DNA of 48,562 nucleotides, from contig CALWHT010000059.1 in assembly GCA_944380515.1 (NCBI GenBank), positions 1 to 48,562 of the forward strand, given 5' to 3'. The first letter of the stretch is position 1, and each line of letters opens with the position of its first letter. The stretch is from an uncultured Roseburia sp. (lineage in GTDB: Bacteria > Bacillota > Clostridia > Lachnospirales > Lachnospiraceae). The translations under genes and the position numbers were made by a program. The notes under the pieces were generated by a model. It did no database searches, was not told the origin of the DNA, and was given only the letters and a program-made list of their open reading frames with translations. Shown here piece after piece: positions 1-48,562 of this stretch.

Positions 1-79
1 TGGTGGATATGGTTAATTGTTACTGGACATCTCAATTATACCATAAATCAGTGAGGAGTTGTTTTATTTTGCAACAAAA

Positions 80-121
80 AGAATCCTGTATTTATGCGGG
101 TTCTGGCGTTTCGCAAACGCC
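80..121 (+). promoter_or_regulatory. Tandem hairpins in the feoA leader
   Basis: Two adjacent dyads lie before feoA. The first pairs 80-86 with 98-104 (one G.T). The second is a perfect 7-bp palindrome (GGCGTTT/AAACGCC, 105-121) followed by an A/T-rich run. They could be the terminator of an upstream gene outside the window or a leader structure controlling the feo operon. No clear Fur box was recognised here. Bases 1-79 hold no gene that I can support. Confidence 0.4.
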
Positions 122-153
122 TATATAAAAAATATACATAAAAGGAGCATAAT

Positions 154-375
154 ATGAAGACATTAAAAGAAGTTGCCTGCGGCAGTACCGTGAAGGTGAA
201 GAAACTGACCGGTGACGGTCCGGTGAAAAGAAGAATCATGGATATGGGAATCACGAAGGGAGTGGATATCTATGTAAGAAAAGTAGCTCCCCTGGGCGAC
301 CCGGTGGAGGTGACCGTGAGAGGGTACGAATTATCCCTGCGGAAGGCCGATGCGGAAATGATTGAGGTGGAGTAA
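154..375 (+). CDS. feoA: FeoA, ferrous iron transport accessory protein
   Basis: This 73-aa protein is a stand-alone SH3-like FeoA domain. It shows the family pattern of a basic beta-barrel with 'RRIMDMGI' around residues 26-33 and 'PLGDPVEV' near 46-53. FeoA proteins act in the cytoplasm on the FeoB transporter. The start has a good ribosome binding site (AAAGGAG, about 142-148). feoB follows 87 bp downstream in the same direction, and the gap carries a short palindrome (GTTAGC/GCTAAC, 391-406) whose role is unknown. Length and context fit FeoA well. Confidence 0.93.
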   Translation: MKTLKEVACGSTVKVKKLTGDGPVKRRIMDMGITKGVDIYVRKVAPLGDPVEVTVRGYELSLRKADAEMIEVE

Positions 376-462
376 TTTTTTTGCCCTCGCGTTAGCTATT
401 GCTAACAAAAGACAGAAGAAACGAACAAACCGGAAGACGACAAAAATATAAGGAGAAAAGTT

Positions 463-2616
463 ATGGCAGTAAAAATTGCACTCGCAGGAAATCCAAACTG
501 CGGAAAAACAACATTATTTAATGCCCTGACCGGTTCCAATCAGTTTGTGGGGAACTGGCCCGGTGTAACGGTAGAAAAAAAGGAAGGTAAATTAAAGGGA
601 CACAAGGATGTCATCATCATGGACCTGCCGGGTATCTATTCCCTGTCACCCTACACGCTGGAAGAAGTGGTCGCGAGAAACTACCTGATTGGGGAGCGGC
701 CCGACGCGATTTTAAATATCGTGGACGGTACGAACATCGAACGAAACCTGTATCTCTCCACACAGTTGATGGAGCTTGGCATTCCGGTGATTATGGCAGT
801 CAATATGATAGATGTCCTGGAAAAGAACGGGGACAAAATACATATCGATAAGCTGAGCAAAAAGCTTGGCTGCGAGGTGGTTGAGATTTCCGCCTTAAAG
901 GGAACCGGTATCCAGAAAGCGGCGGAAAAGGCGGTTGCCCTTGCGCAGAGCAAAAAGACGGCGGCCCCGGTGCATGAATTTTCCGAGGAAGCGGAGCGCA
1001 TCATCCAAACTGTGGAAGCAAAGCTCACCGGCATCGTTCCGGAGGAGCAGAAGCGCTTCTTTGCCATCAAGCTTTTGGAGAAGGATGATAAGATAAAAGA
1101 GCAGATGCGTACGGCGCCCGATGTTTCGGCGGAAATAGGACAGATGGAGGAAGCGTTTGACGATGATACCGAGAGCATCATCACAAATGAGAGATATGTC
1201 TATATTTCTTCCATTATCGGCGAGTGTGTCACCAAACAGCAGAAGGAAAAGCTGACAATCTCCGATAAGATTGACCGTGTTGTAACCAACCGGTGGCTGG
1301 CACTCCCGATTTTTGCAGCGGTAATGTGGCTGGTGTATTATGTTTCCGTTTCGACGGTCGGAACGATCGTGACCGACTGGACGAACGATGTTTTGTTCGG
1401 CGAAATCATTCCGCCGGCGATCGAGAGCCTGTTGGTTGCGGTGAATTGCGCGGACTGGCTGCAGGGACTGATCCTTGACGGTATTGTGGCCGGCGTGGGC
1501 GCGGTACTTGGCTTTGTACCGCAGATGCTGGTACTGTTTATCTTCCTTGCGTTTTTGGAAAGCTGCGGATATATGGCGCGTGTTGCGTTTATCATGGACC
1601 GTATTTTCCGTAAATTCGGACTTTCGGGAAAGTCCTTCATCCCGATGTTGATCGGTACGGGCTGCGGTGTTCCGGGCGTTATGGCGTCGAGAACGATTGA
1701 GAATGACCGTGACCGTAAGATGACGATCATGACGACGACCTTTATCCCGTGCGGAGCGAAGCTTCCGATCATCGCGCTGATTGCGGGCGCGCTGTTTGAC
1801 GGTGCTTCCTGGGTTGCTCCGAGTGCTTACTTTGTAGGAATCGCGGCAATTATCTGCTCCGGTATTATTTTAAAGAAAACAAAAATGTTCGCCGGAGACC
1901 CGGCTCCCTTCGTCATGGAGCTTCCGGCATATCACTGGCCGACGGTCGGCAACGTATTGAGAAGCATGTGGGAGCGCGGCTGGTCCTTCATTAAAAAAGC
2001 GGGAACCATTATCCTCTTATCCACCATCGTACTGTGGTTCTTAATGAGCTTCGGCTGGGTAGACGGTTCCTTTACAATGCTTGAGACCGAGCAGTTAAAT
2101 AACAGTATTCTTGCCGCTATCGGCAGCGCGATTGCCTGGATTTTCGCTCCGCTCGGCTGGGGAGACTGGAAAATGGCGGTTGCGGCAGTCAGCGGCCTGA
2201 TTGCGAAGGAGAACGTTGTCGGTACCTTTGGTATTCTGTTTGGCTTTGCCGAGGTTGCGGAAGACGGTGTGGAAATCTGGGGACAGCTTGCGGGAAGCAT
2301 GACGGCGGTTGCCGCATATTCCTTCCTGGTGTTCAACCTCTTATGCGCACCCTGCTTTGCGGCGATGGGAGCGATTAAGCGTGAGATGAACAACGCCAAA
2401 TGGTTCTGGTTTGCAATCGGCTATCAGACCGTGCTCGCATACGTGGTATCTCTGTGCATTTATCAGATCGGTACGCTTGTGACCACGGGCGCATTCGGAA
2501 TCGGGACGGTTGTTGCCTTCCTGCTTGTGATTGGCTTCATTTATCTGCTGTTCCGCCCGTACAGGGAGAGCAAAACATTAAACGTGAACATAAAAGGTAT
2601 GGCAGGCGCAAGGTAG
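463..2616 (+). CDS. feoB: FeoB, GTP-gated ferrous iron transporter
   Basis: The 717-aa protein has an N-terminal G domain with G1 'GNPNCGKTT' at residues 9-17, G3 'DLPG' near 54 and G4 'NMID' near 115. A helical GDI-like linker follows, then a polytopic membrane part from about residue 270 with the Gate motifs typical of FeoB ('GCGVPG' and 'IPCGAKLP'). It imports Fe2+ across the inner membrane. The ribosome binding site is AAGGAG upstream of 463. It sits between feoA and the Cys-rich FeoB-associated gene, a standard Firmicute feo order. No truncation is seen. Confidence 0.96.
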   Translation: MAVKIALAGNPNCGKTTLFNALTGSNQFVGNWPGVTVEKKEGKLKGHKDVIIMDLPGIYSLSPYTLEEVVARNYLIGERPDAILNIVDGTNIERNLYLSTQLMELGIPVIMAVNMIDVLEKNGDKIHIDKLSKKLGCEVVEISALKGTGIQKAAEKAVALAQSKKTAAPVHEFSEEAERIIQTVEAKLTGIVPEEQKRFFAIKLLEKDDKIKEQMRTAPDVSAEIGQMEEAFDDDTESIITNERYVYISSIIGECVTKQQKEKLTISDKIDRVVTNRWLALPIFAAVMWLVYYVSVSTVGTIVTDWTNDVLFGEIIPPAIESLLVAVNCADWLQGLILDGIVAGVGAVLGFVPQMLVLFIFLAFLESCGYMARVAFIMDRIFRKFGLSGKSFIPMLIGTGCGVPGVMASRTIENDRDRKMTIMTTTFIPCGAKLPIIALIAGALFDGASWVAPSAYFVGIAAIICSGIILKKTKMFAGDPAPFVMELPAYHWPTVGNVLRSMWERGWSFIKKAGTIILLSTIVLWFLMSFGWVDGSFTMLETEQLNNSILAAIGSAIAWIFAPLGWGDWKMAVAAVSGLIAKENVVGTFGILFGFAEVAEDGVEIWGQLAGSMTAVAAYSFLVFNLLCAPCFAAMGAIKREMNNAKWFWFAIGYQTVLAYVVSLCIYQIGTLVTTGAFGIGTVVAFLLVIGFIYLLFRPYRESKTLNVNIKGMAGAR

Positions 2617-2644
2617 TGCGCTGCTTGCGGAAAGGAGGCGCCTT

Positions 2645-2782
2645 ATGGGAACGGTGGTAACAGGACTGGTGCTTGCGGGGATTGTCGCATTGGTAATCCG
2701 CAGCATGGTCCGGGACAGGAAAAACGGGAAGTCTATCCGGTGCGGCGGAGATTGCAGGCATTGCGGAGGGCATTGCCATTAA
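2645..2782 (+). CDS. FeoB-associated Cys-rich small membrane protein
   Basis: This 45-aa protein begins with a single hydrophobic helix (roughly residues 3-20), then a basic stretch, then a Cys/His-rich tail ('CGGDCRHCGGHCH' at the C-terminus). This is the pattern of the FeoB-associated Cys-rich family found just after feoB in Clostridia. It probably sits in the membrane beside FeoB and handles metal on one face, but its exact role is not known. The start has the RBS AAAGGAGG 7 bases upstream. The next gene starts 14 bp downstream. Confidence 0.85.
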   Translation: MGTVVTGLVLAGIVALVIRSMVRDRKNGKSIRCGGDCRHCGGHCH

Positions 2783-2796
2783 GACAGGAGGAAGCC

Positions 2797-3300
2797 ATGG
2801 CGACAGGAGGAAGCAGTCAGAAAAAGAAGAATCATGAAACTGCCAATTATCAGAGAACACAGATGCAGAAAGAAATGGTAATCCAGAGGCTGCGGGAACA
2901 GGGCTGCCGTATTACCAGACAAAGGCTGATGCTTCTGGATGTGATTCTGGAGGAGGACTGCTCCTGCTGCAAGGAAATTTATTACCGGGCGGCAAAGCTT
3001 GATCCGGGAATCGGCGCGGCGACCGTGTACCGCATGGTAAATCTTCTGGAAGAGGTGGGCGCCATCAGCAGGAAAAATATGTACCGGATTGCATGCGGGG
3101 CGGGCTGCGAAAAGGAGAACGCCTGTACCATTGAGCTGGACGATAATACGGTAAAAAAGCTCTCAGCAAAAAGCTGGAATGCGGTGGTGCTTGCTGGATT
3201 ACGCGCCTGCGGCTACATTGAGAACCAGGGCATCCGCAACGTTATTGTACAGTCCTGCGACTGCCTGGCCCCGGCAGGCTTATCGACCGTAAAACCGTAG
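2797..3300 (+). CDS. Fur-family metal-responsive regulator
   Basis: This 167-aa protein carries a Fur-type winged helix: 'GCRITRQRLMLLDVI' at about residues 35-49 and 'GAATVYRMVNLLEEVGAI' at about 73-90. The C-terminal half is unusual for Fur. The His-rich sensor motif is not obvious; instead there are Cys pairs ('CGAGCEKENAC', 'QSCDC') that could bind metal. The start at 2797 is chosen because AGGAGGA lies just upstream. Co-transcription with feoAB suggests local control of iron uptake, but no binding site is proven and the metal sensed is unknown. Confidence 0.82.
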   Translation: MATGGSSQKKKNHETANYQRTQMQKEMVIQRLREQGCRITRQRLMLLDVILEEDCSCCKEIYYRAAKLDPGIGAATVYRMVNLLEEVGAISRKNMYRIACGAGCEKENACTIELDDNTVKKLSAKSWNAVVLAGLRACGYIENQGIRNVIVQSCDCLAPAGLSTVKP

Positions 3301-3328
3301 CTTTGCGGTGTAAAACAGGAGTAAAAGA

Positions 3329-3589
3329 ATGTTAAAAATTACAGCGAAGATAGACGGAATGCAGTGCGGAATGTGTGAAGCCCATGTCAATGACGCAATC
3401 AGGAGCGCATTTTCCGTCAAAAAGGTGAGTTCCTCTCACACAAAGAATCAGACGGTGATTCTGACGGAGCAGGAGATTAACGAGCAGGAATTAAAGGCGG
3501 TGCTCGATGCCACCGGGTATCATCTGGTGGCGGTGGAGAAAGAGCCTTATCAAAAAAAGGGATTTTTTTCTGTATTTCAAAAGCAGTGA
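3329..3589 (+). CDS. Small HMA-domain (metallochaperone-like) protein
   Basis: This 86-aa protein fits the ferredoxin-like heavy-metal-associated fold. 'GMQCGMCEAHV' near residues 10-20 gives a CxxC metal site in the first loop, followed by an alpha-beta-beta-alpha-beta pattern. HMA proteins normally carry Cu+, Zn2+ or similar metals. It is the last gene of the feo operon, 28 bp after the Fur-family gene, and a strong terminator follows. Its link to iron uptake is contextual only. Confidence 0.8.
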   Translation: MLKITAKIDGMQCGMCEAHVNDAIRSAFSVKKVSSSHTKNQTVILTEQEINEQELKAVLDATGYHLVAVEKEPYQKKGFFSVFQKQ

Positions 3590-3594
3590 GACAG

Positions 3595-3638
3595 CATCCC
3601 CGGTATCGGTGTATAAGACCGATGCCGGGGATGTTTTT
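3595..3638 (+). terminator. Intrinsic terminator after the feo operon
   Basis: A 16-bp G/C-rich stem (CATCCCCGG... paired with ...CCGGGGATG) with a 7-base loop is followed by five T residues at 3634-3638. It lies just after the HMA gene stop. Confidence 0.92.
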
Positions 3639-3749
3639 CTTATGGTGCGTTTAGTGACATATATTTTCGGAGGAACCGGTTTGTAGTATAATGAATGAAA
3701 GAACACGCAGACGAGGAAAATAAATATCAAAAAAATGGAGGATTTTATG

Positions 3750-4520
3750 AATATTGCAATCGTGACCGGGGCTTCCAGCGGTCTTGGAAGTGAATTTGTC
3801 CGTCAGCTGGAAAAAGAACGGAAGCTGGATGAAATTTGGGTCATTGCCCGCAGAAAAGAGCGGCTTAAGGCGCTGCAGGAGCAGGTGCAGACAAGACTGC
3901 GCATCCTGCCGCTTGATTTGACAAAGCCGGAGGCCATCGGAGAGCTGGAGGAGCTTTTGCACCGAAAAAAACCGCGGGTCCGTGTACTGATTAACGCGGC
4001 CGGTTTCGGAAGAATCGGCTCCTGGCGGGAGATATCCCGGGAGGACTGTGTCGGCATGATCGATTTAAATTGCCGTGCCGCGGTAGATGTCACACAGACT
4101 GTCCTGCCGTTTATGCGGCGCGGCGGACGCATTTTGCAGATTTGCTCGACGGCGGCCTTCCAGCCGTTTCCGTATCTGGGAATTTACGCGGCGACAAAGG
4201 CGTTTTTGTACCGATACAGCCGTGCCCTGCGGGTGGAGCTTTACAGCACGGGCATTCATGTCACCGCCGTCTGTCCGTACTGGATTAAGGATACCGAGTT
4301 TATTGCAGGGGCCAGGAAGAGTAAAAACAGCTCCTATATCCGCAGCTTTCCGTTTGCCTCGCGCCAGAAAAATGTCGTGCGCCGTGCCCTGCTTGACGCA
4401 AAATTAAATCTTGCGGTCTCCACGCCCGGAGTGGTGTGCAGCATACACCGTCTGTTTGCGAAAATCATGCCGGCGGGCGTGATGATGGGAGTATGGGAAC
4501 TCCTGCGGCGGCTCCCGTAG
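3750..4520 (+). CDS. Short-chain dehydrogenase/reductase (SDR)
   Basis: This 256-aa classical SDR has the cofactor motif 'TGASSGLG' at residues 7-14, 'NAAGFG' near 85 and the catalytic 'YAATK' near 145 (YxxxK), preceded by Ser residues of the active site ('CSTAAF'). It should be an NAD(P)-dependent oxidoreductase with unknown substrate. Start 3750 is preferred over 3735 because GGAGG lies 6 bases upstream of it. A -10-like TATAAT is at 3687-3692. The C-terminal end abuts a MarR remnant, which suggests a deletion scar. Confidence 0.87.
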   Translation, partial: NIAIVTGASSGLGSEFVRQLEKERKLDEIWVIARRKERLKALQEQVQTRLRILPLDLTKPEAIGELEELLHRKKPRVRVLINAAGFGRIGSWREISREDCVGMIDLNCRAAVDVTQTVLPFMRRGGRILQICSTAAFQPFPYLGIYAATKAFLYRYSRALRVELYSTGIHVTAVCPYWIKDTEFIAGARKSKNSSYIRSFPFASRQKNVVRRALLDAKLNLAVSTPGVVCSIHRLFAKIMPAGVMMGVWELLRRLP

Positions 4521-4527
4521 ACGAAAA

Positions 4528-4710
4528 GTGTACATCAGCCTGACGGAAGCGGGAGAGAAGCATATTACAGGCAGATATCAGGACGCCGTAAAAAGCTACA
4601 GTATACTTTTTGAAAGGCTTGGCGAGCAGGACGCGAAGGAGTATTTCCGTATACTCAAAAGGATACATGAAATTGTGGCAGAGATGCAGAAAGAAGGGAT
4701 TTTTTTATGA
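4528..4710 (+). pseudogene. C-terminal remnant of a MarR-family regulator
   Basis: The 60-aa frame 'VYISLTEAGEKHI...' matches the end of MarR-type regulators: the wing strand, the 'LTEAG' motif and the last dimerisation helix. The whole N-terminal winged helix is missing. The frame has no convincing ribosome binding site, since the SDR stop codon is 8 bp upstream. Its stop overlaps the lon start (ATGA at 4707-4710). I read this as a deletion scar that removed the regulator's DNA-binding part. The intact gene was probably a MarR-lon operon. Confidence 0.7.
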
Positions 4711-6986
4711 TTACATTACCGGTTTATAATATACTAATGCTACCCGAGGTCAATTATTATTTTCAGAAGGATTATCTGAAAAAGCTTACACAGGAGAATT
4801 TGGAGCCGAATGAAAAGGTTCTTTTCCTGGTTTTGCGGGAGGACAAAAGCAAGGATGAGCTGACGCCTGGGGACTTTTATCCCATCGGCGTGACCGGCAC
4901 CATTACGGAGGCGGACAGTGACGGAGGTATCAGCATCCGCGCGGAGGAACGTGTGCAAATTGATACCCTTGAGATGGAAAACGGAAAAATAAACGTTGCC
5001 TATTTTATAAAAGCGGATATTGCGGATATGGATGAGAAAAGCCTCGAGGAAGAATTTAAGGCTGTTCAGTCAGCGCTGCTTCAATATATCAGCAATTTTC
5101 AGTGGGGAATTATCGCCAGAAATTATGTGCTGCGCTGGAAGTCGCTGGAGGATATGGCGGCTGCCCTGTCCTATCAGTTAAATATCACAAATGAAGAAAA
5201 ATATAAAATCCTGGAGGCGGATACCATTTCCGGGCGTCACGAATTGATTAAGCAGGCGGTCTATGAATTTATTGAAATGTCAAAGGTGAGCGTAGACGCG
5301 CAGAGGGCGCAGACGGAATCCAACGAAAGGCTTTACCGGGAAGATGCCATCAAAAAGCAAATTGCCATCCTGCAAAGTGAATTGGATAAGATGCATCCGG
5401 AAAGCGTGACGGACATCCGGAAATTTGAGATGAAAATACAGGATTCGGGGATGAATGAGACCGCGAAAAAGGAAGCGGAAAAAATATTAAACCGCATGAA
5501 GCAGGAGGGGGAGAACAGCCATGAGTACGGAATGCTGTACGATTATCTGGACTTTGTAACCGCCCTCTCGTGGAAGAAGGAGGAGTTTTGCCGGATTGAC
5601 CTTGCGGATGCGGAAAAGATTTTGGATGAGGAGCATTACGGATTAAAAAAAGCAAAGAAACGCATTATCCAGCAGATTGCCGCGATGGAATTAAGAAAGA
5701 AGCAGTCCGGTTCGATTCTTCTGTTTGTGGGAGCTCCCGGAACCGGAAAAACCAGTATCGGCCAGAGCATTGCGAAAGCGCTCGGCAGAAAATATGTAAG
5801 GGTAAGCCTGGGCGGTATCCGTGATGAGGCGGAAATCCGCGGCCACAGGCGCACCTATATCGGCGCCATGCCGGGAAGAATTATGGAAGGAATCAAAAGA
5901 AGCGGCGTGTCGAATCCCGTGATGGTACTGGACGAAGTGGATAAGCTTACGAAGGCCTACGACGGAGACCCCTCCAGCGCGCTGCTGGAGGTACTTGACC
6001 CGGAGCAGAACAACACGTTTACGGATCATTATATGAATGTGCCGTACGACCTGTCGGACGTTTTATTCATCTGTACTGCAAACAGTACGGACACCATCCC
6101 GGAGCCTCTTTTGAACCGTATGGAAGTCATTTCTTTTCAGGGCTACACGGAAACGGAAAAGCTTCAGATCGCCCGGAAGCACCTTCTTCCCAAAGCGATG
6201 GAAAGCATGGGAATCCGGGAATCGGATATCGAAATAGACGATGAGGTACTTCGGACCGTGATTTCGGATTTTACGATGGAGGCCGGAGTCCGCGGACTGA
6301 AAAAATGTATGGATGCAATCTGCCGTGAGGCGGCAGTCCGCCTGGTAAAGGGAGCGGAAACGCCGATACATATCGCTTCCGGCGAATTGCGGGATTATTT
6401 TGACACACACCCGATTCACCATGAACAGATTCATGTGCAGAAGAATCCGGGAATTGTGACCGGGCTTGCATGGACCAAGGCTGGAGGGGACATCCTTTTT
6501 ATAGAAGCGATGTTTGTAAAGGGAAAGGGTCAGACCATTATCACGGGGCAGCTTGGGGACGTGATGAAAGAATCCGTACAGATAGCGGTAAGCCTTGTAA
6601 AGTCGCTGTTCCCTGAAAAGGCGGAGCTGTTTGAAAAGAACGATCTGCACATCCATGTGCCTGCCGGGGCGGTTCCCAAAGACGGACCCTCGGCCGGAAT
6701 CACATTGACGGCAGCCATTGCCTCCCTGGTAACGGGGCAGAGAGTGGACTCGGAGTATGCGATGACAGGCGAGGTCTCCCTGCAGGGACGGCTGATGCCG
6801 ATCGGGGGATTGCCTGAAAAGCTGATGGCGGCAGTCCGCGCAGGGGTAAAAACCGTTTTCATACCGAAAGAAAATACGGAAGATTTATCCGAGGTCGCCG
6901 CGGAGGTAAAGGAGCAGCTTGAAATTATTCCGTTAGAGAAGGTAACGGATATATTTGAAAAAACGGGCATTAAATCAAATCCGTAA
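4707..6986 (+). CDS. lon: Lon ATP-dependent protease
   Basis: This 759-aa cytoplasmic AAA+ serine protease has an N-terminal Lon substrate-binding domain (about 1-200), a coiled-coil region, Walker A 'GAPGTGKTS' near 342, Walker B 'VMVLDEVDK' near 405, arginine-rich AAA motifs and a C-terminal peptidase domain. The catalytic Ser is in 'KDGPSAG' near 663 and the Lys in 'LPEKLMA' near 705. Lon degrades damaged and regulatory proteins. Its start overlaps the stop of the MarR remnant, so translation may be coupled. Its 3' end overlaps the convergent merR-type gene by 17 bp. Confidence 0.95.
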   Translation: MITLPVYNILMLPEVNYYFQKDYLKKLTQENLEPNEKVLFLVLREDKSKDELTPGDFYPIGVTGTITEADSDGGISIRAEERVQIDTLEMENGKINVAYFIKADIADMDEKSLEEEFKAVQSALLQYISNFQWGIIARNYVLRWKSLEDMAAALSYQLNITNEEKYKILEADTISGRHELIKQAVYEFIEMSKVSVDAQRAQTESNERLYREDAIKKQIAILQSELDKMHPESVTDIRKFEMKIQDSGMNETAKKEAEKILNRMKQEGENSHEYGMLYDYLDFVTALSWKKEEFCRIDLADAEKILDEEHYGLKKAKKRIIQQIAAMELRKKQSGSILLFVGAPGTGKTSIGQSIAKALGRKYVRVSLGGIRDEAEIRGHRRTYIGAMPGRIMEGIKRSGVSNPVMVLDEVDKLTKAYDGDPSSALLEVLDPEQNNTFTDHYMNVPYDLSDVLFICTANSTDTIPEPLLNRMEVISFQGYTETEKLQIARKHLLPKAMESMGIRESDIEIDDEVLRTVISDFTMEAGVRGLKKCMDAICREAAVRLVKGAETPIHIASGELRDYFDTHPIHHEQIHVQKNPGIVTGLAWTKAGGDILFIEAMFVKGKGQTIITGQLGDVMKESVQIAVSLVKSLFPEKAELFEKNDLHIHVPAGAVPKDGPSAGITLTAAIASLVTGQRVDSEYAMTGEVSLQGRLMPIGGLPEKLMAAVRAGVKTVFIPKENTEDLSEVAAEVKEQLEIIPLEKVTDIFEKTGIKSNP

Positions 6987-7761
6987 TCTGAACCTCGCTC
7001 TGCATACTGTCGAACCGGAATTTGTCGGACAGGACGTTTGTCACGATTACGGTACTGTTTTTTAAAGGGCCGAACTCCTTTTCGATAAAGGAGAGAAGGT
7101 CCTTGTTATCGGGCATATTTTTCCGGACGCATGTAAAGACAGAGGCAGGCACCCGCAGGATATGACCGGATTCCTTTTCCGGGGGAGGAACGGTGAGCAC
7201 TTCCAGAAAAAGCCAGGAGGAAACCCAGCCGTTTTGATAGCGGAACAGGCGGCCGGAGGGCGAAATCGGGGTCATATGATGACTCTGGGCATATTCAAAA
7301 AGATTTGTGAACATCGACCTGAAATCGGAAAGATTTTGGCAGTGCTCACAGGGAGCGGTGATGAAAAAGCGCTCCCGAATGCTTCGCCGGTAATGGCCTG
7401 TTTCGTTTTGATACTGCCGGTTTTCTTTCTGGTCCTCCAGATGATATTCAATCTGCCGTAATGTCGTCTGTATATCTTCCATTTTTGCTTCGGCAAGCTT
7501 CTTTCCATCTTCAAACAGCTTCTGCACGAGAAAGGTGTCTCCCTCGACATAATTTTTCAAATTCTTCAGCGGGATTCCAAGATTGATCGCCAATAGGATC
7601 GTATCTAAAATGATGAGCTGTTCCGGCGAATAGTAGCGGTATTTGGAATGCGGGTCCACGTATGCCGGACGCAGCACGCCTATTTTCTCATAGTACAGAA
7701 GAGAATTGATATTTACATTTCTTAGCTTGGCAAATTCACTGATTTTTAAGTAATTACTCAT
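6970..7761 (-). CDS. MerR-family transcriptional regulator with effector domain
   Basis: The 263-aa protein starts with a MerR winged helix ('LKISEFAKLRNVNINSLLYYE', then 'YRYYSPEQL') at about residues 5-50. A long coiled-coil dimerisation helix (about 80-115) follows, then a C-terminal domain of about 130 residues resembling GyrI-like ligand-binding folds. Such regulators activate promoters with long spacers in response to small molecules. The divergent promoter at 7784-7814 has exactly this architecture, so its likely target is the kinase-like gene at 7906 and perhaps itself. The ligand is unknown. Confidence 0.85.
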   Translation of the reverse strand: MSNYLKISEFAKLRNVNINSLLYYEKIGVLRPAYVDPHSKYRYYSPEQLIILDTILLAINLGIPLKNLKNYVEGDTFLVQKLFEDGKKLAEAKMEDIQTTLRQIEYHLEDQKENRQYQNETGHYRRSIRERFFITAPCEHCQNLSDFRSMFTNLFEYAQSHHMTPISPSGRLFRYQNGWVSSWLFLEVLTVPPPEKESGHILRVPASVFTCVRKNMPDNKDLLSFIEKEFGPLKNSTVIVTNVLSDKFRFDSMQSEVQITDLI

Positions 7762-7783
7762 AAAAATTTCTCACAAAATAGTA

Positions 7784-7814
7784 TTGACTCCCTTATTGTA
7801 ATGGGGTTTATACT
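7784..7814 (+). promoter_or_regulatory. MerR-type promoter with 19-bp spacer
   Basis: The -35 TTGACT (7784-7789) and -10 TATACT (7809-7814) are separated by 19 bp rather than 17. The spacer holds an imperfect dyad (CCC...GGGG, 7791-7806). This is the hallmark of promoters that MerR proteins activate by underwinding. It lies between the divergent MerR gene and the gene at 7906. Confidence 0.72.
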
Positions 7815-7905
7815 ATACATTATACGGCTGAAAAAAGGAGGAATCAAGACCTTTTCGTCTTACAGGGGCACGAGCGCAGCTTACGATTCATAAGGAGGTA
7901 GACAG

Positions 7906-8505
7906 ATGAAAGCCAGATATATTACCGTGGAACGTGAATACGGCAGCGGAGGAACAAAAATTGCCAGACGTCTTGCGGAAGAGACAGGGATTCCCTGCTA
8001 TGGGCATGAGATATTGGAGGCGGTGTCGGAAAAACAGAATATTTCCGTGAGTGAGATAGAAAAGTATGAGGAAACGGTGACAAACAGCTTCCTTTATTCT
8101 ATTTACATCATGGGACAGGCCACCATGGGAAAAGCGGATATGCTCAGCCGGGAAGGACATATTTTCGTGGCGGAGCAGGCGGAAATACAGCGCTTTGCAA
8201 TGAAAGGAAGGGCAATCTTTTTAGGGCATTGCGCGTCGGAGGCATTAAAAAAACAGGAAAAGGTCATCCGGGTATTTATCCGCTGCGGCAATGACGAAGA
8301 AAAGAACCGGCGGATAACGGAAGATTACGGGATTCAGCCCGCGGTGGCAGAAAGCACAAAGAAATATTATGACAAAAAACGTTCCAATTATTATGCCGCC
8401 AATACCGGGCGCAAATGGCAGGATTTTAAAAATTATGACATCATATTAGACAGCGGAGTCCTTGGAGTTGACGGATGTGTTGACGTATTAAAAGGACTGC
8501 TTTAG
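7906..8505 (+). CDS. Cytidylate-kinase-like family protein
   Basis: This 199-aa protein matches the cytidylate-kinase-like group common in Clostridia. It begins 'ITVEREYGSGGTKIARRLAEE', a P-loop-like segment (residues 6-26). Later it has 'GRAIFLGHCA' and Arg-rich segments ('RRITEDYG') typical of NMP kinase lids. The true substrate of this group is not established. The RBS AAGGAGG lies 8 bases before the start. It appears to be driven by the MerR-type promoter. The stop is followed in frame by a fragment of an unrelated enzyme. Confidence 0.75.
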   Translation: MKARYITVEREYGSGGTKIARRLAEETGIPCYGHEILEAVSEKQNISVSEIEKYEETVTNSFLYSIYIMGQATMGKADMLSREGHIFVAEQAEIQRFAMKGRAIFLGHCASEALKKQEKVIRVFIRCGNDEEKNRRITEDYGIQPAVAESTKKYYDKKRSNYYAANTGRKWQDFKNYDIILDSGVLGVDGCVDVLKGLL

Positions 8506-8886
8506 GAGGGCGGCGTGTATCTGCTCCATTATATCAGCGCGTTGAAGGAGCATCCGGGAGATGCGTGGATTAAAAAATATATTTTTCCGGGCGGCATGAT
8601 TCCAAGCCTGCGCGAGATGCTTTCCTGTGCGGCGGAGGTCAATTTCCATACGCTGGATGTGGAAAATCTGCGCCTGCATTATAACCGTACCTTGCTTTGC
8701 TGGGAAAAGAATTTTAAAGAGCATATCGACGAGGTGCGGCAGATGTTCGATGAACGCTTTGTGCGTATGTGGGATTTGTATTTGTCGGCGTGCGCCGCAA
8801 CGTTCCATAACGGCATCATAGATTTACACCAGATATTGTTTACGAAGGGGGTAAATAACGATTTGCCGATGGTTCGGTGGTATTAA
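8506..8886 (+). pseudogene. C-terminal fragment of cyclopropane-fatty-acyl-phospholipid synthase
   Basis: The frame from 8506 reads 'EGGVYLLHYIS', 'PGDAWIKKYIFPGG', 'IPSLREML', 'DVENLRLHY', 'FDERFVRMWDLYL' and 'LPMVRWY'. These are the closing motifs of CFA synthase. About two thirds of the usual length, including the SAM-binding methyltransferase core, is missing. The fragment starts directly after the kinase stop codon in the same frame. A deletion probably fused the two genes at about 8500. A GTG at 8515 could start a 123-aa peptide, but enzymatic activity is not expected. Confidence 0.8.
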
Positions 8887-8895
8887 AGTAAAAAA

Positions 8896-8932
8896 GCTTC
8901 TGACACGGGAAAGGTTGTCAGAAGCCTTTTTT
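8896..8932 (+). terminator. Intrinsic terminator
   Basis: A 10-bp stem (GCTTCTGACA/TGTCAGAAGC) is followed by a C and six T residues, just after the CFA remnant. Confidence 0.88.
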
Positions 8933-8986
8933 ATAGGAAAGACCTTGTTGCATTAACGTATGAAAGTATTGGCTTTCCTGTGAAAT
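8931..8986. repeat. Dispersed intergenic inverted repeat, copy 1
   Basis: An imperfect inverted repeat whose arms read ATAGGAAAG (8934-8942 region) and CTTTCCTGTGAAA (8973-8985). The arm sequence plus 'ACCTTGTTGCATTAACG' recurs at 16271-16308, and a shortened copy lies at 27744-27780. All three directly follow an intrinsic terminator. It is probably a small non-coding repeat family (REP/MITE-like). Confidence 0.65.
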
Positions 8987-9000
8987 GGCGGCAGCATATA

Positions 9001-9050
9001 TTGACACGATGTCAGAATGGATTTATAATACAATTACTGACACGATGTCA
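9001..9050 (+). promoter_or_regulatory. Promoter with two TetR-type operators
   Basis: The -35 TTGACA (9001-9006) and -10 TATAAT (9024-9029) have a 17-bp spacer. Two identical 13-bp palindromes, TGACACGATGTCA, lie at 9002-9014 (over the -35) and 9038-9050 (just after the -10). They are the likely binding sites of the TetR protein encoded at 9579 and would give autoregulation of the four-gene operon. Confidence 0.85.
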
Positions 9051-9088
9051 GAATAAAATCAAGGAGTGAACGAACAGGAGGAAAGATT

Positions 9089-9556
9089 ATGGTAGATGGA
9101 AAAATATTAGTAGCCTATTTTTCTGCCGGCGGCGTGACGGCCGGAGCGGCAAAAGAAATCGCGGCTGTCCTGGGGGCCGACCTCTATGAGATAAAGCCGG
9201 CTGTTCCATACACTGCTGCGGATTTGAACTGGATGAATAAGCAGAGCCGCAGTACGCTGGAAATGACGGACCCGGACAGCCGTCCGGAAATTGCCGGAAA
9301 AATCAAAGATTTTGCGCAGTATCAGACAATTCTGATCGGATTTCCCGTTTGGTGGTACGTCGAGCCGCGCATTGTTGATACCTTCCTGGAAAGCTATGAT
9401 TTTGCGGGGAAAACGCTCATTCCGTTTGCTACCTCCGGCGGCAGCGGAATTGAAAAGGCGGCTGCAAGCTTAAAGGAGCATTGTCCGGCTGCCGCGTGGA
9501 AAGCCGGTAAGCTTGTAAACCGCAGCAATGCCGCTTCCTGGGCGGAAACGCTGTGA
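9089..9556 (+). CDS. Flavodoxin-family protein
   Basis: This 155-aa protein has the flavodoxin start 'KILVAYFSAGG.T' (phosphate-binding loop, residues 5-17), then 'IGFPVWWYVEP' near 88-98 (FMN 50s/60s-type loop) and 'ATSGGSGI' near 114. It is likely an FMN electron carrier or quinone/NAD(P)H-linked redox partner. It is the first gene of a TetR-controlled operon with an aldo/keto reductase and a carboxymuconolactone-decarboxylase-like protein. This looks like a response unit for reactive carbonyl or quinone compounds. Confidence 0.85.
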   Translation: MVDGKILVAYFSAGGVTAGAAKEIAAVLGADLYEIKPAVPYTAADLNWMNKQSRSTLEMTDPDSRPEIAGKIKDFAQYQTILIGFPVWWYVEPRIVDTFLESYDFAGKTLIPFATSGGSGIEKAAASLKEHCPAAAWKAGKLVNRSNAASWAETL

Positions 9557-9578
9557 AAAAGTAAAGAGAGGAATTGTT

Positions 9579-10205
9579 ATGCCGAAAGGATCCAAAGAAT
9601 TGACAAATGCCCGGAAGGAAGAAATCATCAATGCCTGTGCCCTGCTGTATGAGACTATGAGCTTTAAGGAGATTACCATAAAGGACATAGGCAGGGCGAC
9701 TTCCTTTACCAGAACCTCCATATACAACTACTTCCAGACAAAGGAAGAAATTTTTCTGGCGCTCCTGCAAAGAGAATATGAGCTGTGGATTTGTCAGCTC
9801 AGACAAATCCAGGCGGAGCATGAAACGATGACACGCCTCGAGTTTGCCGGGGCGTTGGCCCATTCTCTGGAAGAAAGGGAAAATCTGCTGAAAATCATGT
9901 CTATGAATCATTACGATATGGAAGAAAACAGCAGGCTGGAAAGGCTGGTCGAATTTAAGGTGGTCTACGGACAGTCATTGACCGAGGTAAGAAATTGTCT
10001 GGGCCGCTTTTTCCCGGAAATGTCAATTGAGGATAAGCAGAATTTTATTTTTTCATTTTTCCCGTTTATGTTTGGCATTTATCCGTATACGGTTGTAACG
10101 GAAAAACAGCGGGAAGCGATGACGCGGGCGAAGGTGAATTATGTATATATGTCAATTTATGAGATCACGTTTGCCGAGGTGAAGAAGCTATTGGGTATAT
10201 CATAA
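9579..10205 (+). CDS. TetR-family repressor
   Basis: This 208-aa protein has an N-terminal TetR helix-turn-helix ('ITIKDIGRATSFTRTSIYNYF' spans about residues 30-50) and an all-helical ligand-binding domain. Start 9579 is chosen over 9528 because GAGAGGAA is upstream and the earlier frame overlaps the flavodoxin gene. It most likely binds the two palindromes at 9002 and 9038 and controls its own operon. The inducer is unknown. Confidence 0.9.
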   Translation: MPKGSKELTNARKEEIINACALLYETMSFKEITIKDIGRATSFTRTSIYNYFQTKEEIFLALLQREYELWICQLRQIQAEHETMTRLEFAGALAHSLEERENLLKIMSMNHYDMEENSRLERLVEFKVVYGQSLTEVRNCLGRFFPEMSIEDKQNFIFSFFPFMFGIYPYTVVTEKQREAMTRAKVNYVYMSIYEITFAEVKKLLGIS

Positions 10206-10215
10206 GGAGGTATCT

Positions 10216-11253
10216 ATGCAGTACACAAAATTAGGCAGCTCCGATTTGAAGGTTTCCCGCATCTGTATGGGCTGCATGGGCTTTGGCGAGGCGGGGAACG
10301 GTCAGCACAGCTGGACCGTTGACGAGGAGCATTCCCGTGAGATTATCAGGCGGGGACTGGAGCTCGGCGTCAACTTTTTTGACACCGCCATCGCTTATCA
10401 GAGCGGCACGAGTGAGCAGTATCTCGGGCGGGCGCTTCGGGACTATGCAAAACGGGACGAGGCGGTGGTTGCCACAAAATTTCTTCCGCGTACCAATGAG
10501 GAAATCGAGGCCGGAATTACGGGGCAGCAGCATATTGAGCGGATGCTCGATAAAAGCCTTGCCAATCTGGGAATGGACTACGTAGATCTTTATATCTATC
10601 ATATGTGGGACTATCAGACGCCCCTCTATGATATCATGGAGGGCTTAAACAATGTGGTCCGGGCCGGAAAGGTGCGTTATATCGGTATTTCCAACTGCTA
10701 TGCATGGCAGCTTGCCAAGGCGAACGCTCTGGCGGAAAAAGAGGGCTTTGCGAAGTTTGTATCCATACAGGGACATTATAATCTTATTTTCCGGGAGGAG
10801 GAGCGGGAAATGGCGAAGCTGTGCGCGGAAGATAACATTGCCATGACGCCGTACAGCGCCCTGGCAGGCGGCAGGCTTTCCAGACATCCGGGAGAAACCT
10901 CCAAACGTCTGCAGGAGGATGACTATGCAAGGCTCAAATACGATGCCACCGCGGAGCAGGACGCAGCGATTATCGCAAGGGTGGCGGAGCTTGCCGAAAA
11001 ACACGGCGTATCCATGACGGAGATTTCCCTGGCATGGCTGCTTTCGAAAGTGACGGCTCCCGTGGTGGGTGCAACGAAGCTTCACCATATCGAGGGCGCG
11101 GCAAAAGCTGTGGATTTGCAGTTGTCCGGGGAGGAAACTGCTTATTTGGAAGAGCCCTATGTGCCGCACAGACTGGTGGGTGTGATGGCGCAGAATACGG
11201 TTTCGGCTGCCGGGCAGCAGCATGTCTGGTCGACCGGAAAACAGCAGATTTAA
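10216..11253 (+). CDS. Aldo/keto reductase
   Basis: This 345-aa (beta/alpha)8 oxidoreductase begins 'MQYTKLGSSDLKVSRICMG' and shows the family tetrad: Asp in 'FFDTAIAYQSG' (about 54) with Tyr near 59, Lys in 'VATKF' (about 88) and His in 'DLYIYHMWD' (about 126). 'ISNCYAWQL' near 158 is also typical. It reduces carbonyls with NADPH. The gene follows tetR by 10 bp with AAGGAGG before the start, so it is in the TetR operon. Confidence 0.92.
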   Translation: MQYTKLGSSDLKVSRICMGCMGFGEAGNGQHSWTVDEEHSREIIRRGLELGVNFFDTAIAYQSGTSEQYLGRALRDYAKRDEAVVATKFLPRTNEEIEAGITGQQHIERMLDKSLANLGMDYVDLYIYHMWDYQTPLYDIMEGLNNVVRAGKVRYIGISNCYAWQLAKANALAEKEGFAKFVSIQGHYNLIFREEEREMAKLCAEDNIAMTPYSALAGGRLSRHPGETSKRLQEDDYARLKYDATAEQDAAIIARVAELAEKHGVSMTEISLAWLLSKVTAPVVGATKLHHIEGAAKAVDLQLSGEETAYLEEPYVPHRLVGVMAQNTVSAAGQQHVWSTGKQQI

Positions 11254-11265
11254 GGAGGAATCAAT

Positions 11266-11958
11266 ATGGAAAACAGAAACTATTATGAAACAGATCCGGA
11301 ATTTATGGAGAGATTTGAACATTTTGCATTTGAGGAAGTGGTAAAGGAGGAAGGACAGCAGCTTGACGAGATTACCCGCCATATGGCAATCCTGGCAACT
11401 TTGCTCGGCTGTCAGGGAGTGGAGGAATTTAAGCTGGAGCTTCCCCGTGCGCTGGATGCGGGACTTACGCCCGTGATGGTAAAAGAAGTTGTCTATCAGG
11501 CGGTGGATTATCTGGGAATCGGCAGGGTGCTTCCGTTTCTGGATGCGGCCAATGATATTTTACAAGGGCGCGGTGTGAAGCTGCCGCTGGAAGGTCAGGC
11601 GACGACGACCTATGAGGACCGGCTTGAGAAAGGGGCCGGGGCGCAGGCGGCTATCTTCGGTGAGCAGATGAAGGAAGCCTGGAAAACGGGCCATATCAAC
11701 CGCTGGCTTGCGGCCAACTGCTTTGGCGACTACTATACCAGGACGGGACTTTCTCTTGCTCAGCGAGAGATGATTACGTTTTGTTTCCTGGCCGCGCAGG
11801 GCGGGTGTGAACCGCAGCTTACGGCCCATGCGAAGGGCAATATGAATCTGGGAAACGATAAGGAGTTTCTTGTAAAGGTGGTTTCTCAATGCCTGCCTTA
11901 CATCGGCTATCCGCGCAGTCTCAACGCGATCACCTGCATCAATAAAGCGGCGGAATAA
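11266..11958 (+). CDS. Carboxymuconolactone decarboxylase family protein (two-domain)
   Basis: The 230-aa protein contains two AhpD/CMD-like helical repeats, roughly residues 25-105 and 130-220. The first has 'ITRHMAILATLLGCQG' and the second 'LSLAQREMITFCFLAAQGG'. CMD-like proteins are peroxidase-type or decarboxylase-type enzymes with active-site Cys residues; here the Cys positions are atypical, so the activity is unclear. It is the last gene of the TetR operon, 12 bp after the aldo/keto reductase. No clear terminator hairpin follows; a short T-rich stretch does (11960-11970). Confidence 0.82.
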   Translation: MENRNYYETDPEFMERFEHFAFEEVVKEEGQQLDEITRHMAILATLLGCQGVEEFKLELPRALDAGLTPVMVKEVVYQAVDYLGIGRVLPFLDAANDILQGRGVKLPLEGQATTTYEDRLEKGAGAQAAIFGEQMKEAWKTGHINRWLAANCFGDYYTRTGLSLAQREMITFCFLAAQGGCEPQLTAHAKGNMNLGNDKEFLVKVVSQCLPYIGYPRSLNAITCINKAAE

Positions 11959-11984
11959 ACTTTTTCTTTTGTGCATTTTGATGA

Positions 11985-12013
11985 TTGACAATAAAAAATA
12001 TATTCTGTATCAT
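11985..12013 (+). promoter_or_regulatory. Promoter of the marR-ABC operon
   Basis: TTGACA (11985-11990) and TATCAT (12008-12013) are separated by 17 bp. A weak inverted repeat around 12015-12035 (GTTAGTT...GAACAAA) overlaps the likely transcription start and may be the MarR operator. Confidence 0.7.
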
Positions 12014-12053
12014 TCTGTTAGTTACCGAACAAATAAAAAAGAGGGTGTGTGTA

Positions 12054-12542
12054 ATGGAGAGGCAGGAAGAGCACGACTTTACCTATGATGCAGGCAGGCT
12101 GATCAATACGGTCTCTCATAAGCTGAAGCGTCAGGTTGCTTTCCCGGAGGCGGAGAGCGGCCTCTCAAACATGCAGAGGCTTGTGCTGAATTATATCCTG
12201 TTTCAGGTATTGAAACGGGATATTTATCAGAAAGACATTGAGAGAGAGTTTCAGATTCGCCGCTCCACGGCGACGGGGATTTTACAGCTTCTCGAGCGGG
12301 AAGGGTTCATTTACCGGGAGACAGCGGAGCAGGATGCGAGGCTCAAAAAACTGATTCCCACGGAGAAGACGAAGCAGCTCCGCAGCCAGATTATTTCCAA
12401 TACACAGTACATGGAGGCACTGCTGAAAAAGGGAATACCGCAGGAGGATTTGGAAGTCTGCCTGCGTGTACTCGAGCAGATGTCTGCGAATTTGTCAGGT
12501 AATGAGAAAAAAAGAGAAAGGGAGAAAACCAAACATGAATAG
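12054..12542 (+). CDS. MarR-family regulator
   Basis: This 162-aa protein has a winged helix with 'KDIEREFQIRRSTATGILQLLE' spread over about residues 62-84 and 'GFIYRETAEQDARLKKLIPTEK' after it. That is the classic MarR recognition helix and wing. The start at 12054 follows GAGGGTGT. Its 3' end overlaps the first ABC gene by 8 bp, so translation is coupled. It probably represses the two exporter genes and is released by an exported compound. Confidence 0.88.
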   Translation: MERQEEHDFTYDAGRLINTVSHKLKRQVAFPEAESGLSNMQRLVLNYILFQVLKRDIYQKDIEREFQIRRSTATGILQLLEREGFIYRETAEQDARLKKLIPTEKTKQLRSQIISNTQYMEALLKKGIPQEDLEVCLRVLEQMSANLSGNEKKREREKTKHE

Positions 12543-14268
12543 GAAATTACTCCGTTCTGTCCGGGAATATAAGCGTCAGACAATACTTACGCCTGTGCTT
12601 GTGGCGCTGGAGGTGTTTATGGAAGTCCTCATACCGCTTCTGATGGCAAATATTATTGACGTCGGTATTGCACAGGGTGATATGGGATATATTATCCGAC
12701 TGGGTCTTCTGCTGGTTTTCCTGGCAGTCATAGCGCTCATTTTTGGGGCGAAGGCCGGACAGCTTGCGGCAATTGCTTCGGCAGGGTATGCGAAAAATCT
12801 CCGCCATGATATTTTTTATAAAGTACAGGACTTTTCCTTCGGGAATATCGATCATTTCTCGACGTCAGGTCTTGTGACGAGGCTGACGACGGATATTACG
12901 AATGTGCAGATGGCCTATATGTTCAGTATCCGACTGCTGGCGAGAGCGCCGATCATGATTATCCTGTCTCTGATTATGACGATGACAATCAGTGTACCGA
13001 TTGCTCTGATTCTTCTTGTTACCATCCCGATTCTGGGAGGCATCCTTATTTATATCGCGAAAAAGGCACATCCGCACTTTATACAGGTGTTTGATGAATA
13101 TGATGTACTGAACAATACGGTTCAGGAAAATGTCAATGCGTCCCGGGTGGTAAAGGCATATGTAAGAGAGGAGCATGAAAAGGAAAAATTCGGGAAAATA
13201 TCCACACTCGTATTTGAACTGTTTACGAAGGCGGAGAAGATCGTGGCCTGGAACTCTCCGATCATGCAGTTTACGGTGTATGCGGTCGTGCTGATTATGG
13301 TACTTATCGGCGGTAAGAGCATTATCGGCGGTACGATGCTGACCGGAGAGCTTACAAGCGTTATCGTTTACGCAATTCAGATTCTCTCATCCCTGATGAT
13401 GGTAACCTTCGTATTTGTTCAGATTATGATTGCGGAGGCTTCTACGGACCGTATCAGCGAGGTGCTTGAGGAAGTGCCGGAGATGGAGGATGCCGCGGAT
13501 GCACTTACGGATGTTCCGAATGGAGATATTGATTTTGAGCATGTGAATTTCAGCTACTCCGGGGAGGGCGGAAATCTGTCCTTAAAGGATGTAAACCTCC
13601 ATATAAAAAGCGGTCAGATTGTCGGTATCATCGGAGGTACCGGAAGCGCGAAGTCCACGCTTGTGCAGTTAATCCCGCGTCTGTATGACGTGACGGAAGG
13701 ATGCGTCAAGGTCGGCGGTATCGACGTCAGAAAATATAACCTGAAAGCGCTTCGCGACCAGGTGTCGGTAGTGCTCCAGAAGAATGTGCTGTTTACGGGC
13801 AGTATCTATGAAAACGTGCGGTGGGGAGACGAGAATGCCAGCGACGAGGAAGTGCAGAGAGTCTGCAGACTGGCGCAGGCGGACGGATTCATTCAGGAGT
13901 TCCCTGCAAAATATGAGACCATGATTGTCGAAAGCGGCAACAATGTTTCCGGCGGTCAAAAGCAGAGGCTTTGTATTGCCCGAGCGCTTTTAAAGAAGCC
14001 TAAAATCCTGATTCTGGATGATTCCACGAGCGCGGTCGACACCAAGACGGACGCCCTGATTCGCCAAGCATTTCGGGAAGAAATCCCCGATACGACAAAG
14101 ATTATCATTGCCCAGAGAGTATCTTCCGTGGAGGATGCGGATGTGATCATTGTTATGGACAATGGTGAGATTAACGGTATCGGCACATCCGAAGAGCTTC
14201 TGAAGACAAATAAGATTTACAGAGAAGTATATGAATCACAGGTGAAAGGAGACGCTGATAATGAGTAG
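12535..14268 (+). CDS. ABC exporter half-transporter, degenerate-site subunit
   Basis: This 577-aa protein joins a six-helix exporter membrane domain (about 1-310) to a nucleotide-binding domain. Walker A reads 'GGTGSAKST' with Ala in place of the last Gly. The signature is 'VSGGQ'. Walker B ends 'LILDDSTSAVD', with Asp instead of the catalytic Glu. These changes mark the degenerate-site partner of heterodimeric exporters such as TM287/288. The partner is the next gene, overlapping by 8 bp. Substrates are typically drugs or lipids. Confidence 0.92.
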   Translation: MNRKLLRSVREYKRQTILTPVLVALEVFMEVLIPLLMANIIDVGIAQGDMGYIIRLGLLLVFLAVIALIFGAKAGQLAAIASAGYAKNLRHDIFYKVQDFSFGNIDHFSTSGLVTRLTTDITNVQMAYMFSIRLLARAPIMIILSLIMTMTISVPIALILLVTIPILGGILIYIAKKAHPHFIQVFDEYDVLNNTVQENVNASRVVKAYVREEHEKEKFGKISTLVFELFTKAEKIVAWNSPIMQFTVYAVVLIMVLIGGKSIIGGTMLTGELTSVIVYAIQILSSLMMVTFVFVQIMIAEASTDRISEVLEEVPEMEDAADALTDVPNGDIDFEHVNFSYSGEGGNLSLKDVNLHIKSGQIVGIIGGTGSAKSTLVQLIPRLYDVTEGCVKVGGIDVRKYNLKALRDQVSVVLQKNVLFTGSIYENVRWGDENASDEEVQRVCRLAQADGFIQEFPAKYETMIVESGNNVSGGQKQRLCIARALLKKPKILILDDSTSAVDTKTDALIRQAFREEIPDTTKIIIAQRVSSVEDADVIIVMDNGEINGIGTSEELLKTNKIYREVYESQVKGDADNE

Positions 14269-16150
14269 ACAGGAAAAACCCAGGGTCAATAAAGGGACGA
14301 TCAAGACAGCAAAGCGTTTACTTGGCTATGTGACGGGTACGTACAAGGTGCAGTTTATCGTTGTTCTTATCTGTATCCTGATCAGTTCTATCGCATCAAT
14401 TTCCGTCTCGCTGTCACTGCGTTTCCTGCTGGACGATTATATCATACCGCTGATAGGAAAACAGAATCCCGATTACAGTGAGCTTTACATGGCGCTGACC
14501 GTGCTTGGAACGATTTTTCTGTGCGGAGTAATTGCCACATTTATTTACAGCAGGCTTATGGTAACGATTGGACAAGGCGTGTTAAAACGTGTCCGTGATG
14601 AGATGTTTGCACACATGCAGACGCTTCCGATCCGTTACTTTGACCAGAATACCAATGGCTCTATTATGAGTCTTTACACCAACGATACGGATACGTTAAG
14701 ACAGATGATCAGCCAGTCGATACCGCAGGTGCTGATGTCGCTTTTGACGATTGTCGTTACGTTCATTGCGATGCTGATGCTCAGTCCGCTGCTGACGATT
14801 CTTGCGGTGCTGATGATTATACTGATGTTCCTTGTGTCAAAGGTCGTCACCGGCAACAGCGGAAGATTTTTCATCCGCCAGCAGCTTGACCTTGCAAATG
14901 TTACCGGCTTTGTCGAGGAGAGGATGAACGGGCAGCGCGTTGTCAAGGTATTTAACCATGAGGAAATATCAAAGCAGGAATTTGACAGGCTCAACGAGCA
15001 GTTATACGAGAGCGCGTCAAAGGCACATACCTTTGCCAGCATCATGGGACCGGTGATTGGAAATATGGGAAATCTTCTGTTTGTGCTGACGGCAGTGTTC
15101 GGGGGCTTTTTATCAGTCGCCGGAATCGGAAATATCACGCTTGGCGTGATGGCGTCTTATCTGCAATTTACAAAGAGCTTTACGCAGCCTTTTATGCAGA
15201 TTGCGCAGCAGTTTAACTCCATTATCATGGCGCTTGCCGGTGCCGAGCGTATTTTCAATATGATGGATGAGGAGCCGGAGGTAGATGAGGGTTATGTAAC
15301 TCTGGTGAATGCAAAGAAAGATGCCAACGGCAATATCACGGAATGTAAGGAGCGCACCGGGCTTTGGGCATGGAAGCATCCGCATCAGGCGGACGGCACC
15401 GTTACCTATACGGAGCTGAAAGGCGATGTGAGGTTCTACAATATGACATTTGGCTATACGCCGGATCATATGGTACTGCATGATCTGACGCTGTACGCAA
15501 AACCGGGACAGAAGCTTGCGTTCGTAGGTTCCACGGGAGCCGGCAAGACGACGATTACAAACCTGATCAATCGTTTTTATGATGTGGCGGACGGTAAAAT
15601 CCGTTATGACGACATTAATATCAATAAGATTAAAAAGGCAGATTTGAGACGTTCACTCGGAATCGTGCTTCAGGATACGCACCTGTTTACGGGAACGATT
15701 ATGGAGAATATCCGGTACGGAAAGCTGGACGCGACGGATGAGGAGGTCTACAGTGCGGCGAAACTGGCACATGCGGACGGCTTTATCAAGATGCTGCCGA
15801 ATGGCTACCAGACATATCTGACCGGAGACGGGGAAGAACTTTCCCAGGGCCAGAGACAGCTGCTCGCGATTGCGAGGGCGGCGATTGCGGATCCGCCGGT
15901 GCTGATCCTGGATGAGGCGACATCGAGCATCGATACGAGAACGGAGAGTATTGTGCAGGAGGGTATGGATAACCTGATGAAAGGGCGTACCGTATTTGTC
16001 ATCGCGCACAGGCTTTCCACCATCCGCAACAGCGATGCAATTATGGTGCTTGAGCATGGGCGTATCATTGAAAGAGGTACCCATGAGGAGCTGCTCAAAT
16101 TAAAAGGTACGTATTATCAACTGTATACAGGAAAGCTGGAGCTTTCCTAA
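14261..16150 (+). CDS. ABC exporter half-transporter, catalytic subunit
   Basis: This 629-aa partner has an exporter membrane domain (about 1-330), a roughly 45-residue insertion around 345-390 before the NBD, Walker A 'GSTGAGKTT', signature 'LSQGQ' (Gly to Gln) and canonical Walker B 'LILDEATSSID'. The altered signature faces the degenerate site of the previous subunit, and the intact Walker B provides the active site with that subunit's 'VSGGQ'. The pair therefore fits an asymmetric heterodimer. The MarR gene upstream suggests substrate-induced expression. Confidence 0.93.
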   Translation: MSRQEKPRVNKGTIKTAKRLLGYVTGTYKVQFIVVLICILISSIASISVSLSLRFLLDDYIIPLIGKQNPDYSELYMALTVLGTIFLCGVIATFIYSRLMVTIGQGVLKRVRDEMFAHMQTLPIRYFDQNTNGSIMSLYTNDTDTLRQMISQSIPQVLMSLLTIVVTFIAMLMLSPLLTILAVLMIILMFLVSKVVTGNSGRFFIRQQLDLANVTGFVEERMNGQRVVKVFNHEEISKQEFDRLNEQLYESASKAHTFASIMGPVIGNMGNLLFVLTAVFGGFLSVAGIGNITLGVMASYLQFTKSFTQPFMQIAQQFNSIIMALAGAERIFNMMDEEPEVDEGYVTLVNAKKDANGNITECKERTGLWAWKHPHQADGTVTYTELKGDVRFYNMTFGYTPDHMVLHDLTLYAKPGQKLAFVGSTGAGKTTITNLINRFYDVADGKIRYDDININKIKKADLRRSLGIVLQDTHLFTGTIMENIRYGKLDATDEEVYSAAKLAHADGFIKMLPNGYQTYLTGDGEELSQGQRQLLAIARAAIADPPVLILDEATSSIDTRTESIVQEGMDNLMKGRTVFVIAHRLSTIRNSDAIMVLEHGRIIERGTHEELLKLKGTYYQLYTGKLELS

Positions 16151-16216
16151 AGGCTGGCGTGATGCAGGGCCGGTTGGCAGAAAATCGGGCATCACAGATA
16201 AGTTATCTTAAAGTGG

Positions 16217-16270
16217 AAAAACAGGGCTGTGATTGTGGTTTGAGAAACCGCAAACTCAGCCCTGTTTTTA
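16217..16270 (+). terminator. Intrinsic terminator after ABC operon
   Basis: A 12-bp stem (AAAACAGGGCTG/CAGCCCTGTTTT) encloses a second small hairpin (GGTTT/AAACC) and ends in a T run at 16265-16269. Confidence 0.88.
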
Positions 16271-16308
16271 TTTCATAGGAAAGACCTTGTTGCATTAACG
16301 TATGAAAG
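16271..16308. repeat. Dispersed intergenic repeat, copy 2
   Basis: The sequence from TTTCATAGGAAAG to TATGAAAG is almost identical to 8931-8968. The right arm of the inverted repeat seen in copies 1 and 3 is missing here. Again it directly follows a terminator. Confidence 0.6.
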
Positions 16309-16319
16309 AAAAAAACGGT

Positions 16320-16366
16320 TGACAAAGCACAGAACAGGGTATAATATAAACATATGAACAGATAAA
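16320..16366 (+). promoter_or_regulatory. Promoter and ArsR/SmtB-type operator
   Basis: A TTGACA near 16320 and TATAAT near 16341 have a short spacer (about 15 bp). Between and after them is the half-site ATATGAACA (about 16353-16361). The same half-site occurs twice at 17090-17108 before the metal ATPase gene. Half-sites of this type are bound by CadC/SmtB-like sensors, so self-repression by the ArsR gene at 16370 is likely. Confidence 0.6.
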
Positions 16367-16369
16367 AAT

Positions 16370-16768
16370 ATGTTAGCAAAAGAATGTGAGATACCGGAGG
16401 TGATGAATTTGGCGATCAACGATGTACCGTGCTGTGAGGAATGTGAAGTTCACGAGGAGAAGGTTCGTGCAGTCAATGAAAAAATGCCGGACGAGGATGA
16501 ACTCTACGATTTGGCGGAACTGTTTAAGGTATTCGGCGATTCGACGAGAATCCGGATTCTGTTTGTGCTGTTTCAGTCGGAGATGTGTGTCTGCGATTTG
16601 GCTCAGACCCTGAACATGAATCAGTCCGCGATTTCACATCAGCTTAAAATATTAAAGCAGGCGAAACTGGTCGCGGGAAGGCGGGAAGGGAAGTCTGTTT
16701 TTTATTCTCTGGCGGATGAACATGTGAGAACCATCATTGACCAGGGGAGAGAGCATATCGAAGAATAA
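16370..16768 (+). CDS. ArsR/SmtB-family metal sensor repressor
   Basis: The 132-aa protein has an N-terminal Cys-rich segment ('CCEECEVH' near residues 21-28), then a winged helix with 'LAELFKVFGDSTRIRILFVL' around 47-66 and 'CVCDLAQTLNMNQSAISHQL' around 72-92. The 'CVCDL' Cys pair is the alpha-3 metal site of CadC/ArsR sensors. It should leave DNA when Cd, Zn, Pb or a similar ion binds. An alternative start is 16403. It precedes an HMA protein and a CadA-like ATPase, its likely targets. Confidence 0.9.
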   Translation: MLAKECEIPEVMNLAINDVPCCEECEVHEEKVRAVNEKMPDEDELYDLAELFKVFGDSTRIRILFVLFQSEMCVCDLAQTLNMNQSAISHQLKILKQAKLVAGRREGKSVFYSLADEHVRTIIDQGREHIEE

Positions 16769-16785
16769 AAAGAAAGGGGTAAAAT

Positions 16786-17004
16786 ATGAAGAAAAAATTT
16801 AAGCTTGAGGATTTGGACTGCGCAAACTGCGCGGCAAAAATGGAGGAGGCAATCAAAAAGCTTCCGGGCGTCAATGACGCGAGCGTCAGCTTTATGACAC
16901 AGAAAATGATGGTGGATGCCGAGGACGACAAATTTGATGACATTATGAAAGAGGTCGTGGCGGTCTGTGCGAAGGTGGAGCCGGACTGTAAGATTTTAAT
17001 GTAA
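16786..17004 (+). CDS. HMA-domain metallochaperone-like protein
   Basis: This 72-aa protein is a single heavy-metal-associated domain with 'LDCANCAAKME' (CxxC, residues 10-16) and 'LPGVNDASVSF' in the usual places. It lies 17 bp after arsR with AAAGGGG before the start. The downstream ATPase lacks its own N-terminal HMA domain, so this separate protein probably delivers the ion to it. Confidence 0.88.
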   Translation: MKKKFKLEDLDCANCAAKMEEAIKKLPGVNDASVSFMTQKMMVDAEDDKFDDIMKEVVAVCAKVEPDCKILM

Positions 17005-17014
17005 GCGGAAAGGG

Positions 17015-17049
17015 GCCCGGGCGGGGAATACGGACCATCCGGGCTTTTT
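17015..17049 (+). terminator. Intrinsic terminator or attenuator
   Basis: A stem GCCCGG (17015-17020) / CCGGGC (17039-17044) is followed by TTTTT. It sits between the HMA gene and the ATPase gene. Confidence 0.8.
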
Positions 17050-17087
17050 CCGATGCGTGACTTCATGCACAGGGTGGAATTTTAAAC

Positions 17088-17110
17088 TATATATGAACAA
17101 ATGAACATAT
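17088..17110 (+). promoter_or_regulatory. Second ArsR-type operator
   Basis: Two direct ATGAACA half-sites lie within an A/T-rich stretch upstream of the metal ATPase. They match the half-site before arsR, so the ATPase probably has its own ArsR-controlled promoter after the terminator at 17015-17049. Confidence 0.55.
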
Positions 17111-17178
17111 GCTAATAAGATAAGATGAAGAATTGCGCCGCGGGAGAGAGAAAAAGAGGCGCGGAAAAGAGGTTCGTT

Positions 17179-19059
17179 ATGACGACAAAACAGAAAAAAA
17201 TGCTGTATCGTATTATTGCCGCGTTTGTACTGTTTTTTGCATTGATGATTGCGGAGCACACGGGAGCGCTTTCCGGGGTGAATCCGCTGCTGCTGTTTGT
17301 TTTGTATGTGATTCCGTATCTTATGATCGGATATGATATTATATGGAAAGCCTTCCGCAATATCCGCCATGGGCAGGTATTTGACGAGAACTTTCTGATG
17401 ATGCTGGCAACCTTTGGAGCCTTCGGTGTGCAGGAATATTCCGAGGCGGTTGCCGTCATGCTGTTTTATCAGGTAGGGGAGCTGTTTCAGAACTATGCGG
17501 TTGGAAAATCCAGACAGTCCATTTCCGACATGATGAATATTTGTCCGGAATATGCCAATATCGAGGAGAACGGGAGTTTGACGCAGGTGGATCCGGATGA
17601 TGTCGAGGTGGGAAGCATTATCGTCGTGAAGCCGGGCGAGCGGATTCCGCTTGACGGTATTGTGACGGAGGGAGCCTCCATGATAGATACGGCGGCGCTG
17701 ACCGGAGAATCCGTACCCCGAAAGGTGTCCGTGGGCGATGAAATTATCAGTGGCTGCGTCAACGGAAGCAATACGTTAAAAGTCAGGGTGACGAAGGCCT
17801 TTGAGGATTCCACGGTTGCCAGAATTTTAGAGCTGGTCGAAAATGCCGGCAGCAAAAAAGCGAAAGTCGAGAATTTTATCACAAGATTTGCAAAATATTA
17901 TACGCCTGTTGTTACCATTGCGGCGGTTCTTCTGGCGATTGTGCCTCCGCTTGTGCTCGGGGGCGGCTTTGGAGAATGGATTCGGAGAGCATGCATCTTT
18001 CTTGTAATTTCCTGCCCGTGCGCACTTGTCATATCGGTTCCGCTCGGCTTTTTCGGTGGTATCGGCGCGGCGTCCAAAATCGGTGTGCTGGTGAAGGGAA
18101 GCAATTATTTAGAGGCGGTTGCCGAGATGACAACGATTGTTTTTGATAAGACGGGAACTCTGACAAAGGGGGAATTTAAGGTGTCGGAGGTACTGCCTGC
18201 CGGGGCAGGCACGGAAGCAGCGGCGAAGGAGGAGCTGCTTGCGCTTGCGGCGCACGGCGAGGGCTATTCCAACCATCCAATCGCACATTCGATCCGCGAG
18301 GCTTACGGAAAGCCGCTTTCGATGGAGCGTGTATCGGGTACGGAGGAAATCGCTGGGCACGGAATCCATACCTTTATTGACGGCAGAGAGGTATATCTTG
18401 GCAATGCAAAGCTGATGGAGAGGGAGCAGATTGGCTACACTGAAAATAAAAGCGCGGGAACCGTGGTATATGTGGCCTGCGACGGCGTTTTTGCCGGAAG
18501 CATCGTGATTTCGGATACCCTCAAGGAGGGCAGTAAAGAGGCGATCCGTGACATGAAGCGCGTCGGTGTACAGCGGACGGTAATGCTGACCGGAGACCGA
18601 AAGGCGGCGGCGCTTTCCGTGGCAGCGGAGCTTGGTATTGATGAAGTGCATGCGGAACTCCTTCCGGAGGATAAGGTCGGAGAGGTAGAGCGGCTGTTAG
18701 ACAGGTGCGCGGGAAAGGAAAAGCTTGCCTTTGTAGGGGACGGGATCAATGACGCGCCGGTATTGATGCGCGCGGATGTCGGAATTGCGATGGGAAGCAT
18801 GGGCTCCGACGCGGCAATCGAGGCGGCGGATATCGTGCTGATGGATGACGACGTGAGAAAAATTGCATCCCTGGTGCGCATCTCGCGCAAAACCCTTGCC
18901 ATCGTAAAGCAGAATATCGTGTTTGCCCTGGGGATTAAGGCGCTGGTGCTTGTGCTTGGAGCGTTCGGCGTGGCGAATATGTGGGAGGCGGTCTTTGCGG
19001 ATGTCGGCGTCTCTGTCATTGCCATCTTAAATTCGATGCGAACTTTGAAGGAAAAATAA
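17179..19059 (+). CDS. CadA/ZntA-like P1B-type heavy-metal ATPase
   Basis: The 626-aa membrane ATPase has the metal-site motif 'SCPCALV' near residue 278, the phosphorylation motif 'DKTGTLT' near 323, an HP-type motif in 'GYSNHPIAHS' and 'GDGINDAPVL' near 520. CPC plus the context (ArsR, HMA protein) points to export of Zn2+/Cd2+/Pb2+. It has no N-terminal HMA domain. Start 17179 is chosen for AGAGG upstream and because it opens directly into the first membrane helix; 17125 is an in-frame alternative. Confidence 0.93.
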   Translation: MTTKQKKMLYRIIAAFVLFFALMIAEHTGALSGVNPLLLFVLYVIPYLMIGYDIIWKAFRNIRHGQVFDENFLMMLATFGAFGVQEYSEAVAVMLFYQVGELFQNYAVGKSRQSISDMMNICPEYANIEENGSLTQVDPDDVEVGSIIVVKPGERIPLDGIVTEGASMIDTAALTGESVPRKVSVGDEIISGCVNGSNTLKVRVTKAFEDSTVARILELVENAGSKKAKVENFITRFAKYYTPVVTIAAVLLAIVPPLVLGGGFGEWIRRACIFLVISCPCALVISVPLGFFGGIGAASKIGVLVKGSNYLEAVAEMTTIVFDKTGTLTKGEFKVSEVLPAGAGTEAAAKEELLALAAHGEGYSNHPIAHSIREAYGKPLSMERVSGTEEIAGHGIHTFIDGREVYLGNAKLMEREQIGYTENKSAGTVVYVACDGVFAGSIVISDTLKEGSKEAIRDMKRVGVQRTVMLTGDRKAAALSVAAELGIDEVHAELLPEDKVGEVERLLDRCAGKEKLAFVGDGINDAPVLMRADVGIAMGSMGSDAAIEAADIVLMDDDVRKIASLVRISRKTLAIVKQNIVFALGIKALVLVLGAFGVANMWEAVFADVGVSVIAILNSMRTLKEK

Positions 19060-19062
19060 CTC

Positions 19063-19123
19063 ATTGAGGAAAATTCTCAATAAGGGAAAAAACATAGAAA
19101 AATCCTGTTTAGAGGTATATAAT
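19063..19123 (+). promoter_or_regulatory. Fur-box-like dyad and promoter before the second metal cluster
   Basis: ATTGAG (19063-19068) and CTCAAT (19076-19081) form an inverted repeat with a 7-base centre. Read as 7-1-7 it resembles a Fur box. A -10 TATAAT lies at 19118-19123 with a weak -35. It would place the genes at 19158-21770 under iron control, which is an inference. Confidence 0.5.
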
Positions 19124-19157
19124 TCAGTAAAATGTCATAAGGAGGCGGAAAAGGAAC

Positions 19158-19238
19158 ATGGAAAAACACAGATTTTGGGCATGGGCAATGATTGTATGCC
19201 TGATTATGACAATCTATACGGGTTATAAGCATAAATAG
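19158..19238 (+). CDS. 26-aa single-helix membrane peptide
   Basis: The short frame has a strong ribosome binding site (AAGGAGG, 19139-19145) and encodes a 26-residue peptide. It has a basic start ('EKHR'), about 16 hydrophobic residues and a basic tail ('GYKHK'). It is too short for routine gene callers but is placed exactly as the first gene of the cluster, 12 bp before the next gene. Small peptides of this kind are common beside metal ATPases in Clostridia; no function is known. Confidence 0.65.
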   Translation: MEKHRFWAWAMIVCLIMTIYTGYKHK

Positions 19239-19250
19239 GAGGAAAGTAAG

Positions 19251-19562
19251 ATGTTGGATTGTTTGAAAGCGGTCAACTGGAAAAAAACGGGAATTTTCGC
19301 TGCGGGCGTATTGTTCGGAACAGCGGGCGTCAAGATTTTGTCAAGCAAGGATGCAAAGAAGGTCTATACCAACTGTACGGCGGCTGCGCTGCGGGCAAAG
19401 GAATGTGTGATGAAGACAGTCTCCACGGTTCAGGAAAACGCGGAGGATATTTACGCGGAGGCAAAAAGCATAAATGAGGAACGCGCGGCACAGGCCGAGG
19501 CGGCTGCCTTTGATGCGGAAGAAGAAAAAGAAAGTGCTGCAAACGGGACAGCGGAAGCATAG
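19251..19562 (+). CDS. Small membrane-anchored protein (DUF6110-like), possible FezA-type
   Basis: The 103-aa protein has one N-terminal hydrophobic segment (about 13-31) with GxxxG spacing ('GVLFG'), then a long, charged Ala/Glu-rich helix ending in an acidic tail. From memory it resembles the DUF6110 family, but I cannot verify this. It has a strong RBS (AGGAGG) and precedes a P1B ATPase, separated by a terminator-like hairpin. The arrangement recalls ferrosome (fez) clusters, where a small GxxxG membrane protein accompanies a P1B-6 ATPase. That function is an inference. Confidence 0.6.
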   Translation: MLDCLKAVNWKKTGIFAAGVLFGTAGVKILSSKDAKKVYTNCTAAALRAKECVMKTVSTVQENAEDIYAEAKSINEERAAQAEAAAFDAEEEKESAANGTAEA

Positions 19563-19593
19563 AGGCTATTTATTTCCTAAGACAGGAAGCGTG

Positions 19594-19635
19594 ATAAAAC
19601 ACCTGCGGAATCTTGATTTTCCGCAGGTGTTTTAT
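19594..19635. terminator. Bidirectional terminator-like hairpin
   Basis: A 17-bp perfect stem (ATAAAACACCTGCGGAA with its complement) and an 8-base loop have T-rich 3' sides on both strands. It lies between the small membrane protein and the second ATPase, so it may only partly attenuate the operon. Confidence 0.8.
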
Positions 19636-19694
19636 ACAACGCGCCAAAAATCGTGCCGGAGAGCGAAAGTATGCCGGCGGAAATGGAGCGGAGA

Positions 19695-21770
19695 ATGAAA
19701 TTTGTCATAAAACATGAAATCAAAGGACGTATGCGGATTCACGCTGTTTCATACCGGATGAGCTGCGCCGAGGCGGACACGCTGCTTTATTTTCTGCATA
19801 CAAACAAATATGTGACCTTTGCCAGGGTTTATGAGCGCACGGGGGATGCCGTGATTTCCTATGTGGGGGAGAGGGAGAATATCATCCGTGCATTGCGGGG
19901 ATTTTCATACGAAAAGACAGAAGTTCCGGCGGGGGTCATTGAAAATTCCGGCCGGGAGTTAAATGCGCAGTATCAGGAGAAGCTTATCGGACAGATACTT
20001 ATGCGGTATGCGGGAAAAATGTTCCTGCCTTATCCGCTGCGGGCCTGCCTTATAACGATAAAGTCCGTAAAATATATTTATCAGGGGATAAAGACGCTTT
20101 TACAGAAAAAAATCGAGGTTCCGGTACTTGACGCTGCGGCAATCGGGGTATCGGTACTCCGCAATGATATTGAGACGGCAGGCTCCGTCATGTTTTTGCT
20201 TGGAATCGGAGAACTGCTTGAGGAGTGGACACATAAAAAGTCCGTGGACGACCTTGCTAGAACCATGTCTTTAAATGTGGGAAAGGTCTGGTTAAAGCGG
20301 GAAGGACAGGAGGTCCTCGTCGCTTCTGATGAGATTCGGCCCGGGGACGAGGTGACGGTACATATGGGCAGCGTCATTCCGTTTGACGGAGTGGTGACGG
20401 ACGGGGAAGCGATGGTGAATCAGTCGTCCTTAACCGGAGAATCCATTCCGGTAAGGAGAGTAAAAGAAAATACTGTCTATGCCGGCACGGTGGTAGAGGA
20501 AGGGGAACTGACGGTTTTCGTCCGGGAAGTCGGCGGCTCGAGCCGTTATGAAAAGATTGTCAAAATGATAGAGGAGTCCGAAAAATTGAAGTCAGCGCTC
20601 GAGGGGAGGGCGGAGCATCTGGCGGATAAGCTGGTGCCCTATACCCTGGGCGGTACGGTGCTCACCTGGCTTTTGACGCGGAATGTGACGAAGGCGCTGT
20701 CTGTTTTGATGGTGGATTTCTCCTGTGCGCTGAAGCTGGCCATGCCAATCGCCGTCCTCTCGGCCATCCGCGAGGCAAGCCTGCACCATGTGACGGTCAA
20801 GGGCGGGAAATACCTCGAAGCGGTTGCCCAGGCGGATACGATTGTGTTTGACAAAACCGGGACGCTTACGAAAGCCAGGCCGACCGTGGTAGACGTTGTT
20901 CCCTTTAACGGGGAAACGCCGGATGAGCTTTTGCGCATTGCGGCATGCCTGGAGGAGCATTTTCCACATTCTATGGCAAAAGCGGTCGTGGATGCGGCGA
21001 AGCGGAAAAATCTGGAGCACGAGGAGATGCATTCTAAGGTAGAATACGTGGTGGCGCATGGAATCTCTACGACGATAGAGGGGAAACGCGCGGTCATCGG
21101 CAGCAGCCATTTTGTGTTTGAGGATGAAAAATGCGTGGTTCCCGAAGGGAAAGAAGGGCTCTTTGATGCACTGCCCAAAGAATATTCTCACCTGTACCTC
21201 GCCATTGAGGGCAGGCTTGCCGGGGTTATCTGTATCGAGGATCCGCTGCGCGAGGAGGCGGCTGCCGTGATTACTTCCCTGAAAAGAGCGGGAATTTCAA
21301 AGGTCGTCATGATGACGGGGGACAGTGAGCGTACCGCCTGCGCCATTGCACGGCGCGTCGGCGTGGATGAATATTATTCCGAGGTGCTGCCGGAGGATAA
21401 GGCGGGCTTTGTGGAGAGAGAAAAGGCTGCCGGAAGAAAGGTAATCATGATTGGCGACGGCATCAACGATTCTCCGGCGCTTTCCGCTGCCGATGTGGGG
21501 ATTGCCATCAGCGACGGTGCCGAGATTGCGCGGGAAATTGCAGATATCACCATCGGGGCGGATGATTTGTATCAGATTGTGACATTAAAGCTGTTAAGCG
21601 ACAATCTGATGAAGCGAATCCACACCAATTACCGGGTCATTGTCGGCTTCAATGCGGGACTGATTCTTTGCGGCGTGACGGGGCTGCTTCAGCCGACGGC
21701 CTCGGCGCTTCTGCATAATACGTCCACCCTGCTGATTGGTCTGAAAAGCATGCAGAATCTTCTGGACTGA
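19695..21770 (+). CDS. P1B-type metal ATPase lacking CPC (P1B-6 / FezB-like candidate)
   Basis: The 691-aa ATPase has 'DKTGTLT' near residue 386, 'LTGES' near 248 and 'GDGINDSPAL' near 590. Its membrane metal-site motif reads 'DFSCALKLAMP' (near 340) instead of CPC. The N-terminal HMA-like domain has lost CxxC and begins with a basic 'KGRMRIH'. This combination separates it from the CadA-like paralogue 0.6 kb upstream and fits the P1B-6 group linked to iron and ferrosome formation. Start 19695 is chosen because GGAGCGGAG lies just before it. The metal is not proven. Confidence 0.8.
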   Translation: MKFVIKHEIKGRMRIHAVSYRMSCAEADTLLYFLHTNKYVTFARVYERTGDAVISYVGERENIIRALRGFSYEKTEVPAGVIENSGRELNAQYQEKLIGQILMRYAGKMFLPYPLRACLITIKSVKYIYQGIKTLLQKKIEVPVLDAAAIGVSVLRNDIETAGSVMFLLGIGELLEEWTHKKSVDDLARTMSLNVGKVWLKREGQEVLVASDEIRPGDEVTVHMGSVIPFDGVVTDGEAMVNQSSLTGESIPVRRVKENTVYAGTVVEEGELTVFVREVGGSSRYEKIVKMIEESEKLKSALEGRAEHLADKLVPYTLGGTVLTWLLTRNVTKALSVLMVDFSCALKLAMPIAVLSAIREASLHHVTVKGGKYLEAVAQADTIVFDKTGTLTKARPTVVDVVPFNGETPDELLRIAACLEEHFPHSMAKAVVDAAKRKNLEHEEMHSKVEYVVAHGISTTIEGKRAVIGSSHFVFEDEKCVVPEGKEGLFDALPKEYSHLYLAIEGRLAGVICIEDPLREEAAAVITSLKRAGISKVVMMTGDSERTACAIARRVGVDEYYSEVLPEDKAGFVEREKAAGRKVIMIGDGINDSPALSAADVGIAISDGAEIAREIADITIGADDLYQIVTLKLLSDNLMKRIHTNYRVIVGFNAGLILCGVTGLLQPTASALLHNTSTLLIGLKSMQNLLD

Positions 21771-21817
21771 CCGGGCATACAGCCTTGCATGTATCTTAAT
21801 TAGAACAAGCAAAGTAC

Positions 21818-21845
21818 TTGAAATTCCATACGGATATTATATAAT
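21818..21845 (+). promoter_or_regulatory. Promoter of the hydrogenase-like gene
   Basis: TTGAAA (21818-21823) and TATAAT (21840-21845) have a 16-bp spacer, about 55 bp upstream of the start codon. Confidence 0.65.
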
Positions 21846-21899
21846 GAAGTCAACTGGTTAAAAACTTAACAATTGAGAAGATAAGCGAGGTAGAATACG

Positions 21900-23348
21900 A
21901 TGTATGCTGACGAGAATGTGATTAAGATTAAGCATGATGTGCTTCACGAGGTTGCAAAGCTGGCATTCGCCGGGGAATTGGACGCAAAGAGAGATCATAT
22001 TGCGATGGAATTAATCCCGGGCCCGACACCGCAGTTCCGCTGCTGTATCTATAAGGAAAGAGAAATTATCCGCCAGAGGGTGAGACTTGCGGAAGGGAAA
22101 GCGCCGGGAGCAATAGACGACGGCAATGTCATCCAGGTAATCAGCTCAGCCTGCGAAGACTGTCCGATTTCCAGCTATGTCGTGACGGAGAACTGCCAGA
22201 ACTGTATCGGAAAGGCATGTATCAATGCCTGCAAGTTCGGGGCAATCGAGCCGGGAAGAACGCGTTCCCACATTGATGCTTCCAAATGTAAGGAGTGCGG
22301 AAAGTGCGCGCAGGCGTGTCCGTATAACGCGATTGCGCATTTAAAGAGACCGTGTAAGTTCAGCTGCCCGGTCAACGCGATTACATATGACGAGCACGGA
22401 ATTTCCGTCATTGACAAGAGCAAATGTATTCGCTGCGGAAAATGTATCCACAGCTGTCCGTTTGGAGCGATCGGTTCCAAGACGTTTATCGTGGATGTGA
22501 TTGAGGCGCTCAAATCCGGCAAGCACGTTTATGCGATGGCTGCGCCGGCTACCGAGGGACAGTTCGGTGCGGATATCACGATGGAAAGCTGGAGAAGGGC
22601 AATGAAAGAGGTTGGCTTCACAGATTTCTATGACGTGGGACTCGGCGGCGACATGACTTCTGCATATGAGGCGGAGGAATGGGCAGAGGCCTACAGGGAA
22701 GGCAAGAAAAAAGTTACTTCCTGCTGTCCGGCATTTGTCAACATGGTACGTCTGCATTATCCGGAGCTTGCCGATTGCGTATCTACGACGGTTTCCCCGA
22801 TGTGTGCAGTGTCCCGCCTGATTAAGGCAAAGGATCCGGAGGCCATTACCGTGTTTATCGGACCGTGCCTTGCGAAGAAGTCTGAGGTTGTGGACCAGAA
22901 GATTGAGGGAAATGCCGACTATGTCCTGACCTACAGTGAGATTCGTGCGATTATGAAGGCAAAGCATGTCGTGCTTCAGCCGTGTGAAAATATTAATCAG
23001 GAGGCATCCGTATACGGAAAACGCTTTGCAAATTCCGGCGGTGTTACCGCTGCCGTGCTGCAGAGCTTAAAGGAGTCCGAAGAAAATATTGACGCAAAGG
23101 TATGCAGGGCAAACGGAGCCGCGGAATGTAAAAAAGCACTGCTTCTGTTAAAGGCTGCAAGACTGCCGGAGGATTTCATCGAAGGAATGGCATGTGAAGG
23201 CGGCTGTGTCGGAGGACCGAGTGCTTACAATGACCAGATTTCCTCCAAGAAGAGTCGTGACGCGCTGATTGCAGGGGCGGACGCGCGTGGAATCCACGAA
23301 AACCTGGCAAATTACGATATGGAAAGCTTTTCTATGCACCGCGAATAG
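21900..23348 (+). CDS. Monomeric [FeFe] hydrogenase, group B-like
   Basis: The 482-aa protein carries several Cys clusters for 4Fe-4S centres in the first 200 residues ('CKECGKCAQACP', 'CIRCGKCIHSCP'). The three H-cluster motifs follow: 'TSCCPAF' near 273, 'GPCLAKKSE' near 320 and 'MACEGGCVGGP' near 430. All four H-cluster Cys are present. The GPCLAKK form and overall layout fit group B enzymes rather than the classic group A. The role could be H2 production or uptake linked to ferredoxin, or redox sensing. It is monocistronic with its own promoter and a terminator. Confidence 0.85.
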   Translation: MYADENVIKIKHDVLHEVAKLAFAGELDAKRDHIAMELIPGPTPQFRCCIYKEREIIRQRVRLAEGKAPGAIDDGNVIQVISSACEDCPISSYVVTENCQNCIGKACINACKFGAIEPGRTRSHIDASKCKECGKCAQACPYNAIAHLKRPCKFSCPVNAITYDEHGISVIDKSKCIRCGKCIHSCPFGAIGSKTFIVDVIEALKSGKHVYAMAAPATEGQFGADITMESWRRAMKEVGFTDFYDVGLGGDMTSAYEAEEWAEAYREGKKKVTSCCPAFVNMVRLHYPELADCVSTTVSPMCAVSRLIKAKDPEAITVFIGPCLAKKSEVVDQKIEGNADYVLTYSEIRAIMKAKHVVLQPCENINQEASVYGKRFANSGGVTAAVLQSLKESEENIDAKVCRANGAAECKKALLLLKAARLPEDFIEGMACEGGCVGGPSAYNDQISSKKSRDALIAGADARGIHENLANYDMESFSMHRE

Positions 23349-23375
23349 CGGGGCGTGCATCGCGAATAGCGGGGC
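23341..23375 (+). repeat. Short tandem duplication at the hydrogenase stop codon
   Basis: GCGAATAGCGGGGC occurs twice with a 21-bp period (23341-23354 and 23362-23375). The first copy contains the stop codon. It looks like a slippage duplication. Confidence 0.7.
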
Positions 23376-23394
23376 CTTTCCTAATGAAATAACA

Positions 23395-23440
23395 AAAAGA
23401 TTCTGCCGGATTGACAAAGTGCAATCCGGCAGAATCTTTT
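23395..23440. terminator. Intrinsic terminator (bidirectional)
   Basis: An 18-bp A/T-flanked stem (AAAAGATTCTGCCGGATTG with its complement) around an 8-base loop ends in TCTTTT. Confidence 0.9.
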
Positions 23441-23463
23441 CTATGGAATGAAAGGAGCGGCAT

Positions 23464-24246
23464 ATGAAAAAGGCAGTATTTTTTGACATAGACGGTACAC
23501 TCTGGGATGCTTCCATGAGGATTCCGCCGAGTACGGCAGAAGCAATCGGGGCACTCCGGAAAAACGGGCATTACGCGTTTCTCTGCAGCGGCAGGAGTAA
23601 ATCAAACATCAAAAGCCCGAAGCTTTTAAGCCTGGGCTTTGACGGCATGGTGGCGGCGTGTGGGACTCATATCGAATTTGAGGGGAAAAAGCTGTTTGAA
23701 CACCTGCTTTCCCGGCGGCAGATTCTCCACGCCCTTTCCGTTCTGCGCAGGCACGGCAGTCCGGTGGTATTGGAGGGACCGAATTATATTTACGTGGATG
23801 AGGCCGATTTTAAAGAGGACCCCTACGTGATTCATCTGCGCCGGGAGCTCGGGGAGGCGTTAAAGGAAATCACGGGAGCGGAGGAATATGAGGTGAATAA
23901 GATGAGCGCCGGGCTAAAGGGTGCGGATATTCACCAGTTGAAAGAAGAACTGGGCGAGGAATTTGACATGATACACCACGAGGCGGACGGTATTCTGGAA
24001 ATCGGTCAGACAGGATATTCCAAGGCGACCGGGATAAAGCGCCTCTGCGGCATGCTCGGCATCGCAAGGGAGGATACCTATGCGTTCGGGGACAGCGCCA
24101 ACGATTTGGAAATGCTCTCTTATGTAGGCCACGGAATCGCCATGGGAAACGGTACAAAAGAGGCAAAGACAGCGGCAGAGTATGTTACGGAGGATATTCA
24201 CAGTGACGGCATTCAGAGCGGGCTTGCGCATTACGGGCTGATATAG
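23464..24246 (+). CDS. HAD-superfamily (Cof-type) phosphatase
   Basis: The 260-aa protein has HAD motif I 'FFDIDGTLW' at residues 6-14, motif II 'CSGRS' near 41, a C2-type cap, and motif IV 'GDSANDLEML' near 210. Cof-type HADs dephosphorylate sugar phosphates, PLP or flavin intermediates; the substrate is unknown. The RBS AAAGGAG is upstream. The next gene starts 15 bp after the stop, so the two form an operon. Confidence 0.92.
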   Translation: MKKAVFFDIDGTLWDASMRIPPSTAEAIGALRKNGHYAFLCSGRSKSNIKSPKLLSLGFDGMVAACGTHIEFEGKKLFEHLLSRRQILHALSVLRRHGSPVVLEGPNYIYVDEADFKEDPYVIHLRRELGEALKEITGAEEYEVNKMSAGLKGADIHQLKEELGEEFDMIHHEADGILEIGQTGYSKATGIKRLCGMLGIAREDTYAFGDSANDLEMLSYVGHGIAMGNGTKEAKTAAEYVTEDIHSDGIQSGLAHYGLI

Positions 24247-24261
24247 CTGATGGAGGTTGCT

Positions 24262-25404
24262 ATGGCAAATATGATGGATTATCTCGCGTGGAGAGGCGAC
24301 TTAAGCTTTGCGGCATCGGAGTTTAATGAGGTCGACAGCCTGATTTTATCACAGCTTGTCTATGTGGACTTGGATGGAATCGTGCCGGGCACCGATACGA
24401 AGGAGAGCATTTCTCTGGCGGAGGCATCGGAAAGCTACTGGGAAACGCACGACCGGGAGGAAATACTTTCGAGAGTCTCCATGACAAAATCAGCGCCGTT
24501 TGTCATGAAAAAAATGGCAAAGACCAGGCGCTTTTCCAATCTCCGTCTTCGGGGGTATGTCAACGACATCAACGACGAGGAACAGTCGCAGTTTTCCGTG
24601 ATGTGCGTAACCTTTCCGGACGAAACTCTTTATGTGGCCTTCCGGGGAACGGACAATACGATTACCGGGTGGCGTGAGGACTTTAATATGGGTTATCTGT
24701 CCGAGACGCCGGGACAGTTAAAAGCGGTGGCTTACTTAAACCGGATGGCTGCGGACGCGGAGACGGTCATGGTGGGCGGACACTCGAAGGGCGGCAATTT
24801 TGCGGTCTATGCCTCCGTCAGGTGCAGACCGGACATACAGGAGAAAATCGTGCGGGTGTACAGCAACGACGGGCCCGGCTTTCAAAAAAGTATGATAGGG
24901 AGTCCGGAATATCAGAGAATGCTCCCGAAAATCGAGACCATCCTGCCGGAATCCTCGATTGTGGGGATGCTGCTGGAGCATCAGGAAAGCTATCGGGTTG
25001 TGAGAAGCTCCCACAGCGGCATCCAGCAGCATGATGCTATGTCCTGGGAAATTCTCGGCAATTCCTTTGTGTACGTTGAGGAGGTGGCGGCGCAGAGCGT
25101 CCTGCTCGACGAGACGATGAAGGCCTGGCTGTATCAGCTCGACGGGGAAGAGCGGGAGCAGATTGTAGATACGATATTCGGGATGCTGGAGGCGGCAAAT
25201 ATCCGGACATTGGAGGATTTTTACCGGAGCAAATGGAAAAAGGTCCAGGAGCTTCTGCGGGCGAAAAGCAGGCTGCCGGAGGACCGTCAGAAACTGTTTG
25301 CCAGAGCGTTAAAGCTGCTTTGGAGCGAGGGAAACAAGACGGTCAAAAAGAGGGTGCGCCAGGCCGTTGCGGGCAAGCGGGAAGGGTCAAAATCCCATTT
25401 CTAA
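24262..25404 (+). CDS. Mbeg1-like alpha/beta hydrolase (DUF2974)
   Basis: This 380-aa protein is a lipase-like alpha/beta hydrolase. 'GGHSKGGNFA' near residue 171 is the nucleophile elbow, and 'FRGTDNTI' near 125 matches the oxyanion region of class-3-type lipases. The start 'MANMMDYLAWRGDLSF' is typical for the DUF2974 group of Clostridia. 24250 is an in-frame alternative start, but GGAGG precedes 24262. The substrate is unknown. It ends before a purine/A-rich 100-bp stretch without a clear hairpin. Confidence 0.85.
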   Translation: MANMMDYLAWRGDLSFAASEFNEVDSLILSQLVYVDLDGIVPGTDTKESISLAEASESYWETHDREEILSRVSMTKSAPFVMKKMAKTRRFSNLRLRGYVNDINDEEQSQFSVMCVTFPDETLYVAFRGTDNTITGWREDFNMGYLSETPGQLKAVAYLNRMAADAETVMVGGHSKGGNFAVYASVRCRPDIQEKIVRVYSNDGPGFQKSMIGSPEYQRMLPKIETILPESSIVGMLLEHQESYRVVRSSHSGIQQHDAMSWEILGNSFVYVEEVAAQSVLLDETMKAWLYQLDGEEREQIVDTIFGMLEAANIRTLEDFYRSKWKKVQELLRAKSRLPEDRQKLFARALKLLWSEGNKTVKKRVRQAVAGKREGSKSHF

Positions 25405-25512
25405 AAAAAATATAAAATCAAAGAAAATAAGTGAACATATAAAAACGAAAGAAAAAGAGAGAAAATAAAAGAAAAAATTATCATAAATGGAAATAAATGA
25501 GAATATATTTGG

Positions 25513-25579
25513 TTGCAGATTCAAGAGTAAAAATCTATTATATGACTATCGGTTAGCACTCGAATTAAATGAGTGCTAA
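25513..25579 (+). promoter_or_regulatory. groESL promoter with CIRCE operator
   Basis: TTGCAG (25513-25518) and TATTAT (25536-25541) have a 17-bp spacer. They are followed by a perfect CIRCE element: TTAGCACTC (25553-25561), 9 bases, GAGTGCTAA (25571-25579). HrcA is expected to repress here. The hrcA gene is not in the window. Confidence 0.95.
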
Positions 25580-25631
25580 TAACTACTCAAAAGAAATAAA
25601 AACAATGATAGAAAATCAGGAGGCGTACAAC

Positions 25632-25916
25632 ATGAAATTAGTACCATTAAGTGACAGAGTTGTTTTGAAACAATGCGAAGCGGAGGAGACCACGAAATCA
25701 GGTATTATCCTCACCAGCAGTGCGCAGGAGAAGCCCCAGGAGGCAGAAGTGATTGCCGTTGGACCGGGCGGAATGGTAGACGGAAAAGAGATTACGATGC
25801 AGGTAAAAGCCGGACAGAAAGTGATTTATTCGAAATATGCGGGAACCGAGGTAAAGCTGGACGGTGAGGAGTACATCATCGTAAAACAGAACGACATTCT
25901 TGCGGTAGTAGAATAA
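25632..25916 (+). CDS. groES: GroES co-chaperonin
   Basis: The 94-aa protein begins 'KLVPLSDRVVLKQCEAEE', has the mobile-loop segment 'TKSGIILTSSAQEKPQ' (about 19-34) and ends 'IVKQNDILAVVE'. It caps GroEL in the cytoplasm. Start 25632 follows AGGAGG. An upstream in-frame start at 25569 overlaps the CIRCE site and is rejected. Confidence 0.97.
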   Translation: MKLVPLSDRVVLKQCEAEETTKSGIILTSSAQEKPQEAEVIAVGPGGMVDGKEITMQVKAGQKVIYSKYAGTEVKLDGEEYIIVKQNDILAVVE

Positions 25917-26015
25917 CAGACAGCGCGGTGTGGCCGTTTGGCGGCGCACCTTCCGGAAAAGGAAATAAGAGCGGGCAGGCAGCCCGGACAATAAATAAGA
26001 TTTGGAAAGAGGTAA

Positions 26016-27644
<1,629 letters not shown>

Positions 27645-27702
27645 TCCGGCCGGACGGAAAAGAAAAATTCGGTGTCTCTTCGGACTTCGAGGGGACGCAT
27701 TG

Positions 27703-27742
27703 CGCAGAAAGCTTAAGGAAACTTGAGTTTTCTGCGTTTTTT
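27703..27742 (+). terminator. Intrinsic terminator after groEL
   Basis: An 8-bp stem CGCAGAAA/TTTCTGCG with an inner CTTAAG-type stem is followed by six T residues. Confidence 0.9.
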
Positions 27743-27743
27743 G

Positions 27744-27780
27744 TTTCATAGAAAAGAAAGTGTTGGCTTTCCTATGAAAT
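27744..27780. repeat. Dispersed intergenic inverted repeat, copy 3 (short form)
   Basis: TTTCATAGAAAAG and CTTTCCTATGAAA flank an 11-base centre. The arms match copy 1 at 8931-8986, but the ACCTTGTTGCATTAACG centre is deleted. It directly follows the groEL terminator. Confidence 0.6.
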
Positions 27781-27843
27781 AAAAAGCCCTCCGGGCAGGA
27801 GCGCACTGCGGCGGAAGAGAAGAATGCCGCTCACATGGCCCGC

Positions 27844-28226
27844 TGTGAATTTCTGTATAAATCAAGGGTAATGCCAACCTCCGAACCCTTAAAAAACCTT
27901 AAAGTCCCTTACATGGCGAGAAATCCCGTGAAATGGGGCTTTTTTAGGCTTAAACTGCAGGAAATCCCCTTATTATTTTCGTAAAAAGTAAATGCCAACC
28001 TGAAAAAGAAAAATGAGTTTAAAAGACCGGATTGGCAATGCGGGAAAACTTAGAAAATGAGGGTTTTAAAATCGTTCAAAAACCTTTTAAAGAAAAATAT
28101 GAAAGTGGTCTAAAGTATTGATTTTGTGGGATTTTTGACCTTTAAATTATTTTGAAATATTCGTTTAAAAAGTGGTTTTAAAAGGACATTTGAAAGAAGC
28201 ATGAATGCCAACCATAATACCAACCC
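27844..28226 (+). mobile_element. Probable left end of the Mu-like prophage with transposase-binding repeats
   Basis: Non-coding, A/T-rich sequence abruptly follows the host groEL region. The motif AATGCCAACC recurs at 27870-27879 and 27991-28000; ATGCCAACC is at 28205-28213 and ATACCAACC at 28217-28225, with a partial inverse (ATTGGCA) at 28031. Mu-type ends carry several copies of the transposase site. Mu ends start with TG; TGTGAA at 27844 and TGTATAAATC at 27854 are candidate termini. The exact end cannot be fixed without the empty site. Confidence 0.6.
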
Positions 28227-28273
28227 AAAAAGAGCAGGATCAGGAACGTGTCAGAACGTCTGAAACTGCTCTT
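28227..28273 (-). terminator. Terminator of the repressor transcript
   Basis: On the minus strand an AAGAGCAG/CTGCTCTT stem, with an inner TCAGACGT-type stem, is followed by a T run (complement of 28227-28231). It ends the minus-strand repressor message before the phage end. Confidence 0.8.
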
Positions 28274-28368
28274 CTTTATGCTTTGCAAGCGTAGTACCAC
28301 TGATAAATAACGAAAAAAGTTATTTTATAACAAATCAATCACAGGCATGCTATACAAAAGTAATATAC

Positions 28369-28953
28369 CTATATGTATTTTTCTAAATTGTTTTGAAAAG
28401 TAGTTAGTGACCGTTCATAGTCTTGAACAGTTGCGCATTTGTATTTTTCAAGGCGGTTACTTTCGACTTCAGAGGGCACAGACAGGCGGCTGCAAAAATC
28501 AATAAAGCGGGTGCTATGGGTAAATGTTTCTTCTATTAAAAGGAAAGCAGATGTCTTAAATTCTGGAGAAACATTTTTTAGTGATGAGATATGGCATAGC
28601 TCAACCAGAATATCAAACAACATCTTTTGATCTGCTTCTGTTCCATGCACCGCAGAATCCAGTAATTTATTTATCAGAGAGGGAAAACTTTCTTTGACAG
28701 CATTCATTACCTCCGGATCCTGCCAAATGTATGAGGAACCGGGATCTTCTGATTCTCCACGTAAATATTCACCTGTTACATGGAAATAGCTTTCAAGTGC
28801 TGCCATTGCCTTAGAATTTGGCTCTCTGAGTCCATTTTCATAACTTCTAATTGCAGACATACTAAGACCTGTATGTTTAGCCAATTGAGCTTGCGTCAAG
28901 CCTTTTTCCTTTCGTAATGCTTTGATATTTTGTGAAAGCATATTTTTGTTCAT
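28369..28953 (-). CDS. Phage repressor, XRE/CI-like
   Basis: This 194-aa protein has an N-terminal XRE helix-turn-helix ('IKALRKEKGLTQAQLAKHTGLS', spread over about residues 10-31) and 'AIRSYENGLREPNSKAM' after it. The C-terminal domain of about 120 residues has no recognised protease motif. The start at 28953 has AAAGGAGC 9 bases upstream; longer in-frame starts run into the promoter. It lies divergent to the early operon and is transcribed from its own promoter, so it is the lysogeny repressor of the Mu-like phage. Confidence 0.87.
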   Translation of the reverse strand: MNKNMLSQNIKALRKEKGLTQAQLAKHTGLSMSAIRSYENGLREPNSKAMAALESYFHVTGEYLRGESEDPGSSYIWQDPEVMNAVKESFPSLINKLLDSAVHGTEADQKMLFDILVELCHISSLKNVSPEFKTSAFLLIEETFTHSTRFIDFCSRLSVPSEVESNRLEKYKCATVQDYERSLTTFQNNLEKYI

Positions 28954-28989
28954 AAATAAAGTGCTCCTTTGCATACGAGAATTAAGGAA

Positions 28990-29089
28990 ATTATAAATGA
29001 TAAATATACGAATGTAAACAAAAATAGAAAAAAATACTTGACGTACACATTCGTAAATATTATAATTTATAAAAACGTACACGAACGTA
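28990..29089. promoter_or_regulatory. Divergent lysogeny switch: two promoters and three operators
   Basis: Rightward: TTGACG (29038-29043), 17 bp, TATAAT (29061-29066). Leftward: TTTACA (complement of 29013-29018), 17 bp, TATAAT (complement of 28990-28995). Three related 13-mers lie at 29007-29019 (over the leftward -35), 29043-29055 (inside the rightward promoter) and 29077-29089 (after its -10), with the consensus GTNNACRWWCGTA on one strand or the other. They are the likely sites of the repressor and the Cro/Ner-like protein. Confidence 0.88.
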
Positions 29090-29107
29090 AACAAAGGAGG
29101 TGAGAAA

Positions 29108-29314
29108 ATGATTATCCCAAAGGTAGAAGAAATTAGAAAACGGCGGGAGAGCATGGGATTGACCAGATGCGGTTTATCCAGAAAAGCTGGTTTATCTACA
29201 AATGCTCTTTTCAGAATCGAAAATGGAGAATCAGGTTATGTACATCCAATAAGGGCAAGGGCCATTGCAGAGGCACTGGAGTGCCAGTTAGAGGATGTGT
29301 TTATCTGCAAGTAG
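29108..29314 (+). CDS. Cro/Ner-like small XRE regulator
   Basis: This 68-aa protein is little more than an XRE helix-turn-helix ('LTRCGLSRKAGLSTNALFRIE', spread over about residues 18-38, then 'ARAIAEALECQLEDVF'). It is the first early gene, with AAAGGAGGTGAG before the start. By position it is the Ner or Cro analogue that shuts down the repressor promoter. Its stop codon overlaps the first base of a hammerhead-like ribozyme. Confidence 0.85.
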   Translation: MIIPKVEEIRKRRESMGLTRCGLSRKAGLSTNALFRIENGESGYVHPIRARAIAEALECQLEDVFICK

Positions 29315-29376
29315 TCGAAATGGAGCAGCTGCTCTGTTATACAGGGATGGTCTCCTGTATCTGAAGCTGATAGGTC
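29314..29376 (+). ncRNA. Type-II hammerhead-like self-cleaving RNA, copy 1
   Basis: In order: helix II strand GTC (29314-29316), GAAA (29317-29320), helix III hairpin 29321-29336 (loop AGCT), UH = TT (29337-29338, cleavage after 29338), helix I hairpin ATACAGG/CCTGTAT (29339-29360), then CTGAAGC (29361-29367) and GAT closing helix II after one extra T. The helix I loop GGTCT (29349-29353) can pair with AGGTC (29372-29376), giving a pseudoknot. CTGAAGC deviates from CUGANGA at the last position, so this copy may be slow or inactive. Helices covary with copy 2. Confidence 0.55.
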
Positions 29377-29391
29377 AGAAAGGATAAAACT

Positions 29392-30129
29392 ATGAATGAG
29401 GTAAAAATTTTTGAAAATCAGGAGTTTGGCAGAATACGGACAGTCACCATTGATGATGAACCGTGGTTTGTCGGAAAGGATGTAGCGACAGCACTGGGAT
29501 ATGAAAACGCAAGTAAGAGTATTCGGGATCATGTTGACAAAGAAGATAAAAAGATGGGGGTCCAAAACGTTACCCCATCGGTCAAAGATTCACTTGGAAG
29601 GATCCAGTATCCCACATGGATTAATGAATCCGGCGTATATGCCCTTATTTTCGGCAGCAGGCTCCCGTCTGCTAAAAAATTCAAGCACTGGGTAACCAGC
29701 GAGGTGCTCCCGTCTATCCGCAGGACAGGCAGCTACGGGATGCAGACAGAAAAGCTGATGGAGGCTGCGGACAAGCTCCTTGCAGTCAGCGAAAACCTCG
29801 CGCAGGCCACCGTGGCAATTTCAAATGCCGTGGAATCTCTTTCACAGGTGGTGGGCAGGCTGCAAAAGGAAGCCGGTATGGGACACTCAGAAGCCGGGAT
29901 GCCGCTTATCATGGCAGAGAACCCGGACAGTTATGGGAAATCACGGTGCAAGCTTGAGACTTTCCCGGCAGAACTGGTCAGCCAGGTAGATGAGATGCTG
30001 GAGGCGATGGTGCAGCAACAGAACTTGAATTTCAGCATGATTTCCAGATTCTGTACACTGAACGGATACGCAATCAGCAGTCCTTCCGTAAAAACATATT
30101 ATCAGAAGCATTTTTCGCAGGCATTTTAA
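29392..30129 (+). CDS. Phage antirepressor (BRO-N domain)
   Basis: The 245-aa protein has a BRO-N domain over residues 5-115: 'DEPWFVGKDVATALGYENAS', then 'WINESGVYALIFGSRLPSAK' and 'WVTSEVLPSIRRTGSYG'. A coiled coil (about 120-165) and a C-terminal domain of about 70 residues follow. Such proteins can inactivate repressors or switch early expression. It is expressed from the early promoter, just after the hammerhead-like RNA. Its C-terminal domain is not one I recognise. Confidence 0.85.
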   Translation: MNEVKIFENQEFGRIRTVTIDDEPWFVGKDVATALGYENASKSIRDHVDKEDKKMGVQNVTPSVKDSLGRIQYPTWINESGVYALIFGSRLPSAKKFKHWVTSEVLPSIRRTGSYGMQTEKLMEAADKLLAVSENLAQATVAISNAVESLSQVVGRLQKEAGMGHSEAGMPLIMAENPDSYGKSRCKLETFPAELVSQVDEMLEAMVQQQNLNFSMISRFCTLNGYAISSPSVKTYYQKHFSQAF

Positions 30130-30150
30130 AAGCCATTTAGGGAGGAGCGC

Positions 30151-30597
30151 ATGAAGAAACAATTTTTAGCAAGCGAATTCGGGAAAGAGCTGGTATCTAT
30201 GATTACTGTATGGGATCAGGCACTGGAAAAGAACAGCAGAATCGGGGAAGATAAGGAAGTTTTGAGAACACTGGCATGGTGTCAGGCGCAGTGGGAAGTG
30301 TATCGGATGGCAATCAAGCACTTTTATGGAGTGGAATATCACTTTACCAGAACTGATGAGTATTACGGATTATGCACCGAGGATGAGAGTGACTGGCTAA
30401 TGAAGGTTGACCGGGAGCAACCAAAGTTCCTTCAATACCATGCTTCAGCAGAAGATATAAAAGAAGCAATGAGACGGACAAGAGAAATGCAGCGAATTGC
30501 CAGAGAGTATAAATCAAACATCCCAGACCAATCTGAAACAGATGTTATGGGATTGGTTCTGGGACGAGCAGCGGAACTTGGAAAAGTCACTCTTTAA
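30151..30597 (+). CDS. Unknown early phage protein with transposase-like C-terminal motif
   Basis: This 148-aa protein is of unknown function. Residues 1-95 show no family I know. The last about 45 residues closely match the C-terminal region of the phage's own transposase (30995-32950): 'EDIKEAMRRTREMQRIA' here and 'EDVKAAMAKTRRLERIA' there, followed by 'REYKSNI' and 'KEYKENI'. In MuA this part contacts MuB and ClpX. The protein may bind the same partner and control transposition. It has GGAGGAG before the start. It overlaps the 3' end of the minus-strand gene by 11 bp. Confidence 0.7.
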   Translation: MKKQFLASEFGKELVSMITVWDQALEKNSRIGEDKEVLRTLAWCQAQWEVYRMAIKHFYGVEYHFTRTDEYYGLCTEDESDWLMKVDREQPKFLQYHASAEDIKEAMRRTREMQRIAREYKSNIPDQSETDVMGLVLGRAAELGKVTL

Positions 30598-30862
30598 GCA
30601 AATGCCTAAAATCCTCCAAGTTGGAGATGTCAATTCCTTTTTCTTTTAGGATGATACATAAAAACTTGTGGTAATTCTGCAAAGTGCAATCCATAAAAAT
30701 TGACATCAGCTGGGCAGCGTGACCAAAAGAAATGCTTTCTGTAAATGCCTCTGGATTGTTCTGAATTTCATCAATGAGAGCAGTATTATTCGAGTCGGCA
30801 AACTGTGAACGTGCTTCGCTCATTGATGTAGCAATCAGAGAGGTAAAAATAGAATCGGTCAT
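30587..30862 (-). CDS. Small minus-strand phage gene (candidate lysogenic 'moron')
   Basis: This 91-aa protein of unknown function starts at 30862 with AAGGAGGTG 7 bases upstream and an extended -10 promoter on the same strand. It is acidic and helical, without membrane segments ('DSIFTSLIATSMSEARSQFAD' spans the N-terminus). It is the only opposite-strand gene inside the early operon, apart from the repressor. Early plus-strand transcription would read antisense across it. This fits a gene expressed in the lysogen (immunity, exclusion or host benefit), but nothing in the sequence proves a role. Confidence 0.65.
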   Translation of the reverse strand: MTDSIFTSLIATSMSEARSQFADSNNTALIDEIQNNPEAFTESISFGHAAQLMSIFMDCTLQNYHKFLCIILKEKGIDISNLEDFRHLLKE

Positions 30863-30886
30863 GGTAAACACCTCCTTCCTACGGAG

Positions 30887-30895
30887 ATTATACCA
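30887..30895 (-). promoter_or_regulatory. Extended -10 promoter of the minus-strand gene
   Basis: On the minus strand TGG precedes TATAAT (complement of 30887-30892). No strong -35 is seen. It fires away from the nearby ribozyme copy 2. Confidence 0.6.
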
Positions 30896-30915
30896 AAGAA
30901 ATCGAAAAACGAACA

Positions 30916-30978
30916 GTCGAAACGGAGCAACAGCTCCGTCATGCAGGGACAGCCTCCTGCATCTGATGATGACAGGCT
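30916..30978 (+). ncRNA. Type-II hammerhead-like self-cleaving RNA, copy 2
   Basis: In order: GTC (30916-30918), GAAA (30919-30922), helix III CGGAGC/GCTCCG (30923-30938, loop AACA), U and C17 (30939-30940, cleavage after 30940), helix I ATGCAGG/CCTGCAT (30941-30962), the full CTGATGA core (30963-30969), one extra T, then GAC closing helix II. The helix I loop AGCCT (30951-30955) pairs with AGGCT (30974-30978). All core nucleotides match the hammerhead. Compared with copy 1, helix I, helix III and the pseudoknot show compensating changes. It ends 2 bases before the transposase ribosome binding site. Confidence 0.75.
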
Positions 30979-30994
30979 ATAAGGTGGTGATGGA

Positions 30995-32950
30995 ATGGGA
31001 CAGATGCTTACCGCAAAGCAGGTGGCAGAGGTCAAAGGATGTAGTTTTCAATATGTTCAAAGGATAATTAAAGAAGGCAAGCTTCAGGCTCAGGAAGTCC
31101 TGAATGATAAAAACAGAAAGACCTATCTGGTACCGCTGGAGGTTCTGGATGAGGAACTGCAGCAGAAATGGTATCAGATGAATCTGGAGAACCCACCGGA
31201 GGATATAAAAGCTCCGGAGCCAGTACCGGAGAAAAAGGCGGTAGACCACTTCTCAGAAAGCGAAAGGCAGGAGATCGATTTCTGGATCAGCCTTGTGGAG
31301 CAGTGGCAGCAGTACCGGATGAAACCGGGAGTTACCTGTAAAGCTGAGGTTGATAAGAAATTCGTTGCATTATGCGGACTGGAGTACCCGGATAAAGAAA
31401 TTTCTGTTGATATCCTATACCGGAAGTGGAAAGCGATTAAGGAAAATGATTTAAGCGGTCTCATAGATAAGCGAGGAAAGTGGAAAAAAGGAACCAGCAC
31501 CATAGATGATACAATCTGGCAAGCGTTTCTGTATTTCTACCTCGATGAGAGCCAGCATCCGATTCAGAAGTGTTTGGATTACACAAAGATGTGGGCCCAG
31601 GAAAAGAGGCCAGATTTATATGCGGATATCCCGAGCTACTCTGCTTTTTACAGGCGACTCAAAAACGAGGTGCCGGAAGGTGTCAAGGTGCTGGGACGTG
31701 AGGGACATAAAGCCTACAATGACCGGTGTGCTCCATATATCCGGAGAATCTATGAGGATATTGCAAGCAACGAGTGGTGGATTGCTGATAACCATACCTT
31801 TGATGTCATGGTAAAGGACAAGAATGGAAACATCCACAGACCATATTTAACAGCGTTCCTGGATGCGCGAAGCGGTATTTTTACCGGCTTCCATGTCACT
31901 TACAATCCTTGTTCAGAAGCCACGCTGATAGCCTTACGAAAGGGAATTCTGGAGTATGGCATACCGGATAACATCTATGTAGATAATGGCCGCGAGTTCC
32001 TGACTTTTGATATTGGAGGCTTGGGACACCGTAAGAAGAAACCAAAGGATGGCGGAGAGAAATTTGAACCACCGGGAGTATTCAAGCGACTCGGCATTAA
32101 CATGACAAATGCGATTGTCCGGAATGCAAAAGCGAAGATCATTGAGAGGCGGTTCCGGGATGTTAAGGATGACCTCTCCAGATTGTTCAATACCTACACC
32201 GGAGGAAATGTGGTGGAGAAGCCGGAGCGGTTGAAATGCATTCTGAAGAAAGACCAGATTTATACAGATGAGGAATTTAAGGAGTATGTGGAAGCTGTGA
32301 TTAAATATTACTTTAACATGATGCCGTACAACGGCGCGGTGGAGATGGACAAGGGAAAGATTAAACAGGATGTTTTCAATGAGCATATAGCGGGCAGAAA
32401 ACGGATTGCGCCTGAAAAGGATTTAAATCTGATGCTGATGCGCAGCAGCAGACCCCAGCAGGTTACCAGGAGAGGCGTTCACTTGGATATTGGTGGCGGA
32501 CGTATCGATTTCTGGAATGATGATTTTGTACATCTGATGCTCGGAAAGAAGGTTTATTTCCGTTATGATCCGGAGAACCTGAGTGAGGTCAGAATTTACG
32601 ATCTGGAAGACCGGTACATCATGTCGGTACCAGCAGACAGCGAAGCAGTTCTTTCTTACGGTGCCGGCAAGGAGGATGTCAAAGCAGCAATGGCGAAGAC
32701 CAGAAGGCTGGAGCGTATCGCAAAGGAATACAAAGAGAATATCATTCTGGCAGAAGCAGACAGAATCACGGCGATGGAGCTTGTGCTTAAGCAGGCCGAG
32801 CGGAACAAAGCGAACTATAAGGGCAGGCCGAATCCTTCCATTCTTGAGGTTCAGAGGGCAGACGAAGAACCGGTATTTAAGAAGGTGGTCGGCGGTGCAG
32901 ACCTTGATGTAATGAATAGAAATGCAGCCAAAAGGCAAGGAGGTAAATGA
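30995..32950 (+). CDS. MuA-like DDE transposase
   Basis: The 651-aa protein has an N-terminal winged-helix binding domain ('LTAKQVAEVKGCSFQYVQRI', from residue 5), more DNA-binding helices, a DDE catalytic core and a beta-barrel/C-terminal tail. The catalytic residues are probably Asp in 'WWIADNHTFD' (about 265), Asp in 'YVDNGREF' (about 330) and Glu in 'AKIIERRF' (about 383). It integrates and replicates the phage by transposition and should bind the AATGCCAACC sites. The tail has the motif shared with the gene at 30151. The start follows AAGGTGGTG, directly after a ribozyme. Confidence 0.95.
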   Translation: MGQMLTAKQVAEVKGCSFQYVQRIIKEGKLQAQEVLNDKNRKTYLVPLEVLDEELQQKWYQMNLENPPEDIKAPEPVPEKKAVDHFSESERQEIDFWISLVEQWQQYRMKPGVTCKAEVDKKFVALCGLEYPDKEISVDILYRKWKAIKENDLSGLIDKRGKWKKGTSTIDDTIWQAFLYFYLDESQHPIQKCLDYTKMWAQEKRPDLYADIPSYSAFYRRLKNEVPEGVKVLGREGHKAYNDRCAPYIRRIYEDIASNEWWIADNHTFDVMVKDKNGNIHRPYLTAFLDARSGIFTGFHVTYNPCSEATLIALRKGILEYGIPDNIYVDNGREFLTFDIGGLGHRKKKPKDGGEKFEPPGVFKRLGINMTNAIVRNAKAKIIERRFRDVKDDLSRLFNTYTGGNVVEKPERLKCILKKDQIYTDEEFKEYVEAVIKYYFNMMPYNGAVEMDKGKIKQDVFNEHIAGRKRIAPEKDLNLMLMRSSRPQQVTRRGVHLDIGGGRIDFWNDDFVHLMLGKKVYFRYDPENLSEVRIYDLEDRYIMSVPADSEAVLSYGAGKEDVKAAMAKTRRLERIAKEYKENIILAEADRITAMELVLKQAERNKANYKGRPNPSILEVQRADEEPVFKKVVGGADLDVMNRNAAKRQGGK

Positions 32951-33915
32951 TGAGCAAACAGTATAACACACAGCTTCAGGAGAGATTGGAAAAGTTCCTG
33001 AAGGACGAAAATCTGAGTCAGGCAAAGGCAGCTCCGATTCTTGGGATCAGCCAGGCAACGCTAAGCCAGTACCGCAGAAGCATGTATGACAAGGGCGATA
33101 TTGAAGCGGTGGAAAATAAGCTGAAGGAGTTCTTCCAGATTCAGGAAGAGAAGACACAGAATGCGCAGAAAGCGGAGCCTTTCAGAACCAGGACTTCAGC
33201 CGGGTACATACCGACAACTATTTCCGAGGAAGCATACAAGCTGATCCGGTACTGCCAGCTGGAGAAAGGAATCGTGGTCATCGATGGGGATGCCGGAATT
33301 GGCAAGACCAAAGCAGCAGCTAAGTTCCTGCAGGATAATCCTTCAACAACCGTTTATGTGAAAGCAACACCGAGTACCGGCTCCACAAGAAGTCTTTTAA
33401 AGATGATTGCAAGGACATTAAAACTGCCGGAAAACCAGCGCACCGAGGATTTATCAGTATCCATTCAGGAAAAGCTTAAAGAGACGGATAAGGTTATTAT
33501 CATCGATGAAGCACAGAATCTCAAATTCCTCACTCTGGAAGAAATCAGAGGGTGGGTGGATGAGGACATATTTACCGGGAAGCCGGGTATCGGCATTGTC
33601 CTCATCGGAAATGTGGAAGTCTACAACAAGATGCTCGGAAAGCAGGAAGCAATTTTCGCTCAGCAGTTCAACCGCACGAAGCTCCATGGAAGGTACCGTA
33701 CCTCGGATATCCAGAGAGAGGATGTGGTCAAGTTTTTCCCGGTCTTGCAGGAGAAGGGAATGAAGAAGGAGATTGATTATCTTTTAAGCGTCAGCCACAG
33801 CAAATGGGGGATTCGGGGAATGGTAAGCGTGTTCAATAACGCTGTTAATAACGAGGATATTTCCTTTGAAGGGCTGGAAAAGATGGCTAATACTATGGGA
33901 ATACGGTTTATATGA
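32947..33915 (+). CDS. MuB-like AAA+ transposition ATPase
   Basis: The 322-aa protein has an N-terminal helix-turn-helix ('LSQAKAAPILGISQATLSQY', about 18-37), Walker A 'GDAGIGKTKA' near 114 and Walker B 'KVIIIDEAQN' near 184. MuB coats target DNA and activates MuA. Its start overlaps the transposase stop (ATGATGA at 32947-32953), so the two are coupled. Confidence 0.94.
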   Translation: MMSKQYNTQLQERLEKFLKDENLSQAKAAPILGISQATLSQYRRSMYDKGDIEAVENKLKEFFQIQEEKTQNAQKAEPFRTRTSAGYIPTTISEEAYKLIRYCQLEKGIVVIDGDAGIGKTKAAAKFLQDNPSTTVYVKATPSTGSTRSLLKMIARTLKLPENQRTEDLSVSIQEKLKETDKVIIIDEAQNLKFLTLEEIRGWVDEDIFTGKPGIGIVLIGNVEVYNKMLGKQEAIFAQQFNRTKLHGRYRTSDIQREDVVKFFPVLQEKGMKKEIDYLLSVSHSKWGIRGMVSVFNNAVNNEDISFEGLEKMANTMGIRFI

Positions 33916-33925
33916 GGGGGTAAGC

Positions 33926-34102
33926 ATGGGAAAAATTACGGTCAGAAACTTTACAACCCTATCAGACTTTTCTGCACTTATTCGCGCTGGGTTATATCTT
34001 GCAGGGCGGATTGAGGAAGCAGAGGAAAATGGATTTTGTTATAAAGTAAGCAAGGACAGGCGCAACGGCGTAGTTGTGAAAATTACGGAAAGCACTGGGT
34101 AA
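33926..34102 (+). CDS. Small early phage protein, unknown
   Basis: The 58-aa protein starts at 33926 with GAGGGGG upstream, 10 bp after muB. It is mixed alpha/beta with 'LIRAGLYLAGRIEEAEENGF' as its main helix. No family is recognised. Its stop lies 22 bp before the first twister-like RNA, so it belongs to the transposase mRNA block. Confidence 0.7.
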   Translation: MGKITVRNFTTLSDFSALIRAGLYLAGRIEEAEENGFCYKVSKDRRNGVVVKITESTG

Positions 34103-34123
34103 CAGAGCGGCAGGAAGCTGTCC

Positions 34124-34182
34124 TGCCTTAATGCAGCCACCGTGAGGTGATGGTCACAAGCCCATAAATGCAGAGTGAGGCA
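34124..34182 (+). ncRNA. Twister-type self-cleaving ribozyme, copy 1
   Basis: P1 TGCCT/AGGCA (34124-34128 with 34078+100 i.e. 34178-34182), cleavage dinucleotide U-A at 34129/34130 in TTAA, P2 TGCA/TGCA (34132-34135, 34169-34172), GCC, a P3 hairpin ACC/GGT with GTGA loop (34139-34148), P4 TGG/CCA (34151-34153, 34162-34164) around TCACAAGC, then TAAA and GAGTG. CAC in L4 (34155-34157) can pair with GTG (34175-34177), the conserved pseudoknot. All hallmark twister nucleotides are present. Confidence 0.85.
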
Positions 34183-34221
34183 TAAAAACCGTAGGACGGG
34201 AAGAACCAGAAAGGCGGAGAA

Positions 34222-34377
34222 ATGAAAGAAAAAGTAGACACGAAATTTCCAGAGGAATTCCGGAAACTTTGGGAGGAAGTGAGGGTATGCGCGACCTTGC
34301 TCCGAGAGGGCAAAGCAGATATTGTGACTGTGACCAGAAAAGATGGCAGCATATATCGCTACACAAAACTGAGATGA
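34222..34377 (+). CDS. Small early phage protein, unknown
   Basis: This 51-aa protein starts 'KEKVDTKFPEEFRKLWEEV' and ends with a short beta hairpin ('TVTRKDGSIYRYTKL'). It has GGCGGAG close to the start, follows the first twister by 39 bp and is spaced 12 bp from the next gene. No function is recognised. It is small but has ordinary codon use and the right operon spacing. Confidence 0.62.
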   Translation: MKEKVDTKFPEEFRKLWEEVRVCATLLREGKADIVTVTRKDGSIYRYTKLR

Positions 34378-34389
34378 GGGAGATACAGA

Positions 34390-34659
34390 ATGGTATTGAG
34401 AGAAAAAATGTACTTTGAACCACGAACAATCAGTTGCGGTGGAAGTATACGTTGGTTTGGAACGGCATATACGGCTCCTGAAATGCAAAAACATACGGAG
34501 GAGACAGTTTATATTCGAGATGACGGAAAGCGGCTATTTGTTTATGAACTTGACAGCGATAGGTTGTCGGATTCAGAGAAAATTGTGGCGATATTTACAT
34601 TGATTTGCAAGATTGAAAAAGCAGTTAGTGGATATCGGTATGGTAGGAAAATTACATAG
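34390..34659 (+). CDS. Small early phage protein, unknown
   Basis: The 89-aa protein has GAGGGAG before the start. It shows a beta-rich first half ('GGSIRWFGTAYTAPEMQ') and a helical end ('SEKIVAIFTLICKIEKAV'). No family is recognised. It is bounded by a twister-type RNA on each side together with the 51-aa gene, so the two form one processing block. Confidence 0.68.
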   Translation: MVLREKMYFEPRTISCGGSIRWFGTAYTAPEMQKHTEETVYIRDDGKRLFVYELDSDRLSDSEKIVAIFTLICKIEKAVSGYRYGRKIT

Positions 34660-34672
34660 GGGTCAGCCAGCC

Positions 34673-34735
34673 CCTCTTAATGCAGCCACCACGAGGTGAT
34701 GGTCACAAGCCCATATAAATGCAGAGTGGGAGAGG
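34673..34735 (+). ncRNA. Twister-type self-cleaving ribozyme, copy 2
   Basis: The core is nearly identical to copy 1: TTAA with cleavage at 34678/34679, P2 TGCA/TGCA (34681-34684, 34719-34722 region), GCC, P3 ACC/GGT with ACGA loop, P4 ATGG/CCAT around TCACAAGC, then ATAAA and GAGTG. P1 differs (CCTCT with AGAGG, 34673-34677 and 34731-34735), keeping pairing with different bases. The CAC-GTG pseudoknot is kept. It ends 8 bp before the next start codon. Confidence 0.85.
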
Positions 34736-34743
34736 AGGACAAA

Positions 34744-34983
34744 ATGGAGGCCAATAAAAAGATAACGAAAAGCGGCGGAATCACAATTCCGAGAGGGATG
34801 CGCCAAAAAACCGGAATACTGCCGGGGGTGCCGGTGGATGTGGCAGCAGACGAGTCGGGAATCCATATCTGCAAGCACGTTCCGGCTTGCCAGTTCTGTG
34901 GAAGCGTGGATGAAGTGAGAATAGCCTGCGGCATTGAAGTATGCCGGAATTGTGCCGGAAAGATTGTGGAGGTATTCAGATGA
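34744..34983 (+). CDS. AbrB/SpoVT-like protein with zinc ribbon
   Basis: The 79-aa protein has a swapped-hairpin AbrB fold at residues 1-40 ('KITKSGGITIPRGMRQKTGI', then 'VDVAADESGIHI'). A small treble-clef or ribbon follows, with 'CQFCG' and 'CRNCAGK' (two CxxC pairs, about 48-75). It is probably a DNA-binding transition-state-type regulator of the phage or host. Start 34744 follows GAGGAGG. It is the first gene after the second twister. Its stop overlaps the next start (ATGA). Confidence 0.82.
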   Translation: MEANKKITKSGGITIPRGMRQKTGILPGVPVDVAADESGIHICKHVPACQFCGSVDEVRIACGIEVCRNCAGKIVEVFR

Positions 34984-35636
34984 CTGTAGCAAAGAATGAA
35001 ATCAAAGCAAAGGCCGACCGTTTGGTGGAGCTGACCAACCAGCAAAGTACAATCAAGGTAGAGATTGAAGAAATTAAAGCGTGGTTCGAGAAGCTGGCAA
35101 CGGATGACCTGAAGGACACCAAAAAAAAGACAATTGATTACTGGGGCAGCAATAATTCCAAAATCGTGGTAGGAAACAGCGAAACCGTGAAGCCGGTTTC
35201 CATGACCATGGTTAAAAAGCTGTTGGGCAGCGTGTTCGGTGATTTCGTGAAAGAGGACACTGCCTACAAAATGACAGAACCCTGCAAAAGACTGTTCAGT
35301 ATGATGTACCTGGGCAATTATACCGAAGGGAGTCTGGATGAGACAATCAAGGCGATTACGGATGATGAGAAAATTCAGAGAACCCTGAAAAAAAAGCTGA
35401 AGGGCAAGTATGAAAAGGATACGGAAACCCTGATGAAGATGGTGGGACTTCCGGAGCGGGAGGCAAGCGATTGGGCCTACATTACGGCAGAAATCATTAA
35501 TTGGGAATGGATGCTGCAGATTTTGAAATCCGCAGAGTGGCAGGGAACACCGCAGGAGGCGGTGGAGATTATTAGAGCTGCCATTATTGTGGATGAGGGT
35601 ATCAAAGTGACGGTAGAAGCAGAAAAAACGGAATAA
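34980..35636 (+). CDS. Early phage protein in the Gam position, unknown
   Basis: The 218-aa protein starts with a helical coiled segment ('VELTNQQSTIKVEIEEIKAW' near 14-33) and has a basic middle ('TLKKKLKGKYEKD'). It lies where Mu-like phages carry the nuclease inhibitor Gam, before gemA. The N-terminal coiled coil would fit a Gam-like dimer, but clear Gam motifs are not seen. Start 34980 gives ATGA overlap with the AbrB-like gene and has GGAGG 8 bases upstream. Confidence 0.6.
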   Translation: MTVAKNEIKAKADRLVELTNQQSTIKVEIEEIKAWFEKLATDDLKDTKKKTIDYWGSNNSKIVVGNSETVKPVSMTMVKKLLGSVFGDFVKEDTAYKMTEPCKRLFSMMYLGNYTEGSLDETIKAITDDEKIQRTLKKKLKGKYEKDTETLMKMVGLPEREASDWAYITAEIINWEWMLQILKSAEWQGTPQEAVEIIRAAIIVDEGIKVTVEAEKTE

Positions 35637-35653
35637 CCGGAAAGGAGAGGCAG

Positions 35654-36166
35654 ATGAAAACGATAGAGCAGTTTCAAATCAGGAAGATATATGCTATCGG
35701 CAGTGCGCTGGGTATCAAAGGCTCCGGAATGGATGAGGATGAACTTCATATGCTGGTAGGGGGAATTACCGGCAAAGCCTCCATCAAGAGTCTTACATAT
35801 AAAGAAGCTTGTGTGGTAATTGCACGTCTGGAAGAACTGCAGGGCAAAGCTGCCTCTCCCAAACAAGGGAATCGGAGGCCCAAGGAGCATAAAAGCACGC
35901 CGGGTGGTGTTACCCCTGGCCAGCAGAAAAAAATATGGGCGCTCATGTATGAACTCAAAAAATATGATGAAGTTCCAAATGACGTGCAGCTGGGCGACAG
36001 GCTCTGTGCAGTAATCAAAAAGGAGCTTGGTGCAGATGCTGTTGCGAAGAATCCTTTTGTATGGATGTCATTTAGGCAGGGGAATAATCTGATTGAGATT
36101 CTGAAGGGGTATGTGAAAAGTGCCAGGAGAAAGCGAGGTGCGACAGATGGGATTAACGCTGGGTGA
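35654..36166 (+). CDS. GemA/Mu gp16-like protein
   Basis: The 170-aa protein has the two-part GemA pattern: 'QFQIRKIYAIGSALGI' near the start, 'ITGKASIKSLTYKEACVVI' in the middle, then, after a basic linker, 'TPGQQKKIWALMYELKKYD' at about 97-115. GemA of Mu affects host gyrase-related expression. The RBS is AAAGGAGAGG. The mor gene overlaps its end by 20 bp. Confidence 0.85.
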   Translation: MKTIEQFQIRKIYAIGSALGIKGSGMDEDELHMLVGGITGKASIKSLTYKEACVVIARLEELQGKAASPKQGNRRPKEHKSTPGGVTPGQQKKIWALMYELKKYDEVPNDVQLGDRLCAVIKKELGADAVAKNPFVWMSFRQGNNLIEILKGYVKSARRKRGATDGINAG

Positions 36167-36461
36167 TCTTCGGGAAGAACAGAGACAGATTGCGGAAATC
36201 ATTGGTGTGGAGGCATACCTGAAATTAACAAGGGTGTTCGGTGGAACGACTATCTATATCGCTAAAGCTGAGGAGATTATAAAGCGGGCTGACCGAGACA
36301 GACAGATCAGGGAAGAATTTGATGGGAGTAATTACGCACAACTGGCTGTCAAATACGGATTGACAGAAGTCTGGATTAGAAATATAGTTTATGATAAAGC
36401 GGAAGAAATCAGGAGAAAGCCGATAGACGGCCAGATGAGCATGGAAGATTTTCTCACATAA
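36147..36461 (+). CDS. mor: Mor-family middle-operon activator
   Basis: The 104-aa protein ends with a Mor/C-type helix-turn-helix: 'IREEFDGSNYAQLAVKYGLTE' (about 58-78) followed by 'WIRNIVYDKAEEIRR'. The N-terminal part (about 5-45) is the dimerisation domain. Mor activates the middle promoter in Mu-like phages. Start 36147 has GAGGTG 7 bases upstream; the earlier GTG at 36120 is disfavoured. It is the last gene before the terminator at 36503, so it stands at the early/middle border. Confidence 0.9.
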   Translation: MGLTLGDLREEQRQIAEIIGVEAYLKLTRVFGGTTIYIAKAEEIIKRADRDRQIREEFDGSNYAQLAVKYGLTEVWIRNIVYDKAEEIRRKPIDGQMSMEDFLT

Positions 36462-36502
36462 AAAGAATAAATCACTTTATATGTACGAGTTATGAATTTA
36501 TA

Positions 36503-36540
36503 GATACACTTGCATTAAACACGCAGGTGTATCTTTTTTT
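36503..36540 (+). terminator. Intrinsic terminator at the early/middle border
   Basis: An 11-bp stem GATACACTTGC/GCAGGTGTATC (one G.T) is followed by seven T residues at 36534-36540. It ends only 18 bp before the next start codon, so it lies in the leader of the middle operon and could act as an attenuator. Confidence 0.88.
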
Positions 36541-36558
36541 GTGCGAGGGGTGAGAGGG

Positions 36559-36912
36559 ATGAATGAATGGATTATAACTACAGCAATCACATTGGGGATT
36601 GGAGTGATTACATATTTCCTGAAAAGGACAATGAAACAGGTGGATGATCAGGGAGCAAGGATTCAGGAACTGATACATCAGATGGCAACCAAAGCAGACC
36701 AAAAAGAGCAGACAGCAAAACTGGAAAAGGAAATCAGACAGATCAGGGATGATTACACACCAAAGGAAATGCACCAGAAGGATTTTGATGAGTGCAGAGG
36801 CGACATCAAGATAATCCGGGCAGAGTATCTGACGAAGGATGATTTTATCCGGGAAATGAACAAAATGGACAGGAAGCTGGATCAGATGCTTGAGCTTATG
36901 CTGAATAAATAG
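36559..36912 (+). CDS. DUF2730-like phage membrane/coiled-coil protein
   Basis: This 117-aa protein has one N-terminal membrane helix ('WIITTAITLGIGVITYFL', residues 4-21), then a long coiled coil rich in Lys and Glu. This matches the small membrane protein (DUF2730/gp25-like) found before the small terminase in Mu-like phages. Start 36559 follows GAGAGGG; the GTG at 36541 touches the terminator. Its role is unknown. Confidence 0.75.
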   Translation: MNEWIITTAITLGIGVITYFLKRTMKQVDDQGARIQELIHQMATKADQKEQTAKLEKEIRQIRDDYTPKEMHQKDFDECRGDIKIIRAEYLTKDDFIREMNKMDRKLDQMLELMLNK

Positions 36913-36924
36913 GAGGTTTGGGAA

Positions 36925-37263
36925 ATGAGCAGAGAAGCGGAAAAGAGGCAGCTGAGGGCGGGCAATTTTACGATGAACAATGGCAGGGTGTTATCAACTA
37001 TCAACCTGCTCCGGGAAAAATACAATGCGCTCCGCAGCGTGGAAAAAGCGGTCAGCTATGAAGGTATCGAAAAGCAGGAATTTGTTGACAGCGTGAATTT
37101 CCTTGCTGAAGAAGGCTACATCAATTTGCGGGACATCCATACACACGAGGCAGCAACGCTTGCAGATTATGATTATCAGACGCTGGAGGCCAGAGTCACT
37201 GGCAAAGGTATCCGGCTCCTTGGCGGTGGGATCACTGATAACATGGTTGATCTTGGCGATTAA
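36925..37263 (+). CDS. Mu gp26-position phage protein, unknown
   Basis: The 112-aa protein has a winged-helix-like pattern ('ALRSVEKAVSYEGIEKQEFV', 'FLAEEGYINLRDIHTHEAAT'). It lies between the DUF2730-like gene and the gp27-like small terminase, where Mu carries gp26. AGGAGG precedes the start. It may bind DNA or the terminase. The next start lies 2 bp after its stop. Confidence 0.72.
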   Translation: MSREAEKRQLRAGNFTMNNGRVLSTINLLREKYNALRSVEKAVSYEGIEKQEFVDSVNFLAEEGYINLRDIHTHEAATLADYDYQTLEARVTGKGIRLLGGGITDNMVDLGD

Positions 37264-37265
37264 CA

Positions 37266-37826
37266 ATGGAACAGAAGGATAGAAGACGCAGCATCGGCAA
37301 GGTGGACAGGTTACCGCCAGAACTGAAGGACACCGTGGAGCAGATGCTCCTGACCGGCTGCACGTATAAAGAAATTGTTGCATTCCTGAAAGAGAATGGC
37401 GAAGAAATGTCACAGATGGCAATCTGCACCTATGCGAAGAAGTATCTCGCCACCGTGGAGATGATAACCGTGGCACAGAGCAATTTCTCCATGTTGATGG
37501 ATGAAATGAACCGGTACCCGGAGTTGGACACATCGGAGGCACTTATCCGTCTGGCAAGCCATCATGTATTGAATGCCCTTACCAATGTGGATGAGGAGCA
37601 GATGAAGGAAGTTCCAATCGAAAAGCTGATTAAGGAGACGAATGGTCTTATCCGAGCAGCTGCATATAAGAAACGAATCGAAGTACAGAACCGTGATAAT
37701 TACGAAGCCGGTCTGGAGGCGGTCAAGAGCCTTGTATTTGAGGCTATGGCAAAGGAGAATCCGGAGTTGTACCGACAAGTCAGTGCGTATCTGAATAAGA
37801 AGAAAAACGAAGGACTGGAGGGATAA
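37266..37826 (+). CDS. DUF3486 / Mu gp27-like small terminase subunit
   Basis: The 186-aa protein opens with a basic segment and a helix-turn-helix ('LPPELKDTVEQMLLTGCTYKEIVAFLKENG' region, residues 16-45) and continues in long helices, as in Mu gp27 (DUF3486). Small terminases recognise the DNA to be packaged. It is followed 5 bp later by the NusG/LoaP-like gene, so TerS and TerL are split by a regulator and its terminator. Confidence 0.83.
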   Translation: MEQKDRRRSIGKVDRLPPELKDTVEQMLLTGCTYKEIVAFLKENGEEMSQMAICTYAKKYLATVEMITVAQSNFSMLMDEMNRYPELDTSEALIRLASHHVLNALTNVDEEQMKEVPIEKLIKETNGLIRAAAYKKRIEVQNRDNYEAGLEAVKSLVFEAMAKENPELYRQVSAYLNKKKNEGLEG

Positions 37827-37831
37827 AAGCG

Positions 37832-38398
37832 ATGTGGTATGTGATTCAGGTTATGACCGGCAAAGAAAATGATATCGCCGGGAAACTGAAAGAGCAGGGT
37901 ATCAGAGCTCTTGTTCCAAAAGAAAATCGTCTGATTCGCACCGGGGGCTCATGGACGCAGCGTGAGTACACTCTGTTTACCGGGTATGTGTTCCTGAGCA
38001 TGAACTACAATGCAGACAACTATTACAGGGTCAGGGGCATTCCGGGAGTGATTAAATTCCTCGGAGACAGCAGGAATCCGTCAAAACTTTCTTATTTGGA
38101 GGCTGAATGGATTAACTTGCTGACCGGAGTTGACAACGCACCAATTGAACCGACAACAGTCAAGGCTCTGGAGGACGGAAGCCTTAAGGTTGTGAAAGGT
38201 GTTCTTGAAAAATTTGAAAATCGCATTGTCAGGTATGACAAGCGGAGCCGGAAGGCAACCTTCGAGATTACGATTTGTAACGAGAAGAAAGAAGTCCAGC
38301 TGAGCATCGTGCTGGAAGATGATGAAATGAAAGCTGCAGAGGCTGGAAAGGATGGTCAGCCGGGAGCAGCGGAAACGGTTTTGAAAGAAGCTACCTGA
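37832..38398 (+). CDS. NusG/LoaP-type transcription elongation factor
   Basis: This 188-aa protein has a NusG N-terminal domain: 'MWYVIQVMTGKENDIA' (1-16), 'LFTGYVFLSM' (about 49-58) and 'YYRVRGIPGVIKFLG' (about 66-80). A KOW domain follows ('GSLKVVKGVLEKFENRIVRYD', about 111-131), then a short tail. It is not the housekeeping NusG, which sits with secE; it resembles LoaP-type paralogues that make RNA polymerase read through terminators of long operons. It is the last middle gene. A hairpin and a terminator follow, then the late genes. Confidence 0.88.
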   Translation: MWYVIQVMTGKENDIAGKLKEQGIRALVPKENRLIRTGGSWTQREYTLFTGYVFLSMNYNADNYYRVRGIPGVIKFLGDSRNPSKLSYLEAEWINLLTGVDNAPIEPTTVKALEDGSLKVVKGVLEKFENRIVRYDKRSRKATFEITICNEKKEVQLSIVLEDDEMKAAEAGKDGQPGAAETVLKEAT

Positions 38399-38415
38399 TA
38401 GTACACGGTTGATTC

Positions 38416-38440
38416 GTCCCGGTGCTGGAAGCAAGCGGAC
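38416..38440 (+). promoter_or_regulatory. Candidate LoaP RNA-recognition hairpin
   Basis: GTCC (38416-38419) and GGAC (38437-38440) enclose a symmetric CGG/AGC internal loop and a TGCT/AGCA stem with a GGA loop. It begins 17 bp after the LoaP-like stop codon and ends 10 bp before the terminator stem. This is the position expected for an RNA loading site. The role is an inference. Confidence 0.5.
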
Positions 38441-38450
38441 ATACAAGAAA

Positions 38451-38525
38451 GGAACTGAGCAGAAAAGGAGACTGGTTGGGTGGCGAAGCCTGCCTTTCAG
38501 ACCTTATTCTCGCAGTTCCTTTTTT
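38451..38525 (+). terminator. Intrinsic terminator before the late operon
   Basis: GGAACTG (38451-38457) pairs with CAGTTCC (38513-38519), followed by six T residues (38520-38525). The long loop holds an inner GGC-GAA-GCC hairpin. It lies between the LoaP-like gene and terL, so late transcription must either bypass it or start after it. Confidence 0.82.
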
Positions 38526-38666
38526 GATTGGCTAAAAAATACCGTTTAAAAAACCGCTAAACCCGTTTAAATTTGTTTGAATGATTAAAGTGGGGGAAAT
38601 TATCGCTGAAAAGAAAAAATTCAAATATGTGGCAAATACGAGCCTATAAATTCTAAAGAAAGGCAG
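38526..38666 (+). other. Late-operon leader, A/T-rich
   Basis: This 141-bp stretch has no supported gene. It carries several GTTTAAA motifs (around 38543, 38561 and 38570) like those in the prophage left end and at 43618-43640. No strong sigma-A promoter was recognised. A 9-codon frame (38674-38703, MCELERGKA) has a better-placed ribosome binding site than terL and may be a leader peptide or chance. Confidence 0.4.
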
Positions 38667-38675
38667 GTGGTGAAT

Positions 38676-40433
38676 GTGCGAACTGGAAAGAGGGAAAGCA
38701 TAGGCGTTCTGATCGGAGCGATGGCAGAAGCTGAGAGCAAAACTTTTTACGATGAAACAGAGATCGTTACGAATGATTTAAAAAGCCTTTTCAATACATT
38801 TTTGAAAAAAGACCAATCTCCGGAACGAGTTCAGATTTTGAAAGATTATGAAGCCGGAGCACCGCTTACCGGAAAGGGAGGTATCCGTCAGAGGTTGGGC
38901 GCCATTGATATGGAGTTCTTTGGCAGGGCGTACTTCCCACATTATTTCTCCAGACCATCTCCGGAATTCCACCGGGAACTGGACAACATTTGGCAGCAAG
39001 GGGTTTTGAAAGGGGAATATCCGACTACACCGGCAAAGGTAAAGAAAATCAGCCGGATGAACGGAACCAAGCGAGTGGTCGCAGCTCCCCGTGGACACGC
39101 AAAGTCCACGAGCCTTACTTTCAAAGGCAGCATCCATGCCATTGTTTATGAATACAAGCATTACCCGATTATCATATCTGACAGCTCGGAGCAGGCGGAA
39201 GGATTCCTGGACAATATCAGGGTAGAGTTTGAGGAAAACGAAGCTTTGAGGGAGGACTTTGGAAGCCTGATCGGAAAAGTCTGGAGAAGCAATGTGCTGA
39301 TTACCAGCACCAACATCAAGGTTGAGGCAATCGGCTCCGGAAAGAAGATCCGAGGCAGAAAACACCGAAACTGGAGGCCGGATCTTCTGGTTCTGGATGA
39401 TATTGAAAATGATGAGAACGTCCGGACGCCGGAGCAGCGAAAGAAACTTGAAAGCTGGTTTTTAAAAGCTGTTTCAAAAGCCGGAGATGATTACACGGAC
39501 ATTATCTATATCGGAACTTTACTGCATTATGACAGCCTTCTGGCGAAAACCCTGAATAATCCGGGTTACAAAGCCATTAAGTACAAGGCGGTCATTTCTT
39601 TTTCCAGCGAAGAGGATCTCTGGAAGGAATGGGAGGAAATCTACACAGACCTTTCAAATGAGAACCACGAAGCCGATGCAAAAGAGTTTTTTGAAAGGCA
39701 CCGGGAAAAGATGCTGGAAGGCACGGAGGTTCTGTGGGAGGAGAAACTGTCTTATTATGATCTGATGGTTATGAGGCTGACAGAAGGCGAAGCATCCTTC
39801 AACTCCGAGGAACAGAACGAGCCTATCAATCCGGAAGATTGTATTTTCAATCCTGAATGGTTTGAATTCTATAATGAAGCGGAAATCGACTTCAAGAACC
39901 GTGACTTCCTTTTCTTTGGTTTTGTCGATCCGTCACTTGGAAAGACCAAGCACAGCGACTTCTCCGCCATCATCACGCTGGCGAAGCACAAAGTATCCGG
40001 ATATATGTATGTCATGGATGCGGATATCGAACGCAGACATCCGGATAAAATCATCGGTGACATTCTGGAGAAAGAGAAGATGCTCCGCAGGGATTATGGC
40101 AGGGGCTATAAGAAGTTTGGAGCTGAGACGGTGCAGTTCCAGTGGTTCCTGAAGGAAGAGCTGGCAAAGGCATCCGCAAAGGCTGGCTTGTATCTTCCAA
40201 TCGAGGAGGTACCACAGACCAGCGATAAGACAATGCGTATCCAGACGATGCAGCCAGATGTAAAGAACCATTACATCAAGTTCAATAAAAGGCATAAGAG
40301 ACTGCTGGAACAGATGGAGCACTTCCCGATGGGAGCCCATGACGATGGCGTGGATGCTCTGGAAGGCTGCAGGACGATTGCCAAGAAGATGAAACGGTTC
40401 CGGGTGCTGGATAAAGGAAAATTAGGATTGTAG
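38676..40433 (+). CDS. Terminase large subunit (TerL)
   Basis: The protein of about 585 residues has Walker A 'AAPRGHAKSTS' near 136, Walker B 'LLVLDDIEND' near 237 and a C-terminal RNase-H-like nuclease with Asp in 'FVDPSLGKTKHSD' near 416 and 'GAHDDGVDALE' near 553. It packages phage DNA into heads. The start is uncertain: GTG 38676 has AGGCAGG 8 bases upstream, while GTG 38667 and ATG 38721 are alternatives. It is the first gene after the LoaP-linked terminator. Confidence 0.93.
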   Translation: MRTGKRESIGVLIGAMAEAESKTFYDETEIVTNDLKSLFNTFLKKDQSPERVQILKDYEAGAPLTGKGGIRQRLGAIDMEFFGRAYFPHYFSRPSPEFHRELDNIWQQGVLKGEYPTTPAKVKKISRMNGTKRVVAAPRGHAKSTSLTFKGSIHAIVYEYKHYPIIISDSSEQAEGFLDNIRVEFEENEALREDFGSLIGKVWRSNVLITSTNIKVEAIGSGKKIRGRKHRNWRPDLLVLDDIENDENVRTPEQRKKLESWFLKAVSKAGDDYTDIIYIGTLLHYDSLLAKTLNNPGYKAIKYKAVISFSSEEDLWKEWEEIYTDLSNENHEADAKEFFERHREKMLEGTEVLWEEKLSYYDLMVMRLTEGEASFNSEEQNEPINPEDCIFNPEWFEFYNEAEIDFKNRDFLFFGFVDPSLGKTKHSDFSAIITLAKHKVSGYMYVMDADIERRHPDKIIGDILEKEKMLRRDYGRGYKKFGAETVQFQWFLKEELAKASAKAGLYLPIEEVPQTSDKTMRIQTMQPDVKNHYIKFNKRHKRLLEQMEHFPMGAHDDGVDALEGCRTIAKKMKRFRVLDKGKLGL

Positions 40434-40445
40434 GAGGTAACGGCC

Positions 40446-41822
40446 ATGCCGGTTATTTACATGGAAAGGGCTTCCATTGAAAGCCTGACGGAAAAAGATA
40501 TCCGGGAGATTATCAATGCGAACAGCACGGATGTAAAATACGGAATGCTGCATAATTACTATGTGGGAGAGCACAGAATACTTGGCGAAAGCAAGAAGGA
40601 CAGCACAGCCCCGAACAACCGCCTGGTCAACAATATGGCAAAATACATCACGGACACCGCCACCGGTTACTTCGTGGGTGAGCCGATTGTCTATGACTCC
40701 CAGAATGATGAATACCTGCAGATGGTGCAGGATATTTTTGATTACAACGATGAGCAGGATCACAACATGGAGCTGGCCAAGCAGTGCAGCATCTGCGGAA
40801 GCTGCTTTGAAATGCTCTATCTGGATGAGGATGCCAAGATAAGGCTCGCAAGGGTTCCGGCTGCTAGCGGAATTATGATTTGCGAGACGGACAGTGGGTT
40901 TTCTACTCCGATGGCTTTTATACGGACGATTATTTCAAAGGATAAGGATGATAACGTAATCAGGAAGGTGGAGTTCTGGAATTCCAGTCTGGTGATGCAC
41001 TTCCGGTCAGTGAATGGCGGGTACCTGAATCTGATTGCAGTGGAAGAACACTACTGGCAGGATGTTCCTTTTGTGGAATACATCAACAACGAGGAAAGGC
41101 TTGGAGATTTTGAGGGTGTCATTACAGAGATTGATGCCTATAACAAAGTGCAGAGTAACACTGCAAACTATTTCCAGTATAACGATGATGCCATTTTAAA
41201 GGTTTTAAAACTTGGAGATGTCAGCAGTCAGGACATTGCTGACATGAAGGAAAAAGGAGCTATCATTCTGGAGGATGGCGGTGATGTGGCATGGCTTTTG
41301 AAGACCATTGACGATACCGCACTGGAGAACTACAAGAACCGGCTCCGTGAGGATATCCATACCGGGGCAAATGTACCGCACATGTATGATGCGTCCTTTG
41401 GAGGCAATCTCTCCGGAGTGGCGATATCTTATAAGCTGTGGGGCTTGGAGCAGATATGCTCCATCAAGGAACGAAAGTTCAAGAAGGGTCTGCAGCGCAG
41501 AATCGAGCTGATCACCAATATCCTGAATATCATGGGACACAGCTATGATTACAGAGACATTGTTCCGAAGTTCCGCAGGAACCGTCCGCAGAATGATATG
41601 GAAACAGCGCAGATTATCACGATGCTGGCAAATGACCTTTCAAGGGAAACCAGACTGCAGCTGATGCCTGGTGTTGAAAATGTCCAGGATGAGCTGAGAA
41701 AGCTGGAGGAAGAAAAGAACAAGGAGCAGGAAGACTTCGGAGTATATCAGAATCTTATCAGGGCTTTTCAGGGTGCAGCTGACGGAACGGAGGCGGTAAC
41801 GGATGAGCCAGAGGGAACGTAA
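40446..41822 (+). CDS. SPP1 gp6-type portal protein
   Basis: The 458-aa protein has the gp6/SPP1 portal layout: 'YYVGEHRIL' near 38-46, 'NNRLVNNMAKYITDTATGYFVGEP' region at about 58-81, 'AEVNPR'-like stem helices and an acidic tail. It forms the dodecameric DNA gate of the head. Classic Mu uses a DUF935 portal instead, so this phage mixes Mu-type transposition with an SPP1-type head. Its end overlaps the MuF gene by 20 bp. Confidence 0.9.
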   Translation: MPVIYMERASIESLTEKDIREIINANSTDVKYGMLHNYYVGEHRILGESKKDSTAPNNRLVNNMAKYITDTATGYFVGEPIVYDSQNDEYLQMVQDIFDYNDEQDHNMELAKQCSICGSCFEMLYLDEDAKIRLARVPAASGIMICETDSGFSTPMAFIRTIISKDKDDNVIRKVEFWNSSLVMHFRSVNGGYLNLIAVEEHYWQDVPFVEYINNEERLGDFEGVITEIDAYNKVQSNTANYFQYNDDAILKVLKLGDVSSQDIADMKEKGAIILEDGGDVAWLLKTIDDTALENYKNRLREDIHTGANVPHMYDASFGGNLSGVAISYKLWGLEQICSIKERKFKKGLQRRIELITNILNIMGHSYDYRDIVPKFRRNRPQNDMETAQIITMLANDLSRETRLQLMPGVENVQDELRKLEEEKNKEQEDFGVYQNLIRAFQGAADGTEAVTDEPEGT

Positions 41823-43362
41823 CGAGTGGATTGAACGGGCCAAACAGAGGGTGCTTGATAATGCAGAAACAACGGATCATTCCGTGAAGGAGATCATGGT
41901 TCTTTTTGATGAAGCAGCGTGGCAGCTGGAAACGGAACTGAATGCAATGTTCCAGAAATACGCCACAGAGAACGGTCTGACCAATGCGGAGGCTTCCAGG
42001 ATGCTGACCGGCAGCGAATACAGCCGGTGGCGGAAAGGGATTGATGAATACCTGAAGGAGGCGGAAGGGGATTCCAGGACGCTTCTGGAGCTGAACACAC
42101 TGGCAGCCAAGTCGCGGATTAGCAGGAAGGAGCAGATGCTTGCTACCGTTTACCAGACCATGATAACACTGTCGAGGGATACGGAAACGAAGCTGACGGA
42201 TCTGTTGGGCGATATGTTCAAGACCAATTATTACCGGGGCTGTTATGATGTACAGAGCATTCTTGGTGTTGGATTCAATGTTTCCAAGGTGGATGTGAAG
42301 ATGCTCCAAAGGATACTGAAGCATCCGTGGTCTGGTAAAAATTATTCGCAGGCCCTGTGGGAAAACACCGATAAACTCGCTGCTCTTGCCAAGAGGGAGC
42401 TGACGCTGGGATTTATGATGGGTTCCAGTGTCCAGAAGATGGCAAAGGAAATCAATGATGTCATGGGGAAGGGGCGTTATGCAGCAGAAAGGCTTGTCCG
42501 GACGGAGAGCAGCTACTTTTCCAATCAGGGCGAGCTGGCTTCATACCGGGAGATGGGCTTTTCAGAATATACCTTTCTTGGCGGGGGCTGCGATGACTGC
42601 ATGGCGCTGAACGGTCATGATTTTCCAGTGGATGAGGCGGAGCCGGGACTGAATCTGCCGCCGATCCATCCCAACTGTAAATGCACAACGGTACCAAAGA
42701 CCGGCATAGATTTATTCAAAGACCGGGAGGGTGTGAACCCACTGGAGGACAATCCGAAATTTGAGGAGTGGAAGAAAAAATATGTAAAGGACAAAGGGCT
42801 TTCAGCTACGGTTGGCGGTACCGATGGCGTCCCGAAACATGAGGAAAAGAAACTTCTTGAACAGATTGACTTTAATGATACCCGGCTGGTAAAATCAAGG
42901 ATAAGGAATTACACCGAGCAGATCGCTGGAGATAATACCAAAGAGAACGCAGTCTGCATTACAAGGAATGGTAGCGTATATCACTGCAGCGGTGTTTCCG
43001 GAGCGGTATATCCGGATTTTGATCTGGGAGATGAACTGGTCGGAGCGTATGTGACGCATAACCATCCTATATCAGAGACGCATTTTTCCTTTAGCGACAG
43101 GGACATAAGCCTGTTCATGGAATATAATCTTCCGGAGCTGGTTGGTGCGGATGAAAAGTATGTTTATACAATATCCCGTACAGCAGAGACGGAATATGCC
43201 GATCTTGCAACGCTGGTTCATGCATACAGAGGAGATTTATATTCCGAGTGCCTGCAGGCAATGTTCACGGGAGAAATAGATCCGGATACAGACGAGTATG
43301 ACTTTATAGTGAGGAGGCTTGCGGAAAAATATGGCTTCAAATATGAAAGATCGGAACGATAA
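41803..43362 (+). CDS. MuF-type head morphogenesis protein with C-terminal JAMM/JAB domain
   Basis: The 519-aa protein has a helical N-terminal half, then the MuF Cys/His signature 'GGCDDCMALNGHDFP' (about 261-275) with 'PPIHPNCKC' (about 286-294). A further domain of about 150 residues is fused at the end. It has 'HNHP' at 419-422, Ser at 429 and Asp at 432 (HNHPx6SxxD, RadC spacing), with Glu381 upstream: a complete JAMM metal site. It could be a capsid-linked metalloprotease or a MuF-polymorphic effector injected with DNA. The small gene at 43331 overlaps its end. Confidence 0.85.
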   Translation: MSQRERNEWIERAKQRVLDNAETTDHSVKEIMVLFDEAAWQLETELNAMFQKYATENGLTNAEASRMLTGSEYSRWRKGIDEYLKEAEGDSRTLLELNTLAAKSRISRKEQMLATVYQTMITLSRDTETKLTDLLGDMFKTNYYRGCYDVQSILGVGFNVSKVDVKMLQRILKHPWSGKNYSQALWENTDKLAALAKRELTLGFMMGSSVQKMAKEINDVMGKGRYAAERLVRTESSYFSNQGELASYREMGFSEYTFLGGGCDDCMALNGHDFPVDEAEPGLNLPPIHPNCKCTTVPKTGIDLFKDREGVNPLEDNPKFEEWKKKYVKDKGLSATVGGTDGVPKHEEKKLLEQIDFNDTRLVKSRIRNYTEQIAGDNTKENAVCITRNGSVYHCSGVSGAVYPDFDLGDELVGAYVTHNHPISETHFSFSDRDISLFMEYNLPELVGADEKYVYTISRTAETEYADLATLVHAYRGDLYSECLQAMFTGEIDPDTDEYDFIVRRLAEKYGFKYERSER

Positions 43363-43570
43363 AAAGGCATGGGCGAAATATGAAAAAGCCGCAAAGGAGC
43401 TGATGGCGGAGGCCATGAAGAAAAGAAAGGCAATTGAAAAGAAATATGCAAAAACCGGGCAGCCCCAATATGGCATGGACGGAAGTCCTGGGGAGAAGGA
43501 GCTTGGAGAGGTTACCAAGTGGTACGGAGAAGAAATTAAAAAATTGCGTGAGCAGTATGGTATTAAATAG
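43331..43570 (+). CDS. Small charged protein after MuF-JAMM
   Basis: The 79-aa protein is highly charged and helical, with many Lys/Glu ('KYEKAAKELMAEAMKKRKAI' near 14-33), and no known family. It overlaps the MuF end by 32 bp in another frame. GGAGG lies 13 bases before 43331; ATG 43343 is an alternative. By analogy with MuF polymorphic toxins it might be a partner or immunity protein, but nothing in the sequence shows that. Confidence 0.55.
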   Translation: MASNMKDRNDKKAWAKYEKAAKELMAEAMKKRKAIEKKYAKTGQPQYGMDGSPGEKELGEVTKWYGEEIKKLREQYGIK

Positions 43571-43650
43571 GACACCCGGCAGGGTGTCTATTTAATTGCA
43601 AAAATATGGACATGGGCACCGTTTAAAAGAATTTTAAAAGGTGCTTTTGT
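43571..43650 (+). terminator. Two hairpins between head genes
   Basis: GACACCC/GGGTGTC (about 43571-43588) is followed by a T/A-rich run. GCACC...GGTGC (about 43616-43643) holds an inner TTTAAAA/TTTTAAA stem and ends in TTTTGTT. Both look like terminators inside the late operon, again needing read-through. Confidence 0.6.
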
Positions 43651-43682
43651 TATACAAAAATTTAGACCAGGAGGTAGAAGAA

Positions 43683-44324
43683 ATGGATGGAACAACCACT
43701 ATGCAGGGTGCTGAGCAGGAAGTTCAGAACACTGCAACAGAAACACAGGGACAGCAGACAGCGGAAAGCACGCCGGAGAAAGTAAGTGCCCTCCAGAAGT
43801 TTATCAACGGACTTTTCGGCGGAGGCAAGGAGGCTGACGGTGCTGAATCTGAAAAGAAGGAAAGCGAAGCTGCAGCGGAAGGAGCTGCGGAAGAGAAGTC
43901 CTTCACTCAGGCAGATGTAGATGCTGCCATCGAAGCTGCAAAACAGCAGTGGTTAGAGGAAGCTGCAGAGGCAGAGCGTGTGGGGAAACTCACTCCGGAA
44001 GAAAAGGCAAAAGAGGAGCAGGAGAAAAAAGATTCCGAGATTGCCAGCTTAAGAAGCCAGCTCCTGCAGAAAGAGTTAAGAGAGAATGCAACCAAGGCAC
44101 TGGAAGCAGATGGTTTCCCGGTTGGTCTTGCGGATGTGCTAGACTATTCCAACAGGGAACGCATGGAAGCGACACTGGACAGCACCACAAAGGTATTCAA
44201 GGACAGTCTGGCAGCGGCGATCCAGTCCCGGCTGAAGGGCAGGACACCAGAAGGGCTCGGCGGAGCAGCATCTGCAGAAAATCTGCTGAGAGACCAGATT
44301 GCAAAAAATATCAGAGGATTATAA
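43683..44324 (+). CDS. Capsid scaffolding protein
   Basis: The 213-aa protein is rich in Glu, Ala and Gln, with a low-complexity first half and long coiled coils ('EEQEKKDSEIASLRSQLLQK' near 115-134). This is typical of phage scaffold (DUF4355-like) proteins placed before the capsid gene. Start 43683 follows AGGAGG; the upstream 43641 frame is inside the hairpin. It guides head assembly and is then removed. Confidence 0.8.
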   Translation: MDGTTTMQGAEQEVQNTATETQGQQTAESTPEKVSALQKFINGLFGGGKEADGAESEKKESEAAAEGAAEEKSFTQADVDAAIEAAKQQWLEEAAEAERVGKLTPEEKAKEEQEKKDSEIASLRSQLLQKELRENATKALEADGFPVGLADVLDYSNRERMEATLDSTTKVFKDSLAAAIQSRLKGRTPEGLGGAASAENLLRDQIAKNIRGL

Positions 44325-44339
44325 GGGAGGAAAAGGTAA

Positions 44340-45266
44340 ATGAATACCATTGAAACAGCAACAATTATTCAGAGCGAGTTAGACAAGGCTGCAGTGGAGC
44401 AGGCTACTTCCGGCTGGATGGAAGTAAATGAAAAGCTGGTTAAGTACACCGGCGGTGCAGAGGTCAAAATTCCGAGCCTCGATATGGACGGAATGGCTGA
44501 CTATGACCGCACCAATGGATTCGTGCAGGGCAGCGTGAATTTCCAGTATGAAACCAGGAAGATGACTCAGGACAGAGGACGTTCTTTCAGCTTTGATGAG
44601 AACGATGTGGATGAGACCAACTTTGTATTGACTGCATCCACTGTTATGGGCGAATTCCAGAGAACCAAGGTTGTTCCTGAGATTGATGCATATCGTTACA
44701 GTACCATTGCTGCAGCGTGTATTGAGAAGGGCAAGGCATCCGGAGGTTATACCGCTGATGAAGCAACCATTCTCCAGAAGCTTTACTATGATATTGCAGC
44801 TGTTCAGGCGATTGTGGGACAGAACACACCGCTGGTTATTACCATTGATTCCATGGTAGCAGCAATCTTAAGCATGTCTGAAAAGCTCTCAAAGAGGCTG
44901 GATATAACCGATTTCAAGCAGGGAGATGTAACTCTTAAGGTTCGCAGCCTGGATGGTATCCATCCTTTAATCCCGGTAAGTTCCGACAGAATGAAGACCG
45001 AGTACCTTTTCAAGGATGGCGTGACTTCCGGTCAGGAAGCCGGCGGTTTTGCTCCTACTGAAAACAGCAAGAGCATTAACTGGATCATTACTCCGAGAAA
45101 GGCACCTATTGCAGTGTCCAAGACGGATAAGATGAGAATTTTTGATCCGGAAACCAACCAGAAGGCAAGAGCGTGGGCGATGGATTACCGTAAATTCCAC
45201 GATATCTGGATTACCAATCGGAAGGTGGAGCAGTGCTTTGTTAATGTGAAAGAAGCATTGGCATAG
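44340..45266 (+). CDS. Major capsid protein
   Basis: The 308-aa protein fits a short HK97-fold coat: N-terminal arm, 'YTGGAEVKIPSLDMDGMADY' (about 36-55), 'FQYETRKMTQDRGRSFSFDE' (about 67-86) and 'VPVSSDRM'-like P-domain strands, ending 'FHDIWITNRKVEQCFV'. It follows the scaffold by 16 bp with GGGAGG before the start and precedes connector genes, as expected. Confidence 0.85.
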   Translation: MNTIETATIIQSELDKAAVEQATSGWMEVNEKLVKYTGGAEVKIPSLDMDGMADYDRTNGFVQGSVNFQYETRKMTQDRGRSFSFDENDVDETNFVLTASTVMGEFQRTKVVPEIDAYRYSTIAAACIEKGKASGGYTADEATILQKLYYDIAAVQAIVGQNTPLVITIDSMVAAILSMSEKLSKRLDITDFKQGDVTLKVRSLDGIHPLIPVSSDRMKTEYLFKDGVTSGQEAGGFAPTENSKSINWIITPRKAPIAVSKTDKMRIFDPETNQKARAWAMDYRKFHDIWITNRKVEQCFVNVKEALA

Positions 45267-45281
45267 GGGAAGGAGTAAACC

Positions 45282-45662
45282 ATGAGTGAGATCGTATTAA
45301 AGAGAGCGAATGTAGTGAAGCGTGTTGATTCCGAGGATAAAGCCAGGGCTCTGGAAGCACAGGGCTTTGTAAGAACAGATGGAACAGTTACGAAAAAATC
45401 AGAAAGCAATGCTGCATCTGAAGCTGTGATCAATGAACTGAAAGGGCAGCTTTTAAATGCAGGAAAAGTCATTGAAGCATCGGATACCAGAAGGGGAGAA
45501 TTGGAAAAGGAGCTGGCTTCGATGAAAGAAAAGCTGGAAGAGGCTTCTAAATACGCAGAAGAAGCTGATAAAAAGATCGCTACTCTGGAAGCCGAACTTT
45601 CTGGCACGAAGGAGCAGTTGGAGGCTGCGGTAAAGAAAAATAAGGCTGCAGAGAAAAAATAA
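45282..45662 (+). CDS. Coiled-coil head protein, unknown
   Basis: The 126-aa protein has a small N-terminal domain ('VVKRVDSEDKARALEAQGFV', about 10-29) followed by a continuous coiled coil ending in Lys-rich sequence. It lies between capsid and connector, where phages often carry a head-decoration or Rho-like N-domain protein. Its function is not known. Confidence 0.62.
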   Translation: MSEIVLKRANVVKRVDSEDKARALEAQGFVRTDGTVTKKSESNAASEAVINELKGQLLNAGKVIEASDTRRGELEKELASMKEKLEEASKYAEEADKKIATLEAELSGTKEQLEAAVKKNKAAEKK

Positions 45663-45674
45663 GGAGGAGCTGCA

Positions 45675-46052
45675 ATGACGAAGGAGCAGGAGGATTGGCT
45701 GGTAGCGGAAGTGATGGACAGCATGAAGATGTCAGAAACGGAAGAACGGTCAGCCCGAAGGTATGTCAAAAGAGCAGTGGATAAAATCCTGATTTATTGC
45801 AACCGTGAAGATCTGCCGGAGCAGCTGCTTGGCACTGCAACACAGATCGCTGAAGATATGCTGAAGGCTGATCTGGTAAAGACCGGCGAGAAGGAAGTGG
45901 CGAGTATCAATCGTGGTGATACCGCCATTTCTTATCGTGACGGAAGTGGTAATCAGAAAGCCACTGTTGATTTTATGAAGGACTATGAAAAATCCCTTAA
46001 CCGTTTTAAGAAAATAAACCTGCCGAAGGATTTGGCAAATGACAGAAGCTGA
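45675..46052 (+). CDS. Head-tail connector protein
   Basis: The 125-aa protein is largely helical ('EDWLVAEVMDSMKMSETE', 'YVKRAVDKILIYCNR'), matching the gp6-like/gp15-type DNA-packaging connector placed after the capsid. It has AGGAGG before the start and overlaps the next gene by 14 bp. Confidence 0.75.
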   Translation: MTKEQEDWLVAEVMDSMKMSETEERSARRYVKRAVDKILIYCNREDLPEQLLGTATQIAEDMLKADLVKTGEKEVASINRGDTAISYRDGSGNQKATVDFMKDYEKSLNRFKKINLPKDLANDRS

Positions 46053-46401
46053 TATCCTCGCAACAACATACGAAGATACCGTGACCGTTTACAGGGCTTT
46101 CAAAGATACCCTTCCGGGTGGCGAGAGCGTCTTCAAAAGCGGTCTGGAGGGAAAGGTTGTGTATGAGGATGTGGAGTGTGCATTGTCTACACATACCGGT
46201 GGGAAACTGCAACAGTCGAAATCTATTGCGAAGACGGACACCACATTTTGTCTGTTTACCCGTCCGGAAATTGATATCCAGGCCAATGATTTCCTTGTGA
46301 TCCTGCACTTGGGAAAGAAGATTGAAGCGGTTGCGGGCTTTCCGGAATGCATGAAGTCCCATAACAATATCCCGGTCAAGCTGGATAAAGAAATTGTCTG
46401 A
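46039..46401 (+). CDS. Head closure/stopper-like protein
   Basis: The 120-aa protein is beta-rich ('DTVTVYRAFKDTLPGGESVF', about 13-32; 'CLFTRPEIDIQANDFLVI', about 70-87). That fits the SPP1 gp16-type stopper or head closure family by position between connector and tail completion genes. The identification is mainly by order. Confidence 0.7.
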   Translation: MTEADILATTYEDTVTVYRAFKDTLPGGESVFKSGLEGKVVYEDVECALSTHTGGKLQQSKSIAKTDTTFCLFTRPEIDIQANDFLVILHLGKKIEAVAGFPECMKSHNNIPVKLDKEIV

Positions 46402-46795
46402 TACCGAGTATAAGTTTGATGGGCTGGAAGAATGGGAGAAACGACTCTCACAGGCCATAGAAAGCCAGTACCCGGCTGAATTTAGGGAAATGGTTCTCAA
46501 ACTGGCTGGAAAGCTGTTGAAAAATGTCAAAGATAACACTCCAGTCAAAACAGGACACCTCAGACGTGAGTGGCACGTTGGCAGCATAAAGCAGAGAGGC
46601 AGCGAATACTACATCGAGGTCTATAACAACGTGGAGTATGTCGAGCCGGTGGAATATGGACACCGGACAAGAGGTGGAAAGGGCTTTGTAAAAGGAGCCC
46701 ACATGATGGAGCTTTCCCTTCAGGAAGTGCAGAAACACCTTCCCGGTTATCTCCGGGAGTGGATGAATGACTTCCTGAATACCCATGAACTTTAG
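46394..46795 (+). CDS. HK97 gp10-like tail-completion protein
   Basis: The 133-aa protein has the gp10-like pattern 'KDNTPVKTGHLRREW' (about 47-61), then 'VYNNVEYVEPVEYGHRTRG' (about 75-93). It starts with TTG and overlaps the previous gene by 8 bp. It probably joins tail and head. Confidence 0.82.
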   Translation: MSDTEYKFDGLEEWEKRLSQAIESQYPAEFREMVLKLAGKLLKNVKDNTPVKTGHLRREWHVGSIKQRGSEYYIEVYNNVEYVEPVEYGHRTRGGKGFVKGAHMMELSLQEVQKHLPGYLREWMNDFLNTHEL

Positions 46796-46805
46796 GAGGT
46801 GGACT

Positions 46806-47261
46806 ATGGAACATCCGATTATCCAGATAAAAAATGCAATCACAGCATTGCTGAAAGGGATTGATCCGGATACCGATGTCTTTTACGAGGAAATAAAAGG
46901 CACGGAAGAAAAGCATGGGCTTGATGAGCCGGAAACCTATTACTTCGTAGATATTATCCCGAATGGAAACAAAACGGTTGACAGATTCTTTACGGATGTG
47001 GGGATTTTGGTGGATATTGCATACCACGAAAAAAGCGAGAGCAATACCGCCTATTTGATAAAAGGGGCAGAACTTGATGCGGTTATGCGTCCGGTGTTCA
47101 GTTTTGGAGACCGGCATATAACCATCAATGATGCCAGTATGAAAGTATCAGATCATGTGCTGCATTACAGTTTCGCCATTAACTTCCGTCAGGCACGGGA
47201 GCAGACGAATGAGTTTGAACCGATGGGCGAGCTGGACGTGGCTATTAAAAAAGGAGTGTGA
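46806..47261 (+). CDS. Tail terminator-like protein (DUF6838-like)
   Basis: The 151-aa protein begins 'EHPIIQIKNAITALLKGI' and has alternating strands such as 'VDIAYHEKSESNTAYLIK' (about 73-90). This is the layout of tail terminator proteins upstream of sheath genes. Start 46806 follows AGGAGGTGG; the 46785 frame is rejected. Confidence 0.75.
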   Translation: MEHPIIQIKNAITALLKGIDPDTDVFYEEIKGTEEKHGLDEPETYYFVDIIPNGNKTVDRFFTDVGILVDIAYHEKSESNTAYLIKGAELDAVMRPVFSFGDRHITINDASMKVSDHVLHYSFAINFRQAREQTNEFEPMGELDVAIKKGV

Positions 47262-47266
47262 TTGAA

Positions 47267-48337
47267 ATGGGTTTAGGATTACCAACCTTTAGCATGATTT
47301 TCAGTGGGAAGGCAGCGTCCGCAATTGAAAGAAGTGCGAGAGGTATCGTTGCAATTGTTCTCACGGACGGTACCGAAGGAGGGAAAGAACTGAATATCTA
47401 CAAGAAGGTGGATGAGGTTGATTTTGAGAATTGGGAAGAGAAGAACTACAATTATCTGAAACTGGTGTTCGCCGGAGCTCCGTCCACTGTTATTGCGATC
47501 CGCAGAGCAGAAAATACAGAGGATTATTCTGCGGTGCTTAGGAAACTCAAAGACCTGAAATGGAATTACCTTACCATTCCCGGACTTGATATTGCGGATA
47601 CCACAATAATCTCAGCGTGGATTAAGCAGTATCGTGATGATGAAAAAAAGACTTTCAAGGCTGTTCTGGCGCATTGCGCAGGTGACCATGAAGGCATTAT
47701 CAATTTCACAACGGAGAATATTTCCACAACGATCACAGGAAAGCAGCATACGGCGGCGGAATACTGCGCGAGGATTGCCGGAGTGCTTGCAGGTTTGTCC
47801 CTTGCAAGAAGCAGTACCTATTATGTTTTGAATGATATCTCGGAGGCAGAAACGCCGGAAGACCCGGATGAGCGTATTGATGCCGGTGAACTCATTATTG
47901 TGTTTGACGGTAAAAAATACAAAATTGGACGGGGCGTAAACAGTCTTGTGACTTTTACAACGGAAAAGACGGAAGATGTACGTTTTATCAAGATTGTAGA
48001 AGGAATGGACTTATATACGGATGACATCAGGGAAACCTATGCGGAAAACTATGTAGGCAAGGTTCTCAATGACTACGATGGCAAGCAGATGTTTGTGGCT
48101 GCTGTTGGAGCCTATCAAAAGGGGCTGCTCGGCAATGTGCTGGATAAATCCTTTGATAATGTGGCGGCGATTAATATTGATGCACAGCGTGCTTACCTGG
48201 AAAGCAAAAAAATAGATACTTCTGAAATGGATGATATCGCAGTTGCCAAAGCCAACACGGGAACAAAGGTGTTCATCACCAGCAATGTAAAGTTTGTGAA
48301 TACAATGGAAGACCTAAAAATGGATGTCAATATGTAG
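47267..48337 (+). CDS. Contractile tail sheath protein
   Basis: The 356-aa protein starts 'GLPTFSMIFSGKAASAIERS' and contains 'ARGIVAIVLTD', 'YLTIPGLDIADTTIISAWI' and a C-terminal 'VFITSNVKFVNTMEDLKMDV'. These are typical sheath features, so the phage is a myovirus with a contractile tail. Start 47267 is chosen over 47258 because AAGGAG is 8 bases upstream. Confidence 0.9.
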   Translation: MGLGLPTFSMIFSGKAASAIERSARGIVAIVLTDGTEGGKELNIYKKVDEVDFENWEEKNYNYLKLVFAGAPSTVIAIRRAENTEDYSAVLRKLKDLKWNYLTIPGLDIADTTIISAWIKQYRDDEKKTFKAVLAHCAGDHEGIINFTTENISTTITGKQHTAAEYCARIAGVLAGLSLARSSTYYVLNDISEAETPEDPDERIDAGELIIVFDGKKYKIGRGVNSLVTFTTEKTEDVRFIKIVEGMDLYTDDIRETYAENYVGKVLNDYDGKQMFVAAVGAYQKGLLGNVLDKSFDNVAAINIDAQRAYLESKKIDTSEMDDIAVAKANTGTKVFITSNVKFVNTMEDLKMDVNM

Positions 48338-48350
48338 GAGGAAATCAGAT

Positions 48351-48479
48351 ATGTCGGGAAATATCAGAGGCAATAAAACACTTTCCGGAACTTGGGGTGA
48401 GCTTTGGATCAATGGTGAAAAAGTATTTGAATTTTCCAAAAGTACAGTTTACAAGGGACTACACAGGGTAACGGTCTGA
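48351..48479 (+). pseudogene. Truncated tail tube protein
   Basis: It begins like a Gram-positive contractile-phage tube protein ('SGNIRGNKTLSGTWGELWI', then 'NGEKVFEFSK') with AGGAGG before the start. After residue 30 the sequence changes to 'STVYKGLHRV' and stops at residue 42, while tube proteins are about 140 residues long. No in-frame or shifted continuation is seen. The gene is interrupted by an insertion or deletion junction near 48440. Confidence 0.75.
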
Positions 48480-48506
48480 CGGGAGGATTACCGCCCGTCA
48501 GATTTT
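48475..48506. terminator. Terminator-like hairpin after the truncated tube gene
   Basis: A 9-bp perfect stem TCTGACGGG/CCCGTCAGA (48475-48483, 48494-48502) is followed by TTTT. It overlaps the stop codons of the truncated gene and of the minus-strand partial frame. Confidence 0.75.
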
Positions 48507-48562
48507 CCATGTAATGTTCAAGCTGTCGCTTGTGGCGGCAACGGTGGTAATCATCAAATCCA
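48498..48562 (-). CDS. Partial minus-strand frame at window edge
   Basis: Reading the minus strand inward from the window edge gives 'DLMITTVAATSDSLNITWKI' and a stop at 48498-48500. It looks like the beta-rich C-terminus of a longer protein lying outside the window. It is not recognised. If real, it is convergent to the phage late genes and marks foreign sequence after the junction. Confidence 0.35.
   Translation of the reverse strand, partial: DLMITTVAATSDSLNITWKI

Follow-up and report, generated by a model that had tools for sequence, protein, structure and literature searches.

LoaP, a NusG paralogue, binds a UNCG hairpin and antagonizes NusA at an intrinsic terminator, and the put and EAR RNAs act on RNA polymerase without a dedicated protein; we know of no NusG paralogue that partners these two antiterminator RNAs. 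The cascade of phage Mu proceeds through two activators, Mor and then C, and in lambda the regulator Q, which is not NusG-like, sits before the late operon and its terminator. Loading of lambda-type Q is described as involving a specific DNA element and a sigma-dependent pause (PMC7171158), and the LoaP of B. velezensis as acting via a hairpin of UNCG type found in both the dfn leader and the mln leader, each of which also holds a putative intrinsic terminator, with R41 and likewise E40 described as RNA-recognition residues (PMC12691694, mBio 2025). RAGATH-28 (RF03052) is an orphan RNA, entered in Rfam as type gene/sRNA. The matches listed in our literature search included no published link between RAGATH-28, LoaP and phages, and the name RAGATH-28 does not occur in any of the 5.39 million papers searched. 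In the locus considered here the RNA lies directly behind a gene for a NusG paralogue, and the pair probably constitutes, on the evidence of sequence comparison, a late-gene antitermination module of Mu-like phages.

The window, i.e., the whole stretch of 48,562 nucleotides that was analyzed, belongs to a contig of a 3.07 Mb genome of an uncultured Roseburia sp., and a Mu-like prophage occupies its end. The prophage encodes the Mu-type transposase MuA (30995-32950), a MuB-like ATPase (32947-33915), GemA (35654-36166) and a Mor/C-family transcription activator (36120-36461, + strand; PF08765, 61.8 bits; PHROG 836 and 532, late transcriptional activator), followed by two small genes, the Mu Gp27-like terminase small subunit TerS (37266-37826, +; PF11985, 61.7 bits; PHROG 426) and, adjoining it downstream, the 188-residue LoaP-type protein (37832-38398, +), whose gene is the last one ahead of the RNA element. 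A spacing of 268 bases, containing the RNA, a terminator and a set of repeats, separates this gene from terL, the large terminase subunit gene and first of the late genes (38667-40433, +; TIGR01630, 75.7 bits), 3′ of which lie an SPP1-type portal, MuF and a scaffold gene, so that the original prediction of terL and structural genes at this place holds. The transposase, GemA, the position of Mor after the early genes, the Gp27-type TerS and MuF are shared with phage Mu; unlike Mu, the window phage has no second Mor/C gene that we could find, and it has LoaP as the last gene of the middle operon, at the point where C would be expected to act. With lambda Q it shares a late regulator gene placed ahead of the late operon and its terminator, and with EAR and put a long transcript that is headed by structured RNA. 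The C-terminal domain of the Mu transposase was found in 20 of 34 phage records, many of the other records being short.

Some further features of the prophage may be recorded here. A small ORF apart from MuA (34390-34659) matches the Mu-transposase C-terminal domain at 29.2 bits, and similar small pieces occur in some relatives. An Rfam scan of the whole window returned two matches, RAGATH-28 and a type II hammerhead just before MuA (30915-30981); the latter type is also present in related phages, in six copies in L092, three in L072 and two in L059. Three direct copies of AATGCCAACC, seen by eye at 27869-28215, left of the repressor gene, are perhaps near the prophage end.

The ORF at 37832-38398 had been read as a specialised NusG with NGN and KOW domains, and this is borne out by the PF02357 matches (64.7 and 63.2 bits) and by the predicted model (pLDDT 93), which contains both domains and whose best structural match is the LoaP-RNA complex 8f5g, its protein being LoaP by NF033641. 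The phage protein itself scores 112.1 bits with NF033641, below the curated cut-off of 125, and because NusG-clade proteins come nearly as high (112.0 bits for L150) this score alone does not separate LoaP from NusG and was dropped as proof of LoaP. The phylogeny that had been proposed as a check does separate the protein from NusG and places it in a clade of its own: 31 phage proteins form one clade (SH-aLRT 97), the NusG clade stands apart (99), and the phage clade sits beside, not inside, two clades of cellular LoaPs. One other PF02357 gene was found in the genome, and it groups with the NusGs. The arginine R36, invariant in 27 of 27 phage proteins, aligns with R41 of B. velezensis LoaP in an alignment made by eye through the ER motif of 8f5g and L144, in which the window residue opposite E40 is I35. 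As far as sequence can tell, the phage protein works like LoaP, although it falls outside strict curated membership. A NusG-type match on the contig of L075 (G160, 1827-2094) is split over two overlapping frames, so that this loaP copy may be broken or the contig erroneous.

The RNA occupies 87 nt (38403-38489, +) and scores 60.6 bits with RF03052, whose gathering score is 45.3; by score and by layout it is a member of RAGATH-28, and what the locus adds to the Rfam entry is a partner protein, a position ahead of late genes and a longer context that includes a terminator. Its 5′ hairpin P1 (38403-38424, +; ACACGG-UU-GA-UUCG-UC-CCGGUG) consists of a GG/CC stem, a 2-nt UU bulge, GA/UC and a UUCG tetraloop (38413-38416), and has the conserved UUGAUUCGUC loop of the family. 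P1 is weak when folded alone in the window (−2.1 kcal/mol, z +1.1), its support being comparative: over 32 aligned RNAs its covariation score is 0.380, against 0.167 ± 0.021 in shuffled alignments and a maximum of 0.147 when slid. The second helix, P2 (38455-38479, +), pairs CTGAGCAG (38455-38462) with CTGGTTGG (38472-38479), and in 31 RNAs the own arms reach −8.87 kcal/mol vs. −5.59 ± 0.36 for swapped arms, with 0 of 5000 swaps as low; swaps of this kind leave relatedness in place. The element ends in the GGCGAAGC box (38482-38489, +), nearly invariant in 32 phage RNAs and more conserved than the P1 stem. Loop variants stay within the UNCG class in L153 (UGCG) and in L173 (UACG, with compensated GG/CC), and leave it in L174, in the second copy of L140 and in L141.

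The hairpin picked originally was a compact one at 38416-38440. This is a fold of the single sequence, and since it shares bases with P1 the two cannot form together; the conserved hairpin is P1, and we accordingly gave up 38416-38440 as a LoaP site. Two other pairings were considered. That of UUCGUC (38413-38418) with GGCGAA (38482-38487) was dropped, both strings being nearly invariant and therefore beyond what covariation can test, and an outer helix P3 (GG-N-CA with UG-CC, from CAUA to the 3′ end) is unsupported in the phages and is not claimed, its key pair being CG in 11, CA in 8, TA in 5, TG in 3 and something else in five of the 32 phage RNAs. The likeness to the B. velezensis system extends from the NGN-KOW paralogue and the arginine aligned with R41 to a hairpin of UNCG type, judged by the loop that is described for those leaders, and to an intrinsic terminator, both of them ahead of a long operon. 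The phage system differs in that the protein is phage-encoded, in a separate clade and below the NF033641 cut-off, in that the RNA lies behind the loaP gene, perhaps in the conserved P2 and GGCGAAGC core of that RNA, and in its target, which would be the late operon of a Mu-like phage.

The strong intrinsic terminator that had been placed at 38451-38525 is confirmed, the segment 38445-38525 (+) folding at −33.9 kcal/mol (z −3.9 vs. 200 dinucleotide shuffles), with a stem of 38450-38457 and 38513-38520 and a T-run at 38520-38525. Its left arm overlaps that of P2. In the clade of the window the terminator is indeed built on the RNA itself, its left arm taking 5-6 bases of the P2 left arm in five of eight members; in L106 the arm has 3 bases in common with a fold that is not P2, and no overlap came out of the script for L063 or L079. 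Where the arm is shared P2 and the terminator exclude each other, and in the window the terminator is far more stable than the P2 fold (−31.5 vs. −5.0 kcal/mol). Most relatives likewise have terminators that separate the RNA from the late genes, the farthest lying +181 nt from the box: L024, L035 and L065 have theirs at +14 to +32 nt, and many other phages have a separate hairpin with a T-tract at about +117 to +181 nt. A simple scan for such hairpins in this interval was positive in 20 of 28 loci, where shuffles predict 5.9, although at least four of the 20 hits (L021, L092, L106, L108) differ from the hairpin taken as the terminator. The scan misses the terminator of the window because of its large inner part, and folding finds it; folding likewise rescued L002, L024, L059, L063, L081 and, weakly, L079. 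By eye L175 and L010 have weak candidates only, and in L091 none was seen. As for the further hairpins announced at 43571-43650, a hairpin does exist at 43570-43589 (−14.8 kcal/mol, z −4.1) with a poor T-tail, and terminator-like sites over 36800-48562 (18 found, 11.8 ± 3.8 expected) are hardly above chance.

The association of RNA and protein was followed beyond the window. An RNA-only DNA pattern search of IMG/VR gave 100 stretches, 26 of which qualify under the string rule GGTTGATTCGTCC...GGCGAAGC; 25 of these had been chosen by eye. In 25 of the 26 contigs a PF02357 gene and an RF03052 match are present, the RNA downstream on the same strand, while the remaining one (L041), which looked like a chance match, lacks a NusG gene and is without an RF03052 match up to E 0.1; PF02357 was found in 0 of 50 control contigs, drawn from the other 75 pattern loci and L041 among them. 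Starting from the protein alone, six contigs were obtained, three already among the 25 and three new ones (L106, L108 and L109, the last two near copies), all of which carry the RNA. The score exceeds the RF03052 gathering score in 26 of these 28 contigs (25 from the pattern, three picked by protein). Within an annotated phage collection 20 records have LoaP-like matches; of the six that were fetched three, all from gut phages, carry the RNA, L175 at 46.9 bits and, below the gathering score, L173 at 43.1 and L174 at 38.5, and two, L176 and L177, have no RNA and encode proteins that fall among the housekeeping NusGs in the tree. Among 145 genomes near that of the window RAGATH-28 was found in the own genome only, and among 398 genomes of the phylum in three, two of them over the cut-off; both counts are lower bounds obtained with strict filters, and the phylum count missed G391, whose locus L153 carries the element by eye and at 30.9 bits. 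RAGATH-28-like copies also occur in L140 (G460), where two stand in tandem, and in L141 (G362), beside a LoaP-like gene and with a SAF-domain gene downstream. The sixth of the fetched records, the unrelated Sinorhizobium phage phi3LM21 (L259, 2221-3113), encodes a NusG paralogue a short way ahead of its terminase genes, followed by a terminator-like hairpin, and has no GGCGNAGC box on the NusG strand in the 5.5 kb examined; it is perhaps an independent case of the same layout.

LoaP lies 5′ of the RNA on the same strand in 35 of 35 RNA loci examined, the box following the tblastn match to LoaP by about 44-390 nt, and TerS lies 5′ of LoaP in 31; the four loci in which TerS was not found are two that end too early (L013, L063) and two different elements (L140, L141). 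The terminase behind the RNA varies. A TerL homologous to that of the window starts 149-206 nt past the box in 17 of the 35 loci, and when ten ORFs from eight divergent loci were tested for terminase type, a TerL of Terminase_3 or Terminase_6N type scored over the cut-off in four (L059, L075, L091, L103), L011 had a match below it, the single L174 ORF had none, and L140 and L141 had the SAF-domain protein 3′ of the RNA. A constant order of TerS, LoaP and RNA before different terminases indicates a regulatory block that persists through exchange of head modules. Antitermination of the LoaP type into the late genes, as originally proposed, remains the best reading of the sequence and gains strength from the comparison, in which LoaP, RNA and, in most cases, a terminator stay together ahead of different head modules, over what the single window could give; what has changed is that the protein misses the NF033641 cut-off and that the signal is RAGATH-28.

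The replacement of the usual C activator by LoaP, also part of the original prediction, needs to be restated, because the Mor/C-family gene at 36120-36461 (PF08765) had been overlooked; given its presence, the family as a whole has not given way to LoaP. It is the one PF08765 gene found in the genome, and among 31 phage records 26 have exactly one Mor/C gene and five none that we found (four of these are shorter than 9 kb), so that neither in the genome nor in any of the records was a second Mor/C gene found. This fits loss of C but not of Mor. Mor may act close to its own gene: a dyad at 36468-36479 is followed by a −10-like hexamer, TACACT (36505-36510), located in the left arm of a hairpin with a T-tract (36502-36534; −16.7 kcal/mol, z −8.2), and we read this combination (36468-36540, +) as perhaps a middle promoter that depends on Mor and lies nested within the terminator of early transcription. 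TANNNT stands in the left arm of the intrinsic terminator after mor in 16 of 21 phages, and a perfect TAAAGTACTTTA-type dyad precedes it in L024, L033, L072, L079 and L081, the L033 hairpin itself not having been found by the script. The window dyad has two mismatches and is the closest match in the phage part, such matches being no rarer than chance over the window.

Taken together, a switch in two steps, in which Mor acts on a middle promoter and LoaP with RAGATH-28 then brings about antitermination into the late genes, presumably with no second late activator, appears likely. Early transcription would yield Mor and halt at the terminator at 36502-36540. Mor would then switch on the middle promoter, with its −10 element in the left arm of the same terminator; middle transcripts would start within the terminator and so escape it. 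The middle operon closes with TerS and loaP, and as long as LoaP is absent polymerase would stop at 38445-38525; once made, LoaP would bind the UUCG hairpin at the 5′ end of RAGATH-28 as the RNA leaves RNA polymerase, join the polymerase via its NGN domain and allow read-through into terL and the structural genes. In the clade of the window a further effect would come from P2, which competes with the terminator for a shared left arm. Many other phages have a separate terminator some 120-180 nt past the box, and there the action has to move along with the polymerase.

One feature has no place in this model and is the main reason for doubt. Phased TTTAAA-like repeats (38544-38582, +), up to four and 10-11 nt apart, lie behind the RNA in most phages; the motif, chosen after looking at the sequences, reaches 8.7 per kb in the RNA-terL interval of 31 RNAs vs. 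0.65 per kb elsewhere in the same loci. These repeats might form an operator or a promoter for late transcription, and the late genes could use an activator-dependent promoter of their own within 38526-38666, with Mor or another protein at the repeats and with LoaP and the RNA merely tuning or insulating the middle operon, a possibility that we consider unlikely. A Mor/C-family activator is present, as in Mu, the enrichment falls on this interval, and an AT-rich element was seen by eye behind the repeats in several relatives. Yet no consensus sigma-70-type promoter, of the kind that had been named from the outset as evidence against LoaP control, is listed within 38526-38666, where the conserved repeats do lie, and a Mor-type dyad with up to three mismatches is unmatched in the interval. 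In many relatives, moreover, the terminator lies downstream of the repeats, so that a promoter at the repeats would meet it without the RNA in its transcript. Similar repeat clusters occur at about 28018-28195, at the left end, and at 43621-43640, before the scaffold gene.

The box is not confined to phages. Among the LoaP-like loci of named bacterial genomes we took the best 80 of 199, which include some close relatives and one protein that groups with the NusGs (L254), and looked within 300 nt upstream or from +495 to +1100 of the gene start: the box GGCGNAGC is present on the loaP strand in 39 of these 80 loci and on the opposite strand in two, and is preceded by CAUA or UAUA in 32, against one on the other strand. 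In many Lachnospiraceae genomes it lies 5′ of loaP. The hairpin before the box differs by clade and covaries, the Lachnospiraceae type forming 5.38 of 6 outer pairs vs. 3.81 ± 0.22 when swapped (0/5000; 16 rows) and the UGUUUCGGC type 5.25 of 6 vs. 3.93 ± 0.36 (4/5000; 8 rows). Eight such loci were run against Rfam, and none matched the element. A 5′-bulged UNCG hairpin near a loaP-like gene is weak evidence by itself, with 15 regions on the loaP strand and 7 on the opposite one, and by strand the box is the better sign of a loaP-linked RNA. A box beside bacterial loaP-like genes, preceded by clade-specific covarying hairpins, makes RAGATH-28 look like the phage branch of a LoaP-linked class. 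We think it reasonably probable that this class is general across Bacillota and beyond, combining a clade-specific recruitment hairpin (in phages, clostridia and Paenibacillus with a UNCG loop and a bulge on the 5′ side, in Lachnospiraceae with the loop UCGUCGC..GCCGC) with a common core, CAUA - P2 - GGCGAAGC, whose target is the polymerase, and that Mu-like Bacillota phages made the module their late-gene switch instead of C.

A core that exceeds the P1 stem in conservation and reappears behind other 5′ hairpins next to bacterial loaP-like genes is what would be expected if the core had a target of its own, and RAGATH-28 might accordingly act alone on RNA polymerase, as put or EAR RNAs do, with LoaP accessory or itself regulated by the RNA. 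We regard this as quite unlikely, as a NusG paralogue adjoins every RNA locus examined, whereas a protein-free element should sometimes stand alone, and as the action of LoaP is described as that of a protein dependent on a hairpin (PMC12691694). It is very improbable that RNA and terminator serve feedback only, controlling the loaP transcript (its 3′ end, stability or attenuation) and not the late operon, for although the box keeps close to LoaP in all 35 loci and stands 5′ of loaP in many Lachnospiraceae, the phage RNA is 3′ of loaP and ahead of the late genes even when those are swapped.

With LoaP-dependent antitermination as the preferred reading, the orphan Rfam RNA RAGATH-28 gains a partner protein and a likely job, and the way in which a group of transposable phages activates its late genes can be predicted. 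The GGCGAAGC core would be the second, conserved half of LoaP-linked RNAs and could be used to find LoaP-controlled operons, and a mechanism of processive antitermination in Gram-positive bacteria becomes testable with a compact module, a single gene plus about 130 nt of RNA.
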